DNA of 64,000 nt. Source: Halichondria panicea. Taxonomy: Eukaryota > Porifera > Demospongiae > Suberitida > Halichondriidae. Below are positions 1 through 64,000 of this stretch, piece by piece (within the stretch, counting starts at the first letter, position 1; each line of letters begins with the position of its first letter). The notes beneath the pieces were generated by a model. That model saw only the letters and a list, made by a program, of their open reading frames with translations, made no database searches and was not told the DNA's origin. The position numbers and the translations under genes are program-made. The DNA lies in contig NC_087381.1 in NCBI RefSeq assembly GCF_963675165.1, positions 3,348,001 to 3,412,000 of the forward strand, read 5' to 3'.

Positions 1-1
1 C

Positions 2-3000
2 TCTGCTATTCTCCGCTCTCCAGAAACCATCAGCCTGAATGCTCACACCTTTTACATCTACCTTGCTGAGAACTTTAAACATAAACTTGCTGTTTCATTG
101 AAGGTTGTTCAACAACGAATACACAGCGATCTAGACCAAACACATGAGTCAGAGAAAATGGCAGACATCCTTTCCTTTATTCCGACCACCCTCAACCATC
201 TAGTTGATATCTGTACCCAGTTAAGCAAGGTGGGGCTTCTGCTATTTCTTTACAACAAATCCTCATATGAAAATTCCTTTCTGATCTGTGACTCTAAAAA
301 ATTACTCTCTGATGTCACTGGGACAGTATTTGCTCCTGAGCACTTTCGTCAGCACTGCAAACTCGCCTCAAGCACTGGAGTGGTGCCTTTGTCCAAGTTT
401 GAAGAAGCTTTCAGTAACTACGACACTGAAATGCTGATTGCTTTCATGACACATTTAGAGCTGTGCTTTGAGATCAAAGACAAGCAAGTTCTAGAGTACA
501 TTCAGAAGATGGAGCCAGACCTAGACGACACTCGCTACCTCTTCTTTCCCGGGCTCATCAGGATAGAAACTCCCGAGCGTGTATGGGAGGAAGACCCTTC
601 CATGAGCTACCACTTTGGATGGATACTCGAAACCTCTCAGAACACACATTTTTACGATCCTCGCTGCCTTCAAGTCCTCATTCTTAGAATAGTGTTCACG
701 TTTGGCCTTGCCCCTGCTAGCAAAGTACTGCATGATATCCCTTCCCTGCAGAAATTCTGCTCTGTGTGGAAGAGTGGGATCTGCTGGTGCAACGATGATG
801 GGATTATCACACACCTCGAGCTTTGTAACAATAAATCTTTCACTATTAAAATACGATCTGAAGTTCTTACACCCGAGAGCCTTGCCCATCGCTCCAAGGT
901 AGTCAGTAAGGTTCTCGAAACAGTGAAAGATGTTTGTCCCAATATTGTGGTTGTGGAATCACTGATCAATCCACAGGAAGTTGTCAGTCATCCTCTAAAA
1001 CCTTCCTCAGAGCTCACTCTGTTTAGTGTTAGAGATCTTGCTGCAGCTGTCATCTCTCAAAAAGAAGCTGTGAAATCCGTTCATCGCCCTCTCTCACTGA
1101 AACGCCTTCTCCAGTTTGAGCCGTACGCTGGTTTGGACCTCAACACTCTACAGTGTATTCACAGTGACAAGAATGTCATGAAAGATGAGAAAATTTCGAA
1201 CACATTCATTTATCATTTCACTAGTCAAATTTCCGATCCAAACAGTATTCTCATGTATAGACAAATGTTGAGCCAATCTCAAGCTTCTAATGTCAACATT
1301 CAGTCGGTCCGTCCCAAACAGGAGGTGGTCCAGGCCCTTGAGACATGGAGGAGTGAGACTGAGGGAACTTACAGCTGTCTGAGGGAGACTCTCAACAAGT
1401 ACAGCGTCTTCGCTGGGAGAAACCCTCTGGTGAGTGGAATTCATTTTCCCTAGCTAAATAAAATTCTAAGCTAATTTTGCTTCCGTGTACTAGTCCCTCT
1501 TCCCCTCATGCACATACAGGACCTAGCTGGTGTGGCTCATGATGATATTGATCCCTCTGTGTTTAGTATCAGTGGAGATGAGCTAACGGTGAGTATATAG
1601 TTGTACGTTACAAAATTAAGCTGTCTCTTTATAGGCTCTAAGAACCATCTATAATTGTATAAAACTATAGCTAGTCTGAAATGTTGACTGCTTTGAGTGA
1701 AAGAAAAGCTTTTTAACATGCAAGTACCTATTCTATTATACATGCACCAATCACAGTAGAAGTGTCCAATTAAGAAACTATCGTGTTCATTCTAGTACAG
1801 TGTAGCTTACATTCAAGAGGATCACTAAAGTGTGAAATAATAAATACTGTATTACTCTTCACAGGATCACCAGATACCCTCTACCCCTACCTTAGGTATG
1901 ACTTCAGAACTCAATAGTTACTATCAGTATGTATGACTATTATAATAGCATACTTACATGTAGTGTGTATATCAATCTTTTGTTCTCAGCGTCAGGTGAA
2001 CTCTCCATTGATATGAATCAGAAGTCAACGATTAGAGAACACAATGATACTGTCTCTGTTGTGAAGACGCCATCATCAGGTTGGGTTGTTTCAACAACTG
2101 TAACACTGTTGTTCACTGATCACTCTTATAGATGAGGGGTCCCTGTCATCAGAAAGACTCCAACACTCAGCAGCTCTGGTCCAGAGACTAGGAGCTACAT
2201 CAGCTGGTACTGGGGACAGTCAACTCCATAGAAGAGGTAAATTCACTGATGATCAGATAAAGTAACGTACGAATGTACCATAGCAGGTTATTTTCAATGG
2301 TGAACATTTTTATAGATTTTGTATTGTTAGAGCATCACACGAAAATTAAAACTACGAAATTATTTTACCCAGAATACGTTCAACATAATTATATTTTATT
2401 GGGCATTTCATACGAAAATTTGCACCAACTGTTATAAATAATAATGGTATATGTACAATTATTGTGCCTTCTTTGTTGCCTTGAAACCATTTGTTGCATG
2501 ACTCAAGCTAGTGAGCGTATTCACACTCCTGTCGGTCTGAAAGTGAATGTTAGAAGTTTTGGGTGGTAGGTGGAATTCTGCTACCAGAGGAGAGTATGCC
2601 ATATATAGAACTGACCACAGTGCTAGTATGTCATAATTATATTGGTTTTTGAAAAGCATTTCCTCATATTATTGGCACTTCATTTTCTTTGCTCTCAGAG
2701 ATCAAAATGGTTTCAATTGTTCACACCATTAATTACTTACTTAGGTTCTAGTGATTTGTCTGCTCTAAGGAACATTGTAGACACTGCAATCACTGGACAA
2801 CTGGAGTACCAAATGAAGTATGGAGATGCTCACATACAGGTAGGTATCATAGCTATAATTATATACTTCAATGTCTGCTAAAACTGCATGTCCGTATATA
2901 TGAGTTTGCTAAGTCTAAAGGGTCCAAATCATTAATTGCCAACATGGCACAAATTTGGTGAATGTCTGCCCTTGTACCCTAGTCCACTTAAATGTTGTTG

Positions 3001-5483
3001 GTTTGCCAGGATCGGGCTGTCTATTAGTGGGTCTAGTTACTATGGTTTCCGCCATGTGCAGGATCCAGGGACTACCAGCGTCTATGAGTTGATGGTCAAG
3101 CATGGAGTCACTGACGAGCAGTTGGATAGAGAGATTGAACAAGGCGATCTTGCTCCAGTAGCTATGCACTTTGATAATGTGGAGCTCTACCTCAACCCAC
3201 TGAAGTTGAATGGAAATGAACAAGCTGATGTGTGGCGAGAGACTTATTTAAGTAGAAGCAATCAAGTAGCAGTGATCACCTGTTTGTCAATCTGGAGGGG
3301 TCACGAACCCAGCGAAGCAACCTTCAGAGCACTGATTAGGATCTTATTGGATCTGAGGAAGGAAGAGCTAGCTACCAGGATTTGTCAGTACTTGGTAAAT
3401 TGTTATGTCAGATTATTGCACAGTTTTATATAATTATGGGCCGCTGCATGTACATGAAGTATACTTATATCCCGTTGCTACGTTGTTGCCAAGTGCAATA
3501 TGAAGCATAATGCACTGCTGAAAGTCATATTGCACTGACCGCAAAGTCATATTGCACTGACCACAAAACGCCCCTCTGGCAATTAGACAGACAATTAAAT
3601 TAATACGCATGAGAAATAACAAGTATCAAAGTATGTCCAGCCATGCAGGAATGAATGTTCAGCACTGCTGGAGTTTCTTCTTGCAACCATGCAGGTTTTA
3701 AAATTGTCCAAGATTCATTTTGTGGAAGATTCTGTGTTCCTAGATCGACCTAGTCCTTGACCTCGTGATGCGCATATGCATGTCAATTCTGCTTCACCGT
3801 AGCACTAGAAGTGGCTCTTTTTGCTGAGCTGTTTTGCAGCAGTGTAGAAGCGAGCTTTCTTGGCTTGGTTATGAGGCCGAGCGTAGACCAGCAGCTAATA
3901 CATGTATTCACTGAGTAGTGGGGTGGGGCTATTTTGTAGATTTCAGTTGAAACTCCAACAATTTTGTGTCAAGCCATTCGTCGGTCATGCCAATCTTATA
4001 CGCTGCAGATACTGGCGTCTAGAAGAGAGAAGAGATGGAGCTGTGTCTAGAGTTGTCTCTGTCTTTTTTTGTGCTGTTTATATTGTGTTACTAGGACAGT
4101 ATTATGTTGCTATGCCCTCTGGATATAAACTAGTTATAACACGTGCACTCGGGCTGCATGGCATATATTGCACTCAGCCCTCGGGGCTGGCGCCCTCGTG
4201 CTTCAGTGCAATATATTCCATACATCCCTTGTGCCCGTGTTATAACTATAACATACTGTACTGTGTTATAGGATGGGATATCGTATATATATAGCAGATA
4301 ATTTTCGTGGGGCAAAAAATTGGTTTATCTGGAAAACGGTGATTTTAGTGAGCATAGATTTCGTTAACTTCATTGGATGCGTTACGGTAAGCCACGCCTA
4401 CATTTTCATGAGGAACATTTTTATGTAGGCCAGCTTGCCCGCAAAAATAACGCCACGAAAATTACCCGCTATATACGGCAGTGAGGGTCAACAATAATTA
4501 TATCTGGACTTTAATTGCATTCCGATTGCATTCTGATTGTCTTATTCTTCCTTTGGTACCTTCAATCCTCTGATATACAGTAAAATCTTCTGGACGCATG
4601 TTTTAATTGACCGGACAATCTTCCTCTGGTGTTATACTGCATGTATCGTTAATGTTAACATGCACTCTTCTGCTCATGTAGTGTACGCGCAGCGCAGTCA
4701 ATGATTGTATAATGCATGCCAGGACTGGAGCACTGCATGAGATTACTTCTCTTCACACAGGCTGATGGTAACGGTCAAGTTTATACTCAAAGAGCTGATA
4801 AATCTGCTGATTTAAAACCAGACATCATGTGTGAGGGGTCCCTGTCATCAGAAAGGCTCCAATACTCAGCAGATCTGGTCCAGAGAGTAGGAGCTACAAT
4901 ATCATCATCAACTTGTGAAGTCCATACTAGAAGAGGTATAAATTCACTGCTGATTCATGTATATCTTCACGTAAATTGTTGGGGCCATACATGCACTAAT
5001 AAATGTTCACTTCTCTATAGGACTATCCGCTAATCGAGTTACACTCCAAGATCTTGTGAGCAGATACAGTCTAACTGACAAGCAGCTCAACAGTGAAATA
5101 GGGGACTCCGATATTCCCTACCTGGCCGAACATTTCAATGGTGTAAAGAGTGCAATGGGACTGACTCCTGCACAACAGGCCGATGTGAATAGGTTGTACT
5201 GTAATGAAGGAACTCAAGTAGCCATGACTGAATGCTTGATTCTCTGGAAAAGACACGATCCTTTCGCAGCAACTTACAAAGCTCTGCTGGAGTTGTTACT
5301 GGGACTGAGGAAAGACGAGATAGCTGATGATATCTGTCAGCACTTATCTCAATGTGAGTACTATCATGTATACATATCATATGTACATGTACGCTTGTTT
5401 GTTGGCCGGGTATATACTAATATTGGACAATGCATGCACTTATAATTATTACTGACTGTGTCCATAATTATAATTGTACAGGA
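2..5483 (+). CDS. COR-domain protein with two death domains (ROCO family), 3' part of gene
   Basis: The window opens inside a long exon (2-1429) whose product resembles the COR region that follows Roc GTPase domains in large sponge-type ROCO proteins; the exon ends in the motif FAGRNPL. In-frame exons then follow at 1520-1588, 1865-1895, 1990-2079, 2132-2236, 2745-2839, 3062-3394, 4761-4935 and 5021-5353. All have GT-AG borders and matching phases. Exons 3062-3394 and 5021-5353 are both 333 nt and encode death domains (HGVTDEQLDREIEQGD and SRYSLTDKQLNSEIGD starts). The exons before them carry a repeated linker (GSLSSERLQ). After the last death-domain exon, splicing to 5482 would create a TGA across the junction, giving the likely end. 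Death domains assemble signalling complexes in the cytoplasm; COR domains dimerise Roc GTPases. The Roc part must lie upstream of the window. Exon borders are inferred, and extra exons in 3395-4760 cannot be excluded. Confidence 0.8.
4130..4252. repeat. Palindromic MITE-like element
   Basis: The sequence begins AGTTATAACACG and ends with its near-complement CGTGTTATAACT, and inner parts also pair (TGCAATATAT and its complement). It lies in the large intron of the COR/death-domain gene. A related half copy occurs at about 17885-17975. Confidence 0.6.
4267..4478. repeat. Non-autonomous inverted-repeat element, CGTATA/GCGGGTAATTTTCG family
   Basis: The left end reads like TAGCAGATAATTTTCGTGGGG and the right end CACGAAAATTACCCGCTATA, its complement. 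The same ends are seen at 51140-51345 and around a 1-kb element at 56172-57166, with a looser variant at about 32608-32835. Confidence 0.6.
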
Positions 5484-6506
5484 GGTGTGAGGGGTGTGGT
5501 CACTGGCTCGAACTCATGAACTAATTATATACACAAGCAAACAAATGTATAACTGTATACAGGACAGACATGTAATCGTTTAGATAAGTGTAAAATAAGA
5601 TGATATTGTTCGTACTATAATTATAGATGCATGCATGTACATGTTTTGTACGGAAACTGCTATAATTATGTTATGTTTATTCTGGAGTATTATTTGACAG
5701 GCATATATATATTTTTAAGTAAAACCTCTGCCGTTCACGAAAATATACTCTTGTGCCAAAAATGTTTACAGAAATGCATGCATGGTGCTTAGAAATGGTG
5801 GGCGTATTCTTGCGAGGGTATATGGTATAGCCAGCCTATATTGGTCAATTTTGAGTTAATTTTGATAGGGTAATTCTGAGAGCTATTGAGTTTTGAAATT
5901 GGACGCTCTGAACACAAACTAACATTAGGTCAGCAGAGGCAATAAAGAAAACAAAGAAGCTTGTGCATTATTACCTGAGACCCGAGAAAATGTGATTTTT
6001 CTCGACGATGGCTTAATTATAAACAATAGAAAATTGCAATAATAACGGTAAAGTACTACATCCGTCACTACTCAGACTGTCATTCCATTGGTCGATTTGA
6101 TTGACCAACCAGATGCTATCATTCCCAATGAGAACTTATAAGTGACAATAATTGCCAATTAGATAGAGGAACAGATGGTGACCATGGCAACATGGACCCT
6201 ATATAGATGAAACTAACGAAACTAGCTTGTTATTACAACAAACTAATTAAATGTGACGATCATGATGAAGAATATTTGTCAAATTGAGAACTGAGAATTG
6301 AGTACATGCATGGCATCTCACGTGAATATTTATAATGCAGCTGCATGGTGTTGGATTGCAGGTGTGTGCCTTGTTGTCATTCTTAGATGTGGGTGGTTGG
6401 TTTTAGTGGTTCCTCATTGTAAATATATGGCATCATCCTTTCCTGTGTGGTGTACTGACGTGACCATGTACTAGTAGTGTGTATAGTGACCAACGATGAT
6501 TTGACC
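5484..6506. other. Gene-free stretch
   Basis: No credible exon or RNA gene is visible. The stretch is AT-rich with scattered ATAATTAT and TGCATGCATG words, which are common throughout the window. Confidence 0.5.
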
Positions 6507-6570
6507 TAGTCTCGCGAGCAGCCGTCGAAGGGGGAAAGACTTCCCCCTTCGACGGCTTTTCGCGAGACTA
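6507..6570. repeat. 64-bp foldback element with exact 9-bp target duplication
   Basis: The element starts TAGTCTCGCGAG and ends CTCGCGAGACTA in complementary form (CGCGAGACTA at the right end), and its arms CCGTCGAAGGGGG / CCCCCTTCGACGG pair around a tiny loop. GATTTGACC occurs immediately on both sides (6498-6506 and 6571-6579). A 9-bp duplication is typical of Mutator-like transposases, so this looks like a miniature mobile element. Confidence 0.85.
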
Positions 6571-7061
6571 GATTTGACCAATTATAATTACTGTCAGTCT
6601 GAGTGTTGTGTAGATCTATATAGAGTTAGTGAGAAGCTACTTTTATACAAGAATCAGGTAAATTGCTAAGCAAGTACTCAATCAATTATGCATGGTTTTG
6701 TTACTGAATAGTATGTCTGGAACTGGATGGCTTAGGTTAGACTGGCAAACTTCCTATCAATCACTCGTCTCAGCTGCAACGAGCATTGCAGCCTATCAGA
6801 TTGCTCAACGTCATATTAGCCCTGTAATTGTAACCGCACTTACACTTCAGGGGATCCATAGTAACTAAATCTCATAGCAAAATTTAACCACATTATTTAT
6901 AGTGATATTCATGTTTGGTAGTCATAATTATGATCTATACACTTCCGCTGAGACAAGTGACTAGAGTCGCTCGCTTGTTATACTACATTACATCATCTGT
7001 AATTGATCTGATTGGCTAAAAACAGTAGATTACATGGAAGCATAATCTACAAGAAGGTACT

Positions 7062-7149
7062 TATTCTACAGGAAATGGGCGCATATTCTACAGGAAGTGG
7101 ACACATATTCTACAGGAAATGGACGCATATTCTACAGGAAGTAACAAAT
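7062..7149 (+). repeat. Four tandem copies of a 22-bp unit
   Basis: TATTCTACAGGAA starts at 7062, 7084, 7106 and 7128 with alternating GTGGACACA and ATGGACGCA tails. The core TATTCTAC is also the end sequence of the inverted-repeat element at 7724-7827, so the array may derive from it. Confidence 0.7.
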
Positions 7150-7723
7150 AATTTGCAGGAAGTTCTCAAAAGTTGGAATGAAATTTTTAGTGAAAGTGAC
7201 AAGATGACAAAAACATTATAAAAAACACAGAATGCAATTGTTTGTTCAGTCAATATCCATTCTTTCCATGTCCACTGTTGCTTTGTATTGCTTTTTCCAG
7301 TTGGGCATGGGCAAGGGGGGGCCAGGAAGCATCAAAAACACTTTAGCAGTCGCTTGATACTTTCTATTGGATTCCATGCCGGTCCAGTCTGCTCTATACC
7401 CCCCTCCACTCCACCACAGAGCTTCATTGTTCTTCTTGTAGTGTTGCAGTCGGTTCTAGCATAGTTCTAGGTTCTTTTTACTTGTCTGTTCTTTCCAGTA
7501 TCTTCAAGAAGCGTTTCACAAGCTTTACTAAGTCTTACCGTAGTTTTTCATTGTTTTGAAGCCGTATTCTTGTCTTTTTCTGTCAACTGGTGTCTCTCAC
7601 AGCTCTCCGGCTCGTCCGGCTCGCACAAATTCAATTTCTGTTGCTACGCACCAAACCTGGCTTTTTATAACCACGCCTCGCGCATGCGCAATGAAGTCCA
7701 AGTTAGATAGACCACACCCACTC

Positions 7724-7827
7724 GTAGAATATGTGTCTTAGTAACCACCTTGGTTACGGTTAGATTCCCTCGGCTTTGCGCCTCGGGCTAACCGCAACCG
7801 CGGAGGTTACATAGACACATATTCTAC
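7724..7827. repeat. Inverted-repeat MITE with GTAGAATATGTGTC ends
   Basis: GTAGAATATGTGTC at 7724-7737 is the exact complement of GACACATATTCTAC at 7814-7827. Inner arms (GTAACC..GGTTAC) also pair. The right end was later used as the target of the LINE insertion that follows. Confidence 0.7.
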
Positions 7828-7830
7828 TCT

Positions 7831-9305
7831 ACCTAGGATCACCCATTGGCTCCCCAGGGTACATGGAGTCCTTTGCTGAGTCTAAAGTTGCCAGCTGGTC
7901 TGCACTCGTGACTAACCTTGCAGACATTGCCACCACCCAGCCACACGCCGCCTACTCTGCATTAAACCATGGATTATCAAGCAAATGGACCTATATGTGT
8001 CGCACAACACCAAGCAGGATCATGAGTCAAAGACTGGCACCGCTGGACGAAGCTCTGCGTAAGAAACTAATTCCTTCCCTCACAGGTACTCCTTCACCAA
8101 ACGACACTGAATATACACTCTTTGCCCTTCCAGCAAGGGAAGGTGGACTAGGTATCCGTATACCATCCAAACAGGCTACTCATGAATACAATGCCTCCCT
8201 ATTCGTCACATCTGCCCTCTGTAATCACATCATCAAACAAGACACACACTATGGGCAGGAGATCATCTCGGAGTCACTAATGGCCAAATCTACCGTAGGC
8301 CAACAAAACAGAGATAGAACCAAGAACGACATCAACACACTGACGCCACTACTCTCTACCAACATGCAAAGATCTGTCAATCTGTCTAAAGAGAAGGGTG
8401 CATCGTCATGGCTAACCACCCTACCGCTCAAAACCCATGGTTTCACCCTCCACAAACAACCTTTAGAGACGCCCTATCTCTGCGTTATGGTTGGACTCCA
8501 AACAAGCTACCCTCGAAATGTGCCTGTGGTTCTTCCTTCACAGTAGAACACGCTCTCTCTTGTGCGAAGGGCGGCTTTCCGTCCATTCGGCATAATGAGA
8601 TCAGAGACTTGACTGCAGATCTTCTTAGTGAGGTCTGCAACAACGTGTGCACAGAACCAGAACTGTTACCGGTTACAGGGGAGTACCTAGCAGGAGCAAG
8701 TGCCAATATACAACCGGGTACACGCCTAGACATTGCAGCCAATGGAGTATGGGGTGGCTCCTTTGAAAGAACTTATTTTGATGTCAGGGTATTTAACCCA
8801 CACGCTGCATCCAACAGACACACCGACCCTCAAACAGTCTACCGCAAGCACGAGCAAATAAAGAAAAAGGCCTATGAACAAAGAATTCTAGACATCGAAC
8901 AGGCATCCTTTTCCCCATTAGTCCTCTCTGCAACAGGAGGCTTAGCTCGTGAAGCAACCACCTTCTACAAGAGACTCGCTTCGATGTTAGCATCTAAATG
9001 GGACCAATCATACAGCAGCACACTATGCTGGCTCCGTTGCCGACTAACCTTTTCCCTCCTTCGCTCATCGATCCAAGCCATCAGAGGGTCCAGATCGTCA
9101 AGTGGACACCCCTTTAGATCTGGGGCCATCGACCTGGTGATCTCGGAGACCCACCTCCACCAATAAACTGAACCTTTGTATGTACCCTTAATCCTCTTTA
9201 TTTTCTGTACCCTCCACCTTTCATTGTGTCTACATAGAAGCCCATTCCCCTGTATACACTACCTTACATGCTATTATTTTACAAAAAAAAAAAAAAAAAA
9301 AAAAA
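7831..9305 (+). mobile_element. 5'-truncated non-LTR retrotransposon copy (3' half of RT ORF, poly-A tail)
   Basis: The copy ends in 24 A residues (9283-9306) and is flanked by ATTCTACTCT at 7821-7830 and 9306-9315, a 10-bp target duplication, as expected for target-primed reverse transcription. Its coding part is open in two overlapping frames (7863-8546 and 8408-9166), with a frame change near 8460. The product has the post-RT region with EGGLGI, GASSWLTTLPL, a CACG..HALSC cysteine-histidine cluster followed by GGFPSIRHNE, then FDVRVFNPHA and TGGLAREATTFYKRLA, ending TAA at 9166. The catalytic RT core is missing, so the copy is dead on arrival. The same C-terminal region recurs at 44823-45489 and 60515-61180, and the N-terminal RT part at 45534-46256. 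Confidence 0.85.
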
Positions 9306-9343
9306 ATTCTACTCTTAGGTGTAGTCTATCCTATACTTAGGCT

Positions 9344-9472
9344 AGCCTCGTTCCCAGGCCTTACTTTTTCTTGCTGTTGTCACTGTTCATCCATAAATCA
9401 TAAGTGCTAGTGAGTCTAGGCAGCAAAGAAAGAAATGGGCGTACAGTTAAGAAAAAGTAAGGCCTGGTTTGG
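9344..9472. repeat. Foldback element, TAGCCTCG family
   Basis: The left arm CTAGCCTCGTTCCCAGGCC continues into TTACTTTTTCTT, and the right arm AAGAAAAAGTAAGGCCTGG is its complement. The outer motif matches the foldback family at 30687, 31151, 43014 and 44859. Confidence 0.6.
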
Positions 9473-9987
9473 GAAATCGCGTGATCCACAAGGATTTTTA
9501 TGAACGTGGGCGATATGTAGCCCACAATCGTGACGTAGGTATTCTCCCACGCATTCAGAGTTTTAATAAGACTGTACTGAGCTGAGACAACCACCAAGCT
9601 GTGCTGCAAGTCAGATCAGAGAACCAGCGTGGCCAGCTCTGGTGGCAGTAGCTACCTGCTATATGATAATGATGACTAAGCTATTCTTGATCTAACCTGT
9701 ATAGACTATAGCATGTAGAAAGACACAAGAAAAGGTGATAGTAGTCTCATGCTCATAGAATAGGATAGAATCTGAACACACAATCTAGACTAGTAGATCA
9801 TCTAGCTAAGCCTAAGGTATAGCTAGCTCTAGTGCTTGCAAACTTCCAGTTCCAAGTCCATGTCCAGCTTGCTGCAGGCAAAGTTTTAATAGATCTCTGT
9901 GTGGGCAGTCCAACATCTCTAGCTCAGCATGCCCACGCTCATTTTCACCCTTCTACCACCCTTCTACCCTCACGCGACTTCCCGATA

Positions 9988-10128
9988 CAGGCTCTCCTTT
10001 TTCCTAACTTTACGTCTATTTCTTTCTTTATTCCTCCAATTAATACCGTATTTTATCTCATTGAACGATTAATACAGTATTTTATCTTATTGAACGATTG
10101 TGATAAAGAACAGAAAAAGGAGAGCCTC
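9988..10128. repeat. Inverted repeat with internal 35-bp duplication
   Basis: AGGCTCTCCTTTTTCC at the left pairs with AAAAAGGAGAGCCT at the right. Between them a segment containing GTATTTTATCTCATTGAACGA is repeated twice. The right arm also appears alone at about 51055-51090 (ACAAAGAACAGAAAAAGGAG). Confidence 0.55.
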
Positions 10129-10659
10129 CTGTGTAGAGGCTATACTTAGGCCACTAAAAGAGAAAAATACTAAAAGAGAAATACCGGAAGTGAATTTAAA
10201 TAATGGGCGTGGCCTAGCGGGGTCCAATTTGCTGGCGGGTACCGTGGCCTAGCGGAGTCCAATTTGCTGGCGGGTACAGCATATAATAGATAGAGCTATC
10301 TATGCTGCCAGTGACTGGTTTTATTCTGGTTAGACTTCTATTCAAGGAGTTTCTTTCACTTCTAGTCTCACTAGGTACCTGGCAGGCTAGCTTATATACA
10401 TATACAATCAGATGCTACTCTGTAGCTAATCCTTTCCAGTGCCCAAAGTTTTCTCTGGCATTGTCAGTAAAGTATGGATCAATTATGAGCTAGATCACTA
10501 GATGTAGATGTAGCTCAGCTAGGCTGCAAAAAAAATGGGAGTGCATGGTGTCATTGGTTTTTCCATGAGCTTTATTATAATTATATATACTTAATATAGG
10601 AATTGTTTATGACATGTATGTGTCTATACATCACTACACTGTTTGAAAGTATACAGAGC

Positions 10660-11750
10660 TAACGTGCAAAACACCCTCAAGTGTAAATTTCTCTTTTAGT
10701 GTGAGGTCTGCAGGTTCACACTAAAAGAGAAATGTATCTGTATACAGATTGTTACTGATGCTGTTGGTCTCTGACCGTCTGTGGTATTTGAAAATGGTGT
10801 GGTAACGATGTAGATATGTGTAACACAGTGCCTGAACATGCAAAACACCTCTGGTGTAAAATTTCTCTTTTAGTGTGAGGTCCGCAAGTTCACACTAAAA
10901 GAGAAATGTAGCTGTACAAATTATTACTGGTGCTGTTGGTCTCTGACCGTCTGTGGTACTTAAAAATGGTGTGGTAATGATGTAGATATGTGTAACACAG
11001 TGCCTCAACATGCAAAACACCTCTGGTGTAAAATTTCTCTTTTAGTGTGAGGTCCGCAAGTTCACACTAAAAGAGAAATGTAGCTGTACAAATTATTACT
11101 GGTGCTGTTGGTCTCTGACCGTCTGTGGTACTTAAAAATGGTGTGGTAATGATGTAGATATGTGTAACACAGTGCCTGAACATGCAAAACACCTCTGGTG
11201 TAAAATTTCTCTTTTAGTGTGAGGTCCGCAAGTTCACACTAAAAGAGAAATGTAGCTGTACAAATTGTTACTGGTGCTGTTGGTCTCTGACCGTCTGTGG
11301 TACTTAAAATGGTGTGGTAATGATGTAGATATGTGTAACACAGTGCCTGAACATGCAAAACACCTCTGGTGTAAAATTTCTCTTTTAGTGTGAGGTCCGC
11401 AAGTTCACACTAAAAGAGAAATGTAGCTGTACAAATTGTTACTGGTGCTGTTGGTCTCTGACCGTCTGTGGTACTTAAAATGGTGTGGTAATGATGTAGA
11501 TATGTGTAACACAGTGCCTGAACATGCAAAACACCTCTGGTGTAAAATTTCTCTTTTAGTGTGAGGTCACTAAAAGAGAAATGTATCTGTACAGATTGTT
11601 ACTGATGCTGTTGGTCTCTGACAGTCTGTGGTACTTGTGGTATAATGTGTGTAACACAGTGCCTGAACATGCAAAACACCTCTGGTGTAAAATAATCTTT
11701 TAGTGTGAGGTCCAGCGGGTTCACACTAAAAGAGAAATTTAGCTTTACAG
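10660..11750 (+). repeat. Hairpin-bearing satellite, seven units of about 172 bp
   Basis: The hairpin start CTCTTTTAG occurs at about 10691, 10865, 11037, 11209, 11380, 11551 and 11697, giving a period of 171-174 bp with a shortened last unit. Each unit contains ATTTCTCTTTTAGTGTG and its exact complement CACACTAAAAGAGAAAT around a 13-base loop, then GTCTCTGACCGTCTGTGG. The inner units are nearly identical and the outer ones more diverged, as expected for unequal exchange. A partial seed (CTAAAAGAGAAA twice) is at 10148-10185. No protein is encoded. Confidence 0.9.
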
Positions 11751-11759
11751 GTTTTTTAC

Positions 11760-13050
11760 TGCCTTCGTGGTAAAATTAAACTATAATTATAGTTAATGTA
11801 CAATTATAGACCCATGCATGCTGCATGTCATACTGCTCTGCCAGGTAAAGTTCAATAGACAGTGCTTATACTTCCAGTGTACAAATGTGTTTTGCTAGTA
11901 TTATAATTATGTAAAGGAGATCAGTATATACTTGTTGTGAGACTGCATGCATGTATATTATTGCATGTTATATTAGTCTTAATAGTGACACTGCATGGAA
12001 GTGAAACAAAAGTCTATGATCCTGTGTATATAATTATTGGCTATATAGCCATGCAGGATTTTGTTTGAATTTTATTGAACAATGTTATCCAAAAGGAATT
12101 GTATTTATAGGTAGTCACGTACCTATAATCCTATAAATGTACATGCCAATAATTATAGTAAAAGTATAAGAGTATTAAGTTAAAACGTGAGGTTGTGAGC
12201 TAGCTGTGTTTCACAATAATTATAATTATGCATGGGAATTAAAACAGCACGTTTAATTTAAAGTTGTATACGATGCACTATATAGAGCATACTGAGAGAG
12301 GCAGATTGTGTTCCACATGAAATTTAGGTGTTCTAATAAAAAAGAGTGCCTATATATGCATGAGTTTATTCTAGAATTCTTGCACGGTGTCGCTATGGTT
12401 ATTGTATCTACCATGCAGTCAGATTGTTTCGTGTTCTTTTTGCTTTTAGGTAAGCCCTGCAGGGTGCTTGCCCTTGTGTCTGATCATCATCATCACTCAT
12501 ACCGTTTCTTGGGCTAACCCGGTATAGAGCGTTTCTTGTTTGTGAGAGTGAGCTTATATAGGGATGCATTAGTCCGCTGACATCAGCAGCAGGTATTTGA
12601 ACTTCATCCAGGCATCACTCGGAAATGAACCATATATTTCATGGAATATAATTCTCAGCATTCCTTGGAATTTGACAAAGTCCCCTTTTGAAGTAAAACA
12701 CATAGGAATGTTGGGTCTTGTGGATTTTAGGACAAGATACAGCTTCGTGATCACTCCCATGGATTCTTTCAGTTACCATAACTTGAAATGTTGCCGTTGA
12801 GCACTAAGTTGAGTATGTTTTTTTGTCTTGTCGGAGCTGTTACAAATTGGTGGAGGGAGTAGAAATATGCACTGACCGGAGTTGTCATTCACTATACAGT
12901 GCATCCAATCTAAAGAGTTAGAATATACCACAAATTAATGTGTGAGTATAGTGGTACTTAAGTATAAATATGGAATATGCAGCCGAGTGCATTACGTAAC
13001 CGAGAGGCCATCCAAGTGCACCAGCATTAAAACACGTGACTTGGCTAGGT
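11760..13050. other. Gene-free stretch
   Basis: Short open frames here show no recognisable domain and no coherent splice structure. The sequence is AT-rich, and I see nothing to annotate. Confidence 0.4.
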
Positions 13051-13051
13051 G

Positions 13052-16000
13052 CACTGTTAAAAATGGGTAGTTACAATAGCACCCAAAGTGCTATGCCAAC
13101 ACTCACCTAATGGTGCTATCACAACACTAAGAGTGCAGTCGTAACTGCTACGTGTTACTAGAACAATAAAGGGTGCTATTATACACTTATAAGTGCTTGT
13201 GGAACACTTTAAACAGTGTTGTGCATGCACTTACCTAGTTGTTAAAATCATATTACTCTAACTATACACCAGATGGTGTTACTCAAATAAGAATTGTGTA
13301 ATTGTAGCACTATACATGGTGCAATGTAAACACCTCTATAAATCACCTGCATTCAAATCAAGGCCAGTCTATAATGATTCATGTAGTTGCATGTGTAAAT
13401 AAATAGTTGCTTATATACAAACCCGTTCCATTAAATAGTTGAATCTGGTATAATTATTATACCTTTGTATTCAAGCATGCAGGAGCAGATTATAATTATA
13501 GTCACCTTATTTATTATACTTATTATAAATTCTAATCACATGCGTAATTATGTATACAGGGGTGAAGCAGCACACTTGTACTGATGACGGAACAATCGGC
13601 CCTGTGAGGAACTTTCCAAGAAAAAATTATTGCACTTTTCAAGTGTATACCGGCAATATTTTAGCTATTCAGTATATAACTTATGTGATGAACCAGTTAT
13701 CATTATTAGTTACTGTAACTATGTGTTTGAAGTTGCAACATCTATTGAGGACTAGACTATGTGCATGTCACGCTAACGGACAAATTAATGCCCAACAATA
13801 ATTATTAACAATTCAATCGTCTGAAAAATCATACATCCTGTATTTAGCAAAGTAGCTGGCTTATAGTGTGTTCTTTCTACTCGTACAGTTGCCCTGCAAA
13901 TTTAACTCTTACTTTGCTCCCACCCTTCCCCTCTTCTATGCAAGGGCATACACTGATGGTATGATCATAACTAATTGATGAGCACAGACTCAAATGCGTG
14001 GTGGGTAGCCAAGACTACATAAACAAAACAAAATCGTGGGTGGTAGATCTAATACATGCAGCACTGATCTCACGTGAACCTTGTGAAGACAGCTGCCTGC
14101 ATGAGAGTCTTCTCTGCACAAGTACACAGCTGCGTGCACCTTAACTGTATGAAGGCGCCGGGCCTACTCTAGCTCTGTACTGTGCTCTGGTACTACATGG
14201 ACTAAGTTGCTAGATGTACTGCACTGCAAGATGGCACACTGCTTTGACTCGGAACTATAGAGTAAGTTGCTGCAAAACCATTGTTGTGCTAAAAAGCTTG
14301 ACATATAGACAGACTGCAAGTCTACTACTCACTACTATAATTGTAACTATATAATAATTATTGTTGGGCTTTGTGGGCAGCTGTCTGTCAGTCTGATATG
14401 TTGGGTTTTGTGGGCAGCTGTTCGTCAGTCTGATATGTTGGGCTTTGTGGGCAGCTGTCCGTCAGTCTGATATGTTGGGCTTTGTGGGCAGCTGTCCGTC
14501 AGTCTGATATGTTGGGCTTTGTGGGCACTTGTCCGTCAGTCTGATATATTGGGCTTTGTGGGCAGCTGTCCGTCAGTCTGATATGCTGGGCTTTGTGGGC
14601 ACTTGTCCGTCAGTCTGATATGTTGGGCTTTGTGGGCAGCTGTCCATCAGTCTGATATGTTGGGCTTTGTGGGCACTTGTCCGTCAGTCTGATATGTTGG
14701 GCTTTGTGGGCAGCTGTCCGTCAGTCTGATATGTTGGGCTTTGTGGGCACTTGTCCGTCAGTCTGATATGTTGGGCTTTGTGGGCACGTGTCCGTCAGTT
14801 AGATGTATGTTGAGCGTTAGGAACACTTTCCTGTCAGACTGGTTTTTCGCACGATCTACATTTGCATACAAATCAACATAATTATAATTTTTGTCTTCCG
14901 ATTATTGTTAAACTAATTTCCAATGACAATACAAGATAATGGTTGTTTCTTACAAAATTATCGCATCGTAAGAGCTATAGGTACTATTTTCATGCAGGGT
15001 TCATGGAGTCGAGCTATTTAAACAAGGTTAAAGAATGCGTCGCAAATTGAGATTCAACATCTGTCCAAAGATAAACCACTGCTCTTTAAAAGGAATAGTC
15101 CAAAAACAAAGCGTAACAAAGGTGCTATCAGGAGTGTTATGATCGACCAGCAGTTACAGATGTGCGTATATACTTACCTTCTATCCACCACTGATCGATT
15201 ATGTCTATGTAAGTTCACTATTAATCATTATTGTGTTCAAGCATATATATAGCTGTAAATGTTCGCAGTAGTAATAGAATTTTTTGAAATTACAGGAAAA
15301 GATACCTATAGATTTACTTTTGAGGAAAATTGGAAAGAATTCGAACAAAGGAGAACAATGTTAAGCTACAGGAGCTGGTCGAAGACTATGCAATGCAGTC
15401 ACTGGTGCAGTCACAATCTAATGGTAAATAGAAACCCATATCTTCAAACATACATTTTTTTTTATTCAGTTCTGAAGATGATACTGTAAGAAGAAGGATG
15501 CAGTACAAATGATATTTGTCAAGCTGCTGCTCCACGTATGTAATGCATAAACATAAACAGCTAAATTGATATACTGTTACAAATACTTGATACTTGAGAA
15601 CAGATTCTTCTGTTGCCCTTGAATTCATCCTGTGTGGGGGGGGGGGTATATGCTTATTATAACGAGAATAACCCTGTCATCATACATATATAATTATACA
15701 CAGTAATGCATGCACACTGGATATTTGGTAGAATAAAAGGTGACAACAGTTGTTAAACTTTCAGCTTATTTGAATAATTGTCTCCTACTCACTTATATCA
15801 CTGCCTTCTGTTTTTGTGAGCCCCATCCTTATCCCATCATATATACATGCAGGTGGATGACATGCAACGTTCGTTCAAGGTAGAAAAAGTGCTATTGAAT
15901 CTGGATCAATGAACTACTTCGTCATCGTAGAGAAAGAAGTGTATGAAGTAGATTCATTCTATGAAACTCTTGTACTATGTTTTTGACATTTTAGTACCCA

Positions 16001-16531
16001 CGTGCATGTCTGCATGGCACCCTTTTATTTTTTATTTTTAAGGTCCCGAACTGCCTAAGTGTATTGTGGTCGTAGTTATTAAACACTTTATGAGGTTAGG
16101 TATACATATCTTCATACTTTTATTGTATGCTATCGTGATGCATATCATTATACACATGCTATAATTATGTTACGTCATTTAAGTCAAGTGCATGAGCTTA
16201 TCGAGAAGTGCAATAAGCATGCATGCAATATTTTATGCTTTGCATGAAGAGTAGCAATGACAACTGTACCTGTAGTAACAGCAGCACCCATCCCCAGTGC
16301 TTTAATAACACCATTGTAGGTGTAGTTGTAAAAGTTACACACAGTTTGGAGTTGCAGTAACTCCAAGAAAGTGCAAGTACAGCACATTTTCATGCTGTTA
16401 CAGCTCCAAAATGAGTGTTTTAATAACACTAAAATGTGGTGCTGTAATAACTCCATATATGAGTGCCATATTTGGTACAATGGTTTTACCCCACTTTTGG
16501 GTGTTACAATAGCACCACATTTTTAACAGTG
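13052..16531. mobile_element. Possible non-autonomous CACTA-like DNA transposon
   Basis: CACTGTTAAAAATG at 13052-13065 is mirrored by CATTTTTAACAGTG ending at 16531. Just inside both ends lie several hundred bases of short direct and inverted words (GTGCTAT, AACACT, GGTGTT, ACAATAGCACC), the subterminal repeat structure usual in CACTA/EnSpm elements. The interior holds a 37-bp tandem array and no intact transposase. I could not read a convincing 3-bp target duplication. The ends could instead belong to two separate smaller elements (about 13.05-13.34 and 16.2-16.53 kb). Confidence 0.4.
14363..14806 (+). repeat. Tandem array of twelve 37-bp units
   Basis: The unit GTTGGGCTTTGTGGGCAGCT plus GTCCGTCAGTCTGATAT repeats head to tail. 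Two variants, GGGCAGCTGTC and GGGCACTTGTC, alternate in the second half, showing that a two-unit block was amplified. There are no unique spacers. Confidence 0.9.
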
Positions 16532-16775
16532 TGTGTTCTAAAGGGTTTAGTGCTGTCACGTGAGCTCTAGCCTCGTGACAGCTAGATCTAGCTACATTTT
16601 AAATCAGTTGCTGGTGGCTAGCTAGCTAGCTAGACGTAATAGCAAGTTTTAGTAGGTTTGTAGATCCAGTAACTGATGCAAAGGAGAAGGAGATACGATC
16701 TAAAGCTATCTGGACTGACTGAGCATGTTTTCAACTTATTTCTCCTGCTGACCAACAGTCCCGATCCCACTACTG

Positions 16776-17060
16776 GATATGCCTCCAGCTGATCTGGCTT
16801 ACTGGATGGGAAACTTTGTGCACAAACTATATGGCAATGAGTATCTGGTTTGCTCTTTTGGAAAGCTATGATATTCGAAGCACCTTTGATGAAACGATTA
16901 TATGATCTGGCTTAGGTACAGGTATATACGTACATCTTCGAAGCAAGCTGAGCCTATTTCTCCAGACGAAAAAGCGATGCTATGGTCAAGTCAGCAATTC
17001 GGTACACTTACTACACATGAAACAAGTCGAAACAATAATATTCAACTTTCTAATACTTTT
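16776..17060 (+). pseudogene. Relic of a tyrosine-recombinase (Crypton-like / DUF3504) gene
   Basis: Two short frames carry PPADLAYWMGNFVHKLYG followed by PISPDEKAMLWSSQQFGTLT. Both resemble the DUF3504 proteins of animals, which derive from Crypton tyrosine recombinases and contain a DLAYWMGKFV-like segment and a SPxxEALLW-like segment. Stops and frame breaks interrupt the rest, including the region that should hold the catalytic tyrosine. The assignment rests on motif memory only. Confidence 0.45.
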
Positions 17061-17691
17061 CAGCTTTGCTTGTTGTACGTATTCAATCTGCTTGTATTAT
17101 TATTATAATTATGATGACATTCAGCTGCTTGTATTATGATTGTTTGATAAAAAGTGTGCATTAACAAACCAACTTAAAGCACACTTAAGTGTGGATTAAG
17201 TTATTTAATCCATGGTCACCTGACTACTTTCAGATAAGCTGATTGGCTGGAGATCATGTGATCAGCACTAAATATATATAGTGGCCATGCATGGGTAATC
17301 GGTTAGGGGGAGAAAAGGCATATATAAGGTTTCCGGTTATAAGGCCGGTTAGGAACTTTGTCACAACATCTATAGATAGTTTGGCTATCTTGTGAAAGGT
17401 TCGATGTTGCTTAAATTATCTACACATCCTCCGCAGTGCTCAAAATTGCTAGTTTTTAGTGCCGTTTCGGTTAAGGAGAGATTTGAAGTAAGATCTCACA
17501 GCTAAGGTCCAAAAATTACACAGAGTATAAGCTTGAATAAAATTAATTGTCTAACTTTTGATAAGAAAAGTTTGTCCAGAAATACTTTAATTCCGGAGAT
17601 AATTGATATTACACACCATCACCCCCATTTTTCACCTAAAATGATTTCCCACTACAACAACTTTTGGGGAAGTATTTTTGAATATACCGTA

Positions 17692-18390
17692 TATTTTCTA
17701 ATTTATCGGACAGCAAAAATAATTATTTTGGAAATTGTCCGGGTATAATTGGAACAGATTTTTACAGAGCATGCAAAGTGTCCGGAATAATTAGAACAAG
17801 CAAGCAGCTGCATGCGAGCTAGCTAAGTTTAATAGAACAGTGAGCGACTGAATAGTTGCACTATATAGCTAATAATTATAGTATGTTATAGTTATAACAC
17901 GGGCACAAGGGATCGATGTATGGAATATATTGCACTGAAACACGAGGGCGTAAGCCCCGAGGGCTGCATGTTCCGAGAATGCATGCATGGGTGTTCCGAT
18001 TATGCTCCTATATATGTATAATTAATAGTGTGGCTAAGAGTGCAATATGGGATTAATAGCACGAGTAACAAGCAATGGCAAGGATACTAATTGCACGAGG
18101 CGTAGCCGAGTGCTATTAACCTTGCCAGTGCTTGTTATGAGTGCTATATTAATCCCTTATTGCACGAGTAGCCATACTATTGATTGTTAATCGTTTGTGA
18201 TGCAGTTTTAAGGACATTTTTAGCTGCAGTTTCAGTAAAAAAAATTAGCCGTGGCCGTAACTCAACTTTTCAAGGTATTATCGGGAATATTAAAGCACTG
18301 CATGCATGGAGTGTCCGTTGTATTAGAACAACGAAAATTGCCCAAAAGAGTGTCCAGGGTAATTAGAAGTGTCCGATAAATTAGTAATTA
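17692..18390. repeat. Inverted-repeat DNA element with TCTAATTTATCGGACA ends, carrying nested insertions
   Basis: The left end TTCTAATTTATCGGACA and right end TGTCCGATAAATTAG are complementary. A second copy without the insertions lies at 59341-59711, where the right end continues to ACGGTA. Compared with that copy, this one is interrupted by two other inverted-repeat elements at about 17885-17975 and 18010-18178. A fragment of the same end occurs near 53295. Confidence 0.65.
18010..18178. repeat. Nested palindromic element with GTGGCTA/TAGCCA ends
   Basis: TGTGGCTAAGAGTGCAATA near the left pairs loosely with TTGCACGAGTAGCCATA at the right. Inner words GGGATTAATAGCAC and GTGCTATATTAATCCC, and GAGTAACAAGCA and TGCTTGTTATGAG, also pair. 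Confidence 0.55.
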
Positions 18391-18589
18391 TTAAGGTAGC
18401 TTATTCATTCACCTATATACAATGGTATATATATATAATTATATCAGCACAATTTCTTAGAAATGTTCCAATGTTGATCAGATATATTTAAGTATTACAA
18501 CTATAATAATATACTCACCTATTTTGGTATTCTATATACTCTCTATAGACTGGATGCACTGTATGTCACATAGATTTGATGCAAGTATA

Positions 18590-18960
18590 TAGTCTCCAAT
18601 TGATAGACGGGATGTTAAAGTCTTCGCCAATGATCACTGGGCATGATTCTGAATATGAAAAAATCGTTGATAGAGAGTTCCTGCATGAGGAATGTTAGGT
18701 GGATGTTGGACGAGCTTGGAGGTCGATAGAAGACTCACTAGCACTTTTAGCTGATGGTGTAGGGTAACTTATTTCCACCCATATAGGAGCTCACTCTGAC
18801 AGTCGGTTTCGAGGTCGTGGAGCCTTGTTGCAGGGATGTTGTTACCGACCAGAAGCATATTATAATCCCATTTGCTGTCTGATCATTGATACGCGAGTGA
18901 CTCAGCAGAAATAATTGCTGCATGGACATACAAGCATTTTGTAACTCCAACTTTGGGGGT
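18590..18960 (-). pseudogene. LINE endonuclease relic
   Basis: Read on the minus strand in successive frames, the stretch gives MLLVGNNIPATRLHDLETDC, then FYRPPSSSNIHLTFL, then VIIGEDFNIPSINWR. These match, in the right order, the conserved parts of the apurinic-like endonuclease of non-LTR retrotransposons (IPA..DLE.., YRPP, and the GDFN catalytic-site motif). Stops and frame changes separate them, and no RT follows, so this is an old fragment. Confidence 0.65.
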
Positions 18961-19259
18961 TTTATTGTTTAGTTATTGTCCTTACATAATTACTATGTGC
19001 ATGACTCTCAGCATATCCCCCTACAGAAGAAACGGTAGGTTGTGTCTGATGATCGATATTTTTGTCTGTTCTTACCGTTTATCAGACACTAGCACATTTT
19101 CAGCTCTTGAAGACTTAGTAGTTGATATTTATCAATTATTTTTTGCATACATTCATAGTAACACATGCTTGATCAGATGGTGCAAAAGAAATTTTTTATC
19201 ACTGCTTGTTTCCTCAGAATGAGTGTCTGAACATGCATTGTGTCTGAATATAGATGCCT

Positions 19260-21350
19260 TACTCTAGTTCTTTTCTGTGATCCTCTATTTCACGATCATC
19301 GGCACTCATATTGTTCACTAATAAGCTGAAGCTATTGCGGAGAATAAGCCCTTCTTTATAAAATGCTGTTTCTTTAAGTTGTTCCTTTAGCTGATGGATA
19401 GTTAATTTTATTTCTTCTTTATCAAGAAAAGTTCCACAAGCAACGCAAGAGAATCTTTCTGCTCTGTATCACCTGATGCTGGTTTCTGAACGTATATTTC
19501 CACTTGCTCATCTGGGTGTCCAAAGCAAGCTATACTTGAAAGTGCAGAAAACAACACTTCTTCTGAAGTGTATGAGTAATCTTTACAAAGATTCATTGTT
19601 GAGTCCTTGCATTTAAACGGCACAGAGTATCTTGAACCTAGCTTTTGCTCAAGGTTCATAAATACCAGGTAGAGAGCTGGTCCTATGGTTAAGGATGGTA
19701 GCATTTCAAGAAATGCTGGTTGGCCACCAACATCAGCTATATTAAATAGCATTTCAAATTCCATTCTATCTGGACTTAGTCTGCATTCTTGTTTTAGTTC
19801 TTCAAATTCTCTTATTGTTTTATCAATATCTGATTTCGGAGGCATCAACGCACTTTGTCTAGTGCAATTACTCCTCGAGTAAATAGCAGTAGGTAATGTG
19901 TAAGTTGTAAATAAACAGTAGTAAGGAGAGATTTCAAAGTTTGAATTAATCCGGCAAAAGATGAATTTTAAGTAGTATCTGGCAGCGATTCCAAAGTTTG
20001 AATTCCAGTGCCTTCATTAGCAAGATATATTGTTTGATCATGTTTCTCATCCTTCTTCACCTGCTCAGCAGCGTCAACCGGTCATTCATGTTCAATCTTG
20101 CTTGCTATTTGGGTAGGTGATTGAGTAGTTAGGTTTAGGCGTTGCTGAGATTGCTTAACTATCAGTGACATTAAACCACTTAGTTGATCGTGCAGGTCAT
20201 GTTTCAAAACACACCACTGTTTGTTATTAGTAATGGCACCAGTTACTCTTGTGTACTGTATACAAGCTTCTCTCATTTCTGTAATACCAGTACTAGATTG
20301 AGGCTGTGTTTCTGGAGGAGATGTTTGGATGTTTCTTCCAAACAATCTACGAACAAAAGTAGATTTTCCTACCTGGCCTGGGCCCAGGGCAAGGATTTTA
20401 GTGTAAGTGAGGGAGACCTTCTTCTTTATGGCTTTGGCATAGAGTTGCTCCTCTTTCAGTCCTGTAGAACAAAATGAGACAGATTGTTTATATAGGGATA
20501 TGTATTACGGTAGTCACAGTCAGTCACATATATTTGGCATTTTGTTCTACGTAGAACCATGCATGTATATAGAGAAACACAGTTTTGGCCCTTAATTCTA
20601 CAGATTGAAGTCCATGGCCTTTGTTGGAGAGGTTAATTTGTGTTTGGTGTTTGGTATTTGGCTTTTATAATTAATTTAGAGGGATAGCCAAGAGAGGTTC
20701 CATCGTTGTAGTCATTCATCGCAATCATCAATTTTAATGCTTACTTGATGTGATTTCCTGCTTTAGGTTGATGGACAGTATAGTTGTGTTTTTGGATTTA
20801 ATCACTATAAACTCCATCTCTTCGTAAGTCACATCACTTTTGTCATTGATTAGGTGCACATAGTTACCAAAGTCTACTGCAGAATTTTTTAACATTTTCG
20901 CTATGAATTCCAATTCTTGGCTGTCAATCATTTCTCCCTCTGTGTAAAAAGTAGTGTAATTATATATCGGCTAAATAATCTCAATGATGTAGAATGATTC
21001 ACATGCATGCATGACCTGACTGTATTGTATATGAGCGTGTGGTGAGTATAATATAAAGTAATAAACTAACAAGTTACCTGCAGTGAGTATTACATGGCGT
21101 GAGGTGATCTGTGTGCCTGATGCATCTTCAGCAACACACCAATAAGCACCTTTATGCTTGGGAAAGAACTTTGATATCAGGAGACATTCCGATGTATGTC
21201 CTTTGTAGTCAGGATTTGATATTGCCTGATTTTCAAAATACCACTTATATGTAGTAGCAGATGGTGCTGTTGATATCGTAAACACAACTTCCTCCCCAGG
21301 TTTACAGCAAACATCTTTAGGTTGGATTGAAATGAGAAATGGCAACCCTG
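19260..21350 (-). pseudogene. Immunoglobulin-domain plus Roc GTPase gene (ROCO family), frame broken
   Basis: On the minus strand an Ig-like exon (about 21350-21079) encodes CKPGEEVVFTI, YKWYFENQ and GAYWCVAEDASG, with the two cysteines and tryptophan of an Ig fold. A second open stretch lies at 20931-20734. An exon from 20461 gives the P-loop GPGQVGKST (G1), followed by STGITEMREAC. Exon 19850-19408 gives FNIADVGGQPAFLEMLPSL, whose DxxGQ is the G3 motif. At about 19434 the frame shifts by one base inside a short C run (plus strand); the next frame continues TFLDKEEI and a typical Roc tail, ending at 19262. The exon with the P-loop also runs into a stop at 20082. No COR domain follows. It is either a pseudogene or a gene with an assembly indel. 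Roc domains bind GTP and act as switches; an Ig-Roc fusion would be a membrane or cytoplasmic sensor, which is inference. Confidence 0.65.
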
Positions 21351-21449
21351 CAGTAATTTTAATACACATTACCTTAATCAGCAACAGAATCAAAAATGGT
21401 AAATTGCAGCAGTATTTTTCATCAAAGGTAATGAACTTTGGCACCACAT

Positions 21450-22784
21450 TCCTGAATAGTTAACCTAACATATGCATGATTTCGTATAAGTACATATTTC
21501 CCACTTACTACACTTTTGCCATGTAGTCTAGTGGGATTTAAACGAGCATGCTGACTATAAAAAGGCGCGCCGTGGGCAGCTCCGACCGGTAGCAACCAAA
21601 AAATGACAAAATGGCAACAAAGTTGTTCTTGAGTCTTACAAAAAGACGCCCTTGACAGTTATAATACACATTCTTTACATTTTTACATTCTTCTTTTGAT
21701 ACGCCTTCTTTCGCTCTCTCACGAGATAGTAGACACAAACTAAAAACTAAAAATGGCTGTCAAAAGTTTATTTCAACAAGTCTGTTCTCAACCTCAAAAG
21801 AAGCCTACTGGGGGTGGAGCTAAAGTTCGAGACTGAAGATACCAAGCAAGTCTTTGTAGGTATAATTGACAGTGCATGCATGGTCTTGCTGCCAGAGATT
21901 CATTGGCCTAACATGAGGATCTGACAAACTGGTGCTGTTGTTGAAGATGTGGACATAAATAACTCAAGTAAGTAGTCCAAAGGTCTATAGTAAAGTTAGT
22001 ATAAAGCAATGTGACTTCATCAACCTGCGAACGCTTTTTCGCTTTTTAACATTAATTTGCATTTCATTTTACATGGATAAAGTAACGAAGAGGAGAGTTG
22101 AAAGTCTGTAGGGAAGGACCTTTGTATAATATCTATTTGCAGTTTGTTCGTTCATATAATTATACAGTCATTATGCCTCAGTTGGGCATGCGCAAGGTAT
22201 ACGGTAGTGTGTCTGTGTGTGTGTAGATCGACTGACTGTTACAGCTGCTCGATGATAAATGAAGAGTTTCTGTATAATTATTGTAGGCTGCTAATCATAA
22301 TTATTTCTTGAATTGCAATTAATTGAGTTTGCAAAATAATGCTTATGATTATGTTTGCTTACTTTGAAAGCTAGTACAACTTGTGTGTAGCAAAATAGGG
22401 GAATAACGAGAGAATAAAGTAAAATAAGCATTATCCGCCAGGGCCGATGAATCCATCTAAAATGTGAATTATATGTACAGTGCTCATTAATAATGGTACT
22501 GCATGTAGCTTCATTGCCTACACCGAGGCATCATCACCCTTTCAGTAACATTCATTTTTTTTCTCAGGTCGCGTTGAAGGACGCTTTGAAGGACTGCGAC
22601 TGCCTTTGCTTATTGACAGTCTCCATGGGTACACCATCTGTCAACTCAGCTTGAATCATCAATCGTGATCTTATCCTGGATTGCTAGATCCACCACTGCA
22701 CATGGTTTATTACGACCCTTCACATTGTGGTAAATTTCTTCGCTGGTGTGATTTCAATCTATTAAATTTTAAATTTTGAATAGC
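21450..22784. other. No supportable gene
   Basis: Open frames here (for example 21738-21538 minus) show no domain I can name. A 5' exon for the Ig-Roc gene could lie here but cannot be fixed. Confidence 0.35.
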
Positions 22785-22854
22785 TACTCAGTAGAGGGCT
22801 CAGGGGAGGCCGGGAGATTGTCACATGACACGTATATCATGTACATGTACTTAC

Positions 22855-24259
22855 GTGGGGTCAATTGCTGACAGATTTGATGAGCTGTGTCTCCTTTCTC
22901 CAATCCCAGTACGATATCCAGTAGAGCTCTGTAAGTTGCTCGTGAAGAATTATGTTGTTTCCAGACTTTCAAATACTTCATCATGGCTGTTTGAGTTCCT
23001 TCTCTGTGGTACAACATATTCACATCTGCTTGTTCTGCAGGAGGTAGTCTCATGGAACTCGAATAAAGTTCCACATCATCGAAACATAAGGCCAGTTTGG
23101 GAGTATCAGAGTTCTCTATTTTACTATTGAGTTGCTCGTCAGTCAGACTGTATCGTTTTATTAGTTCTTGGAGCGTGACTCGATTAGTGGGTGGTCCTAT
23201 GGAGAAAGCAAACATTGATAATTAGTGATATGCATGCATGAAGATGTAGCCACATAGTTTTAAGATCTGCATTTGTCAATGTATATAGGGGAGTAGCATG
23301 ATTAGGCCATTATTAAGATTAGGGATGAAGTCAATAATTGCTCATGGTCAATGAGAGTCTTTAGAACCTGGAAACGTAGTGTGAAGATTAACTATTGACA
23401 GTCATTATTAAAGTAGCTGAAGTCATACCTGAGGTAGAGGTAGAAGGTATCTGGTGCTCTTCTCTCAATGTATCATGATCCTGTGAAGAATAGTACATGC
23501 AGTAATTATATGCAGTAATTATTATGCTCACTTTTTGTGAATCTTGCATGCATGTACATGTACTGAATATTATATATATACGAAACGTATGTACACTATG
23601 TATGTCTAGCTTGCATGCATGTTAAAATTCCTTTTCTTTCACTCAAAACAGTCAACACTTCACACTATATAACTGCTCTATGGAAGTTTTTAGAGCCTAT
23701 ATAAAGAGACAGCTTAAGTAATTTTTTACCTTTTAGATTTTGTAACATACAACTATGATTACCAGGTAGAAATATCAAGTAGCAATTTTCCAGTCAACTC
23801 AAGTCGGTGGATGCAGTTTTCAAAATCATCAAAGTGTGTAGATATGAGGGCAGTGTCTTTGTCATTGATTTCTCTATCTAACTGCTCGTCAGTGACTCCA
23901 TGCTTGACCATCAACTCATGGAGGCTGATAGTCCCTGAATCCTATACACATGACATTTTAACAAAGTATACTAGCCAAACAACCAATGGTCTGCTCTATA
24001 CAATTGTACTTAGAATACATTAAGCTAATCTAAAGCACTCATTAAAGGTGGGGCCAAAGGGGACAATGTACCATTTGCTCATCTCCACTGCTACTAAACA
24101 CAGAGGGATCAATATCATCATGAGCCACACCAGCTAGGTCCTGTATGAGGGGAAAAGGAGTATAGTATACACAGAAGCAAAATCAGTTACTTTGTTAGGG
24201 AAGATTAACCCCACTCACCAGAGGGTTTCTCCCAGTGAAGACGCTGTACTTGTTGAGAG
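22855..24259 (-). pseudogene. Scrambled paralogue of the COR/death-domain gene
   Basis: Minus-strand segments match pieces of the gene at 2-5483. They are the COR end NKYSVFTGRNPL (24259-24219), the exon DLAGVAHDDIDPSVF (24140-24072), a partial death-domain exon HELMVKHGVTDEQLDREI (23941 to about 23785), the exon with HQIPSTSTS (23480-23429), and a full death-domain exon RYSLTDEQLNSKIENSD (23196-22855). The intron piece at 23600-23770 is the complement of the first intron of the plus-strand gene (1590-1760). The partial death domain sits between an exon and that intron, where the intact gene has none. The COR exon stops abruptly at 24259 against transposase-like sequence. This argues for a rearranged copy, though the last death-domain exon itself looks intact. 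Confidence 0.7.
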
Positions 24260-24421
24260 CCGAATATACTCAACTAGGAGATGCCGAATACAAAGCTCCA
24301 ACGAACCCTCCAAAATATCGTGCATAATATCTGGAACCATTTCAGTGGTGACATGGAAGTATTTTAACCTGTTAAGCTCAGAATTTCTCCACATTCTGTA
24401 TGTTGTCCTAATGATTCGCAA
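24260..24421 (-). pseudogene. Transposase fragment, CACTA/EnSpm-like
   Basis: The minus frame reads LNRLKYFHVTTEMVPDIMHD and continues ILEGSLELC. DIMHDILEG is a recurrent motif of CACTA-type transposase-related proteins in invertebrates. Only about 50 residues remain. It directly abuts the truncated COR exon, so the join probably marks an insertion or deletion breakpoint. Confidence 0.5.
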
Positions 24422-25405
24422 TGATGATGATAGATCTCTTTACTTCGAACGGTAAACGCACTCTCAATAAACTGTAAGAAGTCGTTCGAGGGAATATTAT
24501 TACGTTATAGGTTCACATAACATACCCAAACCAGGTTTATGACGTTTTGGATGTGGTTTGGGAGATAAAATTAGTTAAAATTAATGTATATAGAGAGCAT
24601 ACAATGTATAGCCTCCTTCACTGGCCTTCCCACTTCCCTGAATGTGAATGTGAATGTGATCTACCTGCTGATGATAGTTAGTGCGGCCTGGGATCGCGGC
24701 TAAGCATAACGATTGAGACTGAACCGCAAAATTAGTCATTAGATTCGAGGTAGGGTCGTTTTTTATATAGCTGCAGATATTTCTGACATGCAGCCACCTC
24801 GCTATTCTGGTCAAGCTGCACTGTCCCAAGGGTGGCCGGATTAACAAAAAAGTCTATACTGTAGCAGCCTTTTGCAGTATGCATGATTGAAGTCGTGGGT
24901 ATAATACAATCATGACCGCAAGCATTTATATACAGTTAGCTACTATTATACTTCTTTCTTGGCACATCCCACTATTAATTCTGTGCACAATTACAAGATT
25001 TAACCACTTATAATTATTATATACCCTCTGTCTAGGTTATAAAGGTCTATTGAGCTATATAGTTGAAGTGGTGGCAATGAATCTATATAGCAGTATAGAT
25101 TTAGCTTTTGAATTAGCTTCTCAAGCAACTATAATAAGGATTTAGTATTATCAAGGGCGTATAAAGGGAAGAGAAGATATGTTTTGTACACCCTTGGTAA
25201 TGGTGTCAGACTGTTAAAAGTGCCTGTGGCATTTACATGAGGTCATACAGAACATGAGGTCATACAGATCTAGCTGTAATAGTATCAATTACAAAAATCA
25301 AGATCATATTACACATTGTCATAATTATAGGTAAGCTTGATATTGACCTCGAGTGATCTCTATTGTACCCTGCATGAGTGCTATAATACTAGTTTATACT
25401 TGATA

Positions 25406-25522
25406 CACAGTAAAAGCACATAACTATGTTATATATATGAGATGCATCATCGTATTTTGTAAAATGACAGAAATTTCAAAAGATGCGTTTCATTTAACAT
25501 GTTTTATTGTGTTTTTACTGTG
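25406..25522. repeat. Inverted-repeat element with CACAGTAAAA ends, TA-flanked
   Basis: CACAGTAAAAGCAC at the left pairs with TTTTTACTGTG at the right, with TA on both sides. It is a diverged copy of the near-perfect palindrome at 39535-39704. TA duplications are typical of Tc1/mariner-type elements. Confidence 0.65.
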
Positions 25523-26370
25523 TAACATGACAACTGCATGGAAGTGCACTTCGCATGCTAAAATGTTGCATATATAGCACGCTTCAGTTGCTAGTTCGCA
25601 GTACGTTGCTATAATTGGTAGTTGGCATGCAGTTGCTACTTCGCAGATGATAGTTCGTACTCGGTAGTTCGTGACCTTTAAACTTTACAGATGAGATATT
25701 AAAAGTGCCCATGCAAAACCTATTGCTGGGGAACCCCTATACTTAGTATGTATTGCGGACACACATGCACGTGGTACGCGCGCGTGCCCTGTTTGCTAAA
25801 CATATACACCTTTATGATTGACTATAGTCATGCATGTATATAGGGGGCTTAACAATAATGCAAGCTTGCAAAAAATCGACAATGTCTTTTTGCGAATTAT
25901 ATGACGGAATATATACACTCGGACCGGTCCCAGGCCAATTATTCTCTAAAGACAGAAGGGATAAATTTCTCCTCGTTATATATTAAGAAAAAATTTGGCC
26001 TGGGACTGAGGCTAGTGCATGATGACATACCAAGTGGGTATAGGCCTGTGCAAATTTTTCACCAATTATTCATTGATTTTCGCAAATTGATGACACCGAT
26101 TATTCACATACACAGCAGCGAAATAAAACACCTATACTGTATAAATTATATAGCACCAAAAAATGGGCATTACTTTTTTAATTTCAGCAGCGAAATAACA
26201 AACTTAAGTAGCACAAAAAAAAATTAATGTGGTTTCAATTAACATTGATTGGACTAACAATCATAAAAATTAGATTTACTGCCATGTAAAATGTTGGCGT
26301 GTTCTGAGCTATACTGGGTGTACAACTCAAGCTATTTTCACAGTGCCTATTATGTAAAAGGGCCCACTTA

Positions 26371-26475
26371 CAGTTTTTGCTCGCAAGTTGTTGCATGCCC
26401 TCTTCTCTCATACCAAGGGCGTATGAGAGAATAGGGCATGCAACTCACTATTAGTCCAACGTGCTAGCAAAAACT
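26371..26475. repeat. Foldback element
   Basis: Inner arms TTGCATGCCCTCTTCTCTCAT and TATGAGAGAATAGGGCATGC pair closely, and the outer arms AGTTTTTGCTCGCA and GTGCTAGCAAAAACT pair less well. Confidence 0.6.
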
Positions 26476-26901
26476 TTATTTGATCTATTTATAGCTATCT
26501 GCTACATGTACTTTACACAAAATCAGACACGCCTACAATCTATTTTTAGATATTACTGTACTTTTCCAGTAAATTCCACCGCCCACTTAGCACAGGCGCC
26601 TACAAGTGGGGTAATAAAATTTTAGTGGATTTATTTATTGCAACTTTTGTAAATGATAAAATTATAGACGGGAGTTTAATGACAAAATTCATTTCACACA
26701 ATTATAGCCCAAAAGCTTCAAGAGAATAACATAATTATACACATCTACGCCCAATTCACAAGATGAGACACTAGTTTGCAGTATTAAGAAGCTAACTTGT
26801 TTTTTCAAGTAGATACTATTTTATCAGCAGTATAATAGACATGTAATAGAACTCCTCATTTTCACAAGGGTTGGCCTCAAGCTGAGCAATTTCAGAAGGT
26901 G

Positions 26902-27696
26902 TCAGCTGTGATATATAGCTTCCATTATGGGCACATTGGTACACTGCACATTAACGAATCCAGCCTTGCTGAGTGCGTTTAAAAGCATGTCATACGTCAC
27001 TGCGTAGTAGTAGAACCTCTCTCTCCCAATTGCATAGCTAATCGATTGTGCTTTTTTTGCCAATTTCGAAAACATTATGATGGCACCATTTGGTTTTACC
27101 ATCTTTGATAGTTTTTCTATAAACTCAATGTATTCAGCTTCACTCACGCAAGCACACTCAATTGCAAGGAACGTAATTACGACATCAAATGGGCCTTCAG
27201 ATCCTTTTTCAATTGGTTGCTCAGCTTTTATGTCACACGACACCACTTTCATAAGATCGCGTAATCTTTGCTCACGTATACGAACCTCACTTTCCGGCTT
27301 TTTTTCGATGTCTTGAACAACATTCTTAATGTAGGGCAGCCAATTGAATGATGATGAATCGTTTGCTTGCCACTTGTTTAAAGCGTCTCGATTCTTTTCA
27401 GTGTACTCTGCAAGCACAATCTCAGACACTTTTCTTTTACCAGCGGCACTGATCACGTACGCAATCACTGGTCCAGAACCATAATCAAGCACCCTAAAAT
27501 CATCTTTTCCTTCAACTTCCTCATCCGGTAAAAGTTTCTTGAACATATCGTGTACAAGTTTCAATCGAACATCACGATAATAGTTCTGCGGAGTTCCCGG
27601 TATGTTGTAGTACTGTGATAGATACTGATTACCTTCGAATTTATCTTTATAGTGTAGATCTATGTCATCATTTTGGCTGTCCTTGACTTGAGCCAT
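26902..27696 (-). CDS. NNMT/PNMT/TEMT-type SAM methyltransferase, C-terminus frameshifted
   Basis: The protein starts at MAQVKDS (27696), just after a splice acceptor TTTTCTAG, so a 5' exon probably exists. The opening YKDKFEGNQYLSQYY is the family signature, and VLDYGSGPV (SAM-binding motif I), LAEYTEKNRDAL, FDVVITFLAIE and FVNVQCTNVPI follow in order. The family transfers a methyl group from SAM to small amines in the cytosol. Compared with its paralogue at 41979-42827 the frame stops early: after the stop at 26902 another frame continues LTPSEIAQLEANP to a stop at about 26817, which matches the paralogue's C-terminus. One base lost or gained near 26920 explains this. It is either a truncated gene or an assembly error. 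Substrate cannot be told. Confidence 0.85.
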   Translation of the reverse strand: MAQVKDSQNDDIDLHYKDKFEGNQYLSQYYNIPGTPQNYYRDVRLKLVHDMFKKLLPDEEVEGKDDFRVLDYGSGPVIAYVISAAGKRKVSEIVLAEYTEKNRDALNKWQANDSSSFNWLPYIKNVVQDIEKKPESEVRIREQRLRDLMKVVSCDIKAEQPIEKGSEGPFDVVITFLAIECACVSEAEYIEFIEKLSKMVKPNGAIIMFSKLAKKAQSISYAIGRERFYYYAVTYDMLLNALSKAGFVNVQCTNVPIMEAIYHS

Positions 27697-28465
27697 TGAT
27701 GAGATAGCTAGAAAATAAAGGACATCAATAAACAAAATTATCTATAACGTTTGATGGGAAATTTAGAGGCGGATATACAGAACTCAAGAGTGTGTGTGCT
27801 CTTGAGAACTGTATAGAATTGGGAACATGCCAAAAATTGTGCCTCTGGCGGGGGGGGGCTTCCCATCCTGAACTCCAGGCTGCTAAGCATAATTATCAAG
27901 TCAAAGATTGTCTCTGGGTGTTTATTAATATGGATCTAGCTACATGTAGATTACAATATGAATTAGTCATACCTTTTACCAGTTTTTCTGCTGTGACTTT
28001 CACTGAAATTTAGTTAGACAACTTTTATAACTAGAGCACTAAAGTGCAAACCCTCGGCTGGTGACATGATTATAAAGAAACCAGAAGACTGATATAATGC
28101 AGTGCATATAGTGATGTTGTTATCATCATCATGCATGACTTGCACAGCAACTCAGGAGCAATAAAACTAAACCAGACTGGAGGCATGCTGAAACATTTGA
28201 GAACAGGTAGTAGTACTATAAATATATGCACTGTGGATTAGGATCACAGCAAAGAAGCATGGAGTCTCAGAGAAGTATGGCTCCAGGTCCTGCATGGATC
28301 CCAGTCAGCTAAAGCAAGCTTTCTGGTTTAGTGACCCTGTTCCAATATTGTTCCTGGTATATACAGCTTTCTACTTTAGTGACCCTGTTCCATTGTTTCT
28401 GGACCTGGTACAGGATCACTTCAGTTATAAGTAACGCATGTGCAAGTTCTGTTCAAGCTACATTT

Positions 28466-28730
28466 TGCTCGCTTTTATTAGACAACGAAGCTTTAACACC
28501 GAAAGCTGCCACTATTAGAAGTACTGACTTGTTGTGTGGAGGCTACCCATGCTGTAAACGCAGTGCTAGAGCATCCAGGTAAGCAGACCCAGTCACAAGC
28601 TTCTTAGCTTTTGCTCGTTTTTATTTGACAACGAAGGTTTAACATGAAATTCTGCCACTATTAAAATTAATAACTTGTTGTATGAAGGCTATCCATGCTG
28701 TAAACGCAGTGCCATGGCATGCAGGTGAGT
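28466..28730 (+). repeat. Two tandem copies of a 150-bp segment
   Basis: GACAACGAAGCTTTAACA ... CCATGCTGTAAACGCAGTGC ... CAGGTAAG at 28480-28580 is repeated, with substitutions, at 28630-28726 (GACAACGAAGGTTTAACA ... CCATGCTGTAAACGCAGTGC ... CAGGTGAG). Each ends in a splice-donor-like CAGGTRAG. No coding role is evident. Confidence 0.6.
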
Positions 28731-29008
28731 AGACTCACACATTACAAACAAACAAACAGACCAACGGACTACTATACCCGTGGCCGCCCACGCGCGCCTC
28801 GGGTAATAAGTTTTTGTGGCTACAATGCAAGGGCTCAATTAATCTAGTCCATTCATGTGTACATTGATTGTTGTACATAGTCTAGTGTCGTGGACCCAGA
28901 CCTTGAATAAGGGTCTGGCCAATTTCACCCGTACAGAGTTGTGAGATCTAATTATGTGGTTTCACACATCCGTCCTCCAACCACTAACCACTTATCAAGA
29001 ACACTTAT

Positions 29009-29345
29009 TATGCCTCGAGGCGTAGCCGCACGAGGGGTACGATGTGTGTGTGTATTCCATGTGTGTGTGTGTGTGTATTCCAGCTGTAACTGATCAACGG
29101 TTGCAATGCAACAAAAACTGACAGCTTCTATAGGCTTCTAGCCACGATCTCTTGGATTTTAATTCGTGGATTAGCAAACTAAAGCTTTTTTCTCGAGTTA
29201 TGGCTAGTGACTCACATTGAAGGATGTTGCAGTCTCTTCAGAATCTTTCTAGCATCATCTGTTCGCACAAACTTTCTATTCAACATATAAGTTAGCCTTG
29301 CACTAAAGCGCTAGCTTTTTGTTAGCTACAAGAGTCAGAAAGAGC
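29009..29345 (+). repeat. Dispersed repeat with TATGCCTCGAGGCGTAGCCG
   Basis: The segment from ATTATGCCTCGAGGCGTAGC through TAGCCTTGCACTAAAGCGC to AGAGTCAGAAAGAGCTG is matched, with changes and length differences, at about 34888-35415 within an intron of the large NIDO gene. The GT-rich run at 29045-29080 is a microsatellite inside it. Confidence 0.6.
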
Positions 29346-29733
29346 TGCTAAAGAAACTGGCTATTTTAGTCTAGTAGCCAATTCTTAATTTCTTGTAACT
29401 TGCCGACAGACACACCCCTTATTTACTACAATGATACCAGAATACAGTAGATGTGTGTACACAAGATATAGCCTTTTAGACTGCCTTTTAGACTGCTTGT
29501 TATAGATCCTTCTTTCTGTGATTGAATTCTGTCTTTAACTTATCTCACAGACTTCATTCAATTGCTAACACCTATTTTGTCAATTTGAAATCATAATTAT
29601 TGCAAATTATAAACCTTTCTATAACATTCTAATACCTTTAAGCGAAAGCAAAAACATGGCGAGAGGCATTAGCACAGCGCTAGCTTGAACACTAGTTATT
29701 TGCCACAGCAGCTTCTCTTATTGGCACCAATCT

Positions 29734-30387
29734 CAGTGGCGTAGCCAGAGGGGTGCAGAGGCTGCTCCAGCACCCCCCTATGGCCTCAGACTCTGCTCCA
29801 TGCACAAGTTCCTTTTACTATTAAACTAGCTAAGCTAGCTAGCTGATATGAGATCGAGAGTAGTAGAGCTCTATAATTAATTAATTGCGCATGATCAACT
29901 CAAAACTCCACCTCTAACTATCTAGCTCAACCTCCAAATATTCATTCAGTGCACATGCGCAAAGCCCACGTTGCTGAGCAGACCAAGGTCCACCACAGAG
30001 TTGCAGACTGTTTAGCAGCTATCACCATCATCATCATGTCACTCTTTGAGTATTTTTCAGTTGAGCCTATAGTTCACAGAGCAGCACTGCAACTGCAAGT
30101 GGCTTGCCACCCTGTCCTGCTAATTCACAAGCAGAACCTGGTTTAGCTGTTGCATGATTTAATTGTCACAACTCAAAACAATGCATTTTATAGGACATCT
30201 TTAGATGAAGATGTAGCTTAACCACCAGTACCCTCATTTATTTAGCCAGATTGAGTTAGAATCAATCTCAGAGCATTAATTTTAACAACAACAATTTTCT
30301 GGGGGAGTGCCCCCAGACCCCCCACTGGTAACTCGGACAATCCATTCATCAAGCACCCCCCTCTCTTAAATCCTGGCTACACCCCTG
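29734..30387. mobile_element. Non-autonomous DNA transposon with CAGTGGCGTAGCCAG ends
   Basis: The left end CAGTGGCGTAGCCAGAGGGG pairs with the right end CTGGCTACACCCCTG. AATCT stands on both sides (29729-29733 and 30388-30392), which fits a 5-bp target duplication. CAGNGGCGTAGC-type ends are common on cut-and-paste elements in many animal genomes. No transposase is encoded. Confidence 0.6.
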
Positions 30388-30686
30388 AATCTCGCAAGTG
30401 CCCTTCTCTTCTCATAGCTAGCCTTGGCTAGAACTATAAATAACTCTGCTGACAGAAACTTTCTGTTGCAAAGCCTGCAAATATGGTGGGCCTAACAAAC
30501 GTCTGTGATTCTGCTGAGCCTCTCTGTAAGATCTGAGGAAGGGCATCCTTTGGGGAACACTGCAATGCAATGAGAAGACAAGAAACTTCAGCAAAGTCCT
30601 GCAGAATAAGGATTTAGTGGTAGCCATCTCTAGCTCTCTGTTGTTTTAATGTATTTTTCCTACGAACCATGCGGTATAACGTATTC

Positions 30687-30719
30687 TAGCCTCTCTTCGG
30701 CGGCCTAGGATCGAGGCTA
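30687..30719. repeat. 33-bp foldback remnant with exact 9-bp target duplication
   Basis: TAGCCTC at the left and GAGGCTA at the right enclose a short middle with GGCCTAGGATC. AACGTATTC is present on both sides (30678-30686 and 30720-30728). It is the shortest member of the TAGCCTCG family in the window. Confidence 0.75.
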
Positions 30720-31150
30720 AACGTATTCTTATTCTGTTTATTTTCCGTTCAATAATTTTAGCGCATGTGCACTAACGCCCCTGCAATGAACACCAGGCCA
30801 TATTTTTAATCGGCGTGGATTCGCCTGAGCTATGCAATTAGAGACGTGGCCAATAGTCCTACGTATATATTGTTGTGTACGTTGAGGCTATCCATGCATC
30901 CATGCATGATACGTCCTGAGGGAGGCCGTGTCCTGTGACACCAACGCTAGCAATTTGGGGCCCCCCATGGCCCTATTTCACTAGCGCTTTGAGGCCCCTC
31001 CAGCGATATGGGCCCCCACTTATAACTTGCAGTGTGGCCGGTAGTACAAATTATTCTGCTCTGTGCGAACACACGCGTGCTGTCGAGAATACAGAGATCA
31101 AGACTGGGCGTGTGGCGCCGAGGAGCGCCTCCGGTCGAGGACAGTTCAGC

Positions 31151-31198
31151 TAGCCTCGATACCAGGCCGATTAATTAATCGGCCTGGATTCGAGGCTA
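31151..31198. repeat. 48-bp foldback element, TAGCCTCG family
   Basis: TAGCCTCGATACCAGGCCGA and TCGGCCTGGATTCGAGGCTA are near-complementary and meet at TTAATTAA. The flanks CAGTTCAGC and ATGTTCAGC agree in seven of nine positions and are probably an aged target duplication. Confidence 0.75.
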
Positions 31199-31545
31199 AT
31201 GTTCAGCTAGATCTAGGGGGTGTGTTTGCTTATGTTCAATACAAGATGCTAATAGGCTTACTGTACTGTGCATCGATCCGTACTGTAGCTACAAGTTTGA
31301 GGCTAAAATAATAGAGTCTACGTTATCTACAACAAATCAAGAGTGAAGAGTGAGTGTGTTATTGGTCTAGTATAGAGCCTTGCTAGATGTGAGCCATATA
31401 ACAAGCAATGCCATGAGATCTTTTAACTAGCTATCCGGCTCAGTATAAAATGATAGGATCTGACTTTGGTTGTAGAAATATATACTGTAACAACTGTAGA
31501 CAGCATTATATTAAATCTTACTACAGCTCTATTGGGAAGTCAAGA

Positions 31546-34500
31546 ATGAATTGGGTTCTTAGACTTAGTTGGTCTACTCTACTTCTGGTGGTTTTCCCTA
31601 CATTTTCATGCGGACAAGGTAGGTGATATGACTGATGATTAAATGTTGAAACTGAGCTAGGACTATTGACTCTGAACAACTATATAATACACTTGCATCC
31701 AGACAATCTACGGAAATGGTATTATAATCTATACATGTATAGCATGCATGTATATAGGCCATAAATTATTTTGTGGAGATTCTGCATCCAAACAATTTCA
31801 ACTCTGGCTATCTAGGTCAAAAAAACTTTGCAGAATAACTACGCACAATACTTAATCATTGCGTCTCTCGAGCTGAAAAATTGGCTTTGTTATCTAGCAG
31901 CTATGAAAAAGCTTAAATTAAGTGCATTAAATTAAGTCCACACGAAACTAAATTTATCTATAGGGTACGTATAATAGTCCTGTAATTAAACAAACGTTGC
32001 TATACTTATAACTCTTGACCTATAATTATGTATAAATGCCTTTTCAGAAAATGTATAGCTTGCTTTTTAAAGCATGAACCTCTGCATAGTTGATCTGACT
32101 ATAATTATAAAGCGTATTATGAATACAATTATTATACAAGCATATTTGTTTATAGTATTTATACATGTTGCAATAATCATAGCAACATTCAGCATGTGGG
32201 AAGGTATGTTCATGAATGTGCTTCAAACATTAGTGAGGATAAACAAACCGACATAGCATGCTTGTGACAACAATCAACATGTTTTGTGTTCAACAGATGA
32301 CACAGTAAAAACAATACTTTATATGCGCATGCAGGCATAAAAAAGTGTCATATAATCTCTAACTGCATGGCTTTGCATGGTTCTTCAAATTTTACGTATG
32401 CAAATTGTTCTCTTCACATGCAGAGTCTAACATTCTGCCATTCTTTTCCTTGTCTACTACTGGAGTGAGAGTAGAACAAGTTGGTCATTTCGATGATGGT
32501 GTATCACAAGCAATTCACATTACTGAAGGGTTCCCTTTTGGAAACATAAATCACAATATTCTTTATGTAAGTGATTCAGTAAACCGATATAGTAATAGTG
32601 TATGGTACCGATATAGAAATTTCGTATAGCGCGACATTTTCGAGGGCTTAATTTTCGCTGATTTTTTGGGTTAGCAATCCTACACGAAACTTAGTCCACA
32701 AAAATTGTAGAATTATCTGCCATAACGTGCAAAGATTAAAGGTGTGGCTTCCAGTTAGCAGTCATTCCACGAACATTGTGCAACGAAATGCTTTATAAAA
32801 GTGCCTTGAAAATTTCGCGCTATACATGCAGTACATAGTAACAGCTCTATTTTAAGCTAACATGTTATTATGCATGCTGGTTTGGACTGTAATGAATCTC
32901 GTTGCCTTTTTGACCTCTAAAATCAAAGGAAATACAGAACCGTAAAATAGATTCGAGGTATATTTATAAGGTCTTTTTTAGTCGCGGCTATTTTCTGAAA
33001 TGCGGCCACCTCGCTATTCCGGCCACTGCACTGCATGTCCCAGAGGTGCATGGCTGTACTTCTTAATCTGGGTATCCATCCCTTGCATTATACAGATTGG
33101 CACCAATGGATATTTTGCTTTCAGTGAGCCATTCTATGGGAACACGCCAGAAACTTTCCCTGGTGTTACAACTGATGTTGCATCCGCATATCTGGTTGCT
33201 CCATTCTGGGATGATGTTGATATTCGCCGTAGAGGAAACATTTTATACGAGGTCCATTCATTGACAAGTACTAATGGCCCCAGTCTGCTTTTTGAAGTCA
33301 ACAGATTCATTTCACCCGATGGCTCATTTTTTGGGACTTGGATGGTGGTAGTTCAATGGAATATGGTTCACTCATGGCCTGATGGAGAGAGTGATGCCTT
33401 TCGTCAATTTGCCCTTGATTTTTATGGAATTGACACCTCCTTGGTAAGATGGTTGGTATTATAATAATTATTGCTAACCCCCATTCTATCAACTCTATAC
33501 TGTGTGCATGCTTGCATTCAGATCGCCAACTTTATATATGTTCACAGGCTAACACATTTCAAGGGATCCTCATCACAAATGGGACTGCATCATACACGGT
33601 GTTCACCTACAGATGTGATAGTATGCAATGGTCTCTGAATGGTGCTACTATCGGCTACAATGCAGCTGGTGACTATTTTGAAAACCATCCCAACACTGGA
33701 AGCTTTGTCTCTCATGAAATTGCTTGCCTCAACAGTCCCGGCTCAGAGTGGTTTAATGTGGTCTACAACATCAGCGTGGACACACCTGGAACACTAGCCC
33801 CTCCCCCTACTGTCGAACCAGGTACCGGATGGCAACGTATCTATATATTACATTTCATGCATATACAGCTTGAAATAATTGACATTCAATTACAGTCTAG
33901 AAACATGAATGCAATGTCGCTACAATCCTATACAGCACAACTCAACTACTTGGAATATTTGGACTTTGGTTCTAATTACCTTGAGAGATGTAGGAATTGC
34001 AGCTCTCCACCTATACCACTAGGTGTCCCTGGACTACCATTTGGAAGCTACTATCATGAGACTCTCTATGTACGTTAACAAGTTGTTTACAATCCATGCA
34101 CTTGCAGTAGAGACACTCTATACAAGTCATGGTATTATGTATATGGTTGAACTTGTCATCAAATTCATTTAGAGCCATGTGCATTATAGTTCTTGAGTGG
34201 GGCTAATAAGTGCATATAGTGGATAAAGAGGTAATTATGACTCAATATAACGGTTCAAATTTTTCAATTTCGTAAGTGTTAGAGCAGTAAGGTATCGTCA
34301 AATAACCTCTAAGTCACTTAGTGCCATCATAGATAGAGTAGAAGAGGGATTGGAAACGGAAGTACCCTCGAAGTACCATCCGTGTATCTCCGCGGTTTTA
34401 ATCGAGGCTTACTTTTTAACACGAGGGCTAAACATGAATAATTCATGAGAATTGTTTTGCTCTCTGTAAAGAAGTCCACAAGCAGTTCTGCTGCTAAACA

Positions 34501-37500
34501 TCAACTTTCTCTAATACTTGAGGCCATTTGGGACACAGGACACTATTTAGTTACAAAGCCTTAGCTATATCAAAGGTACTATAGGAACACAAGCATGAAA
34601 AAGCGCTCGATCTGTGTACCTCTAGCTACTTCACGACAATCGAGATTATATTTTCTTTGTTTCCAATTGATACCTACTATCAGGGGGCATGTGATTCAGT
34701 AATGGGGGTAGCTCTGAGATGTATGCTTTGGACACAATAAGTTTCCCGGGCTTTTGCGGGAGTTATGAGGAGATAAACGGATGGTCCCAGAGCCACTACG
34801 TAGACTTCATTGTAAAACATCACGTGAATCACTTCCGTTTCCAATCCCTCTTCTACTCTATCTATGGTGCCATGCAAAATACAATCATTATGCCTCGAGG
34901 CGTAGCCGCACGAGAAATATATACGGTAAAGCTGACTGTGTGCGTGTACTATTCCAGCTATACAACTGCTCAACGGTTGCAATGCGACGAATACTAATAG
35001 CTTAATTCTAGAGGTTTCTATAGCCACTTTCTTTTGTATTTTGACTCGTGGATGCAAAATTGTCTACTTTTAATTGTTGCAGTCTCTTCAGAATCTTTCA
35101 TAGCATTATCTGGCACGAACTTCTATACAACCAGGAGCAGATGAGAGGATTGTCTTATGCATAGTATATTCACTATCGGCTTCCTTGTTTGTAATGTGCT
35201 AAGTTTCTGTACATGTGTGGCTGATAACGCGTTTGGTCTGAATATCATTAAGTACAATGAATAATGTTAGCAGGTTTGACATTATAATTATGGCATAGCT
35301 AGACGATACAGAATCCGCGTAGTAAGCTAGACGCTCTGCTCCATCCCCTCATCTTAGCCTTACACTAAAGTGCTAGCTGTTTGTTAGCTATACAAGAGTC
35401 AGAAAAGAGCTGTAAAGCAAGATCTACATGCTTCTATCCTTGAAGATCATTCTATTAAGCTCGTCTTCCTTTTGATTAGGAATTAAATTTGTTCATTGTC
35501 AACAATTGCAAATGCAAGCATTAAGTTTTACCTCTTCTAATACTTTTTGAGCAAAAAAAGAGGCATTAGCCTTGATTTCAGGCCGCCCTCGAAACTCGGA
35601 ACTGTGGCCTGGTATACATTGTATGCATGTGCATACATTACCACAAAAAGGTGGTAATCCGCATATTTGTGGATACTAGCTGTCTGTAAAATATACACGT
35701 ATACTATTTTGTATTCTGAAGTTGTAGTCCGTGTTACATCATTACATATAATGTGCAAAATCAAGATAACTGAGTCCTGCTTTGGCTTGCGCCCTTAATT
35801 TATTGTGTCATGCAGGCCAAGCCATTAGAGAGATAAGCTACTTAATTGACGACACCCTATACACTGTAGGCTACAGATGTTATGAGGCGTGGTGTGTTCC
35901 TGTGCGTCCCCTAGGCAAGTCATCTGCTACTAATAATTTATGTTCGACAAGAAGTCATTGTTGAAGATAAAGCCGGAAGCTAATGATCAAGCTTAGACTC
36001 GACACTCAGGAAGTCATTAATTCAAGTTCTAATATGGGCTTGGCAAGTCATCTGCCACCAAACCTTGCCTTCTATTTTCGTCATTGCTGAAGATAATTAT
36101 TGAAGAAGCTATAATGATCACTCCTTTAAGCTTTTAATAAGCTTATAGACTCGACACTCACGAAGTTATTCACTAAAGTTCTACTAGAACCTATAAGAAA
36201 AGTTCACCACTCTTCCTGTCTGGAAGGCCTCGATCCTTGAACTGCCTCTTTGCTAAACAGAGCTTGTAGAATGATCACTGCTGCAGACAATTATTGTAGG
36301 CTCCCATATTGTGGTCATTTTACCACTACTAACCACGTGCATGGTCTTGCGTATTCTTTCTCGTGTACTTTGTCTGTTTATACAATTTGTATGATGAAAT
36401 TTACAGTGTGTATAATATACGAATTATTTCGCGCATGCATGCGCATGCAGTATACCAGGCAGTCTTTCTTCTTTCAAACGGCTTGAAATTGAAACTATAG
36501 AGAGGCACTAGCTGCAACATTCATTTATTCACAGCATTATCTCTCTTTACAGGTGGGGAACAATGGGCTTTTTTCCTTTGGAAAGCCTCTCCTCGAGAAC
36601 AGTCCAGCAGAATTCCCAACACAGCAAGCCTCGACATACTACGCTTACATTGTTGCACCTTTCTGGTCTGACATCGACACAAGACTCAATGGAAGTGTTC
36701 GTTGGCAAGTTTATTCTCCAGACGTAGATGGCGAAGATGTACTGATCAGCAGAGTTGAAGAGTTCATAAACATTGAGCTTGGCCAGGACTCTATCACCAA
36801 TGCCAACTGGATGCTGGTAGCCACTTGGGTGGGTGTTCATCCTTTCCCTCACAGCAATTCTGTTGAGGAAGATCGATTGGACCCTTATCTGCAAAGGGTA
36901 AACAATAGTGGGAAGTTTGGTATATCGCACAACAGTCAGAGTGACTATATAAGTGAGCATGCAAGGGGTAGGGCAGGGATATATCTGTATTAATTGACTA
37001 TGACTGGGTGATGATCCAATTAAATTTCTTCAGCCATTATAAATGTTCATAATTATTATCAGGAAAACACTTTTCAAGGCATTATCATCTCTAATGGCAC
37101 CAAAGTGTATGCAGTATTCACGTATGTCTGTGAAGACATGGAATGGTCTGATGCTGCTGTGATTGGATACAACGCTGGGGGTGAACCCTATCAAAATCAT
37201 CCACTGAGTAGTGGACCAGAGTCTAGAGTCATCGGTTGTGTGCATAGACCTAGTTCTGATGTGAATAATGTTGTGATGGATTTAGCACCAGGGGTTGCTT
37301 CTGGGACTACTCCGGAGCCTTTCAGTACTGTTGGTGAGTGGCTGGAAGTTTGCATCAACGTACAGTTGTAATTGCCGTGATTGATCGTAGACCTCTATAT
37401 ATAATACAGCTGCATTATTTTAGTGATTTGTACACACAGGCACATGTGCTGCTGCCGGATACACGGAGTGCTGTGACTTCAATGTGGATAGCTGTGTTGG

Positions 37501-40500
37501 ATCTGTACCAGCCGACTGCTTTTGTGACGCTCTCTGCGTGAACTTTGGGGACTGCTGTCGTGACCAGCCAGACATCTGTCAAACTGACATAATCTCTGCA
37601 GGTAACTTAAAAGATACAGTTTACAAGATCTTTTTCAATCACTCGGAATACATGCAGCTTCAACAATACGTCAGTGTGCATACATGTATTATGTCATTGT
37701 ACTATGTGACTGCTTACAATTAATTAATTGGTGCAGGAAATAGCAGCTACTTACTGTACTCGGATCATTTTTATATTGGTCGGCTAAGTCTTGATGGACA
37801 GTTATTTGAAACACTACCTCTAATTCTCCTTCGAGGGGCTTCTGTTTTGGACTTTGACTATATGTAAGTCCTTTAAGTAGTATATACAGCACATGTCAAG
37901 TCTTGAAAAATTCAGGAGAGGCTTCCTGTACTGGTACGACTACATTGAAAGCGGCATATTCAGATCATCACTGAATGGGTCCAATCCGGTTCAGTTGGTC
38001 AACACATCAGCTTTTGGTACAGTAGGTGAGTCGATTTTTCCCATTGAGCAGATAAGTTCATGAATGCTTTGTATTGACAGAGGACATAGCTGTTGATTGG
38101 GTGAGCAACAAACTCTACTGGACTGAGACTCTATACAGAAGAATAGAAGTGCTGGACCTGGAGACTTTGGTAGTTGCACCAGTCTTGGATGCTGATCCTC
38201 ACTCTGGAATAAGAGGCATTGCTGTGGACCCAACCACAAGGTAAGTCATGCTTACTTGTTTGTATCTTGTTATACAATTCTCGAAAGATAACCCAACCAG
38301 GCTCGGTTTTAGATGGAACAAGTATTACACTACTTGCTTTCTGCCTTTAGGTACATGTACTGGACTGACTGGGGTGAGCCTGCTAAGATAGAGAGGTCCT
38401 CCATGGACGGTGCTGACAGGACAACTCTTCACAGCACGGGACTGGGTGAACCCAATGGGATAACCATCGACTATCAGACTCAGACCATCTACTGGACAGA
38501 CTCTGTCCTGGGAGTGATTGACTACTCTAACACTGATGGGACCAACAGACGTCGATTGCAATCAAACTTACCTTATCCCTACGCCATCACAATAGAGGGG
38601 AGTCTGGTGTTCTTCACCGACTGGATTGATGTGGGCGTACATGCTACACACAAACTGGACGGTGACAATGTGACAAAATTTGTAAATGCTTTCACAATAA
38701 GACCAGCTGGGATTGAGGTTATTGCGTCTAATCGGCAAGCTGAAGGTGAACGTTTCATTATTAATTATAATAATTATGCTGCTCATTAGCCATGGTTTTT
38801 CACTTAATTATCTAGCCACCAATTTTTGTTTGAGCTCCACTTGCGATCACCTGTGTACATTGAGCAGCACTGATTCAAGAGGGTTCTCTTGTGCTTGTAT
38901 GATTGGTTACTCGTTGGACAGCAATGGAATCAGTTGTACATGTGAGTTAAGTTTTGAATTACATGCCTCACAAAACCCACTCATGACTGTAGACAATGTT
39001 TTAAAAGAGGGCTATTATTGATTTTTACTATCTTCTTAGATACTGGGACTGAAGCACCTCCTACGCAAGGTATGCATGTAAACAATTTAGTCATTGCGTT
39101 TTTGTGGCGCTGTAATGATATTGAGCAGTCATTATGTAGCAAACAGTCTGTTTTGTGTCACACGCATCAAACACACATTCTTATCCCATAGGAACTTGTA
39201 ATGGATCTGGTTACACAGAGTGCTGTTCCGGTGGTTTCTGTGCTGGAAGTCCCACAACTTGTTTCTGTGATGCAGCCTGCCGCTCTCGTGATGACTGCTG
39301 TGGTGATATTGATACCACATGTCCTGCCAGGCCCACTTCCTGCAGTGCTGCAGGACACGATATTTGCTGTACTGGTCTTCAGTGTGCTGGTGTCTCGGAT
39401 GGAGCATCTTGCTACTGTGATGAAGGATGTAGAATGTTTGGAGACTGTTGTGATGACATTGACACAACTTGTCCATGTACGTTTGGATATTGCATATTTC
39501 TAGTTTGTCATAATAATAATATTTGATTAATCTACACAGTAAAAACAGATTCGTTATAATAACATAAAACATCTCAAATAAAATGCATCATTTGAAATTT
39601 AATGTAGAAATGACAGAAATTTATGTCATTTCTACATTAAATTTCAAATGATGCATTTTATTCGAGATGTTTTATGTTATTATAACGAATCTGTTTTTAC
39701 TGTGTATCATACTGATATACCGGTAGTACCAACAATGGCTACAACTACGGAAGGTCCAACTTTGGCAACTACTATGGCAATGGTAGAAACAACCATGCAT
39801 ACTACTTCAATGCCCCTGGCAGAAACAACTATGGATACTGCTTCAACGCCCCCGACAGAAACAACGGTAGATATTACTTCAACGCCCCCGACAGAAACAA
39901 TGGTGGATACTACTTCAACGCCCCCAACGGAACTTTGCAATTCCGGTATACATTAGCATTATCGTGCACGCGTGCAGCCACACATAATATTTGCACATGC
40001 ATATCACCAGATAGGTAACACTTAGGTTAATCTCATGCTATATAATACCATAATTTCAATTTAGACACGTCTATTTTAATTCCGTTATCATAATTATAAG
40101 TATAGCACATTTAGAATCCAGAAAGACCCAGTGCATCAATAATAATAATAATTATACAGAACTTCCCGAGCCAGTGAGGAGTATTAACCTAACCCCGATT
40201 GATGCAAGCAGTCTCCGTGTCTCTTGGATGCGCTCCCTCACCGATGTACCCACCTGTGATGATGATGCGTTTATTGTGACTATCACTGGGTACTCTGGTG
40301 GCTTTGAGCTAGTGAGAGTGTCAGAAGAGGCATCTCTATCAATCACCAGTCAATTTCTTGGTATGAGCAAATAGTATGGAATAAATTTTGTTATAAAATT
40401 ACTGCATTTAGTTAATGTGTAGATGTAACTAAGTGAATTGCCTTTTTCAGAGAAATGGATTGCGTACAATGTTTCTGTGACTGCTCGCAATGCTTTGGGA

Positions 40501-41706
40501 ATAAGTAAACCACTGATGGATACAGTATTTACTGAAGAAGGAGGTACTGAAGTTTAGGAATCTCTTTATTACCTTATACCCTAAATCCACAGTTCCACCA
40601 ATACCTCCCTTTCACTTTGATGTGAAGAGGACATCCCCCTCTGAGATGACTGTTAGCTGGGACCCACTAACTATTGTAGAGGCCAGAGGATTTATAACGT
40701 CATACACAGTGTCCTATGGTCCAGTGAGTATCTTAACTATATTATGAGTAGCTAACAGTCAATAATTATAGATACAGTCACTCCATGTAGGTTTGCATTA
40801 TGTACAGTAACTGCATGTGTTTCATACTTTTTTTATAAAATCTATGTGTGCATGCAATGTATAGATTCCCTCCACTGAGAATGCAACAATACGTCAGACA
40901 GACAGTAGAAATTTGGAAGTGCCCGAGGACATGAGCAGTGTTTCCATTGGCAACCTCAAGGCGGCTACAGCATACTCAGTGAGTGTGAGAGGCAATACCA
41001 GAGCTGGTGCTGGAGTGTCCAGTGATGTTTTCATCTTAGGTGAGCACATGCTGCGTCCTTTTTACTAAGTTATCCCTGACCCCAGAAATGTATAGTTATA
41101 CGCTGACACATTGTATGCCTATAAGGTTTTTCTAGAATTATAATGCCGTTAAACTGCTTTATCTGTATATATAGGTACTAGCACTGGCACTGGCACTGGA
41201 ACCAGCGTAGGTGCTATTGCTGGTGGAGTTGTCACAACAGTGCTAATAATAGTTCTCCTCTCTGTGTTTTTTATCGGAGTCTTGATTACCGTGTCAAGAA
41301 AAAGAATTAAAAATAGTGTTAGGGAGTACGTTCAATTTTCGTGAGTTCAAATAAAAGTGTAGGATATTACCCTACAAGAGTTGTTGTTTTTTATTATGGT
41401 AACCATTATTACAGAGGAGATACAGATGATGTCAGCATAAACAGCAACACCACTGCCAGTGTATCTCTGTTCGTAAGCAACTCCACCAGAAACACTGAAC
41501 CAGAAGAACCTGTACAGACAATGAGCTACAAGCAACTCAACGATGAACAAAATGATTCTCTCGCCGAGCCTCCCCGTTACCATGACATCATTGAGAGTGC
41601 TCCTAAATTTGAAACAGTACCTATGACACTTGAGACTGTTCCTATGCCTAACTCTGATAAACTTTCAAAGTCGAACGAGCTTGAGAAAGTAGATCTCGGA
41701 TCATAA
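31546..41706 (+). CDS. Mosaic single-pass membrane protein: NIDO-NIDO-SMB-YWTD-EGF-SMB-SMB-mucin-FN3-FN3-TM-PPxY
   Basis: Twenty-two exons join in frame to 1,419 codons plus stop: 31546-31618, 32424-32566, 33096-33443, 33548-33821, 33936-34069, 36553-36897, 37063-37333, 37440-37601, 37737-37863, 37916-38025, 38081-38240, 38351-38745, 38816-38941, 39040-39069, 39192-39476, 39727-39945, 40160-40360, 40451-40543, 40593-40723, 40865-41039, 41175-41340, 41415-41706. The N-terminus MNWVLRLSWSTLLLVVF is a signal peptide. Two NIDO domains (VAPFWDDVDIR, VAPFWSDIDTR) use matching exon sets. A somatomedin-B domain (CCRDQPDIC), YWTD-type LDLR-B repeats (MYWTDWGEP, IYWTDS), an EGF-like domain, two more somatomedin-B domains, a Thr/Ser/Pro stalk and two FN3 domains follow. 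GAIAGGVVTTVLIIVLLSVF begins the membrane helix. The cytosolic tail contains PPRY, a possible WW-domain ligand. Role inferred: cell-surface adhesion or matrix receptor. Confidence 0.85.
32608..32835. repeat. Inverted-repeat element in intron 2 of the NIDO receptor gene
   Basis: CGTATAGCGCGACATTTTCG at the left pairs with GAAAATTTCGCGCTATACATG at the right. The ends resemble the GCGGGTAATTTTCG family but with GCGCGA in place of GCGGGT. Confidence 0.55.
34325..34872. repeat. Intronic element with about 40-bp terminal inverted repeats
   Basis: ATAGATAGAGTAGAAGAGGG plus ATTGGAAACGGAAG at the left is the complement of CTTCCGTTTCCAAT plus CCCTCTTCTACTCTATCTAT at the right. An inverted partial copy, including GAGAGCAAAACAATTCTC, lies at 59165-59335. 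It sits in the 2.5-kb intron between exons 5 and 6 of the NIDO receptor. Confidence 0.65.
34888..35415 (+). repeat. Second copy of the TATGCCTCGAGGCGTAGCCG repeat
   Basis: It shares TATGCCTCGAGGCGTAGCCG, CTCAACGGTTGCAATGC and ACTAAAGTGCTAGCTGTTTG with the copy at 29009-29345. It is intronic in the NIDO receptor gene. Confidence 0.55.
39535..39704. repeat. Near-perfect 170-bp palindrome with CACAGTAAAAACAG ends and TA duplication
   Basis: The two arms, each about 80 bases (for example CAGATTCGTTATAATAACAT and ATGTTATTATAACGAATCTG), are almost exact complements. TA flanks both ends. It lies in the intron before the mucin exon of the NIDO receptor and ends only 22 bases before that exon's acceptor. 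The near-perfect pairing suggests recent insertion. Confidence 0.85.
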
Positions 41707-41978
41707 TTAATTGTGATGATGTATTATATAAAAAAAACCGCACTATCTTAACGCCATGCATGCAACATATAATTTATGTTTTTAAGTAATTGAATGTAAA
41801 GTATAAGACTATAATTATACAGTCATGCATATTGTAACTAAAAAACCTAAGTTAAACAATTCTATAAACCATGGGGCTGTGCCAAAATTAATGATAGATC
41901 TAAAGAACTAGATGTATATAATTTTAATGAGCTGCAAATCAGAGCTATAGAGTGTACGTATCTAGCTATTATGTTTTA

Positions 41979-42827
41979 TTATGTTTTAACTGCTACAACC
42001 GATACATAACAAAACTCTTCTGAAGAAGTATGTATTTCTAGCTGAGCAGCTTCAGATTGTGACAGACCAGAGATAGTGTCAGCGATGGGAATTCGAACAC
42101 ACTGAACATTTTCAAACCCCATTTCTTCCAAACTTCTAATAAGAATATCAGTAGAAATTGCATAGTAGTAGAATTTCTCTCCACCTAGCTCGTAGTGCAT
42201 TGGTTGCGGTTTCTGTGCCACTTTCGAGAACATGTACAAGACCCCTCCAGTCTTAACCAATGTTGATAGTTTCTGTATCGAGGTGGTGTAATCAATTTCA
42301 CTGTGACAGGCACTCCCAATAGCTAGTGAAGTCATGACAACATCATATGGGCCTTCAAATCCTTTTTCGATAGGTTGCTCAGCTTTTACGTCGCATGATG
42401 CAACTTTCACGAGATTGCGCAACCTTTCCTCTCGCACAAGCACTTCACTTTCTGGTTTATTTTCAAGGTGTTGAACAACGTACTTGATATATGGCAGCCA
42501 ATTGAAAGCCGATGAATCTTTGTATAGCCATTGGTGCAACGCTTCTCGGTTTGTGGTTGTGTACTCGGCTAAAACTATTTCAGAAACATTTTCTTTGCTT
42601 GCTGCACTAATAATGAATGCCAAAACAGGCCCAGACCCATAGTCAAGCACCTTTAAGTCCTTGGCATTAGAATGCATTGTTTTACTTCTGAAGAGCTCAT
42701 GGATCATCTTTAACCGCATATCTCGGAACTGATTCAATGGAGTTCCTGGTTTTTTAAACCGTTGATTCAAAAAAACCTGAGCCTTGAATTTATCTTTGTA
42801 CTGATTTTCTTCTTGCCTTGCGTCCAT
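41979..42827 (-). CDS. NNMT/PNMT/TEMT-type SAM methyltransferase, intact
   Basis: An uninterrupted 282-residue frame starts at MDARQEENQYKDKF. It shows the family opening, VLDYGSGPV (motif I), LAEYTTTNREAL, YDVVMTSLAIGSAC and FENVQCVRIPIA, and ends SSEEFCYVSVVAVKT. Length agrees with the family, which is usually about 260-290 residues. It is clearly a paralogue of the gene at 26902-27696 and shares the CDVKAEQPIEKG segment. It is convergent with the NIDO receptor gene, whose stop lies about 270 bases away. The enzyme should act in the cytosol on a small amine; the substrate is unknown. A non-coding or short first exon may precede it. Confidence 0.9.
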   Translation of the reverse strand: MDARQEENQYKDKFKAQVFLNQRFKKPGTPLNQFRDMRLKMIHELFRSKTMHSNAKDLKVLDYGSGPVLAFIISAASKENVSEIVLAEYTTTNREALHQWLYKDSSAFNWLPYIKYVVQHLENKPESEVLVREERLRNLVKVASCDVKAEQPIEKGFEGPYDVVMTSLAIGSACHSEIDYTTSIQKLSTLVKTGGVLYMFSKVAQKPQPMHYELGGEKFYYYAISTDILIRSLEEMGFENVQCVRIPIADTISGLSQSEAAQLEIHTSSEEFCYVSVVAVKT

Positions 42828-43013
42828 CAGAATTCTGGCCTTTGTTACAGCTAAGGAACAGTATGAATAATTATGCTGTTACTTCATAACAATGGCTGCA
42901 TGTGCGCATAGGTACCAGGCAGCAACATAAAAAATAGGTAGTTACAGTGTTACACAACAACAAAACATGCCTAGAGTCAGGTAGTTAGTGATGCATATAA
43001 ACGGGCCTAATCC

Positions 43014-43104
43014 TAGCCTCGACCCAGGCCGATTTGTCTCCGATTTAACGCGAGGTGGCGACCTAGCGTTAAATTGGAGACAAATCGGCCCGGGGTCGAG
43101 GCTA
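43014..43104. repeat. 91-bp foldback element, TAGCCTCG family
   Basis: TAGCCTCGACCCAGGCCGAT and ATCGGCCCGGGGTCGAGGCTA are complementary, with inner arms TTGTCTCCGATTTAACG and TTAAATTGGAGACAA. The flanks GCCTAATCC and GCCTAATCT match in eight of nine positions. Confidence 0.8.
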
Positions 43105-43114
43105 GCCTAATCTG

Positions 43115-44757
43115 TCGTTTTTCTATAATTATCCCACTATACTCAGAAAAATCTGACACGGAGATGTCCTGTAAATGGGGCTTGTGTCCCACTTCACTAA
43201 ATTGGTGACACGCTTCACTAATTCTTTAATCAAGTGGTGCAAGCTGTTGTTTTCTTTTCACTCAAAAAGACTAGTATTAGAAGATTTGTATAATTGACAA
43301 GGAATGAATAACACTGAATTCCATACATGCATGCATACAACACAAAAATGTTCATTCTGGTCAGACATCAAAGAATTGCACTACTGTTGTAAGTACATGC
43401 CTGGGTAATAATTATCGATCCGTGATCACCCGTGATGCATGACATTGTGGTCAATACATATACCTGGATGACATTTGATAATTACCAAGATCCGATTCAA
43501 CCTAATTACTAGCTTGCATTGCTTTTTTAAGAAACTGGAGTGGTGCATTGATGCGTGGCGAATCCCAATGCAGTCTGGTAGAAGCTAGATGAGTGTGGCC
43601 CGCCTCCCAAAGAAGAGAGGACGGGTTTCAAGCCTATATCTGAATATTTACTATACTATAGCGGCTAACTTCAACATAATAATGATCACGTTTTGTAATA
43701 GCCTGTGAAATTGCATTTCCTTTTATGGAAGCAACTAAGTGTATGCAAACTGCAGCCCTGTATTGCGTATAACACGTCTGCATATGGAAATGCGATCATA
43801 GCCACTTGTATAGGGCTTACATTTCTTATTGACACTCCCCCCTCCCTCTAAACGTCACAAGAATTCAATACTGAGGACGGGCCACACCCATTAGAGCAGT
43901 TGTAGTTCGTCACAGTGTTTCTTTAATCAGCTCTTGCATGCTTTTATTGCTGCCTTCCTTGCTGTCTGGGGCCACTTGTCAATGAATGATTCATACTTGT
44001 GTGCGAGAATTTCCCAAACAAAGCGGTTTTGCCTCAGTGACATGACTAGTTACAAGCCACGCTCCTTATTGATGGGCTTTGTGGTAAATACTAACATTAT
44101 ATACAGCCCAAGATCCCCCTCCCTAAAGTCATAATGACGTTAAGAAATGCAAAGGAGTGCCCCCTTATAAAACGTGATCCCGTACTCAGCCGCTCCTTCT
44201 CTTATATGGGCTCCTGTTATATAATTTATACATGTACTATATACTAGCTATAATGATAAAATCGATAATAATTATAATTATAATTATAGCCTCTAAGAAA
44301 AGTTGTAAAGACTGTTATAATAATACTTGCGGTTAGTATAAAGTGTTGTGCTTACCAGGATTTGGGAAAAACAAATTGCTTGAGAGAACTAAACTGGAGG
44401 CAGAGAAAGTACAACAGGCGTGATGCAGCTCTAGAAATTAGTCTTTGTGTCTTAGCGCTGCTCTAGCAATTAGTCTTTGTGTCTTTGTGTCGTATGTTAT
44501 TGCTGAGAGCGTAATCAGAGGCTAATTGCTAAGCTATACCATGTACCACGCCTGTCGGATCTCTGGAAAGCAGAGGAGGCAACAAGCCTCTGATCTGATT
44601 ACACTTGACAATAACACATAGCGTGGGGGGATTAATTAGCTGTGACATCACGGCTGGATGCCTATGTATGCGCTAGACTTTACACGTGCACTTGTGCGCA
44701 TGCTATTAATTTTAATTTCTGCTGAATCTGCAGTTCTCCACGTGTAATTAGTCAAAA
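43115..44757. other. Gene-free stretch
   Basis: I see no coding or RNA gene. Short direct repeats (TTAGTCTTTGTGTCTT near 44440-44490) and an ATAATTAT run at 44265-44290 are present. Confidence 0.4.
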
Positions 44758-44822
44758 GATAGCCTCGATTCCAGGCCGCTGAGAAAGGCGGCCTGGTAAA
44801 GACTGTGCCAGAATTACCAAGA

Positions 44823-45489
44823 TGTTGATGTTGCTGCCAGTGGTCTCTGGGGAGGCAGTAGCCTCGATCCCAGGCCGAGTTTTCGCTTTTATTGTTCGCC
44901 TAACCGTTATAAAAGCGAAAACTCGGCCTGGGATCGAGGCTAGGGGGCAGACGCGAGAGAACCCTGATGGACGTCAGAGTCTTTAATCCTTTTGCTCCCT
45001 CAAATCGCAACACAACCCTAGACCAATGCTTCAGGAAGCACGAGAGGGAAAAGATCCGTGCATACGGACAAATGGTGAGAGAAGTGGAGCATGCTACTTT
45101 CGTCCCCATTGTGATGTCTGCGACTGGCGGCCTTTCAAAACAAGCTACAAACTTCTACAAACAACTGGCCTCCCTGCTAGCAGACAAATGGGACCAACCC
45201 TACAGCACCACCCTGCACTGGCTGAGATGCTCCCTCTTTTTCAGCCTGCTCAGGTCCGCCATTCAATGCATACGTGGCGCTCGTTCATCAAGAGGCCACG
45301 CTATGAAGATGTCACCTGTGGACCTGGTTATAGCAGATATCGAGGCCAGCTTGCAGCAAAACTAACAAACTAACTGTTCACCTCATGTATACACACTATT
45401 TTACATACACTGTTCTTTGTTTTATTATTTTATTATAATCCTATCATCTACTTGCTTCCACCATAAAGGTACTGTTTACCAAAAAAAAA
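44823..45489 (+). mobile_element. Second 5'-truncated copy of the non-LTR retrotransposon
   Basis: GAATTACCAAGA is found at 44811-44822 and again at 45490-45501, right after a short A run, giving a 12-bp target duplication. The copy encodes only the last part of the ORF: DVAASGLWGG before an inserted foldback element, then MDVRVFNPFAPSN, TGGLSKQATNFYKQLA and LRSAIQCIRGARSS, stop at 45365. It matches the C-terminus of the copy at 7831-9305. Confidence 0.85.
44859..44942. repeat. 84-bp foldback element inserted in the LINE copy
   Basis: TAGCCTCGATCCCAGGCCGA and TCGGCCTGGGATCGAGGCTA are exact complements, with inner arms GTTTTCGCTTTTAT and ATAAAAGCGAAAAC. It splits the LINE reading frame between LWGG and RERT. 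The flanks GGGAGGCAG and GGGGGCAG are similar, so the duplication is imperfect. Confidence 0.8.
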
Positions 45490-45533
45490 GAATTACCAAG
45501 AATCTTGGCAATCGTAAATTGTAGTTTATTTAT

Positions 45534-46256
45534 CATGTGTATCGGATGTTATGGAGGGCCACTGCACAATTCAGACGATTAAATGCATTATCTGCATCAA
45601 CCAACAAAACGGCGTCTGCGCCTGCTGAAGCGAATACCTTTCTCTATAGCAGCTTCACAACCAGACGGGTGGCCTGCACATACTTGCGTAGATCCTGCAG
45701 CTTTGGTAATATCTCTCTTGAGCACAGACACCAGGGACTTGCCAATAATACGTCTCAAAACTTCCCCTATTCCCACTGGTCGTACTCCAGGGTTCTTCGA
45801 AAGGGGGATCAAACGATTGTTTAGAAGTGGGCTAAGCCCGACTGGGTCCACTTCCTGTGATGCTATGTGCCTTGCCACTTCCGCCACCGCATCACATAAA
45901 TCTTTTGATGCTGACTTAAAAGATACCATCATACGTCTCCATATATAAGCATCTCCCATGGAGGGACCCGCAGCACCGTGGGTTGCTAGTGCAGTCTTCC
46001 TTACAACCTCACCAGTTAGACTTTCGAATAAGATGGGGTTAACAATGAGTGCATCTCCTTGTATCAAGGCCTCTGGGTTTGCAGGTTTTGCTTTGGGGTG
46101 TTTTCTTTTTAGTTCAGTTCTTACTTCTGGTGTAAGTTCAAGTAGTCCACCCTTGCCATATTCAGTGATGAGGGAGATGGCTGAATGGACCTCTCCTTTC
46201 CGGATGAGAGTGGCAAACCGCCTATTTAGCTTCTTATCTGTTATTCCTCGCTGTCA
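45534..46256 (-). pseudogene. N-terminal reverse-transcriptase part of the same non-LTR family
   Basis: The minus frame 46067-45597 contains THGAAGPSMGDAYIWRR, RLIPLSKNPGVRPVGIGEVL and CAGHPSGCEAAIEKG, the fingers region of the RT found in this retrotransposon family. Just beyond a frame change, AVLLVDADNAFNRLN gives the first catalytic aspartate motif, then the sequence stops at about 45534. The piece lies head-to-head against the C-terminal copy at 44823-45489, so the two are not one continuous element. Confidence 0.75.
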
Positions 46257-46390
46257 AAGAAGGTTCCTATCCATGAGCAACTTAAATAGAACAGCATGAT
46301 TCACTCTATCAAACCCTTTACTGGCATCCAAAAAACAACCTGAACCGCTGTGCAGATATTTGGAGATATTTGGAGACTACATTCTTGAGC
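46257..46390 (-). pseudogene. RT fragment of a different LINE
   Basis: The minus frame reads SGSGCFLDASKGFDRVNHAV and then LFKLLMDRNL. DASKAFDRV-type sequence is the first catalytic motif of the RT in CR1/RTE-like LINEs. It stops at TGA and is immediately followed by the other RT relic, so the two are fused fragments. Confidence 0.65.
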
Positions 46391-46553
46391 ACTCCAGTAC
46401 ATAAATCTAGCATGCATACATGATGTGATAACGTATTATGCCTCGGTTTACTCTTGCCCACGCTCAATTAAATTTGGCCATGTCAGTATAGCAGATCACC
46501 AGACTTAGCCGGGGCAGGCTCTTTTTTTGGACGGTTTGTTCTTTCTTTCTTTG

Positions 46554-46797
46554 TGAGATAACTTCAATAATTCATTAAATCAGAACTCTGATACATACAA
46601 AATACACAGGCTATTTATACAAAAACAATACTAGAAAGAACCTTCTAGAACAATAGTACAGAAATGACTAAATAAGAACATGAAACCACTAGAACTAACA
46701 CAACACAGTATTTACGGAATCACAGGTTTACAGTACAGTATTTACGGAATCACAAGTCTTTATCTTAATGTTAGTTCCATGTCTTAAGGATACCACA
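46554..46797 (-). repeat. 3' LTR of the Ty3-type element
   Basis: It is almost identical to 50787-51029, differing by one A in an A run and two substitutions near the end. It includes an internal direct repeat (CAGTATTTACGGAATCACA twice). Confidence 0.95.
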
Positions 46798-46809
46798 TTT
46801 CCTCCCCTG

Positions 46810-48087
46810 TTAAATGTTAGTGTACCCACCATATCGATCAGGCCTGTTGCGATTTCTTTGCGGATATTGTCGAGCTGTTAATGCACCAGTCGAGGGTGAC
46901 TCATCAGGTGGGGTCGGAGACGGATCAGTTGACTGATCAGGGGAAACTTCAAAATCTTGCAAATCCTTGTGAGCTGCCGTATCGTCGAAATCGTTTGGAT
47001 TTGTTATATCGTCTTGTGACGACTCGGTGGTGGAAAGAGAATGAGTTCTATCACGTATGTGGTCGATATGTCGACGTAGTATCCTGCCATCACCAATTTC
47101 CACTTTGTAAGATACTGGTCCTGTCTGTTGTACAATGCTTCCTGGAAGCCATGTACCGTTTGTTCGGAAAAGTTTGAGCATTACTTGTTGACCAACAGAG
47201 AACGTCCTTGGTTTAGCATGTTTGTCATGTTGCTGTTTCTGTTTCATCTGCTTGTCAGATACGTTTCCCTCTGTGTTTGGTTTGAGGAGATCGAATCGTG
47301 TACGTACTTTTCTTTGAAGGAACAGTTCACTCGGTGAGACGTTAGTGGTAGCATGTGGAGTTGAGCGGTATGACAGTAAAAACTGAGCCAATCTTGTTTT
47401 CAAACTCAGTCCTTCTCTCTCTCCAGCTTTCATGGCTCTTTTGAACGTTTGTACAAATCGTTCAGCTTGGCCGTTCGTGGAGGGATGGTATGGAGCACTT
47501 CGTATGTGTCTTATGCCATTGGCTTGAACAAAATCGCTAAATTCTTGGGATGTGAATTGTGCACCATTGTCGGAAACAATCTGTTCTGGTAGTCCATACC
47601 GAGCAAATAGTGCTTGCAGTGCCTCGATCGTGTTTTGAGACGTAGTGGAAGACATCTGAATCACTTCTGGCCACTTGGAATGAGCGTCTACAACCACTAG
47701 AAACATTTTGTTCAAGAATGGACCAGCGTAGTCAATATGGATCCTTTTCCATGGGCTGTTTGGCCAAACCCAAGGATGGAGTGGTGCTACTGCAGGTTTA
47801 GAGGCTTGTTCCTGGCACGATAGGCACGCTTTTGCTTGGTTTTCGATGTCTTTATCGAGTCCACTCCACCACACGTAACTGCGGGCAATAGCCTTCATTC
47901 GGGACATTCCAGGGTGGTTCTCATGGAGAGCACGAAGGGTCTTTGCATGCAGGTTCTGTGGAATGATTGTGCGAATTCCCCACATCAAGCAACCACTTTC
48001 GATGCCAATTTCAAGACGGCGGTTGAAATATGGTTGTAGATCCGGTGTCACTTTCTGTGGCCATCCTGATTTGACATACTTTAACAC
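46810..48087 (-). CDS. Integrase region of Ty3-type pol
   Basis: The frame carries an HHCC zinc-binding segment (HENHPGMSRMKAI ... CLSCQ), then the catalytic core with IDYAG, SDNGAQF and NGQAERF supplying the D, D and E residues, and a C-terminal tail ending with Pro/Ser/Asp-rich sequence and RQYPQRNRNRPDRYGG. It inserts element DNA into the host genome. It is separated from the RNase H frame by a small frame change near 48090, and its first methionine is not a true start. Confidence 0.9.
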   Translation of the reverse strand: MLKYVKSGWPQKVTPDLQPYFNRRLEIGIESGCLMWGIRTIIPQNLHAKTLRALHENHPGMSRMKAIARSYVWWSGLDKDIENQAKACLSCQEQASKPAVAPLHPWVWPNSPWKRIHIDYAGPFLNKMFLVVVDAHSKWPEVIQMSSTTSQNTIEALQALFARYGLPEQIVSDNGAQFTSQEFSDFVQANGIRHIRSAPYHPSTNGQAERFVQTFKRAMKAGEREGLSLKTRLAQFLLSYRSTPHATTNVSPSELFLQRKVRTRFDLLKPNTEGNVSDKQMKQKQQHDKHAKPRTFSVGQQVMLKLFRTNGTWLPGSIVQQTGPVSYKVEIGDGRILRRHIDHIRDRTHSLSTTESSQDDITNPNDFDDTAAHKDLQDFEVSPDQSTDPSPTPPDESPSTGALTARQYPQRNRNRPDRYGGYTNI

Positions 48088-48695
48088 CTTGCGGTTGGGT
48101 CACGTCGGGTAGCCGTCTGCACCTGCTGAGATGTTACAGGAAGAGCTTCGATTTGAGCCACATTGAAAGTGTGAATAGCATTAATGTCAGCCGTTTCGTA
48201 CGAATCTTGTACTGGCAAGGGGAGACGTGATAATGCATCAGCATTGCTGTGTGCTTGAGTGGGCTTGAATTGGATATTGTAATCATAACCTGAGAGAAAA
48301 ATTGCCCAACGTTGGAGACGAGCAGCTGCTAGGGACGGTATTCCTTTCTTTGGGCCAAATATAGCTGTCAGAGGTTTGTGATCAGTGATTAACGTGAATT
48401 TCCTGCCATACAAATACTGGTGAAACTTCTTGGTACCAAATACCAATGCCAGTGCTTCTTTCTCGAGTTGAGCATAGTTTTGTTCGCTTGTCGTTAGCGT
48501 GCGTGAAGCAAAACAGATTGGTCTCTCAGCCCCGTCTGGTAGTACATGAGAAATAACGGCTCCAATGCCGTAGGCTGACGCGTCCGCAGCCATGTTGATT
48601 GGTAGGTCCGGGTCATAGTGGGTGAGCACATCAGATGATGTAAGTTGTTTCTTTGCTTCTGTAAAAGCTTCCTGACATTCCTGTGTCCATCCCAC
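48081..48695 (-). CDS. RNase H region of Ty3-type pol
   Basis: NMAADASAYGIGAVISH, LEKEALALVFGTKKFHQYLY and TDHKPLTAIFG give the acidic RNase H active-site motifs, followed by ARLQRWAIFLSGYDY and SNADALSRLP. The frame overlaps the upstream gag-RT frame and is offset by one base, at a short run of C (plus strand) near 48690. Confidence 0.9.
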   Translation of the reverse strand: MGWTQECQEAFTEAKKQLTSSDVLTHYDPDLPINMAADASAYGIGAVISHVLPDGAERPICFASRTLTTSEQNYAQLEKEALALVFGTKKFHQYLYGRKFTLITDHKPLTAIFGPKKGIPSLAAARLQRWAIFLSGYDYNIQFKPTQAHSNADALSRLPLPVQDSYETADINAIHTFNVAQIEALPVTSQQVQTATRRDPTARC

Positions 48696-50749
48696 TTATG
48701 ACTCGCTTGCAGAAGTTGGTTGATTGGGTAAAGGATGCTAGAGAGATTCTTGATGAACTTTCCGTAGTAGTTCAGCAACCCGAGGAAGGAGCGAAGTTCT
48801 TGAACATTCTTTGGTTCTGGAGCCTGTGCAATAGCATCTACTTTACTTGGAAGAGCTTGGATTCCCTCTTTGCTGATCTGATGACCAAGATATTCTACCG
48901 ACTTGGCCAAAAAGATACATTTTTCCTTCTTCAATCGCAACCCGTGTTCCGTAAAAAGTTTGAGGACTTGCTCCAGATTGTGTAGGTGGTCTTCTTCATC
49001 CACTCCTGTTATCAACAGATCGTCTAAGTAGCAGATAACGTGAGGCACTCCACGTAGGATGGTGTCCATCAGTCTTTGGAATATTGCTGGGGCTGACGCC
49101 ACGCCAAAAGGAAGTCGGCTGAACTGGTATAACCCTTGATGGGTGTTGATAGTCACGTATTTGGTAGAGTCCTTATCGAGTTCGACCTGTAGATACGCTT
49201 GTGACAAATCAAGCTTAGTGAAAAGGGAGCCATTTGCTAGTGTTGCGAATAGGTCTTCGGGTTTAGGCAAGGGGTACTGATCAACTTCAAGGTCTTGGTT
49301 GATAGTCACTTTATAGTCGCCGCAGAGTCGAAAACGTCCGTCTTTCTTGGGAACTGCGACCAACGGTGCTGCCCAGTCACTGCTAGGTATTTTCTGGATG
49401 ATACCTTGTTGCTCCATGCGGTCCAATTCTTCTCCAATAGCCTCTTTGGTTGCATAAGGAACAGGACGTGGTTTGAAAAACCGAGGAGTAGCATCTGGCC
49501 GTACTCTGAGAGTGGCTTTGTGTGAGGTCACAGTACCTAACTCGTCCTTGAACAATGAATCGTATTCGTGTAACAAATTCTTTAGTGTACCTGCAGGGGG
49601 AGATTTGACAGTTGCAATACATTTCCAGTCCAACTGGAGGTACTTCAGCCAATTGCGTCCAAAAAGACTTGGTCCACTTCCAGCAACCACCACCAGCACC
49701 AGCCGAGCCACCTGTTCTCCATAATTAACACACACATTAATCTGACCCGTTACCATCATAGCCTCATCTGTATATGTCTTTAGCAAAATATTTGACTTAC
49801 GCAGCTTGAATTTAGAGAACTTGGCCTTTCTGGTGGCCTCAGAGATAATAGATATTGCAGCTCCGGTATCGATTTCCATCTTGAGTGGAGTATCCTCGAT
49901 CTTGACTGTAACTGTGATCGGCTGTGTAGAAGGCTCGGTCAATCGGTATAGGTGGTAAGTGTCAGCTTCTGAGTTGGTCGAGCTGTTCCCATCTGGTTCC
50001 ACTAGGTGAGTTTTGAATCGTCTCTTCTCTGTCTTCTTGAACTGAGAGGGTGGGTTGGAGCGGCAGGCTGGTGCTATGTGTCCCTGCTTTCCACATGAGT
50101 GACACTCTGCATCCTTGAAACGGCAATCAGCTGCAGAGTGATTCGACTTTCCACAGCGGTAACAAGGTTGGTTTGGCTGCGGTCTCCTTTTGCTTTGTAT
50201 GCTCTTGATGGAGGGGTTGCTGGCCTTGAGTGCTCTGGTGTTGCTTTCTGCTGCTTCCATTCCCTGTGCGATTTCCATTGCTCTCTTCAAAGTAAGTTCT
50301 GTTTCGGCTAATAGTCTTCTTTGCATTGCTTCGCTTCGGAGTCCTGCAACGAAACGGTCACGTAGGGCTTCAGTGAGATACGCCCCAAAATTGCAGTGTG
50401 TTGCCAGCTTGCGTAGAGCTGCATCGTATTCTGCTAAAGATTTGTCAGGGACTTGATCCCTTTTTTGAAAATGAAAACGTTCTGCGATCACCGCTCGTGT
50501 CGGTTCGTAGTGCTTCCGTAGTGCAGCAAATATTTCTCCCTTTGTCTTCGATTTGGGAGCCTCAGGTGCAAGCAAGTCACATAGAAGACTGTAGGTCGTT
50601 GCACCAATGGAGCTGAGGAGAATAGGTACTTGCTTATCATCAGGGACTGTATTCGCCGTGAAGTAGAGGTCTACCTGATCCAGGTAGGTCTTGATAGACT
50701 CTTGGTCTGGTCTGTAATTGTTGAGAGTTCCATAGTGTGTGGCTGCCAT
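48494..50749 (-). CDS. Gag-protease-RT polyprotein of Ty3-type element
   Basis: The frame starts MAATHYGTLNNYRPD close to the 5' LTR. The capsid-like part runs to about residue 190. Two CCHC knuckles follow (CYRCGKSNHSAADC and CHSCGKQGHIAPAC). The protease has IDTGAAISII, and the RT has FTKLDLSQAYLQV and YLDDLLITG with the catalytic aspartates. Gag and pol are in one frame. The end of the frame after INQLLQ is out of phase with RNase H, so this copy probably cannot make a full Pol. Confidence 0.93.
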   Translation of the reverse strand: MAATHYGTLNNYRPDQESIKTYLDQVDLYFTANTVPDDKQVPILLSSIGATTYSLLCDLLAPEAPKSKTKGEIFAALRKHYEPTRAVIAERFHFQKRDQVPDKSLAEYDAALRKLATHCNFGAYLTEALRDRFVAGLRSEAMQRRLLAETELTLKRAMEIAQGMEAAESNTRALKASNPSIKSIQSKRRPQPNQPCYRCGKSNHSAADCRFKDAECHSCGKQGHIAPACRSNPPSQFKKTEKRRFKTHLVEPDGNSSTNSEADTYHLYRLTEPSTQPITVTVKIEDTPLKMEIDTGAAISIISEATRKAKFSKFKLRKSNILLKTYTDEAMMVTGQINVCVNYGEQVARLVLVVVAGSGPSLFGRNWLKYLQLDWKCIATVKSPPAGTLKNLLHEYDSLFKDELGTVTSHKATLRVRPDATPRFFKPRPVPYATKEAIGEELDRMEQQGIIQKIPSSDWAAPLVAVPKKDGRFRLCGDYKVTINQDLEVDQYPLPKPEDLFATLANGSLFTKLDLSQAYLQVELDKDSTKYVTINTHQGLYQFSRLPFGVASAPAIFQRLMDTILRGVPHVICYLDDLLITGVDEEDHLHNLEQVLKLFTEHGLRLKKEKCIFLAKSVEYLGHQISKEGIQALPSKVDAIAQAPEPKNVQELRSFLGLLNYYGKFIKNLSSILYPINQLLQASHKWDGHRNVRKLLQKQRNNLHHLMCSPTMTRTYQSTWLRTRQPTALEPLFLMYYQTGLRDQSVLLHAR

Positions 50750-50786
50750 TGCTGTAGGCTACTTGATCCACAATCCTTGTCGCCAG

Positions 50787-51029
50787 TGAGATAACTTCAA
50801 TAATTCATTAAATCAGAACTCTGATACATACAAAATACACAGGCTATTTATACAAAACAATACTAGAAAGAACCTTCTAGAACAATAGTACAGAAATGAC
50901 TAAATAAGAACATGAAACCACTAGAACTAACACAACACAGTATTTACGGAATCACAGGTTTACAGTACAGTATTTACGGAATCACAAGTCTTTATCTTAA
51001 TGTTAGTTCCATGTTGTAAGGATACCACA
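50787..51029 (-). repeat. 5' LTR of the Ty3-type element
   Basis: This is the partner of 46554-46797. Transcription should start here on the minus strand. Confidence 0.95.
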
Positions 51030-51139
51030 CTTTGTTCCTCTAATTCTTACCTGTGTGACAAAGAACAGAAAAAGGAGAGGCTGGAAGGAGGCTATTTGTG
51101 CATAGAATCATAGATTGAATAGGGATTCTAGTCTAGTAT

Positions 51140-51345
51140 CGTATAGCGGGTAATTTTCGGGGGACAAAATATTCGTTTATATTATTCGTTATAATATTAT
51201 TTTTGTGGTTGCTGCTTGCACTGCAGGTAAGGTAGGCAAGGTCGCTTCATTGGTGGGTAAAATATTCGTAGTCAGACCAGCTTCAAGTACCACAAAAACC
51301 ACGATTTTGCCCCACAAAAATTACCCTCTAATAGTATATACATAC
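51140..51345. repeat. Inverted-repeat element, GCGGGTAATTTTCG family
   Basis: CGTATAGCGGGTAATTTTCG with GGGGACAAAATATTCG at the left pairs with GCCCCACAAAAATTACCC at the right. The same ends flank 4267-4478 and 56172-57166. Confidence 0.65.
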
Positions 51346-51929
51346 GTAGTAGACTGCACTAGAACACTAGCTATTGGTAGCTGCAAGAGTGAGAGTAATT
51401 ATAGCTGCAAGTCTTAAATATTAAGACTCTTTTGATGATGCATGCAGCCATTAATTTTAGACTCGGACTTTGGCATTGATCCTTTTTAACAACAATCATG
51501 CATGGTCGATGGTCGATCCTTCGATGGATAATTAGACTCCCTGGTCAGTTTCGTTACATTCTGTCAGCAATGCGGTAGTGAGGTCTCTTATTTTATTAAC
51601 GGGAATCCACCACGAGGACAAGAGCTAGAGGACCACAATGTGGTCCACATGCAGGGAATGCGAGTGGAGGGCCAGCCATATAAACGGAGAGCCAATCCAT
51701 CAACAAAGCAACCTTGTGCAAGCAAAATTCATGCTCAGCAATTGGCAGGGTCGTTGCCAACTAGAAGCACCTTTCTCTTGTACCAACTCCTAATGCTATG
51801 GCCTTGACATGGCCCCTCATACATGTCCACTGTTGCCTACAAGTGTCCGACAATCCTAGTATGAGTACTAACAGTCCGGAGGATCCTGTGCTTCCTAAGC
51901 TAATAAAAATGCATGCCAGTTCAGAGGAT

Positions 51930-52550
51930 GCTCCGGAGGATCCTGTCTGGGATCCTCCTGTGTATGTGCATGTATATATATATACACCTGTGTCCGGAGG
52001 ATCCTGCCTGGGATCCTCCTGTGTGTCCGAAGGATCCTGCATAGCTATACATACACCTACACCTGTGTCCGGAGGATCCTGCCTGGGATCCTCCTGTGTG
52101 TCCGGAGGATCCTGCATAGCTATACATACACCTACACCTGTGTCCGGAGGATCCTGCCTGGGATCCTCCTGTGTGTCCGGAGGATCCTGCATAGCTATAC
52201 ATACACCTACACCTGTGTCCGGAGGATCCTGCCTGGGATCCTCCTGTGTGTCCTGAAGATCCTGCATAGCTATACATACACCTACACCTGTGTCCGGAGG
52301 ATCCTGCCTGGGATCCTCCTGTGTGTCCGGAGGGTCCTGCATAGCTATACATACACCTGTGTCCAGAGGATCCTGCATAGCTATACATACACCTGTGTCC
52401 GGAGGATCCTGCCTGGGATCCTCCAGTGTCTGGAGGATCCTGCTTGGGATCCTCATGTGTTTGTATGTATATAATTATATGCACCTGTGTCCGGAGGATC
52501 CTGCTTGGGATCCTCCTGTGTGTCCGGAGGATCCTGCATGGGAAGGACAT
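51930..52550 (+). repeat. Minisatellite with 75-bp unit, upstream of the DUF3987-type gene
   Basis: Units starting ACCTGTGTCCGGAGGATCCT lie at 52061, 52136, 52211 and 52286, with shorter units on either side. Each unit contains paired words such as GGAGGATCC and GGATCCTCC and can form hairpins. Because 75 is a multiple of three, frames stay open on both strands, which produces long but repetitive open frames (for example 52456-51761 minus); these are not evidence of coding. The array runs straight into the broken DUF3987-type coding sequence. Confidence 0.9.
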
Positions 52551-52561
52551 ACACCCTCCAT

Positions 52562-54061
52562 GGACTGTAGAGGAGTCCTCGTTTGAGAAGATGGGGGCTT
52601 TGATGTCGAACAACAGCGGGAGACTCCTATAGGGCTATACGACGAGCTGAGTTCATTCCTGACACAAATCAATTTGTATGGCAGTAAGGGGATCAGCGAC
52701 TCGCATGACACGTCCACATTTCTCATGCTATATAATGGACATCCTTGGACCCGCCGCACAGGTATATAATTAAAGGTGCTAATTAAGTGCAGCTGTTTTA
52801 TTGTATATAGGTGTATAAGTATGGGGGTACAAGTAAGTATACACGCCATATAAATTAATACACGTTTTTATCTGAGCAGTCACAAAACATGCATGTAAAC
52901 TGTGTGACCATGTATGGCTATATAGGTTACAATTAGAAAATCTACCACATGTACTCGCCCAATCCATGTAATTAACTACACTGTTTTGAATACGGCAGTC
53001 ACTGGCAATGCAAACTTCCAAATGGATTGCACAGCACTCAGCATAGGAGGCTTCACTCAACCAGGAGTCGCCCGAAACATCATAGAGCAACGTTGTGGGG
53101 CAGAACGTGGATTTAGTCAACGGTTCCTCTGGATATTTCCTCAACAAAATAATATTTGCAAAGTTTGACAGCCTCAAACCAGTCCCGGATGATGTATCTG
53201 AGGCACTTGGTAGGCGACATGTGTGCATGTACATATAATATATACCGTATATGGTAGGCGACATGTGTGCATGTACATATAATATAATATATCGTATATC
53301 TTCTAATTTATCGGACAGTAAAAAATATATAGATCTGTAATTATGCACATAATTTATACATGATTAATTATTGTGCATCAATGTGATAGTTGAGTTATTC
53401 CAAGAAATTTGGACTGGAGGTGGTGGAGAAAAACCAAAGTTGCGTGACTGATAGTTTATCAGACAAGGCTGTTGCGGCGGCTGTAAATTTTGTGGAGTTG
53501 TGCAATGAGCACATTGCTATCATGGGTGGTAGAGCAAATGTGACTGATCCACTTTCACGTAAGTACATTTTATCTCTGTGTGTGTGTCTATTTCATGCCC
53601 CCTCTCTTACTTTTGCAGAATGCTCCTCTCCAAGTGGGAAGAAAAGTAAGGATGATCTTGCAACGTACTGTCTGAAGCTGCCGGGTAGCCACCTAAACTT
53701 ATCAGTCTTGCTGGATAAGAAGAAGTTCCACTTTCACGATAACAAAGCCGGGGCACTTCTCGGCATGAAGGCACTTCATGCAGATAGCCTTGGAACACTA
53801 GAACAATGTGGTGGTCGTGGAGTCAACAAGGTATACACGCATGTGCAGTGTGACGTGTATATGCATGCCTGCATGGTTATATATAGGGTTATAATTATTA
53901 TTGTATTCATGCATATGCAGCTCTACAACTTCAGAAAGAGGCCACTTTCAGCAGATGATGATGAAGAGGGAATGTCTGAGTTTACCCGTAAGCTGGCCAA
54001 ATACAATGTCTCTATCCCGGATTATTCAGGTGCTATCCAGGACATTGATGTGCCATGGTGA
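52562..54061 (+). pseudogene. DUF3987-type (primase/helicase-associated) protein gene, broken
   Basis: Segments in order are FEKMGALMSNNSGRLL, then in another frame GLYDELSSFLTQINLYGSKG and HPWTRRT (to donor 52761). Exon 52999-53209 has SIGGFTQPGVARNIIEQ and FSQRFLWIFPQ, then in another frame AKFDSLKPVPDDVSEAL. The exon from 53390 has DKAVAAAVNFVELCNEHIA, and later exons lie at 53619-53830 and 53921-54061. These match the order of DUF3987 proteins, known from phages and bacteria and from multicopy genes of some invertebrates. Frame changes lie near 52630 (two extra bases), near 53150 and near 53440. Three breaks favour a pseudogene. The N-terminal half, with the expected ATPase P-loop, is absent; the 75-bp minisatellite lies where it should be. 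Confidence 0.65.
53212..53292 (+). repeat. 40-bp tandem duplication
   Basis: GGTAGGCGACATGTGTGCAT plus GTACATATAATAT occurs at 53209 and again at about 53251. It lies at the donor site of the DUF3987-type exon ending at 53209, so a second GGTAGG donor copy sits in the intron. Confidence 0.75.
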
Positions 54062-54324
54062 GATAACTATTGTATATAACACTGTAGTTAATTTAACTAA
54101 ATCCACAGTTGCGTGTGCAAATTCAGTTACGTGCACTTTTCTTACTATACATACATAAAATTATAACAGGCAAGTAAACATCAGGACATCCCCGAGGAAA
54201 ACTCAATAGAACAGTCAAACTACGTATCTGTATTTCAATCATGTACATATATACCAATGCTGCAGCATGTCCTGATAAAAAATCATTACTCAGTATATAA
54301 TCATTATGCAGCATGTTGGGGTCC

Positions 54325-55015
54325 TGGGACAGTCCCAGGACTCCCACTCGGGATCCTCCGGACACAGTGTACATGCATGCGTGTGGGAGTCCTGGGAATG
54401 TCTCGGGACTCCCACACGGGGATCCTCCGGACGCAGTGTGCATGCGTGCTTGCGGGAGTCCCGGGACTGTCCCGGGACTCCCACACGGGGATCCTCCGGA
54501 CGCAGTGTACGTGTGTGCGTGCGGGAGTCCTGGGACTGTCCCGGGACTCCCACATGGGGATCCTCCGGACGCAGTGTACGTGTGTGCGTGCGTCCCGGGA
54601 CTCCCACACGGGGATCCTCCGGACGCAGTGTACGTGCGTGCGTGCGGGAGTCCTGGTACTGTCCCGGGACTCCCACACGGGGATCCTCCGGACGCAGTGT
54701 ACGTGCGTGCGTGCGGGAGTCCTGGGACTGTCTCGGGACTCCCACACGGGGATCCTCCGGACGCAGTGTACATGCATGCGTGTGGGAGTCCTGAGAATGT
54801 CTCGGGACTCCCACACGGGGATCCTCCGGACGCAGTGTGCATGCGTGCTTGCGGGAGTCCTGGGACTGTCTCGGGACTCCCACACGGGGATCCTCCGGAC
54901 GCAGTGTACGTGTGTGCGGGAGTCCTGGGACTGTCCCGGGACTCCCACACGGGGATCCTCCGGACGCAGTGTATGTGCGTGCGTGCGTGCGGGAGTCCTG
55001 GGACTGTTTGGGGTG
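54325..55015 (+). repeat. GC-rich minisatellite with 69-bp unit
   Basis: About ten units of the form CCACACGGGGATCCTCCGGA, CGCAGTGTACGTGCGTGCGT, GCGGGAGTCCTGGGACTGTC, CCGGGACT repeat head to tail. Starts at 54481 and 54550, and at 54604 and 54673, give the period; the unit between 54550 and 54604 is shortened to 54 bp. GGGAGTCC..GGACTCCC forms a palindrome in each unit. The core GGATCCTCCGGACRCAG is shared, in opposite orientation, with the 75-bp array at 51930-52550. Long open frames on five frames are a by-product of the period being a multiple of three. Confidence 0.9.
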
Positions 55016-55340
55016 CATGGGATCCTCAGGACTAAACAACTAACGATGGGGCATCCCGGTACTATCAAGTATATGTGTCCCCCACTATATACAGCATGGT
55101 GAGACTGTCCTAGGATGTCCTATATAGTAGGACATCCCAGGTAGTGTCCCCCCAGGCGTAGGCAACACTGGACATCACTCTGGCCCCTGGGTTATTTTTA
55201 GCGTGTGTGGGCGTGAAAATCAGTGCCTGGCGACGGCTATACTGCACTGTACTGTCTCCACATGGGATAATAATTATACGATCTCCTACATCTACTATAT
55301 AATATAGCTAGGGTTTGAACTGGTTTGGACTATTCTTGAG

Positions 55341-58300
55341 ATGAGGGAGAAACTGCTTACTGTCCTCTTAGTCTTTATGATGTGCCATTTATGTGGTAAG
55401 TATATAAAGCAATCAGTAGATGAAGTATAATGACGTTTTGATTAGCTATACTGCTAAATTAATGGTATATAGTATACGATCCTAGTTGATTTGCTGTGCA
55501 TGTACATACATCACAGTTACATTATACAAACAATTTACTTTGCTCAGGTTATGGACAACCTGCACTCTCCTTTCAGGACTTCGGAGTATCTGGAGCCTTA
55601 GAAATATCGTTGCCACTCCTTAATGATCACTCAGATGGTCCATTCATCGTTCCTGGTGGCGGTATCCCTTACCTTGTAACAGAAATGGCAACGGACGTCT
55701 ATGTACGTTAATAGCAGATAATCTGTATTATGTATTCTTATACATGCACCTAACTATAGATCTCAGACAACGGATTAATTTCACTGAACGGTAAGTTTGT
55801 GGATCCCCCTCAACAGGGAAGTGACTTTTCTGCAGCAGATGGGGAAGAGGTGGTTATAATTGCTCCATACTGGTCCGACAATGACATACGAGCGTCAGGT
55901 TCTGTCAGATATGAAAAGTATACGTCTACGCACCAACTTCTAGCTGTGCGTGCCAAGTTAGCAGAAGTCAGTGAATTGATTTCAAATGTAACAGGGACAG
56001 CATTTAGTGGAGCTTGGATGTTCTTGGTGGAGTGGGATAATTGTTCATCTTTTCCAGCTGGTTCTAATGCAATTGATCCTTCTATAAATGCTACCTTCCT
56101 GTCTTATGTAAGTTTTATCTCACATTGTATAAAATGAGCTATAGATTGCCATTTTTGGTTTGGTGCATATACCGTATATAGCGGGTATTTTTCGAGGGGT
56201 AAAATATTCGTGGTTTTCGTGGTTGGAGGTCTGACCACGAATATTTTATCCATGAATGTAGCCTCAGTCCCTGGCCGATTTTTTTTAATAGAACGAAGTT
56301 GAAAAATATGGCCTGGTATTGATTGTATCTGGGCGTGGCAGGAACCGGAAACTAAAGCAGAGATTCTTCACATTTTGTTTCCTGCTTTTTTTCTGTAATA
56401 CTAAAGGTGTACGTAGAGGCATTTTTTACTCCCGTAAAAGTTACAGTAATGTAGCTCCATGTCATGTTCTCAATTTATAGCTAGCTAGCTATGGCATGCA
56501 ACGCATTGTCTTGTTTGAAGCAAGATGGCCTCACTCTCATGGCAAAACAGGCCCAGGCTCTCAAGCTTCTGTTTGAGGGAAGGAACGTGTTTATCTGGTT
56601 CCCAACGTGGTATGGCAAGTCTCTCTGCTATATCAGTTGCTACCCTTTTTAATGGACTACAAACTAGGTAGGACCAAGGCTCCTCCTGTTGACAAAAGTG
56701 TTGTTCTTGTTAATTGTCTCTCCCCTTGTATCTCTCATCATGAGACTCATGATTGACCAGGTCAGCAGTCTAAACAATAGAGGTGTTTCTGCTGCCATCC
56801 TCAGTAGCAATAAAGGAATCGACAAAGATTTGGTTGCCACTGCCAAAGAAGTGCCCCAGAGGCTGTTGTTGAAGACCACTGTTGGAGGATTCATTTTTTG
56901 TTGTACCACGAGTCAATTTGTTTTATGTATTAAAAAACCACGCCCAGATCACGCCCAAATACAATCAATACCAGGCTTAGTAGGCGACCCTAGCGTTCAA
57001 TTGGAGACGGATCGGCCTGGGGTCGAGGCTACCATGAATGAAGCGACCTTGCCTACCTTTACCTGCATGCAGTGCAAGCAGCAACCACGAAAATATTACC
57101 CACGAAATGTCTCAATATTGCTGAACCCACGAATATTTTGTCTCCCAAAAATTACCCGCTATACGGTATAATTATATTATATTCATATAACAGCAGACAC
57201 TGTTCTGTTTTTTTGTACAGAAAAATAAATATCAAGCGATTGTGATAACTGACTCAGTGTCTCAATCGTATGCCATCTTCATTTACGAGTGCAATCAAAT
57301 TGAATGGAGTGGAAGTAACTTAACATATTCTCGTGTTGGAATTTCCAATGGAATGGGTAGGTCAGAGTTCCACCCTTCGAGTGGCAGTGCATCAATTGCT
57401 GATATTGACTGCTCCAATAGTCCAAGATCTACCATCGTCAATGTGTTGCTGGACTTGAACACTTTCACACTAGCAGAGCGAGTCTATCCCTCTACTAACA
57501 GTACAAGCATAAAACTCTCTTCTTCAGTGTCAGATTCAGCCAATGCTAGAGTGAATACATTATTGCCAACACCATCGCAAGCGTCAACTCTTTCAGTGTC
57601 AGATTCAGCCAGGCCTAGCGATATTGCGGTATTGTCAACAGTGACACTATTGAAAATACCAACTCATTCGGTGTCGAATTCAGTCAGTACAAGCCTAACT
57701 GCATTTGTGTTAATTCCTTTAAAGTCAGATTTGGTTAGTCTGTTCGATATTGCAGTGGTGTCAACTCCATCACAAACTACTTTGGTGTCGAATTCAGTCA
57801 GTACTAGCGTGTTGTCAACTCCATCACAAATACCGACTCATTCAGCGTCAAATTCAGTCAGTGCTAGTGTGTTGTCAACTCCATCACAAATGCCAACTCC
57901 TTCAAAGTCCAATTTGGTCAGTTCTATCGATATTGCAGTTGTGGCATCTACATTGCAAATGCCAACACCTTTGTTGAAGTCTTCTGTCAGTCCTAGCAAT
58001 ATTGCAGTATTGTCAACTCTATCGCAAACCCCATCTCCTGCGTTGAATTCAGTCAGTACTAGTGTGTTGTTGACTCCATCACAAATTCCAACTTCTTCAA
58101 AGTCCGTTTTGGTCAGTCCTAACGTGATTGCAGTGGTGTCAAATCCATCCCAAACACTAGTTCGAATAGCAGCAACTTCTACCACAAGCATGGCCATGAT
58201 TCAAGGTGCCCCAATAATTACTATAATCATTATTATTGCAACAGCAAACCAAGAAGCAACTAACACAGTTTCAGCAGCTACATTCCCTACAAGCATAAGA

Positions 58301-58808
58301 AATATTTATGGCAAGCATTATTTTTAGCACCAAAAATTGTGATTATAGCTCAACTTGATTGAAGCTATAAGATAAAAAATTATATGCTATCACGATAATA
58401 ATATAGGTCTTAACTTCTATACAATAAACAATTTCGTCTGCAGGTGCTGCTGGGATGATGAATAACCTCGTACCTGTTCATATGATTGTTGTTCCTATTG
58501 TTGTTCTTCTACAGATACTCATCACCTCTCTAATCGTAATCTTCCTATTTTTGTACATGTAAGTTCATGTAATTTTATAACTACCATCCCATGCATGCAT
58601 AAGAGGCGCGAAAAATTTTTAAGCTCGTTTTTAGGCTCTGATAAATTATGCTTGATTTTTAGCATAATAGGTGCCTAAAGAATAATTGGCATCAATTCCC
58701 GTTTTTAGTAAAGATCATTACATTAAGATTTTTTCTCTTCAGTACCTCAGCCTGCCCATGATGAAGAAGGTAGACGAACTAAGACCTTCTTCTTACGAAG
58801 CTCGATGA
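55341..58808 (+). CDS. NIDO-domain single-pass membrane protein with Ser/Thr-rich stalk
   Basis: Exon 1 (55341-55395) encodes a signal peptide, MREKLLTVLLVFMMCHLCG. Exon 2 (55548-55702) and exon 3 (55760-56107, 348 nt) give the NIDO domain (IIAPYWSDNDIR, SGAWMFLVEWD). Exon 4 (57221-58310) completes it (AIFIYECNQIEWSG) and encodes a long Ser/Thr stalk with repeated VLSTPSQxPT. The stalk exon can leave by a GC donor (TATG|GCAAGC) to exon 5 (58444-58558), which encodes the membrane helix (MIVVPIVVLLQILITSLIVI). Two acceptors 8 bp apart at 58743 and 58751 give different tails; the second yields a basic tail ending DELRPSSYEAR, for 606 residues in all. The large intron between exons 3 and 4 holds a mobile element with a helicase relic. 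A cell-surface role is likely; the ligand is unknown. Confidence 0.8.
56172..57166. mobile_element. About 1-kb composite inverted-repeat element in a NIDO gene intron
   Basis: CCGTATATAGCGGGTA at the left is mirrored by TACCCGCTATACGG at the right with TA outside both ends. Inside lie a second pair of arms (GTAGCCTCAGTCCCTGGCC near 56262 and GGCCTGGGGTCGAGGCTAC near 57013) and a helicase relic. It looks like a foldback element nested in, or captured by, a GCGGGTAATTTTCG-family element. Confidence 0.6.
56491..56920 (+). pseudogene. RecQ-like DNA helicase fragment
   Basis: Starting at MACNALSCLKQDGLTLMAKQ, the frame gives QALKLLFEGRNVFIWFPTWYGKSLC, where the usual GYGKS P-loop has W in place of G. 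A frame change follows, then VSPLVSLIMRLMIDQVSSLN and GVSAAILSSNKGI, which are helicase motif Ia sequences of RecQ proteins. The DEAH box and the second helicase domain are missing. It is a dead fragment carried inside the 56172-57166 element. Confidence 0.7.
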
Positions 58809-59164
58809 ATCCACAGCGTCTATTCTTATATACTTTATATACACAAGTTGCTAACTGATTCACTTGACTTTGAAGCAGTTGCTCGTGACTTTGCTTCCAC
58901 TAACACACGTCGAATAAACTATTTTGCTATAGCTCTCACATGCAGATTATTTCATTTATGTATCTTTCTTCTGTTTATCTGAGAACATGCAACACAGTTC
59001 GCCTCCGGAGGACCCACCCCCTGCGTCGCAAGGAGAGGGTCCATTCCTTTTTCTGACCCCCCACCTAAAAAATCTTCTTATGGCCCTGGCTAAGGCTGTG
59101 TAACTAAAATTAATAGTGTCCTGTCCCGGATGGCCTCAAGTACATATATGAGATATCATGAAAG

Positions 59165-59335
59165 TTGTTGTGTAGCAGCAGAGCTGCTCGTGGACTTCTT
59201 ACAGAGAGCAAAACAATTCTCGTGTTAAAAAGTAAGCCTCCGTTAAAACCACAGAGATACACGGATGGTACTTCGAGGGTTTAGTACTTCCGTTTCCAAT
59301 CCTTCTCTACTCTATCTATCGATTAGTTGATTACC
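59165..59335 (-). repeat. Inverted partial copy of the 34325-34872 element
   Basis: CAGAGAGCAAAACAATTCTC, CCACAGAGATACACGGATGG and ACTTCCGTTTCCAATCC are the complements of words in the element at 34325-34500. Confidence 0.6.
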
Positions 59336-59340
59336 GTTTA

Positions 59341-59711
59341 ACTATCTTCTAATTTATCGGACAGCAAAAATAATTATTTTGGAAATTGTCTGGGTATAAT
59401 TGGAACAGATTTTTATAGAGCATGCAAATGTCCGGAACAAGCAAGCAGCTGCATGCGAGCTAGCTCAAGTTTAATAGAACAGTGTGCGACTAAACAGTTG
59501 CACTAGCTATCGATCTAAAACTAGCTACTCAAAGCTATCTAACTGCAGCACTCTAAGTCTTACTTGCTGTCTATGAATGTTACTCGGTATTGTCCGGATA
59601 TTTAGCAAATGTAGCTAATATTAAAGCACTGGGGTGTCCGTTGTATTAGAACAACAAAAATTTCCCAAAAGAGTGTCCGGGGTAATTAGAAGTGTCCGAT
59701 AAATTAGACGG
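59341..59711. repeat. DNA element with TCTAATTTATCGGACA ends, simple copy
   Basis: It has the same ends and interior as 17692-18390 (GGAAATTGTC, GAACAGATTTTTA, GAGTGTCCGGGGTAATTAG) but no nested insertions. The right end reads AATTAGACGGTA. Confidence 0.7.
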
Positions 59712-60514
59712 TATATCAAGTTCAAGTATGTCTTGCGTCACTGTTTATGTCTACGTCTTAATTTTGTCACGAGGAATAATCAGATTTTTATGAGAATAAT
59801 AGGCACATTTTTCAAGAATTGAAGAAATAATGGTGAAAAAAAATCAGGGCCTACTCGTTTTTTATAGTGCGATGACGTTTGTTTTGCTGGCTGTTAGTCG
59901 TGACTATTCCGGGAAGCAAGTCTGTATAATTATAATATATAGGCTTGTAAAAAGCTTAGCTCAGTACGTTGTTCAAGGTTGCTATAGCCGGTGTGAGGTC
60001 CTGAGGTTCTGACATAATTATAGAGCTCGTATAGATTAGCCTCGTCCCCATGCGCATGGCTGTATCCAGGATTTGGGTCACGGGGGTTAAATTGGGCAAA
60101 TGACAAATATAGGGGGGGGGAAAGCTCCCTGACTTGAAGTTGGTGCATGCATGCCAACTAGGGGGTCCGGAAATGTTGGATATTTGAGGAAAATTACAGC
60201 TCATATGCCTAATATAAATTATTACTGCATTATTATGGCATTTCACATGCACTCATATTGATCTACATGCAGGCGTCACAAGAAGATCATTGTTCAAGTT
60301 GGACCAGCAGGAGATACTATTATATAATAATTATTATAGTTACAGTATACCAGTATTCATTCAGTATAAACACATTAATTATAGTATGTCATCGTGTTGG
60401 TTAAAAACTTTTTTGAAAAGCACACTAGCACAAGTAATAGTTGTACCATGGATATCAAGGGTGTATAACCCGAGGACGAGGGTAACAAATCCAGTTATGG
60501 TACAGCTGACTTGT

Positions 60515-61180
60515 ACCATAAGACATGGAGGCCTTGGAATCATTAACCCCACTACAAATAACTAAGCATCACAGCTCCTCTTGTCTCTCTCATCCTGGTC
60601 TAATCACACATACCATCAAAAGGCCAAAGCAGAACAACTCATGCAATGCCAAAAAAGCAGTAAAACTGCGCAAACAATTAGATACACGAGCAGCGGCAGA
60701 GCTGGAAGGCAAGCTAACAAACAACATGAAGAGGGGCAAGTTTCAACAGAGAAGGGGAGCATCAAGTTGGCTTGCCATCCTCCCCATAGATAAACGTGAA
60801 TTTGCCCTCCACAAAGGTGCATTCCAAGATGCCCTCTGTCTACGCTATGGCTGGCGACCCTCTCATCTACCATCACATTGCGTCCGTGGTCACCACTAGA
60901 ATTTACAGTTGAGCACTCGCTAATTTGTAGTCATGGCGCATTCCCTTCAATCCGTCACAACGAGCTGGGAGACATTACAGCCGGATTTCTCACTGAAATT
61001 TGCCACGTTGGAAAACTGAACCACCACTCTAACCTGCTCTCATGCAAACAACTCAGACTCGTGCAGAACACAGCAAACAGAGAGGAAGGAGCCCGCCTAT
61101 AGATATGGCAGCAGGCAACTTTTGGGGAAGAGATCGGAACCGTACAATTTTTGACATAAGGGTGTTCAGCCTAGCGGGTG
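60515..61180 (+). pseudogene. Decayed third copy of the non-LTR retrotransposon C-terminus
   Basis: RHGGLGIINPTTN, then RRGASSWLAILPIDKREFAL and FQDALCLRYGWRPSHLP, then TVEHSLICSHGAFPSIRHNE, then FDIRVFSLAG follow in the family order across several frames. Breaks and the absence of a poly-A tail show an older copy than those at 7831 and 44823. Confidence 0.75.
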
Positions 61181-61199
61181 TTAGATTATGGTCAAGATA

Positions 61200-62400
61200 T
61201 TACCTATATTCTTTTATATTCAAGTAAACAGCCTATTTCTTTTCTGATCACCTATTATTCCCACATTATTCCTCCAAAGTATATACGTCAACATAATTTA
61301 TATAGACCCTAGTTGTCGCACAAGTATAACATCAAAATCAGTATAAATAATTGCCAATATCAGAGGAGGTACGACAGGCGCGATGCAGCTCAAGTAATTA
61401 GCCTTTGATTGAGCAATAATTATCCGCCCATGCACGATTAGGAGATAATTATACATTCAAAATTAATGTTTATACTATGACTCGTACTGACCTACATGTA
61501 TTTTTGTAAAAATGTGCCTATTATGGCAGTATAATTCTCACCCAAAAATGTACCTATTATCAAAATTATGCTAGCATAATCTACCAACCCTTAATAAGAA
61601 GAGAGCATATACGATCAACACACCAGAGAAGTGGAGCACGGATCTTTCTCCCTCCTTGTCTTTTCTACATCAGGAGGAATGAGACCAATAGCTAATGTGT
61701 ACACAAAAGAATAGCCTCGATGACAGAGCAGAAACATGACAAGACATACAGTAAGATCATCCATTGGTGGGTAAACTGAGGTATAAACATTCACAGCTGC
61801 GCTCAGCATGCAACTATAATGTGCATCTGGTGACTAAGAGGAGCATTCACCATCCCATAGTATCCACCGACACAATGGACCAGGCCTGCCAAGAGGGCCG
61901 ATTTCCACTGATCTGAATGTGAACCTATAAATTTGAACAAAAAAGTAATGTATGTAATCACCGTACTGCATGATTGTATGCATGCAATCACCATAATGTA
62001 TGCAATCACCGTAATGGTTGTATATCACTGTAAATCACATGCAGTAAGGAGTGTAATCACGTTAATGTACGTATAATCACAGTAATTATATAGTTAACTT
62101 ATTGCCCTCCCTTCCGTACAACGGTCGATGCCAGCAGCCCAGCACGATTGCAACATGCCAAATATTGCACTGGAGTAACGGAATGCCCGAGTGCAACATG
62201 TGGCCCTGAGGGCATTATGTCAACCAGTGATCAATGAGGACTGCTCCTATAACAGTGGGCCTTGGTCAATGGCTATCTTCCGGTCTTCATGCAATTGTCT
62301 TTAGAATTACATCCTGGCCGCTGGATATATACTGTACATCTGAGATCAGTGATCCAGTATCATCCTTCACTACATTTTTTCTTTCCGAAACCCTGTCAGG
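61200..62400. other. Gene-free stretch
   Basis: No exon is convincing. A short array of AATCACCGTAATGTA-like words lies at about 61955-62085. Confidence 0.4.
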
Positions 62401-62419
62401 TTTTACCACTGAAGCTTGA

Positions 62420-62640
62420 AGCTTATTGTGTCAGGTCCCCCCCGGGACCTCCGGCTTTACATCCCATCCGTCAGGATGCGGTGGACAGTGATGAACACCT
62501 ACTCATTTTTTCAGGGCAAAGCTGAGTAAACTCCTTAGAAAATGTTTCTGCTACTGATGGGACTCGAACTCTCAACCTTCCCATCTTGAATCGAGTGCTT
62601 TACCCACTGGCCACGTGACAGCAGAGAATATTACCGTGTG
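62420..62640 (-). repeat. tRNA-derived SINE
   Basis: On the minus strand TGGCCAGTGGGT (62613-62602) resembles the polymerase III A box and AGTTCGAGTCCC (62570-62559) the B box, with spacing like a tRNA. The outer stem GTCACGT / AGTAGCA does not pair, so it is not a working tRNA. Downstream it continues into a non-tRNA body with GGATGTAAAGCCGGAGGTCC. Confidence 0.6.
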
Positions 62641-63434
62641 GATCGCTGCTGTTTTGGCTGCTTGAAGATTGAAGATCCAAATTTTTCATGGCACATGTGA
62701 TGCGTGTCCTTACTTCTGCCGGCAGAGGAGGTTGGACACACGTCATAATGTTTTACAGATGAATGTGTGTGCATGGAGAGATATACGGAAACTTGCAAAG
62801 AACAGTAGCTATTCAGCCAAGTCAAAAGCCTGCAAGCGATTTTAGCACTCCATACTATAGTAGTAATAATGATGCTAAAAATACCCAGTGACGAAACTAG
62901 AAACTGAGTAGCATAGTCTAGCCTCGACTCCAGCCCCTTCAATAGTGGCCTTTCCCTGCGGCCTGAGTAAGCATACTAGAAGCAATGAGCACTAGATTAG
63001 TCACAACCATGAGTTGTTGCTGCACTTGCCTCTGTTTTGTCTTGGTGTAGCAGGTATAGCATCATAATTATTGTGAAACTACTACGACTCATTAACTAAC
63101 AGGAGATATTACAAGAGAGATAGACCATGTAAAATGCTGACTCAGCAGGATCGACGATTTCACGAGATTATTGATGACTAGATCTACGGATGACGTGTGT
63201 GTCCAGCCTCCTCTGATCTGCTCTGCCGCCGGTCTGTCGCCTCGCCGATTCTTCTTACCGTTCCATTAAAACAAATTCGTAGGGAACCTATAGCGCCTAG
63301 GGCTAGTCTACATTTTTGAGGGTTACTATGCAGCAACCAACAACAGTTTCTGTACATAAATTATACATATATGTGCATCTAAACTTAACAGAAGCCAGGA
63401 GAAGGGCCCTCTATCCCCTGAAACAGAAATAAGG

Positions 63435-64000
63435 ATGAGAAACTCAAAACTGCTCACTGTCCTCTATATGATGTGCCATCTATGTGGTCAGTATAAAACA
63501 ACAGTGAATAAAGTCAAAACCCTAGAAATGATGTGACGTATTCATAATTAATCCTGTAGCACAAGTGAATTAAAATTATTGTTGCTCATTAATCAGGTCA
63601 TGGATTTGAAGCCCAACTATCCTTTCAGGATTTAGGAGTAACTGGAGCTCTAAGTTTATCACTTCCAAGCAACAACGATATCTCAGATGGTCCATTCACT
63701 GTTCCTGGTGGCGGTATCCCTTACCTTATAACGGAAAATGCAACAGATATCTATGTACGTTACTTTTAGCAGATACAGAGGCCCTTCATTCTTTATAATT
63801 ATATCTCAGCCCTACTTTCTCCACCATGGCATGCAATTAAGCATTTCACTTTAATTATTCTCACACGTATATACACCTATAGATCTCAGACAACGGATTA
63901 ATCTCACTGAATGGTCCATTTGTCGATCCCCCCGAACAAGGAAGTGACTTCTCTGCAGTAGATGGGGAAGGAGTAGTTATAATTGCTCCATACTGGTCTG
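63435..64000 (+). CDS. NIDO-domain membrane protein, 5' part (cut by window end)
   Basis: Exon 1 (63435-63486) encodes MRNSKLLTVLYMMCHLCG, a signal peptide close to that of the gene at 55341. Exon 2 (63597-63754) gives LSFQDLGVTGALSLSLPSN and PGGGIPYLITENATDIY. Exon 3 starts at 63883 (ISDNGLISLNG ... IIAPYWS) and runs off the window. Intron phases equal those of the gene at 55341, so the two are tandem duplicates about 8 kb apart. Confidence 0.85.

Follow-up and report, generated by a model that had tools for sequence, protein, structure and literature searches.

A predicted 22-exon receptor gene uniting two NIDO domains, an LRP-type propeller and somatomedin-B-like modules

Introduction

Does a run of 22 putative exons on one strand encode a single receptor, and if so, of what kind? 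The question is raised by a locus in a 64,000-nucleotide stretch of DNA (hereafter the window), for which a first-pass annotation proposed a 1,419-residue protein with the order NIDO-NIDO-SMB-YWTD-EGF-SMB-SMB-mucin-FN3-FN3-TM. The exact multiple of three in the summed exons, with each domain readable from cysteines or motifs, was taken as a sign of coherence, and the product as a possible membrane-tethered, nidogen-like adhesion receptor.

Results

An independent rebuild of the gene (31546–41706, + strand) gave the same exon and codon totals as the annotation, with 22 exons, 4,260 nt, 1,419 codons and one terminal stop, GT-AG borders at all 21 introns and a reading frame unbroken from the first Met to that stop (Table 1). 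The initial exon set contained phase clashes at two of the 21 junctions; that between exons 4 and 5 was resolved with a canonical acceptor at 33936 (CTATACAG/CAC) and that between exons 21 and 22 with a canonical donor after 41340 (TTC/GTGAGT). The total is exact, but as evidence of coherence it is weak, because every one of the 21 junctions has at least one in-phase GT/AG pair no more than 30 nt from the sites used. Stronger support comes from the donors, 13 of 21 of which fit the consensus at seven or more of its nine bases (3.75% of all 613 GTs across the span do so), and from the intron positions common to the NIDO domains, that of a neighbouring gene included. Two variants of the model were rejected. 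Retention of intron 4 (1,457 aa) leaves the frame open, but by eye the insert is not NIDO-like and acceptor 33936 restores a phase-1 border as at the other modules; a donor at 33811 (1,429 aa) is weak (ACT/GTC). Judged from the sequence, the gene structure and domain order are very probably correct.

Table 1 Features of the predicted receptor gene in the window
Feature	Position	Strand	Evidence and remarks
Coding span	31546..41706	+	22 exons, 1,419 aa + stop; rebuilt model and Pfam
Signal peptide, exon 1, aa 1–24	31546..31617	+	Predicted; N-terminal Met and hydrophobic run, read by eye
NIDO domain 1, exons 2–4	32424..33821	+	Pfam NIDO 1.1e-20, 74.9 bits; internal introns phase 0, 0
NIDO domain 2, exons 5–7	33936..37333	+	Pfam NIDO 1.4e-25, 90.8 bits; intron layout as NIDO1
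SMB-like domain 1, exon 8, 10 cysteines	37440..37601	+	Pfam 15.3 bits, cut-off 23.1; cysteine pattern common to SMB2/3
YWTD propeller, exons 9–12	37737..38745	+	Six blades by eye; Ldl_recept_b 4.1e-27, three stretches; PDB LRP6 first propeller 169 bits
LRP-type EGF, exon 13	38816..38941	+	Immediately C-terminal to propeller; FXa_inhibition 2.7e-06, 27.9 bits, cut-off 33.4
Linker exon 14, 30 nt	39040..39069	+	Phase 1-1; rebuilt model
SMB-like domains 2 and 3, exon 15, 10 cysteines each	39192..39476	+	Pfam 23.3 bits as pair, just over 23.1
Thr/Ser/Pro-rich mucin-like stalk, exon 16	39727..39945	+	Phase 1-1; 42% Ser+Thr over 72 residues
FN3 domain 1, exons 17–18	40160..40543	+	Pfam fn3 22.8 bits alone, cut-off 25
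FN3 domain 2, exons 19–20	40593..41039	+	Pfam fn3 46.7 bits
Transmembrane helix, aa 1281–1307, exon 21	41213..41293	+	Hydropathy; limits by eye
Cytoplasmic tail, 112 aa	41294..41703	+	One PPxY, three YxxPhi

A gene break had been considered in the long intron between 34069 and 36553. This intron (intron 5, 34070–36552) measures 2,483 nt and is an outlier against the remaining 20 (49–805 nt), which would favour a model that wrongly fuses two or more adjacent genes. It lies inside NIDO2, however, and cuts the domain exactly where introns cut NIDO1 and a neighbouring NIDO gene at 55341, intron phases and positions being common to all three; continuity within the domain and the shared intron site exclude a break at this point. 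Its size may be owing in part to a 551-bp stretch with flanking inverted repeats (34322–34872), and with the frame open from first Met to one terminal stop a fusion of genes is very improbable. NIDO2 shares 37% identity with NIDO1, and the pair gave no PDB match at E up to 1, either as single sequence or as a four-row profile. The neighbouring gene encodes a simpler protein, consisting of NIDO, a Ser/Thr stalk and a TM segment.

The domain search called for in the annotation found both NIDOs (2.9e-46, two stretches), the YWTD repeats (Ldl_recept_b, 9.8e-24) and both fn3 domains (2.9e-15, two stretches) in the final 1,419-aa protein with Pfam. Somatomedin_B stayed under its cut-off of 23.1 (0.0034, 18.1 bits) and no EGF family was in the list of this whole-protein scan. 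Scanned alone, SMB1, the EGF and the first FN3 each fell below the Pfam cut-off, the EGF exon matching FXa_inhibition, cEGF and EGF, all sub-cut-off. The SMB-like domains and EGF, weak as profiles, are nevertheless readable via cysteine pattern and PDB relatives, and Pfam, cysteines, PDB relatives and hydropathy together confirmed the proposed order. Neither G2F (nidogen beta-barrel) nor thyroglobulin, LDLa, AMOP, VWD or sushi was matched by Pfam in the protein at a maximum E of 10, a setting at which HMMER filters discard most matches above ~0.1.

Ten cysteines are invariant in all three SMB-like copies, and alignment of the core with ENPP2 showed the SMB cysteine core to be present. A profile of the three copies matched the ENPP2 SMB and, weakly, the vitronectin SMB in the PDB; the cysteine core is alike, whereas the window copies carry one extra cysteine well upstream of the CC pair. 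Classical SMB domains have eight cysteines. The predicted structure of SMB3 (pLDDT 55.1, pTM 0.30) was of too low quality to judge the fold.

The propeller and EGF align in a single stretch to an LRP4 module (query 3–305) and also to LRP6 modules in the PDB. Scores for the propeller were highest for the LRP6 first-propeller construct 3soq (169.1 bits) and the LRP4 construct 3v64 (152.8), followed by nidogen 1npe (127.8) and LDLR 1ijq (119.2), hence by score it is LRP-type, bit scores not being a tree. It reads PNG, as do three LRP4 modules and one of two full LRP2 modules among the matches listed, the other LRP2 module reading PAG. We take the PNG column to be that of LRP6 N185 and draw no conclusion on the ligand pocket. 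In LRP6, N185 is described as making contact with sclerostin at the Asn of the latter's NXI motif (PMC7585440).

Phase-1 introns occurred at 11 of 11 module borders and at 2 of 10 sites elsewhere (Fisher p = 2.2e-4), a statistic that includes acceptor 33936, chosen to restore frame, and a list of module borders set by the author. Phase-1 module borders are a signature of exon shuffling; class 1-1 shuffling would have built the gene, with internal duplication of a three-exon NIDO unit. As matters stand, the locus chiefly illustrates exon shuffling in clean form, with phase-1 introns where modules meet, and it adds a 10-cysteine SMB variant. When single modules were skipped in silico, eight of ten products stayed open to the final stop and two (exons 14 and 16) acquired a stop at the new junction. 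Loss of exon 14 keeps the frame, yet the stop arises both in the final model and with donor 33811. Free skipping of exons 14 and 16 was rejected on these grounds; as loss of either would terminate the protein upstream of the membrane segment, secreted forms are possible. Exon 16 also holds a tandem repeat (TRF) of a 36-bp (12-aa) unit in 4.1 copies at 39785–39932.

Hydropathy averaged over 19 residues exceeds 1.6 only in the TM segment, where it peaks at 3.01. The 112-aa tail contains neither NPxY nor PPPSP, and no signalling domain. Among 20,000 shuffles of the tail, the observed number of PPxY motifs was reached in 272, that of YxxPhi motifs in 207 and both together in one, figures which overstate the motifs because these were picked after the tail was read. 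Given these motifs, endocytosis or turnover is at least as likely as adhesion.

Searches for relatives with the first 994 residues against prokaryote genome contigs gave 14 pattern matches, and with the 465-residue SMB1-to-SMB3 piece against viral contigs two; none of either set was confirmed by tblastn. Since these collections are prokaryotic and viral, the result is uninformative on animals and expected for an animal gene. Rfam at the gathering threshold returned no match across the window. An Ig-like ORF is also present in the window, as are weak Death-like and Roc-like ORFs, both matches below cut-off.

Discussion

The protein resembles LRP4, LRP5, LRP6 and LRP2 in that an LRP-type EGF comes immediately after the YWTD propeller, but it has one such module rather than several, adds NIDO, SMB and FN3, and differs from the LRP/LDL receptor family in lacking an LDLa match and the tail motifs NPxY and PPPSP. 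LRPs are type I membrane proteins, as is predicted here. MUC4/SUSD2-type proteins likewise combine NIDO or SMB with a mucin-like segment and a membrane anchor; in place of their AMOP, VWD and sushi domains the window protein has the propeller and FN3. The SNED1 architecture brings together NIDO, FN3 and EGF, all present here, and is not known to include YWTD or SMB. Unlike the membrane-anchored window protein, SNED1 is an extracellular-matrix protein (PMC11828466). The annotation knew of no described protein with this order, and none was found among the literature matches listed (open-licence papers); the combination of modules appears new, every part familiar.

Our preferred reading, tentative at a probability of roughly 0.4, is a single type I receptor built from shuffled exons and acting in adhesion with regulated endocytosis. 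Both NIDO domains together with the propeller of LRP type would form a ligand-binding head, raised off the membrane on a stalk of cystine-rich SMB-like modules, the Thr/Ser-rich segment and two FN3 domains. In the tail, YxxPhi may recruit AP-2-type adaptors and PPxY a WW-domain protein, e.g. a NEDD4-class ubiquitin ligase, so that the receptor would bind matrix or a particulate ligand and then be internalised or turned over. Against this mechanism stands the missing NPxY, the classical LDLR-family signal. Adhesion receptor is a plausible putative role. Pure adhesion or self-recognition, with NIDO and SMB binding matrix or other cells, a propeller of structural use and tail motifs that serve housekeeping turnover only, is a less likely alternative; NIDO, SMB and FN3 are frequent in proteins of the matrix and of adhesion, and a simpler form is encoded by the nearby NIDO gene, but the propeller retains its LRP form and EGF, which suggests that ligand binding was kept, and the long tail has four trafficking-like motifs.

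A role in immunity or in the sensing of microbes, as for the varied mosaic receptors reported from sponges, is doubtful: a figure in a survey of Halichondria panicea receptors lists somatomedin-B-like and NIDO domains (PMC8242945), and the Ig-like, Death-like and Roc-like ORFs of the window would fit, but the survey's family-defining SRCR, CTLD, NACHT, TIR and GPS are absent from the protein's Pfam list and the tail is devoid of signalling domains. More improbable still is a membrane-tethered relative of nidogen, as an ancestor-like form or true orthologue. Like nidogen-1/2, the protein has NIDO N-terminal to a YWTD propeller, and EGF, in one chain, and the nidogen propeller is detectably related. 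It has two NIDOs, however, with no match to G2F or thyroglobulin, its propeller scores nearer LRP6 and LRP4 (scores that do not amount to a tree), and the strong TM segment of the full model, SMB, mucin-like segment and FN3 are foreign to the secreted nidogens, while phase-1 borders make independent assembly easy. NIDO by itself is described as not diagnostic for nidogen (PMC10280926). Of the earlier description, the single membrane-tethered gene, the domain order and the paired NIDOs stand, and the label nidogen-like is too strong.

A bolder proposal than our preferred endocytic receptor, and a long shot, is an undescribed receptor class of an early-branching animal, in which NIDO and an LRP-type propeller on a membrane stalk would link matrix directly to cells that have no nidogen-based basement membrane. 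An SMB subtype with 10 cysteines would act as spacer, turnover would be under WW/AP-2 control, and splicing that drops exon 14 or 16 might yield a secreted head. Glass sponges are described as having laminins but no further basement-membrane component, with nidogen thought a later arrival (PMC10280926), and demosponges as lacking detectable collagen IV, Placozoa as possessing nidogen (PMC5395295). With NIDO and a propeller of LRP type in one membrane protein, the locus would illustrate how such modules came to be joined outside nidogen; should the host prove to be a sponge, the protein would also be a candidate for how sponge cells hold their matrix.

Gene model of the receptor

The receptor gene, predicted to encode a mosaic cell-surface protein, was put together as 22 exons by combining open frames with canonical splice sites. 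An exon-by-exon frame comparison of the initial exon set revealed phase clashes at two of 21 junctions, which come into phase via the acceptor CTATACAG followed by CAC (junction 4/5) and a strong donor, GTGAGT after TTC (junction 21/22). The final model comprises 4,260 nt (1,419 amino acids plus stop) with GT-AG introns throughout (21/21), and this independently assembled version matches the first-pass annotation in its exon and codon numbers (22 exons, 1,419 codons plus stop). The exact multiple of three is weak support, because each of the 21 junctions offers at least one in-phase GT/AG pair no more than 30 nt from the sites used. Donor quality, intron layout and profile matches give stronger support. 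Agreement with the donor consensus at seven or more of nine positions is reached by 13 of the model's 21 donors, versus 3.75% for all 613 GT dinucleotides across the gene span, the model donors among them. Both receptor NIDO domains and that of the neighbouring gene share intron positions and layout (phase-1 entry, then two phase-0 introns), and Pfam matches to the final protein's domains run across exon junctions.

A break in the 2.5-kb intron between 34069 and 36553, previously named as the case against a single gene, would split the second NIDO domain. This intron separates exon 5, which encodes the first part of NIDO2 and ends in HETLY, from exon 6, which resumes with VGNNGLFSF; the continuity parallels NIDO1, where exon 2 ends in HNILY and exon 3 starts with IGTNGYFAF, and argues against the break. 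The intron also holds a stretch flanked by inverted repeats, and a sequence resembling this stretch was seen by eye near 59,300.

Features of the receptor gene and its surroundings
Feature	Position	Strand	Remarks
Receptor gene	31546-41706	+	22 exons
Exon 5	33936-34069	+
Intron 5	34070-36552	+	2,483 nt
Stretch flanked by inverted repeats	34322-34872		42-nt arms, 95% complementary, 467 nt apart
SMB1 (exon 8)	37440-37601	+
Exon 14	39040-39069	+	linker
SMB2, SMB3 (exon 15)	39192-39476	+
Near-perfect palindrome	39520-39719		200 bp, arms 92% complementary, no spacer
Exon 16	39727-39945	+	mucin-like stalk
Exon 21	41175-41340	+
NNMT/PNMT/TEMT methyltransferase ORFs (n = 2)	41979-42878; 26902-27741	-	flank receptor gene on both sides
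Second NIDO gene	55341-58558	+	signal peptide, NIDO, Ser/Thr-rich stalk, TM; last exon/3' end provisional
Third NIDO gene (start only)	63435-64000	+	close copy of second; runs off window
Death-domain-like ORFs	2936-3433; 4975-5445	+	below Pfam cut-off
LTR-type retrotransposon	46810-50758	-	two ORFs matching gag, aspartyl protease, reverse transcriptase and integrase
Strong tandem array	51983-52543		unit 75/36 bp
Strong tandem array	54321-55007		unit 69 bp
Strong tandem array	10661-11749		unit 172 bp
Strong tandem array	14362-14799		unit 37 bp

Domain composition

The domain order proposed earlier (NIDO-NIDO-SMB-YWTD-EGF-SMB-SMB-mucin-FN3-FN3-TM, SMB denoting somatomedin-B-like) is borne out by Pfam for NIDO1 (74.9 bits), NIDO2 (90.8 bits) and the propeller (Ldl_recept_b, 4.1e-27 in three stretches; six blades by eye). 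Scanned apart, SMB1 (15.3 vs 23.1 bits), EGF (FXa_inhibition, 27.9 vs 33.4) and the first FN3 (22.8 vs 25) each stay below cut-off; the whole-protein scan gave an SMB total of 18.1 bits and listed no EGF family match. NIDO1 is 37% identical to NIDO2 and 28% to the neighbouring gene's NIDO. Ten cysteines, two above the classical eight, are invariant across all three SMB-like domains, which may form an SMB subtype; their three-copy profile finds ENPP2 (best E 7.6e-4, summed over two SMB domains) and vitronectin (0.045). The mucin-like exon carries a 36-bp tandem repeat (4.1 copies).

The suggestion of a nidogen-like membrane receptor holds in part, in that NIDO is present. By bit score the propeller is nearer LRP: alone it scored higher against the LRP6 first propeller (3soq, 169 bits) and an LRP4 construct (3v64, 153) than against nidogen (1npe, 128, each single stretch below threshold) or LDLR (1ijq, 119). 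PDB chains with several propellers, e.g. LRP2, outrank these by summed score. Propeller plus EGF align in a single stretch (query 3-305) to one LRP4 module.

Module borders, exon skipping and tail

All 11 module-border introns are phase 1, against two of 10 others (Fisher p = 2.2e-4), the borders being our own list (1/2, 4/5, 7/8, 8/9, 12/13, 13/14, 14/15, 15/16, 16/17, 18/19, 20/21) and one resting on an acceptor picked to restore frame. Class 1-1 modules are a classical mark of exon shuffling.

Ten single-module skips were tried, and in eight of them translation still runs through to the normal stop. The other two omit exon 14 or exon 16, both phase 1-1; the frame is kept, yet a stop codon arises where the flanking exons join, ending the protein ahead of the membrane anchor, after residue 889 (behind EGF) or 994 (behind SMB3). 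Such predicted transcripts would yield a secreted head or be degraded, and the skipping could serve as a switch towards secretion. The palindrome, probably a foldback element, fills most of the 250-nt intron 15 and could influence splicing; with 7 nt separating it from exon 16, that exon may conceivably be spliced in irregularly. The possible secreted forms slightly lower our confidence in the whole receptor mechanism, which we put at about 0.43.

The 112-residue tail contains PPRY, YVQF, YKQL and YHDI; a pattern search of it found no NPxY, PPPSP or acidic dileucine. Of 20,000 shuffled tails, 272 have at least as many PPxY motifs as the real tail, 207 at least as many YxxPhi motifs, and one does so for both; since the motifs were picked after the tail was read, these figures are no more than suggestive. 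Motifs of these types bind AP-2 and WW domains in other proteins and, by analogy, the receptor tail may do likewise.

Genomic surroundings

The second and third NIDO genes show a local NIDO family. In the second, 281 residues lie between NIDO and the 3' end of exon 5; they comprise a stalk, with 37% Ser+Thr across its first 230 residues, and a TM. The window also has one ORF of Ig-like type and others that weakly resemble Death or Roc domains; a further ORF (22784-23221, minus strand), alike by eye to the Death-domain-like ones, had no Pfam match. Judging by its genes and introns, the window appears to come from an animal.

Comparison with described proteins

In published papers, collagen IV is reported as undetectable in demosponges and nidogen as present in Placozoa (PMC5395295), and nidogen is listed merely as a bilaterian basement-membrane part (PMC8380372). 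Nidogen-1 G3 is described as a laminin-binding propeller of six YWTD modules, with no homologue identified for NIDO (PMC4227867), and an NXI pocket is described for LRP propellers (PMC3843708, PMC7585440). Among the skeletal proteins of red coral, an LRP4-like one and a sushi-2-like mucin are listed as separate entries (PMC7853314), and the legend of a receptor figure for Halichondria panicea names somatomedin-B-like and NIDO (PMC8242945). Among the matches listed from the open-licence literature, none describes the receptor's domain order.

The receptor gene is coherent, and its product is a mosaic of known modules that is apparently new as a combination; early-branching animals have many mosaics of this kind. 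Judged by its sequence, the predicted protein should be termed an LRP-propeller/NIDO chimeric receptor rather than a nidogen.
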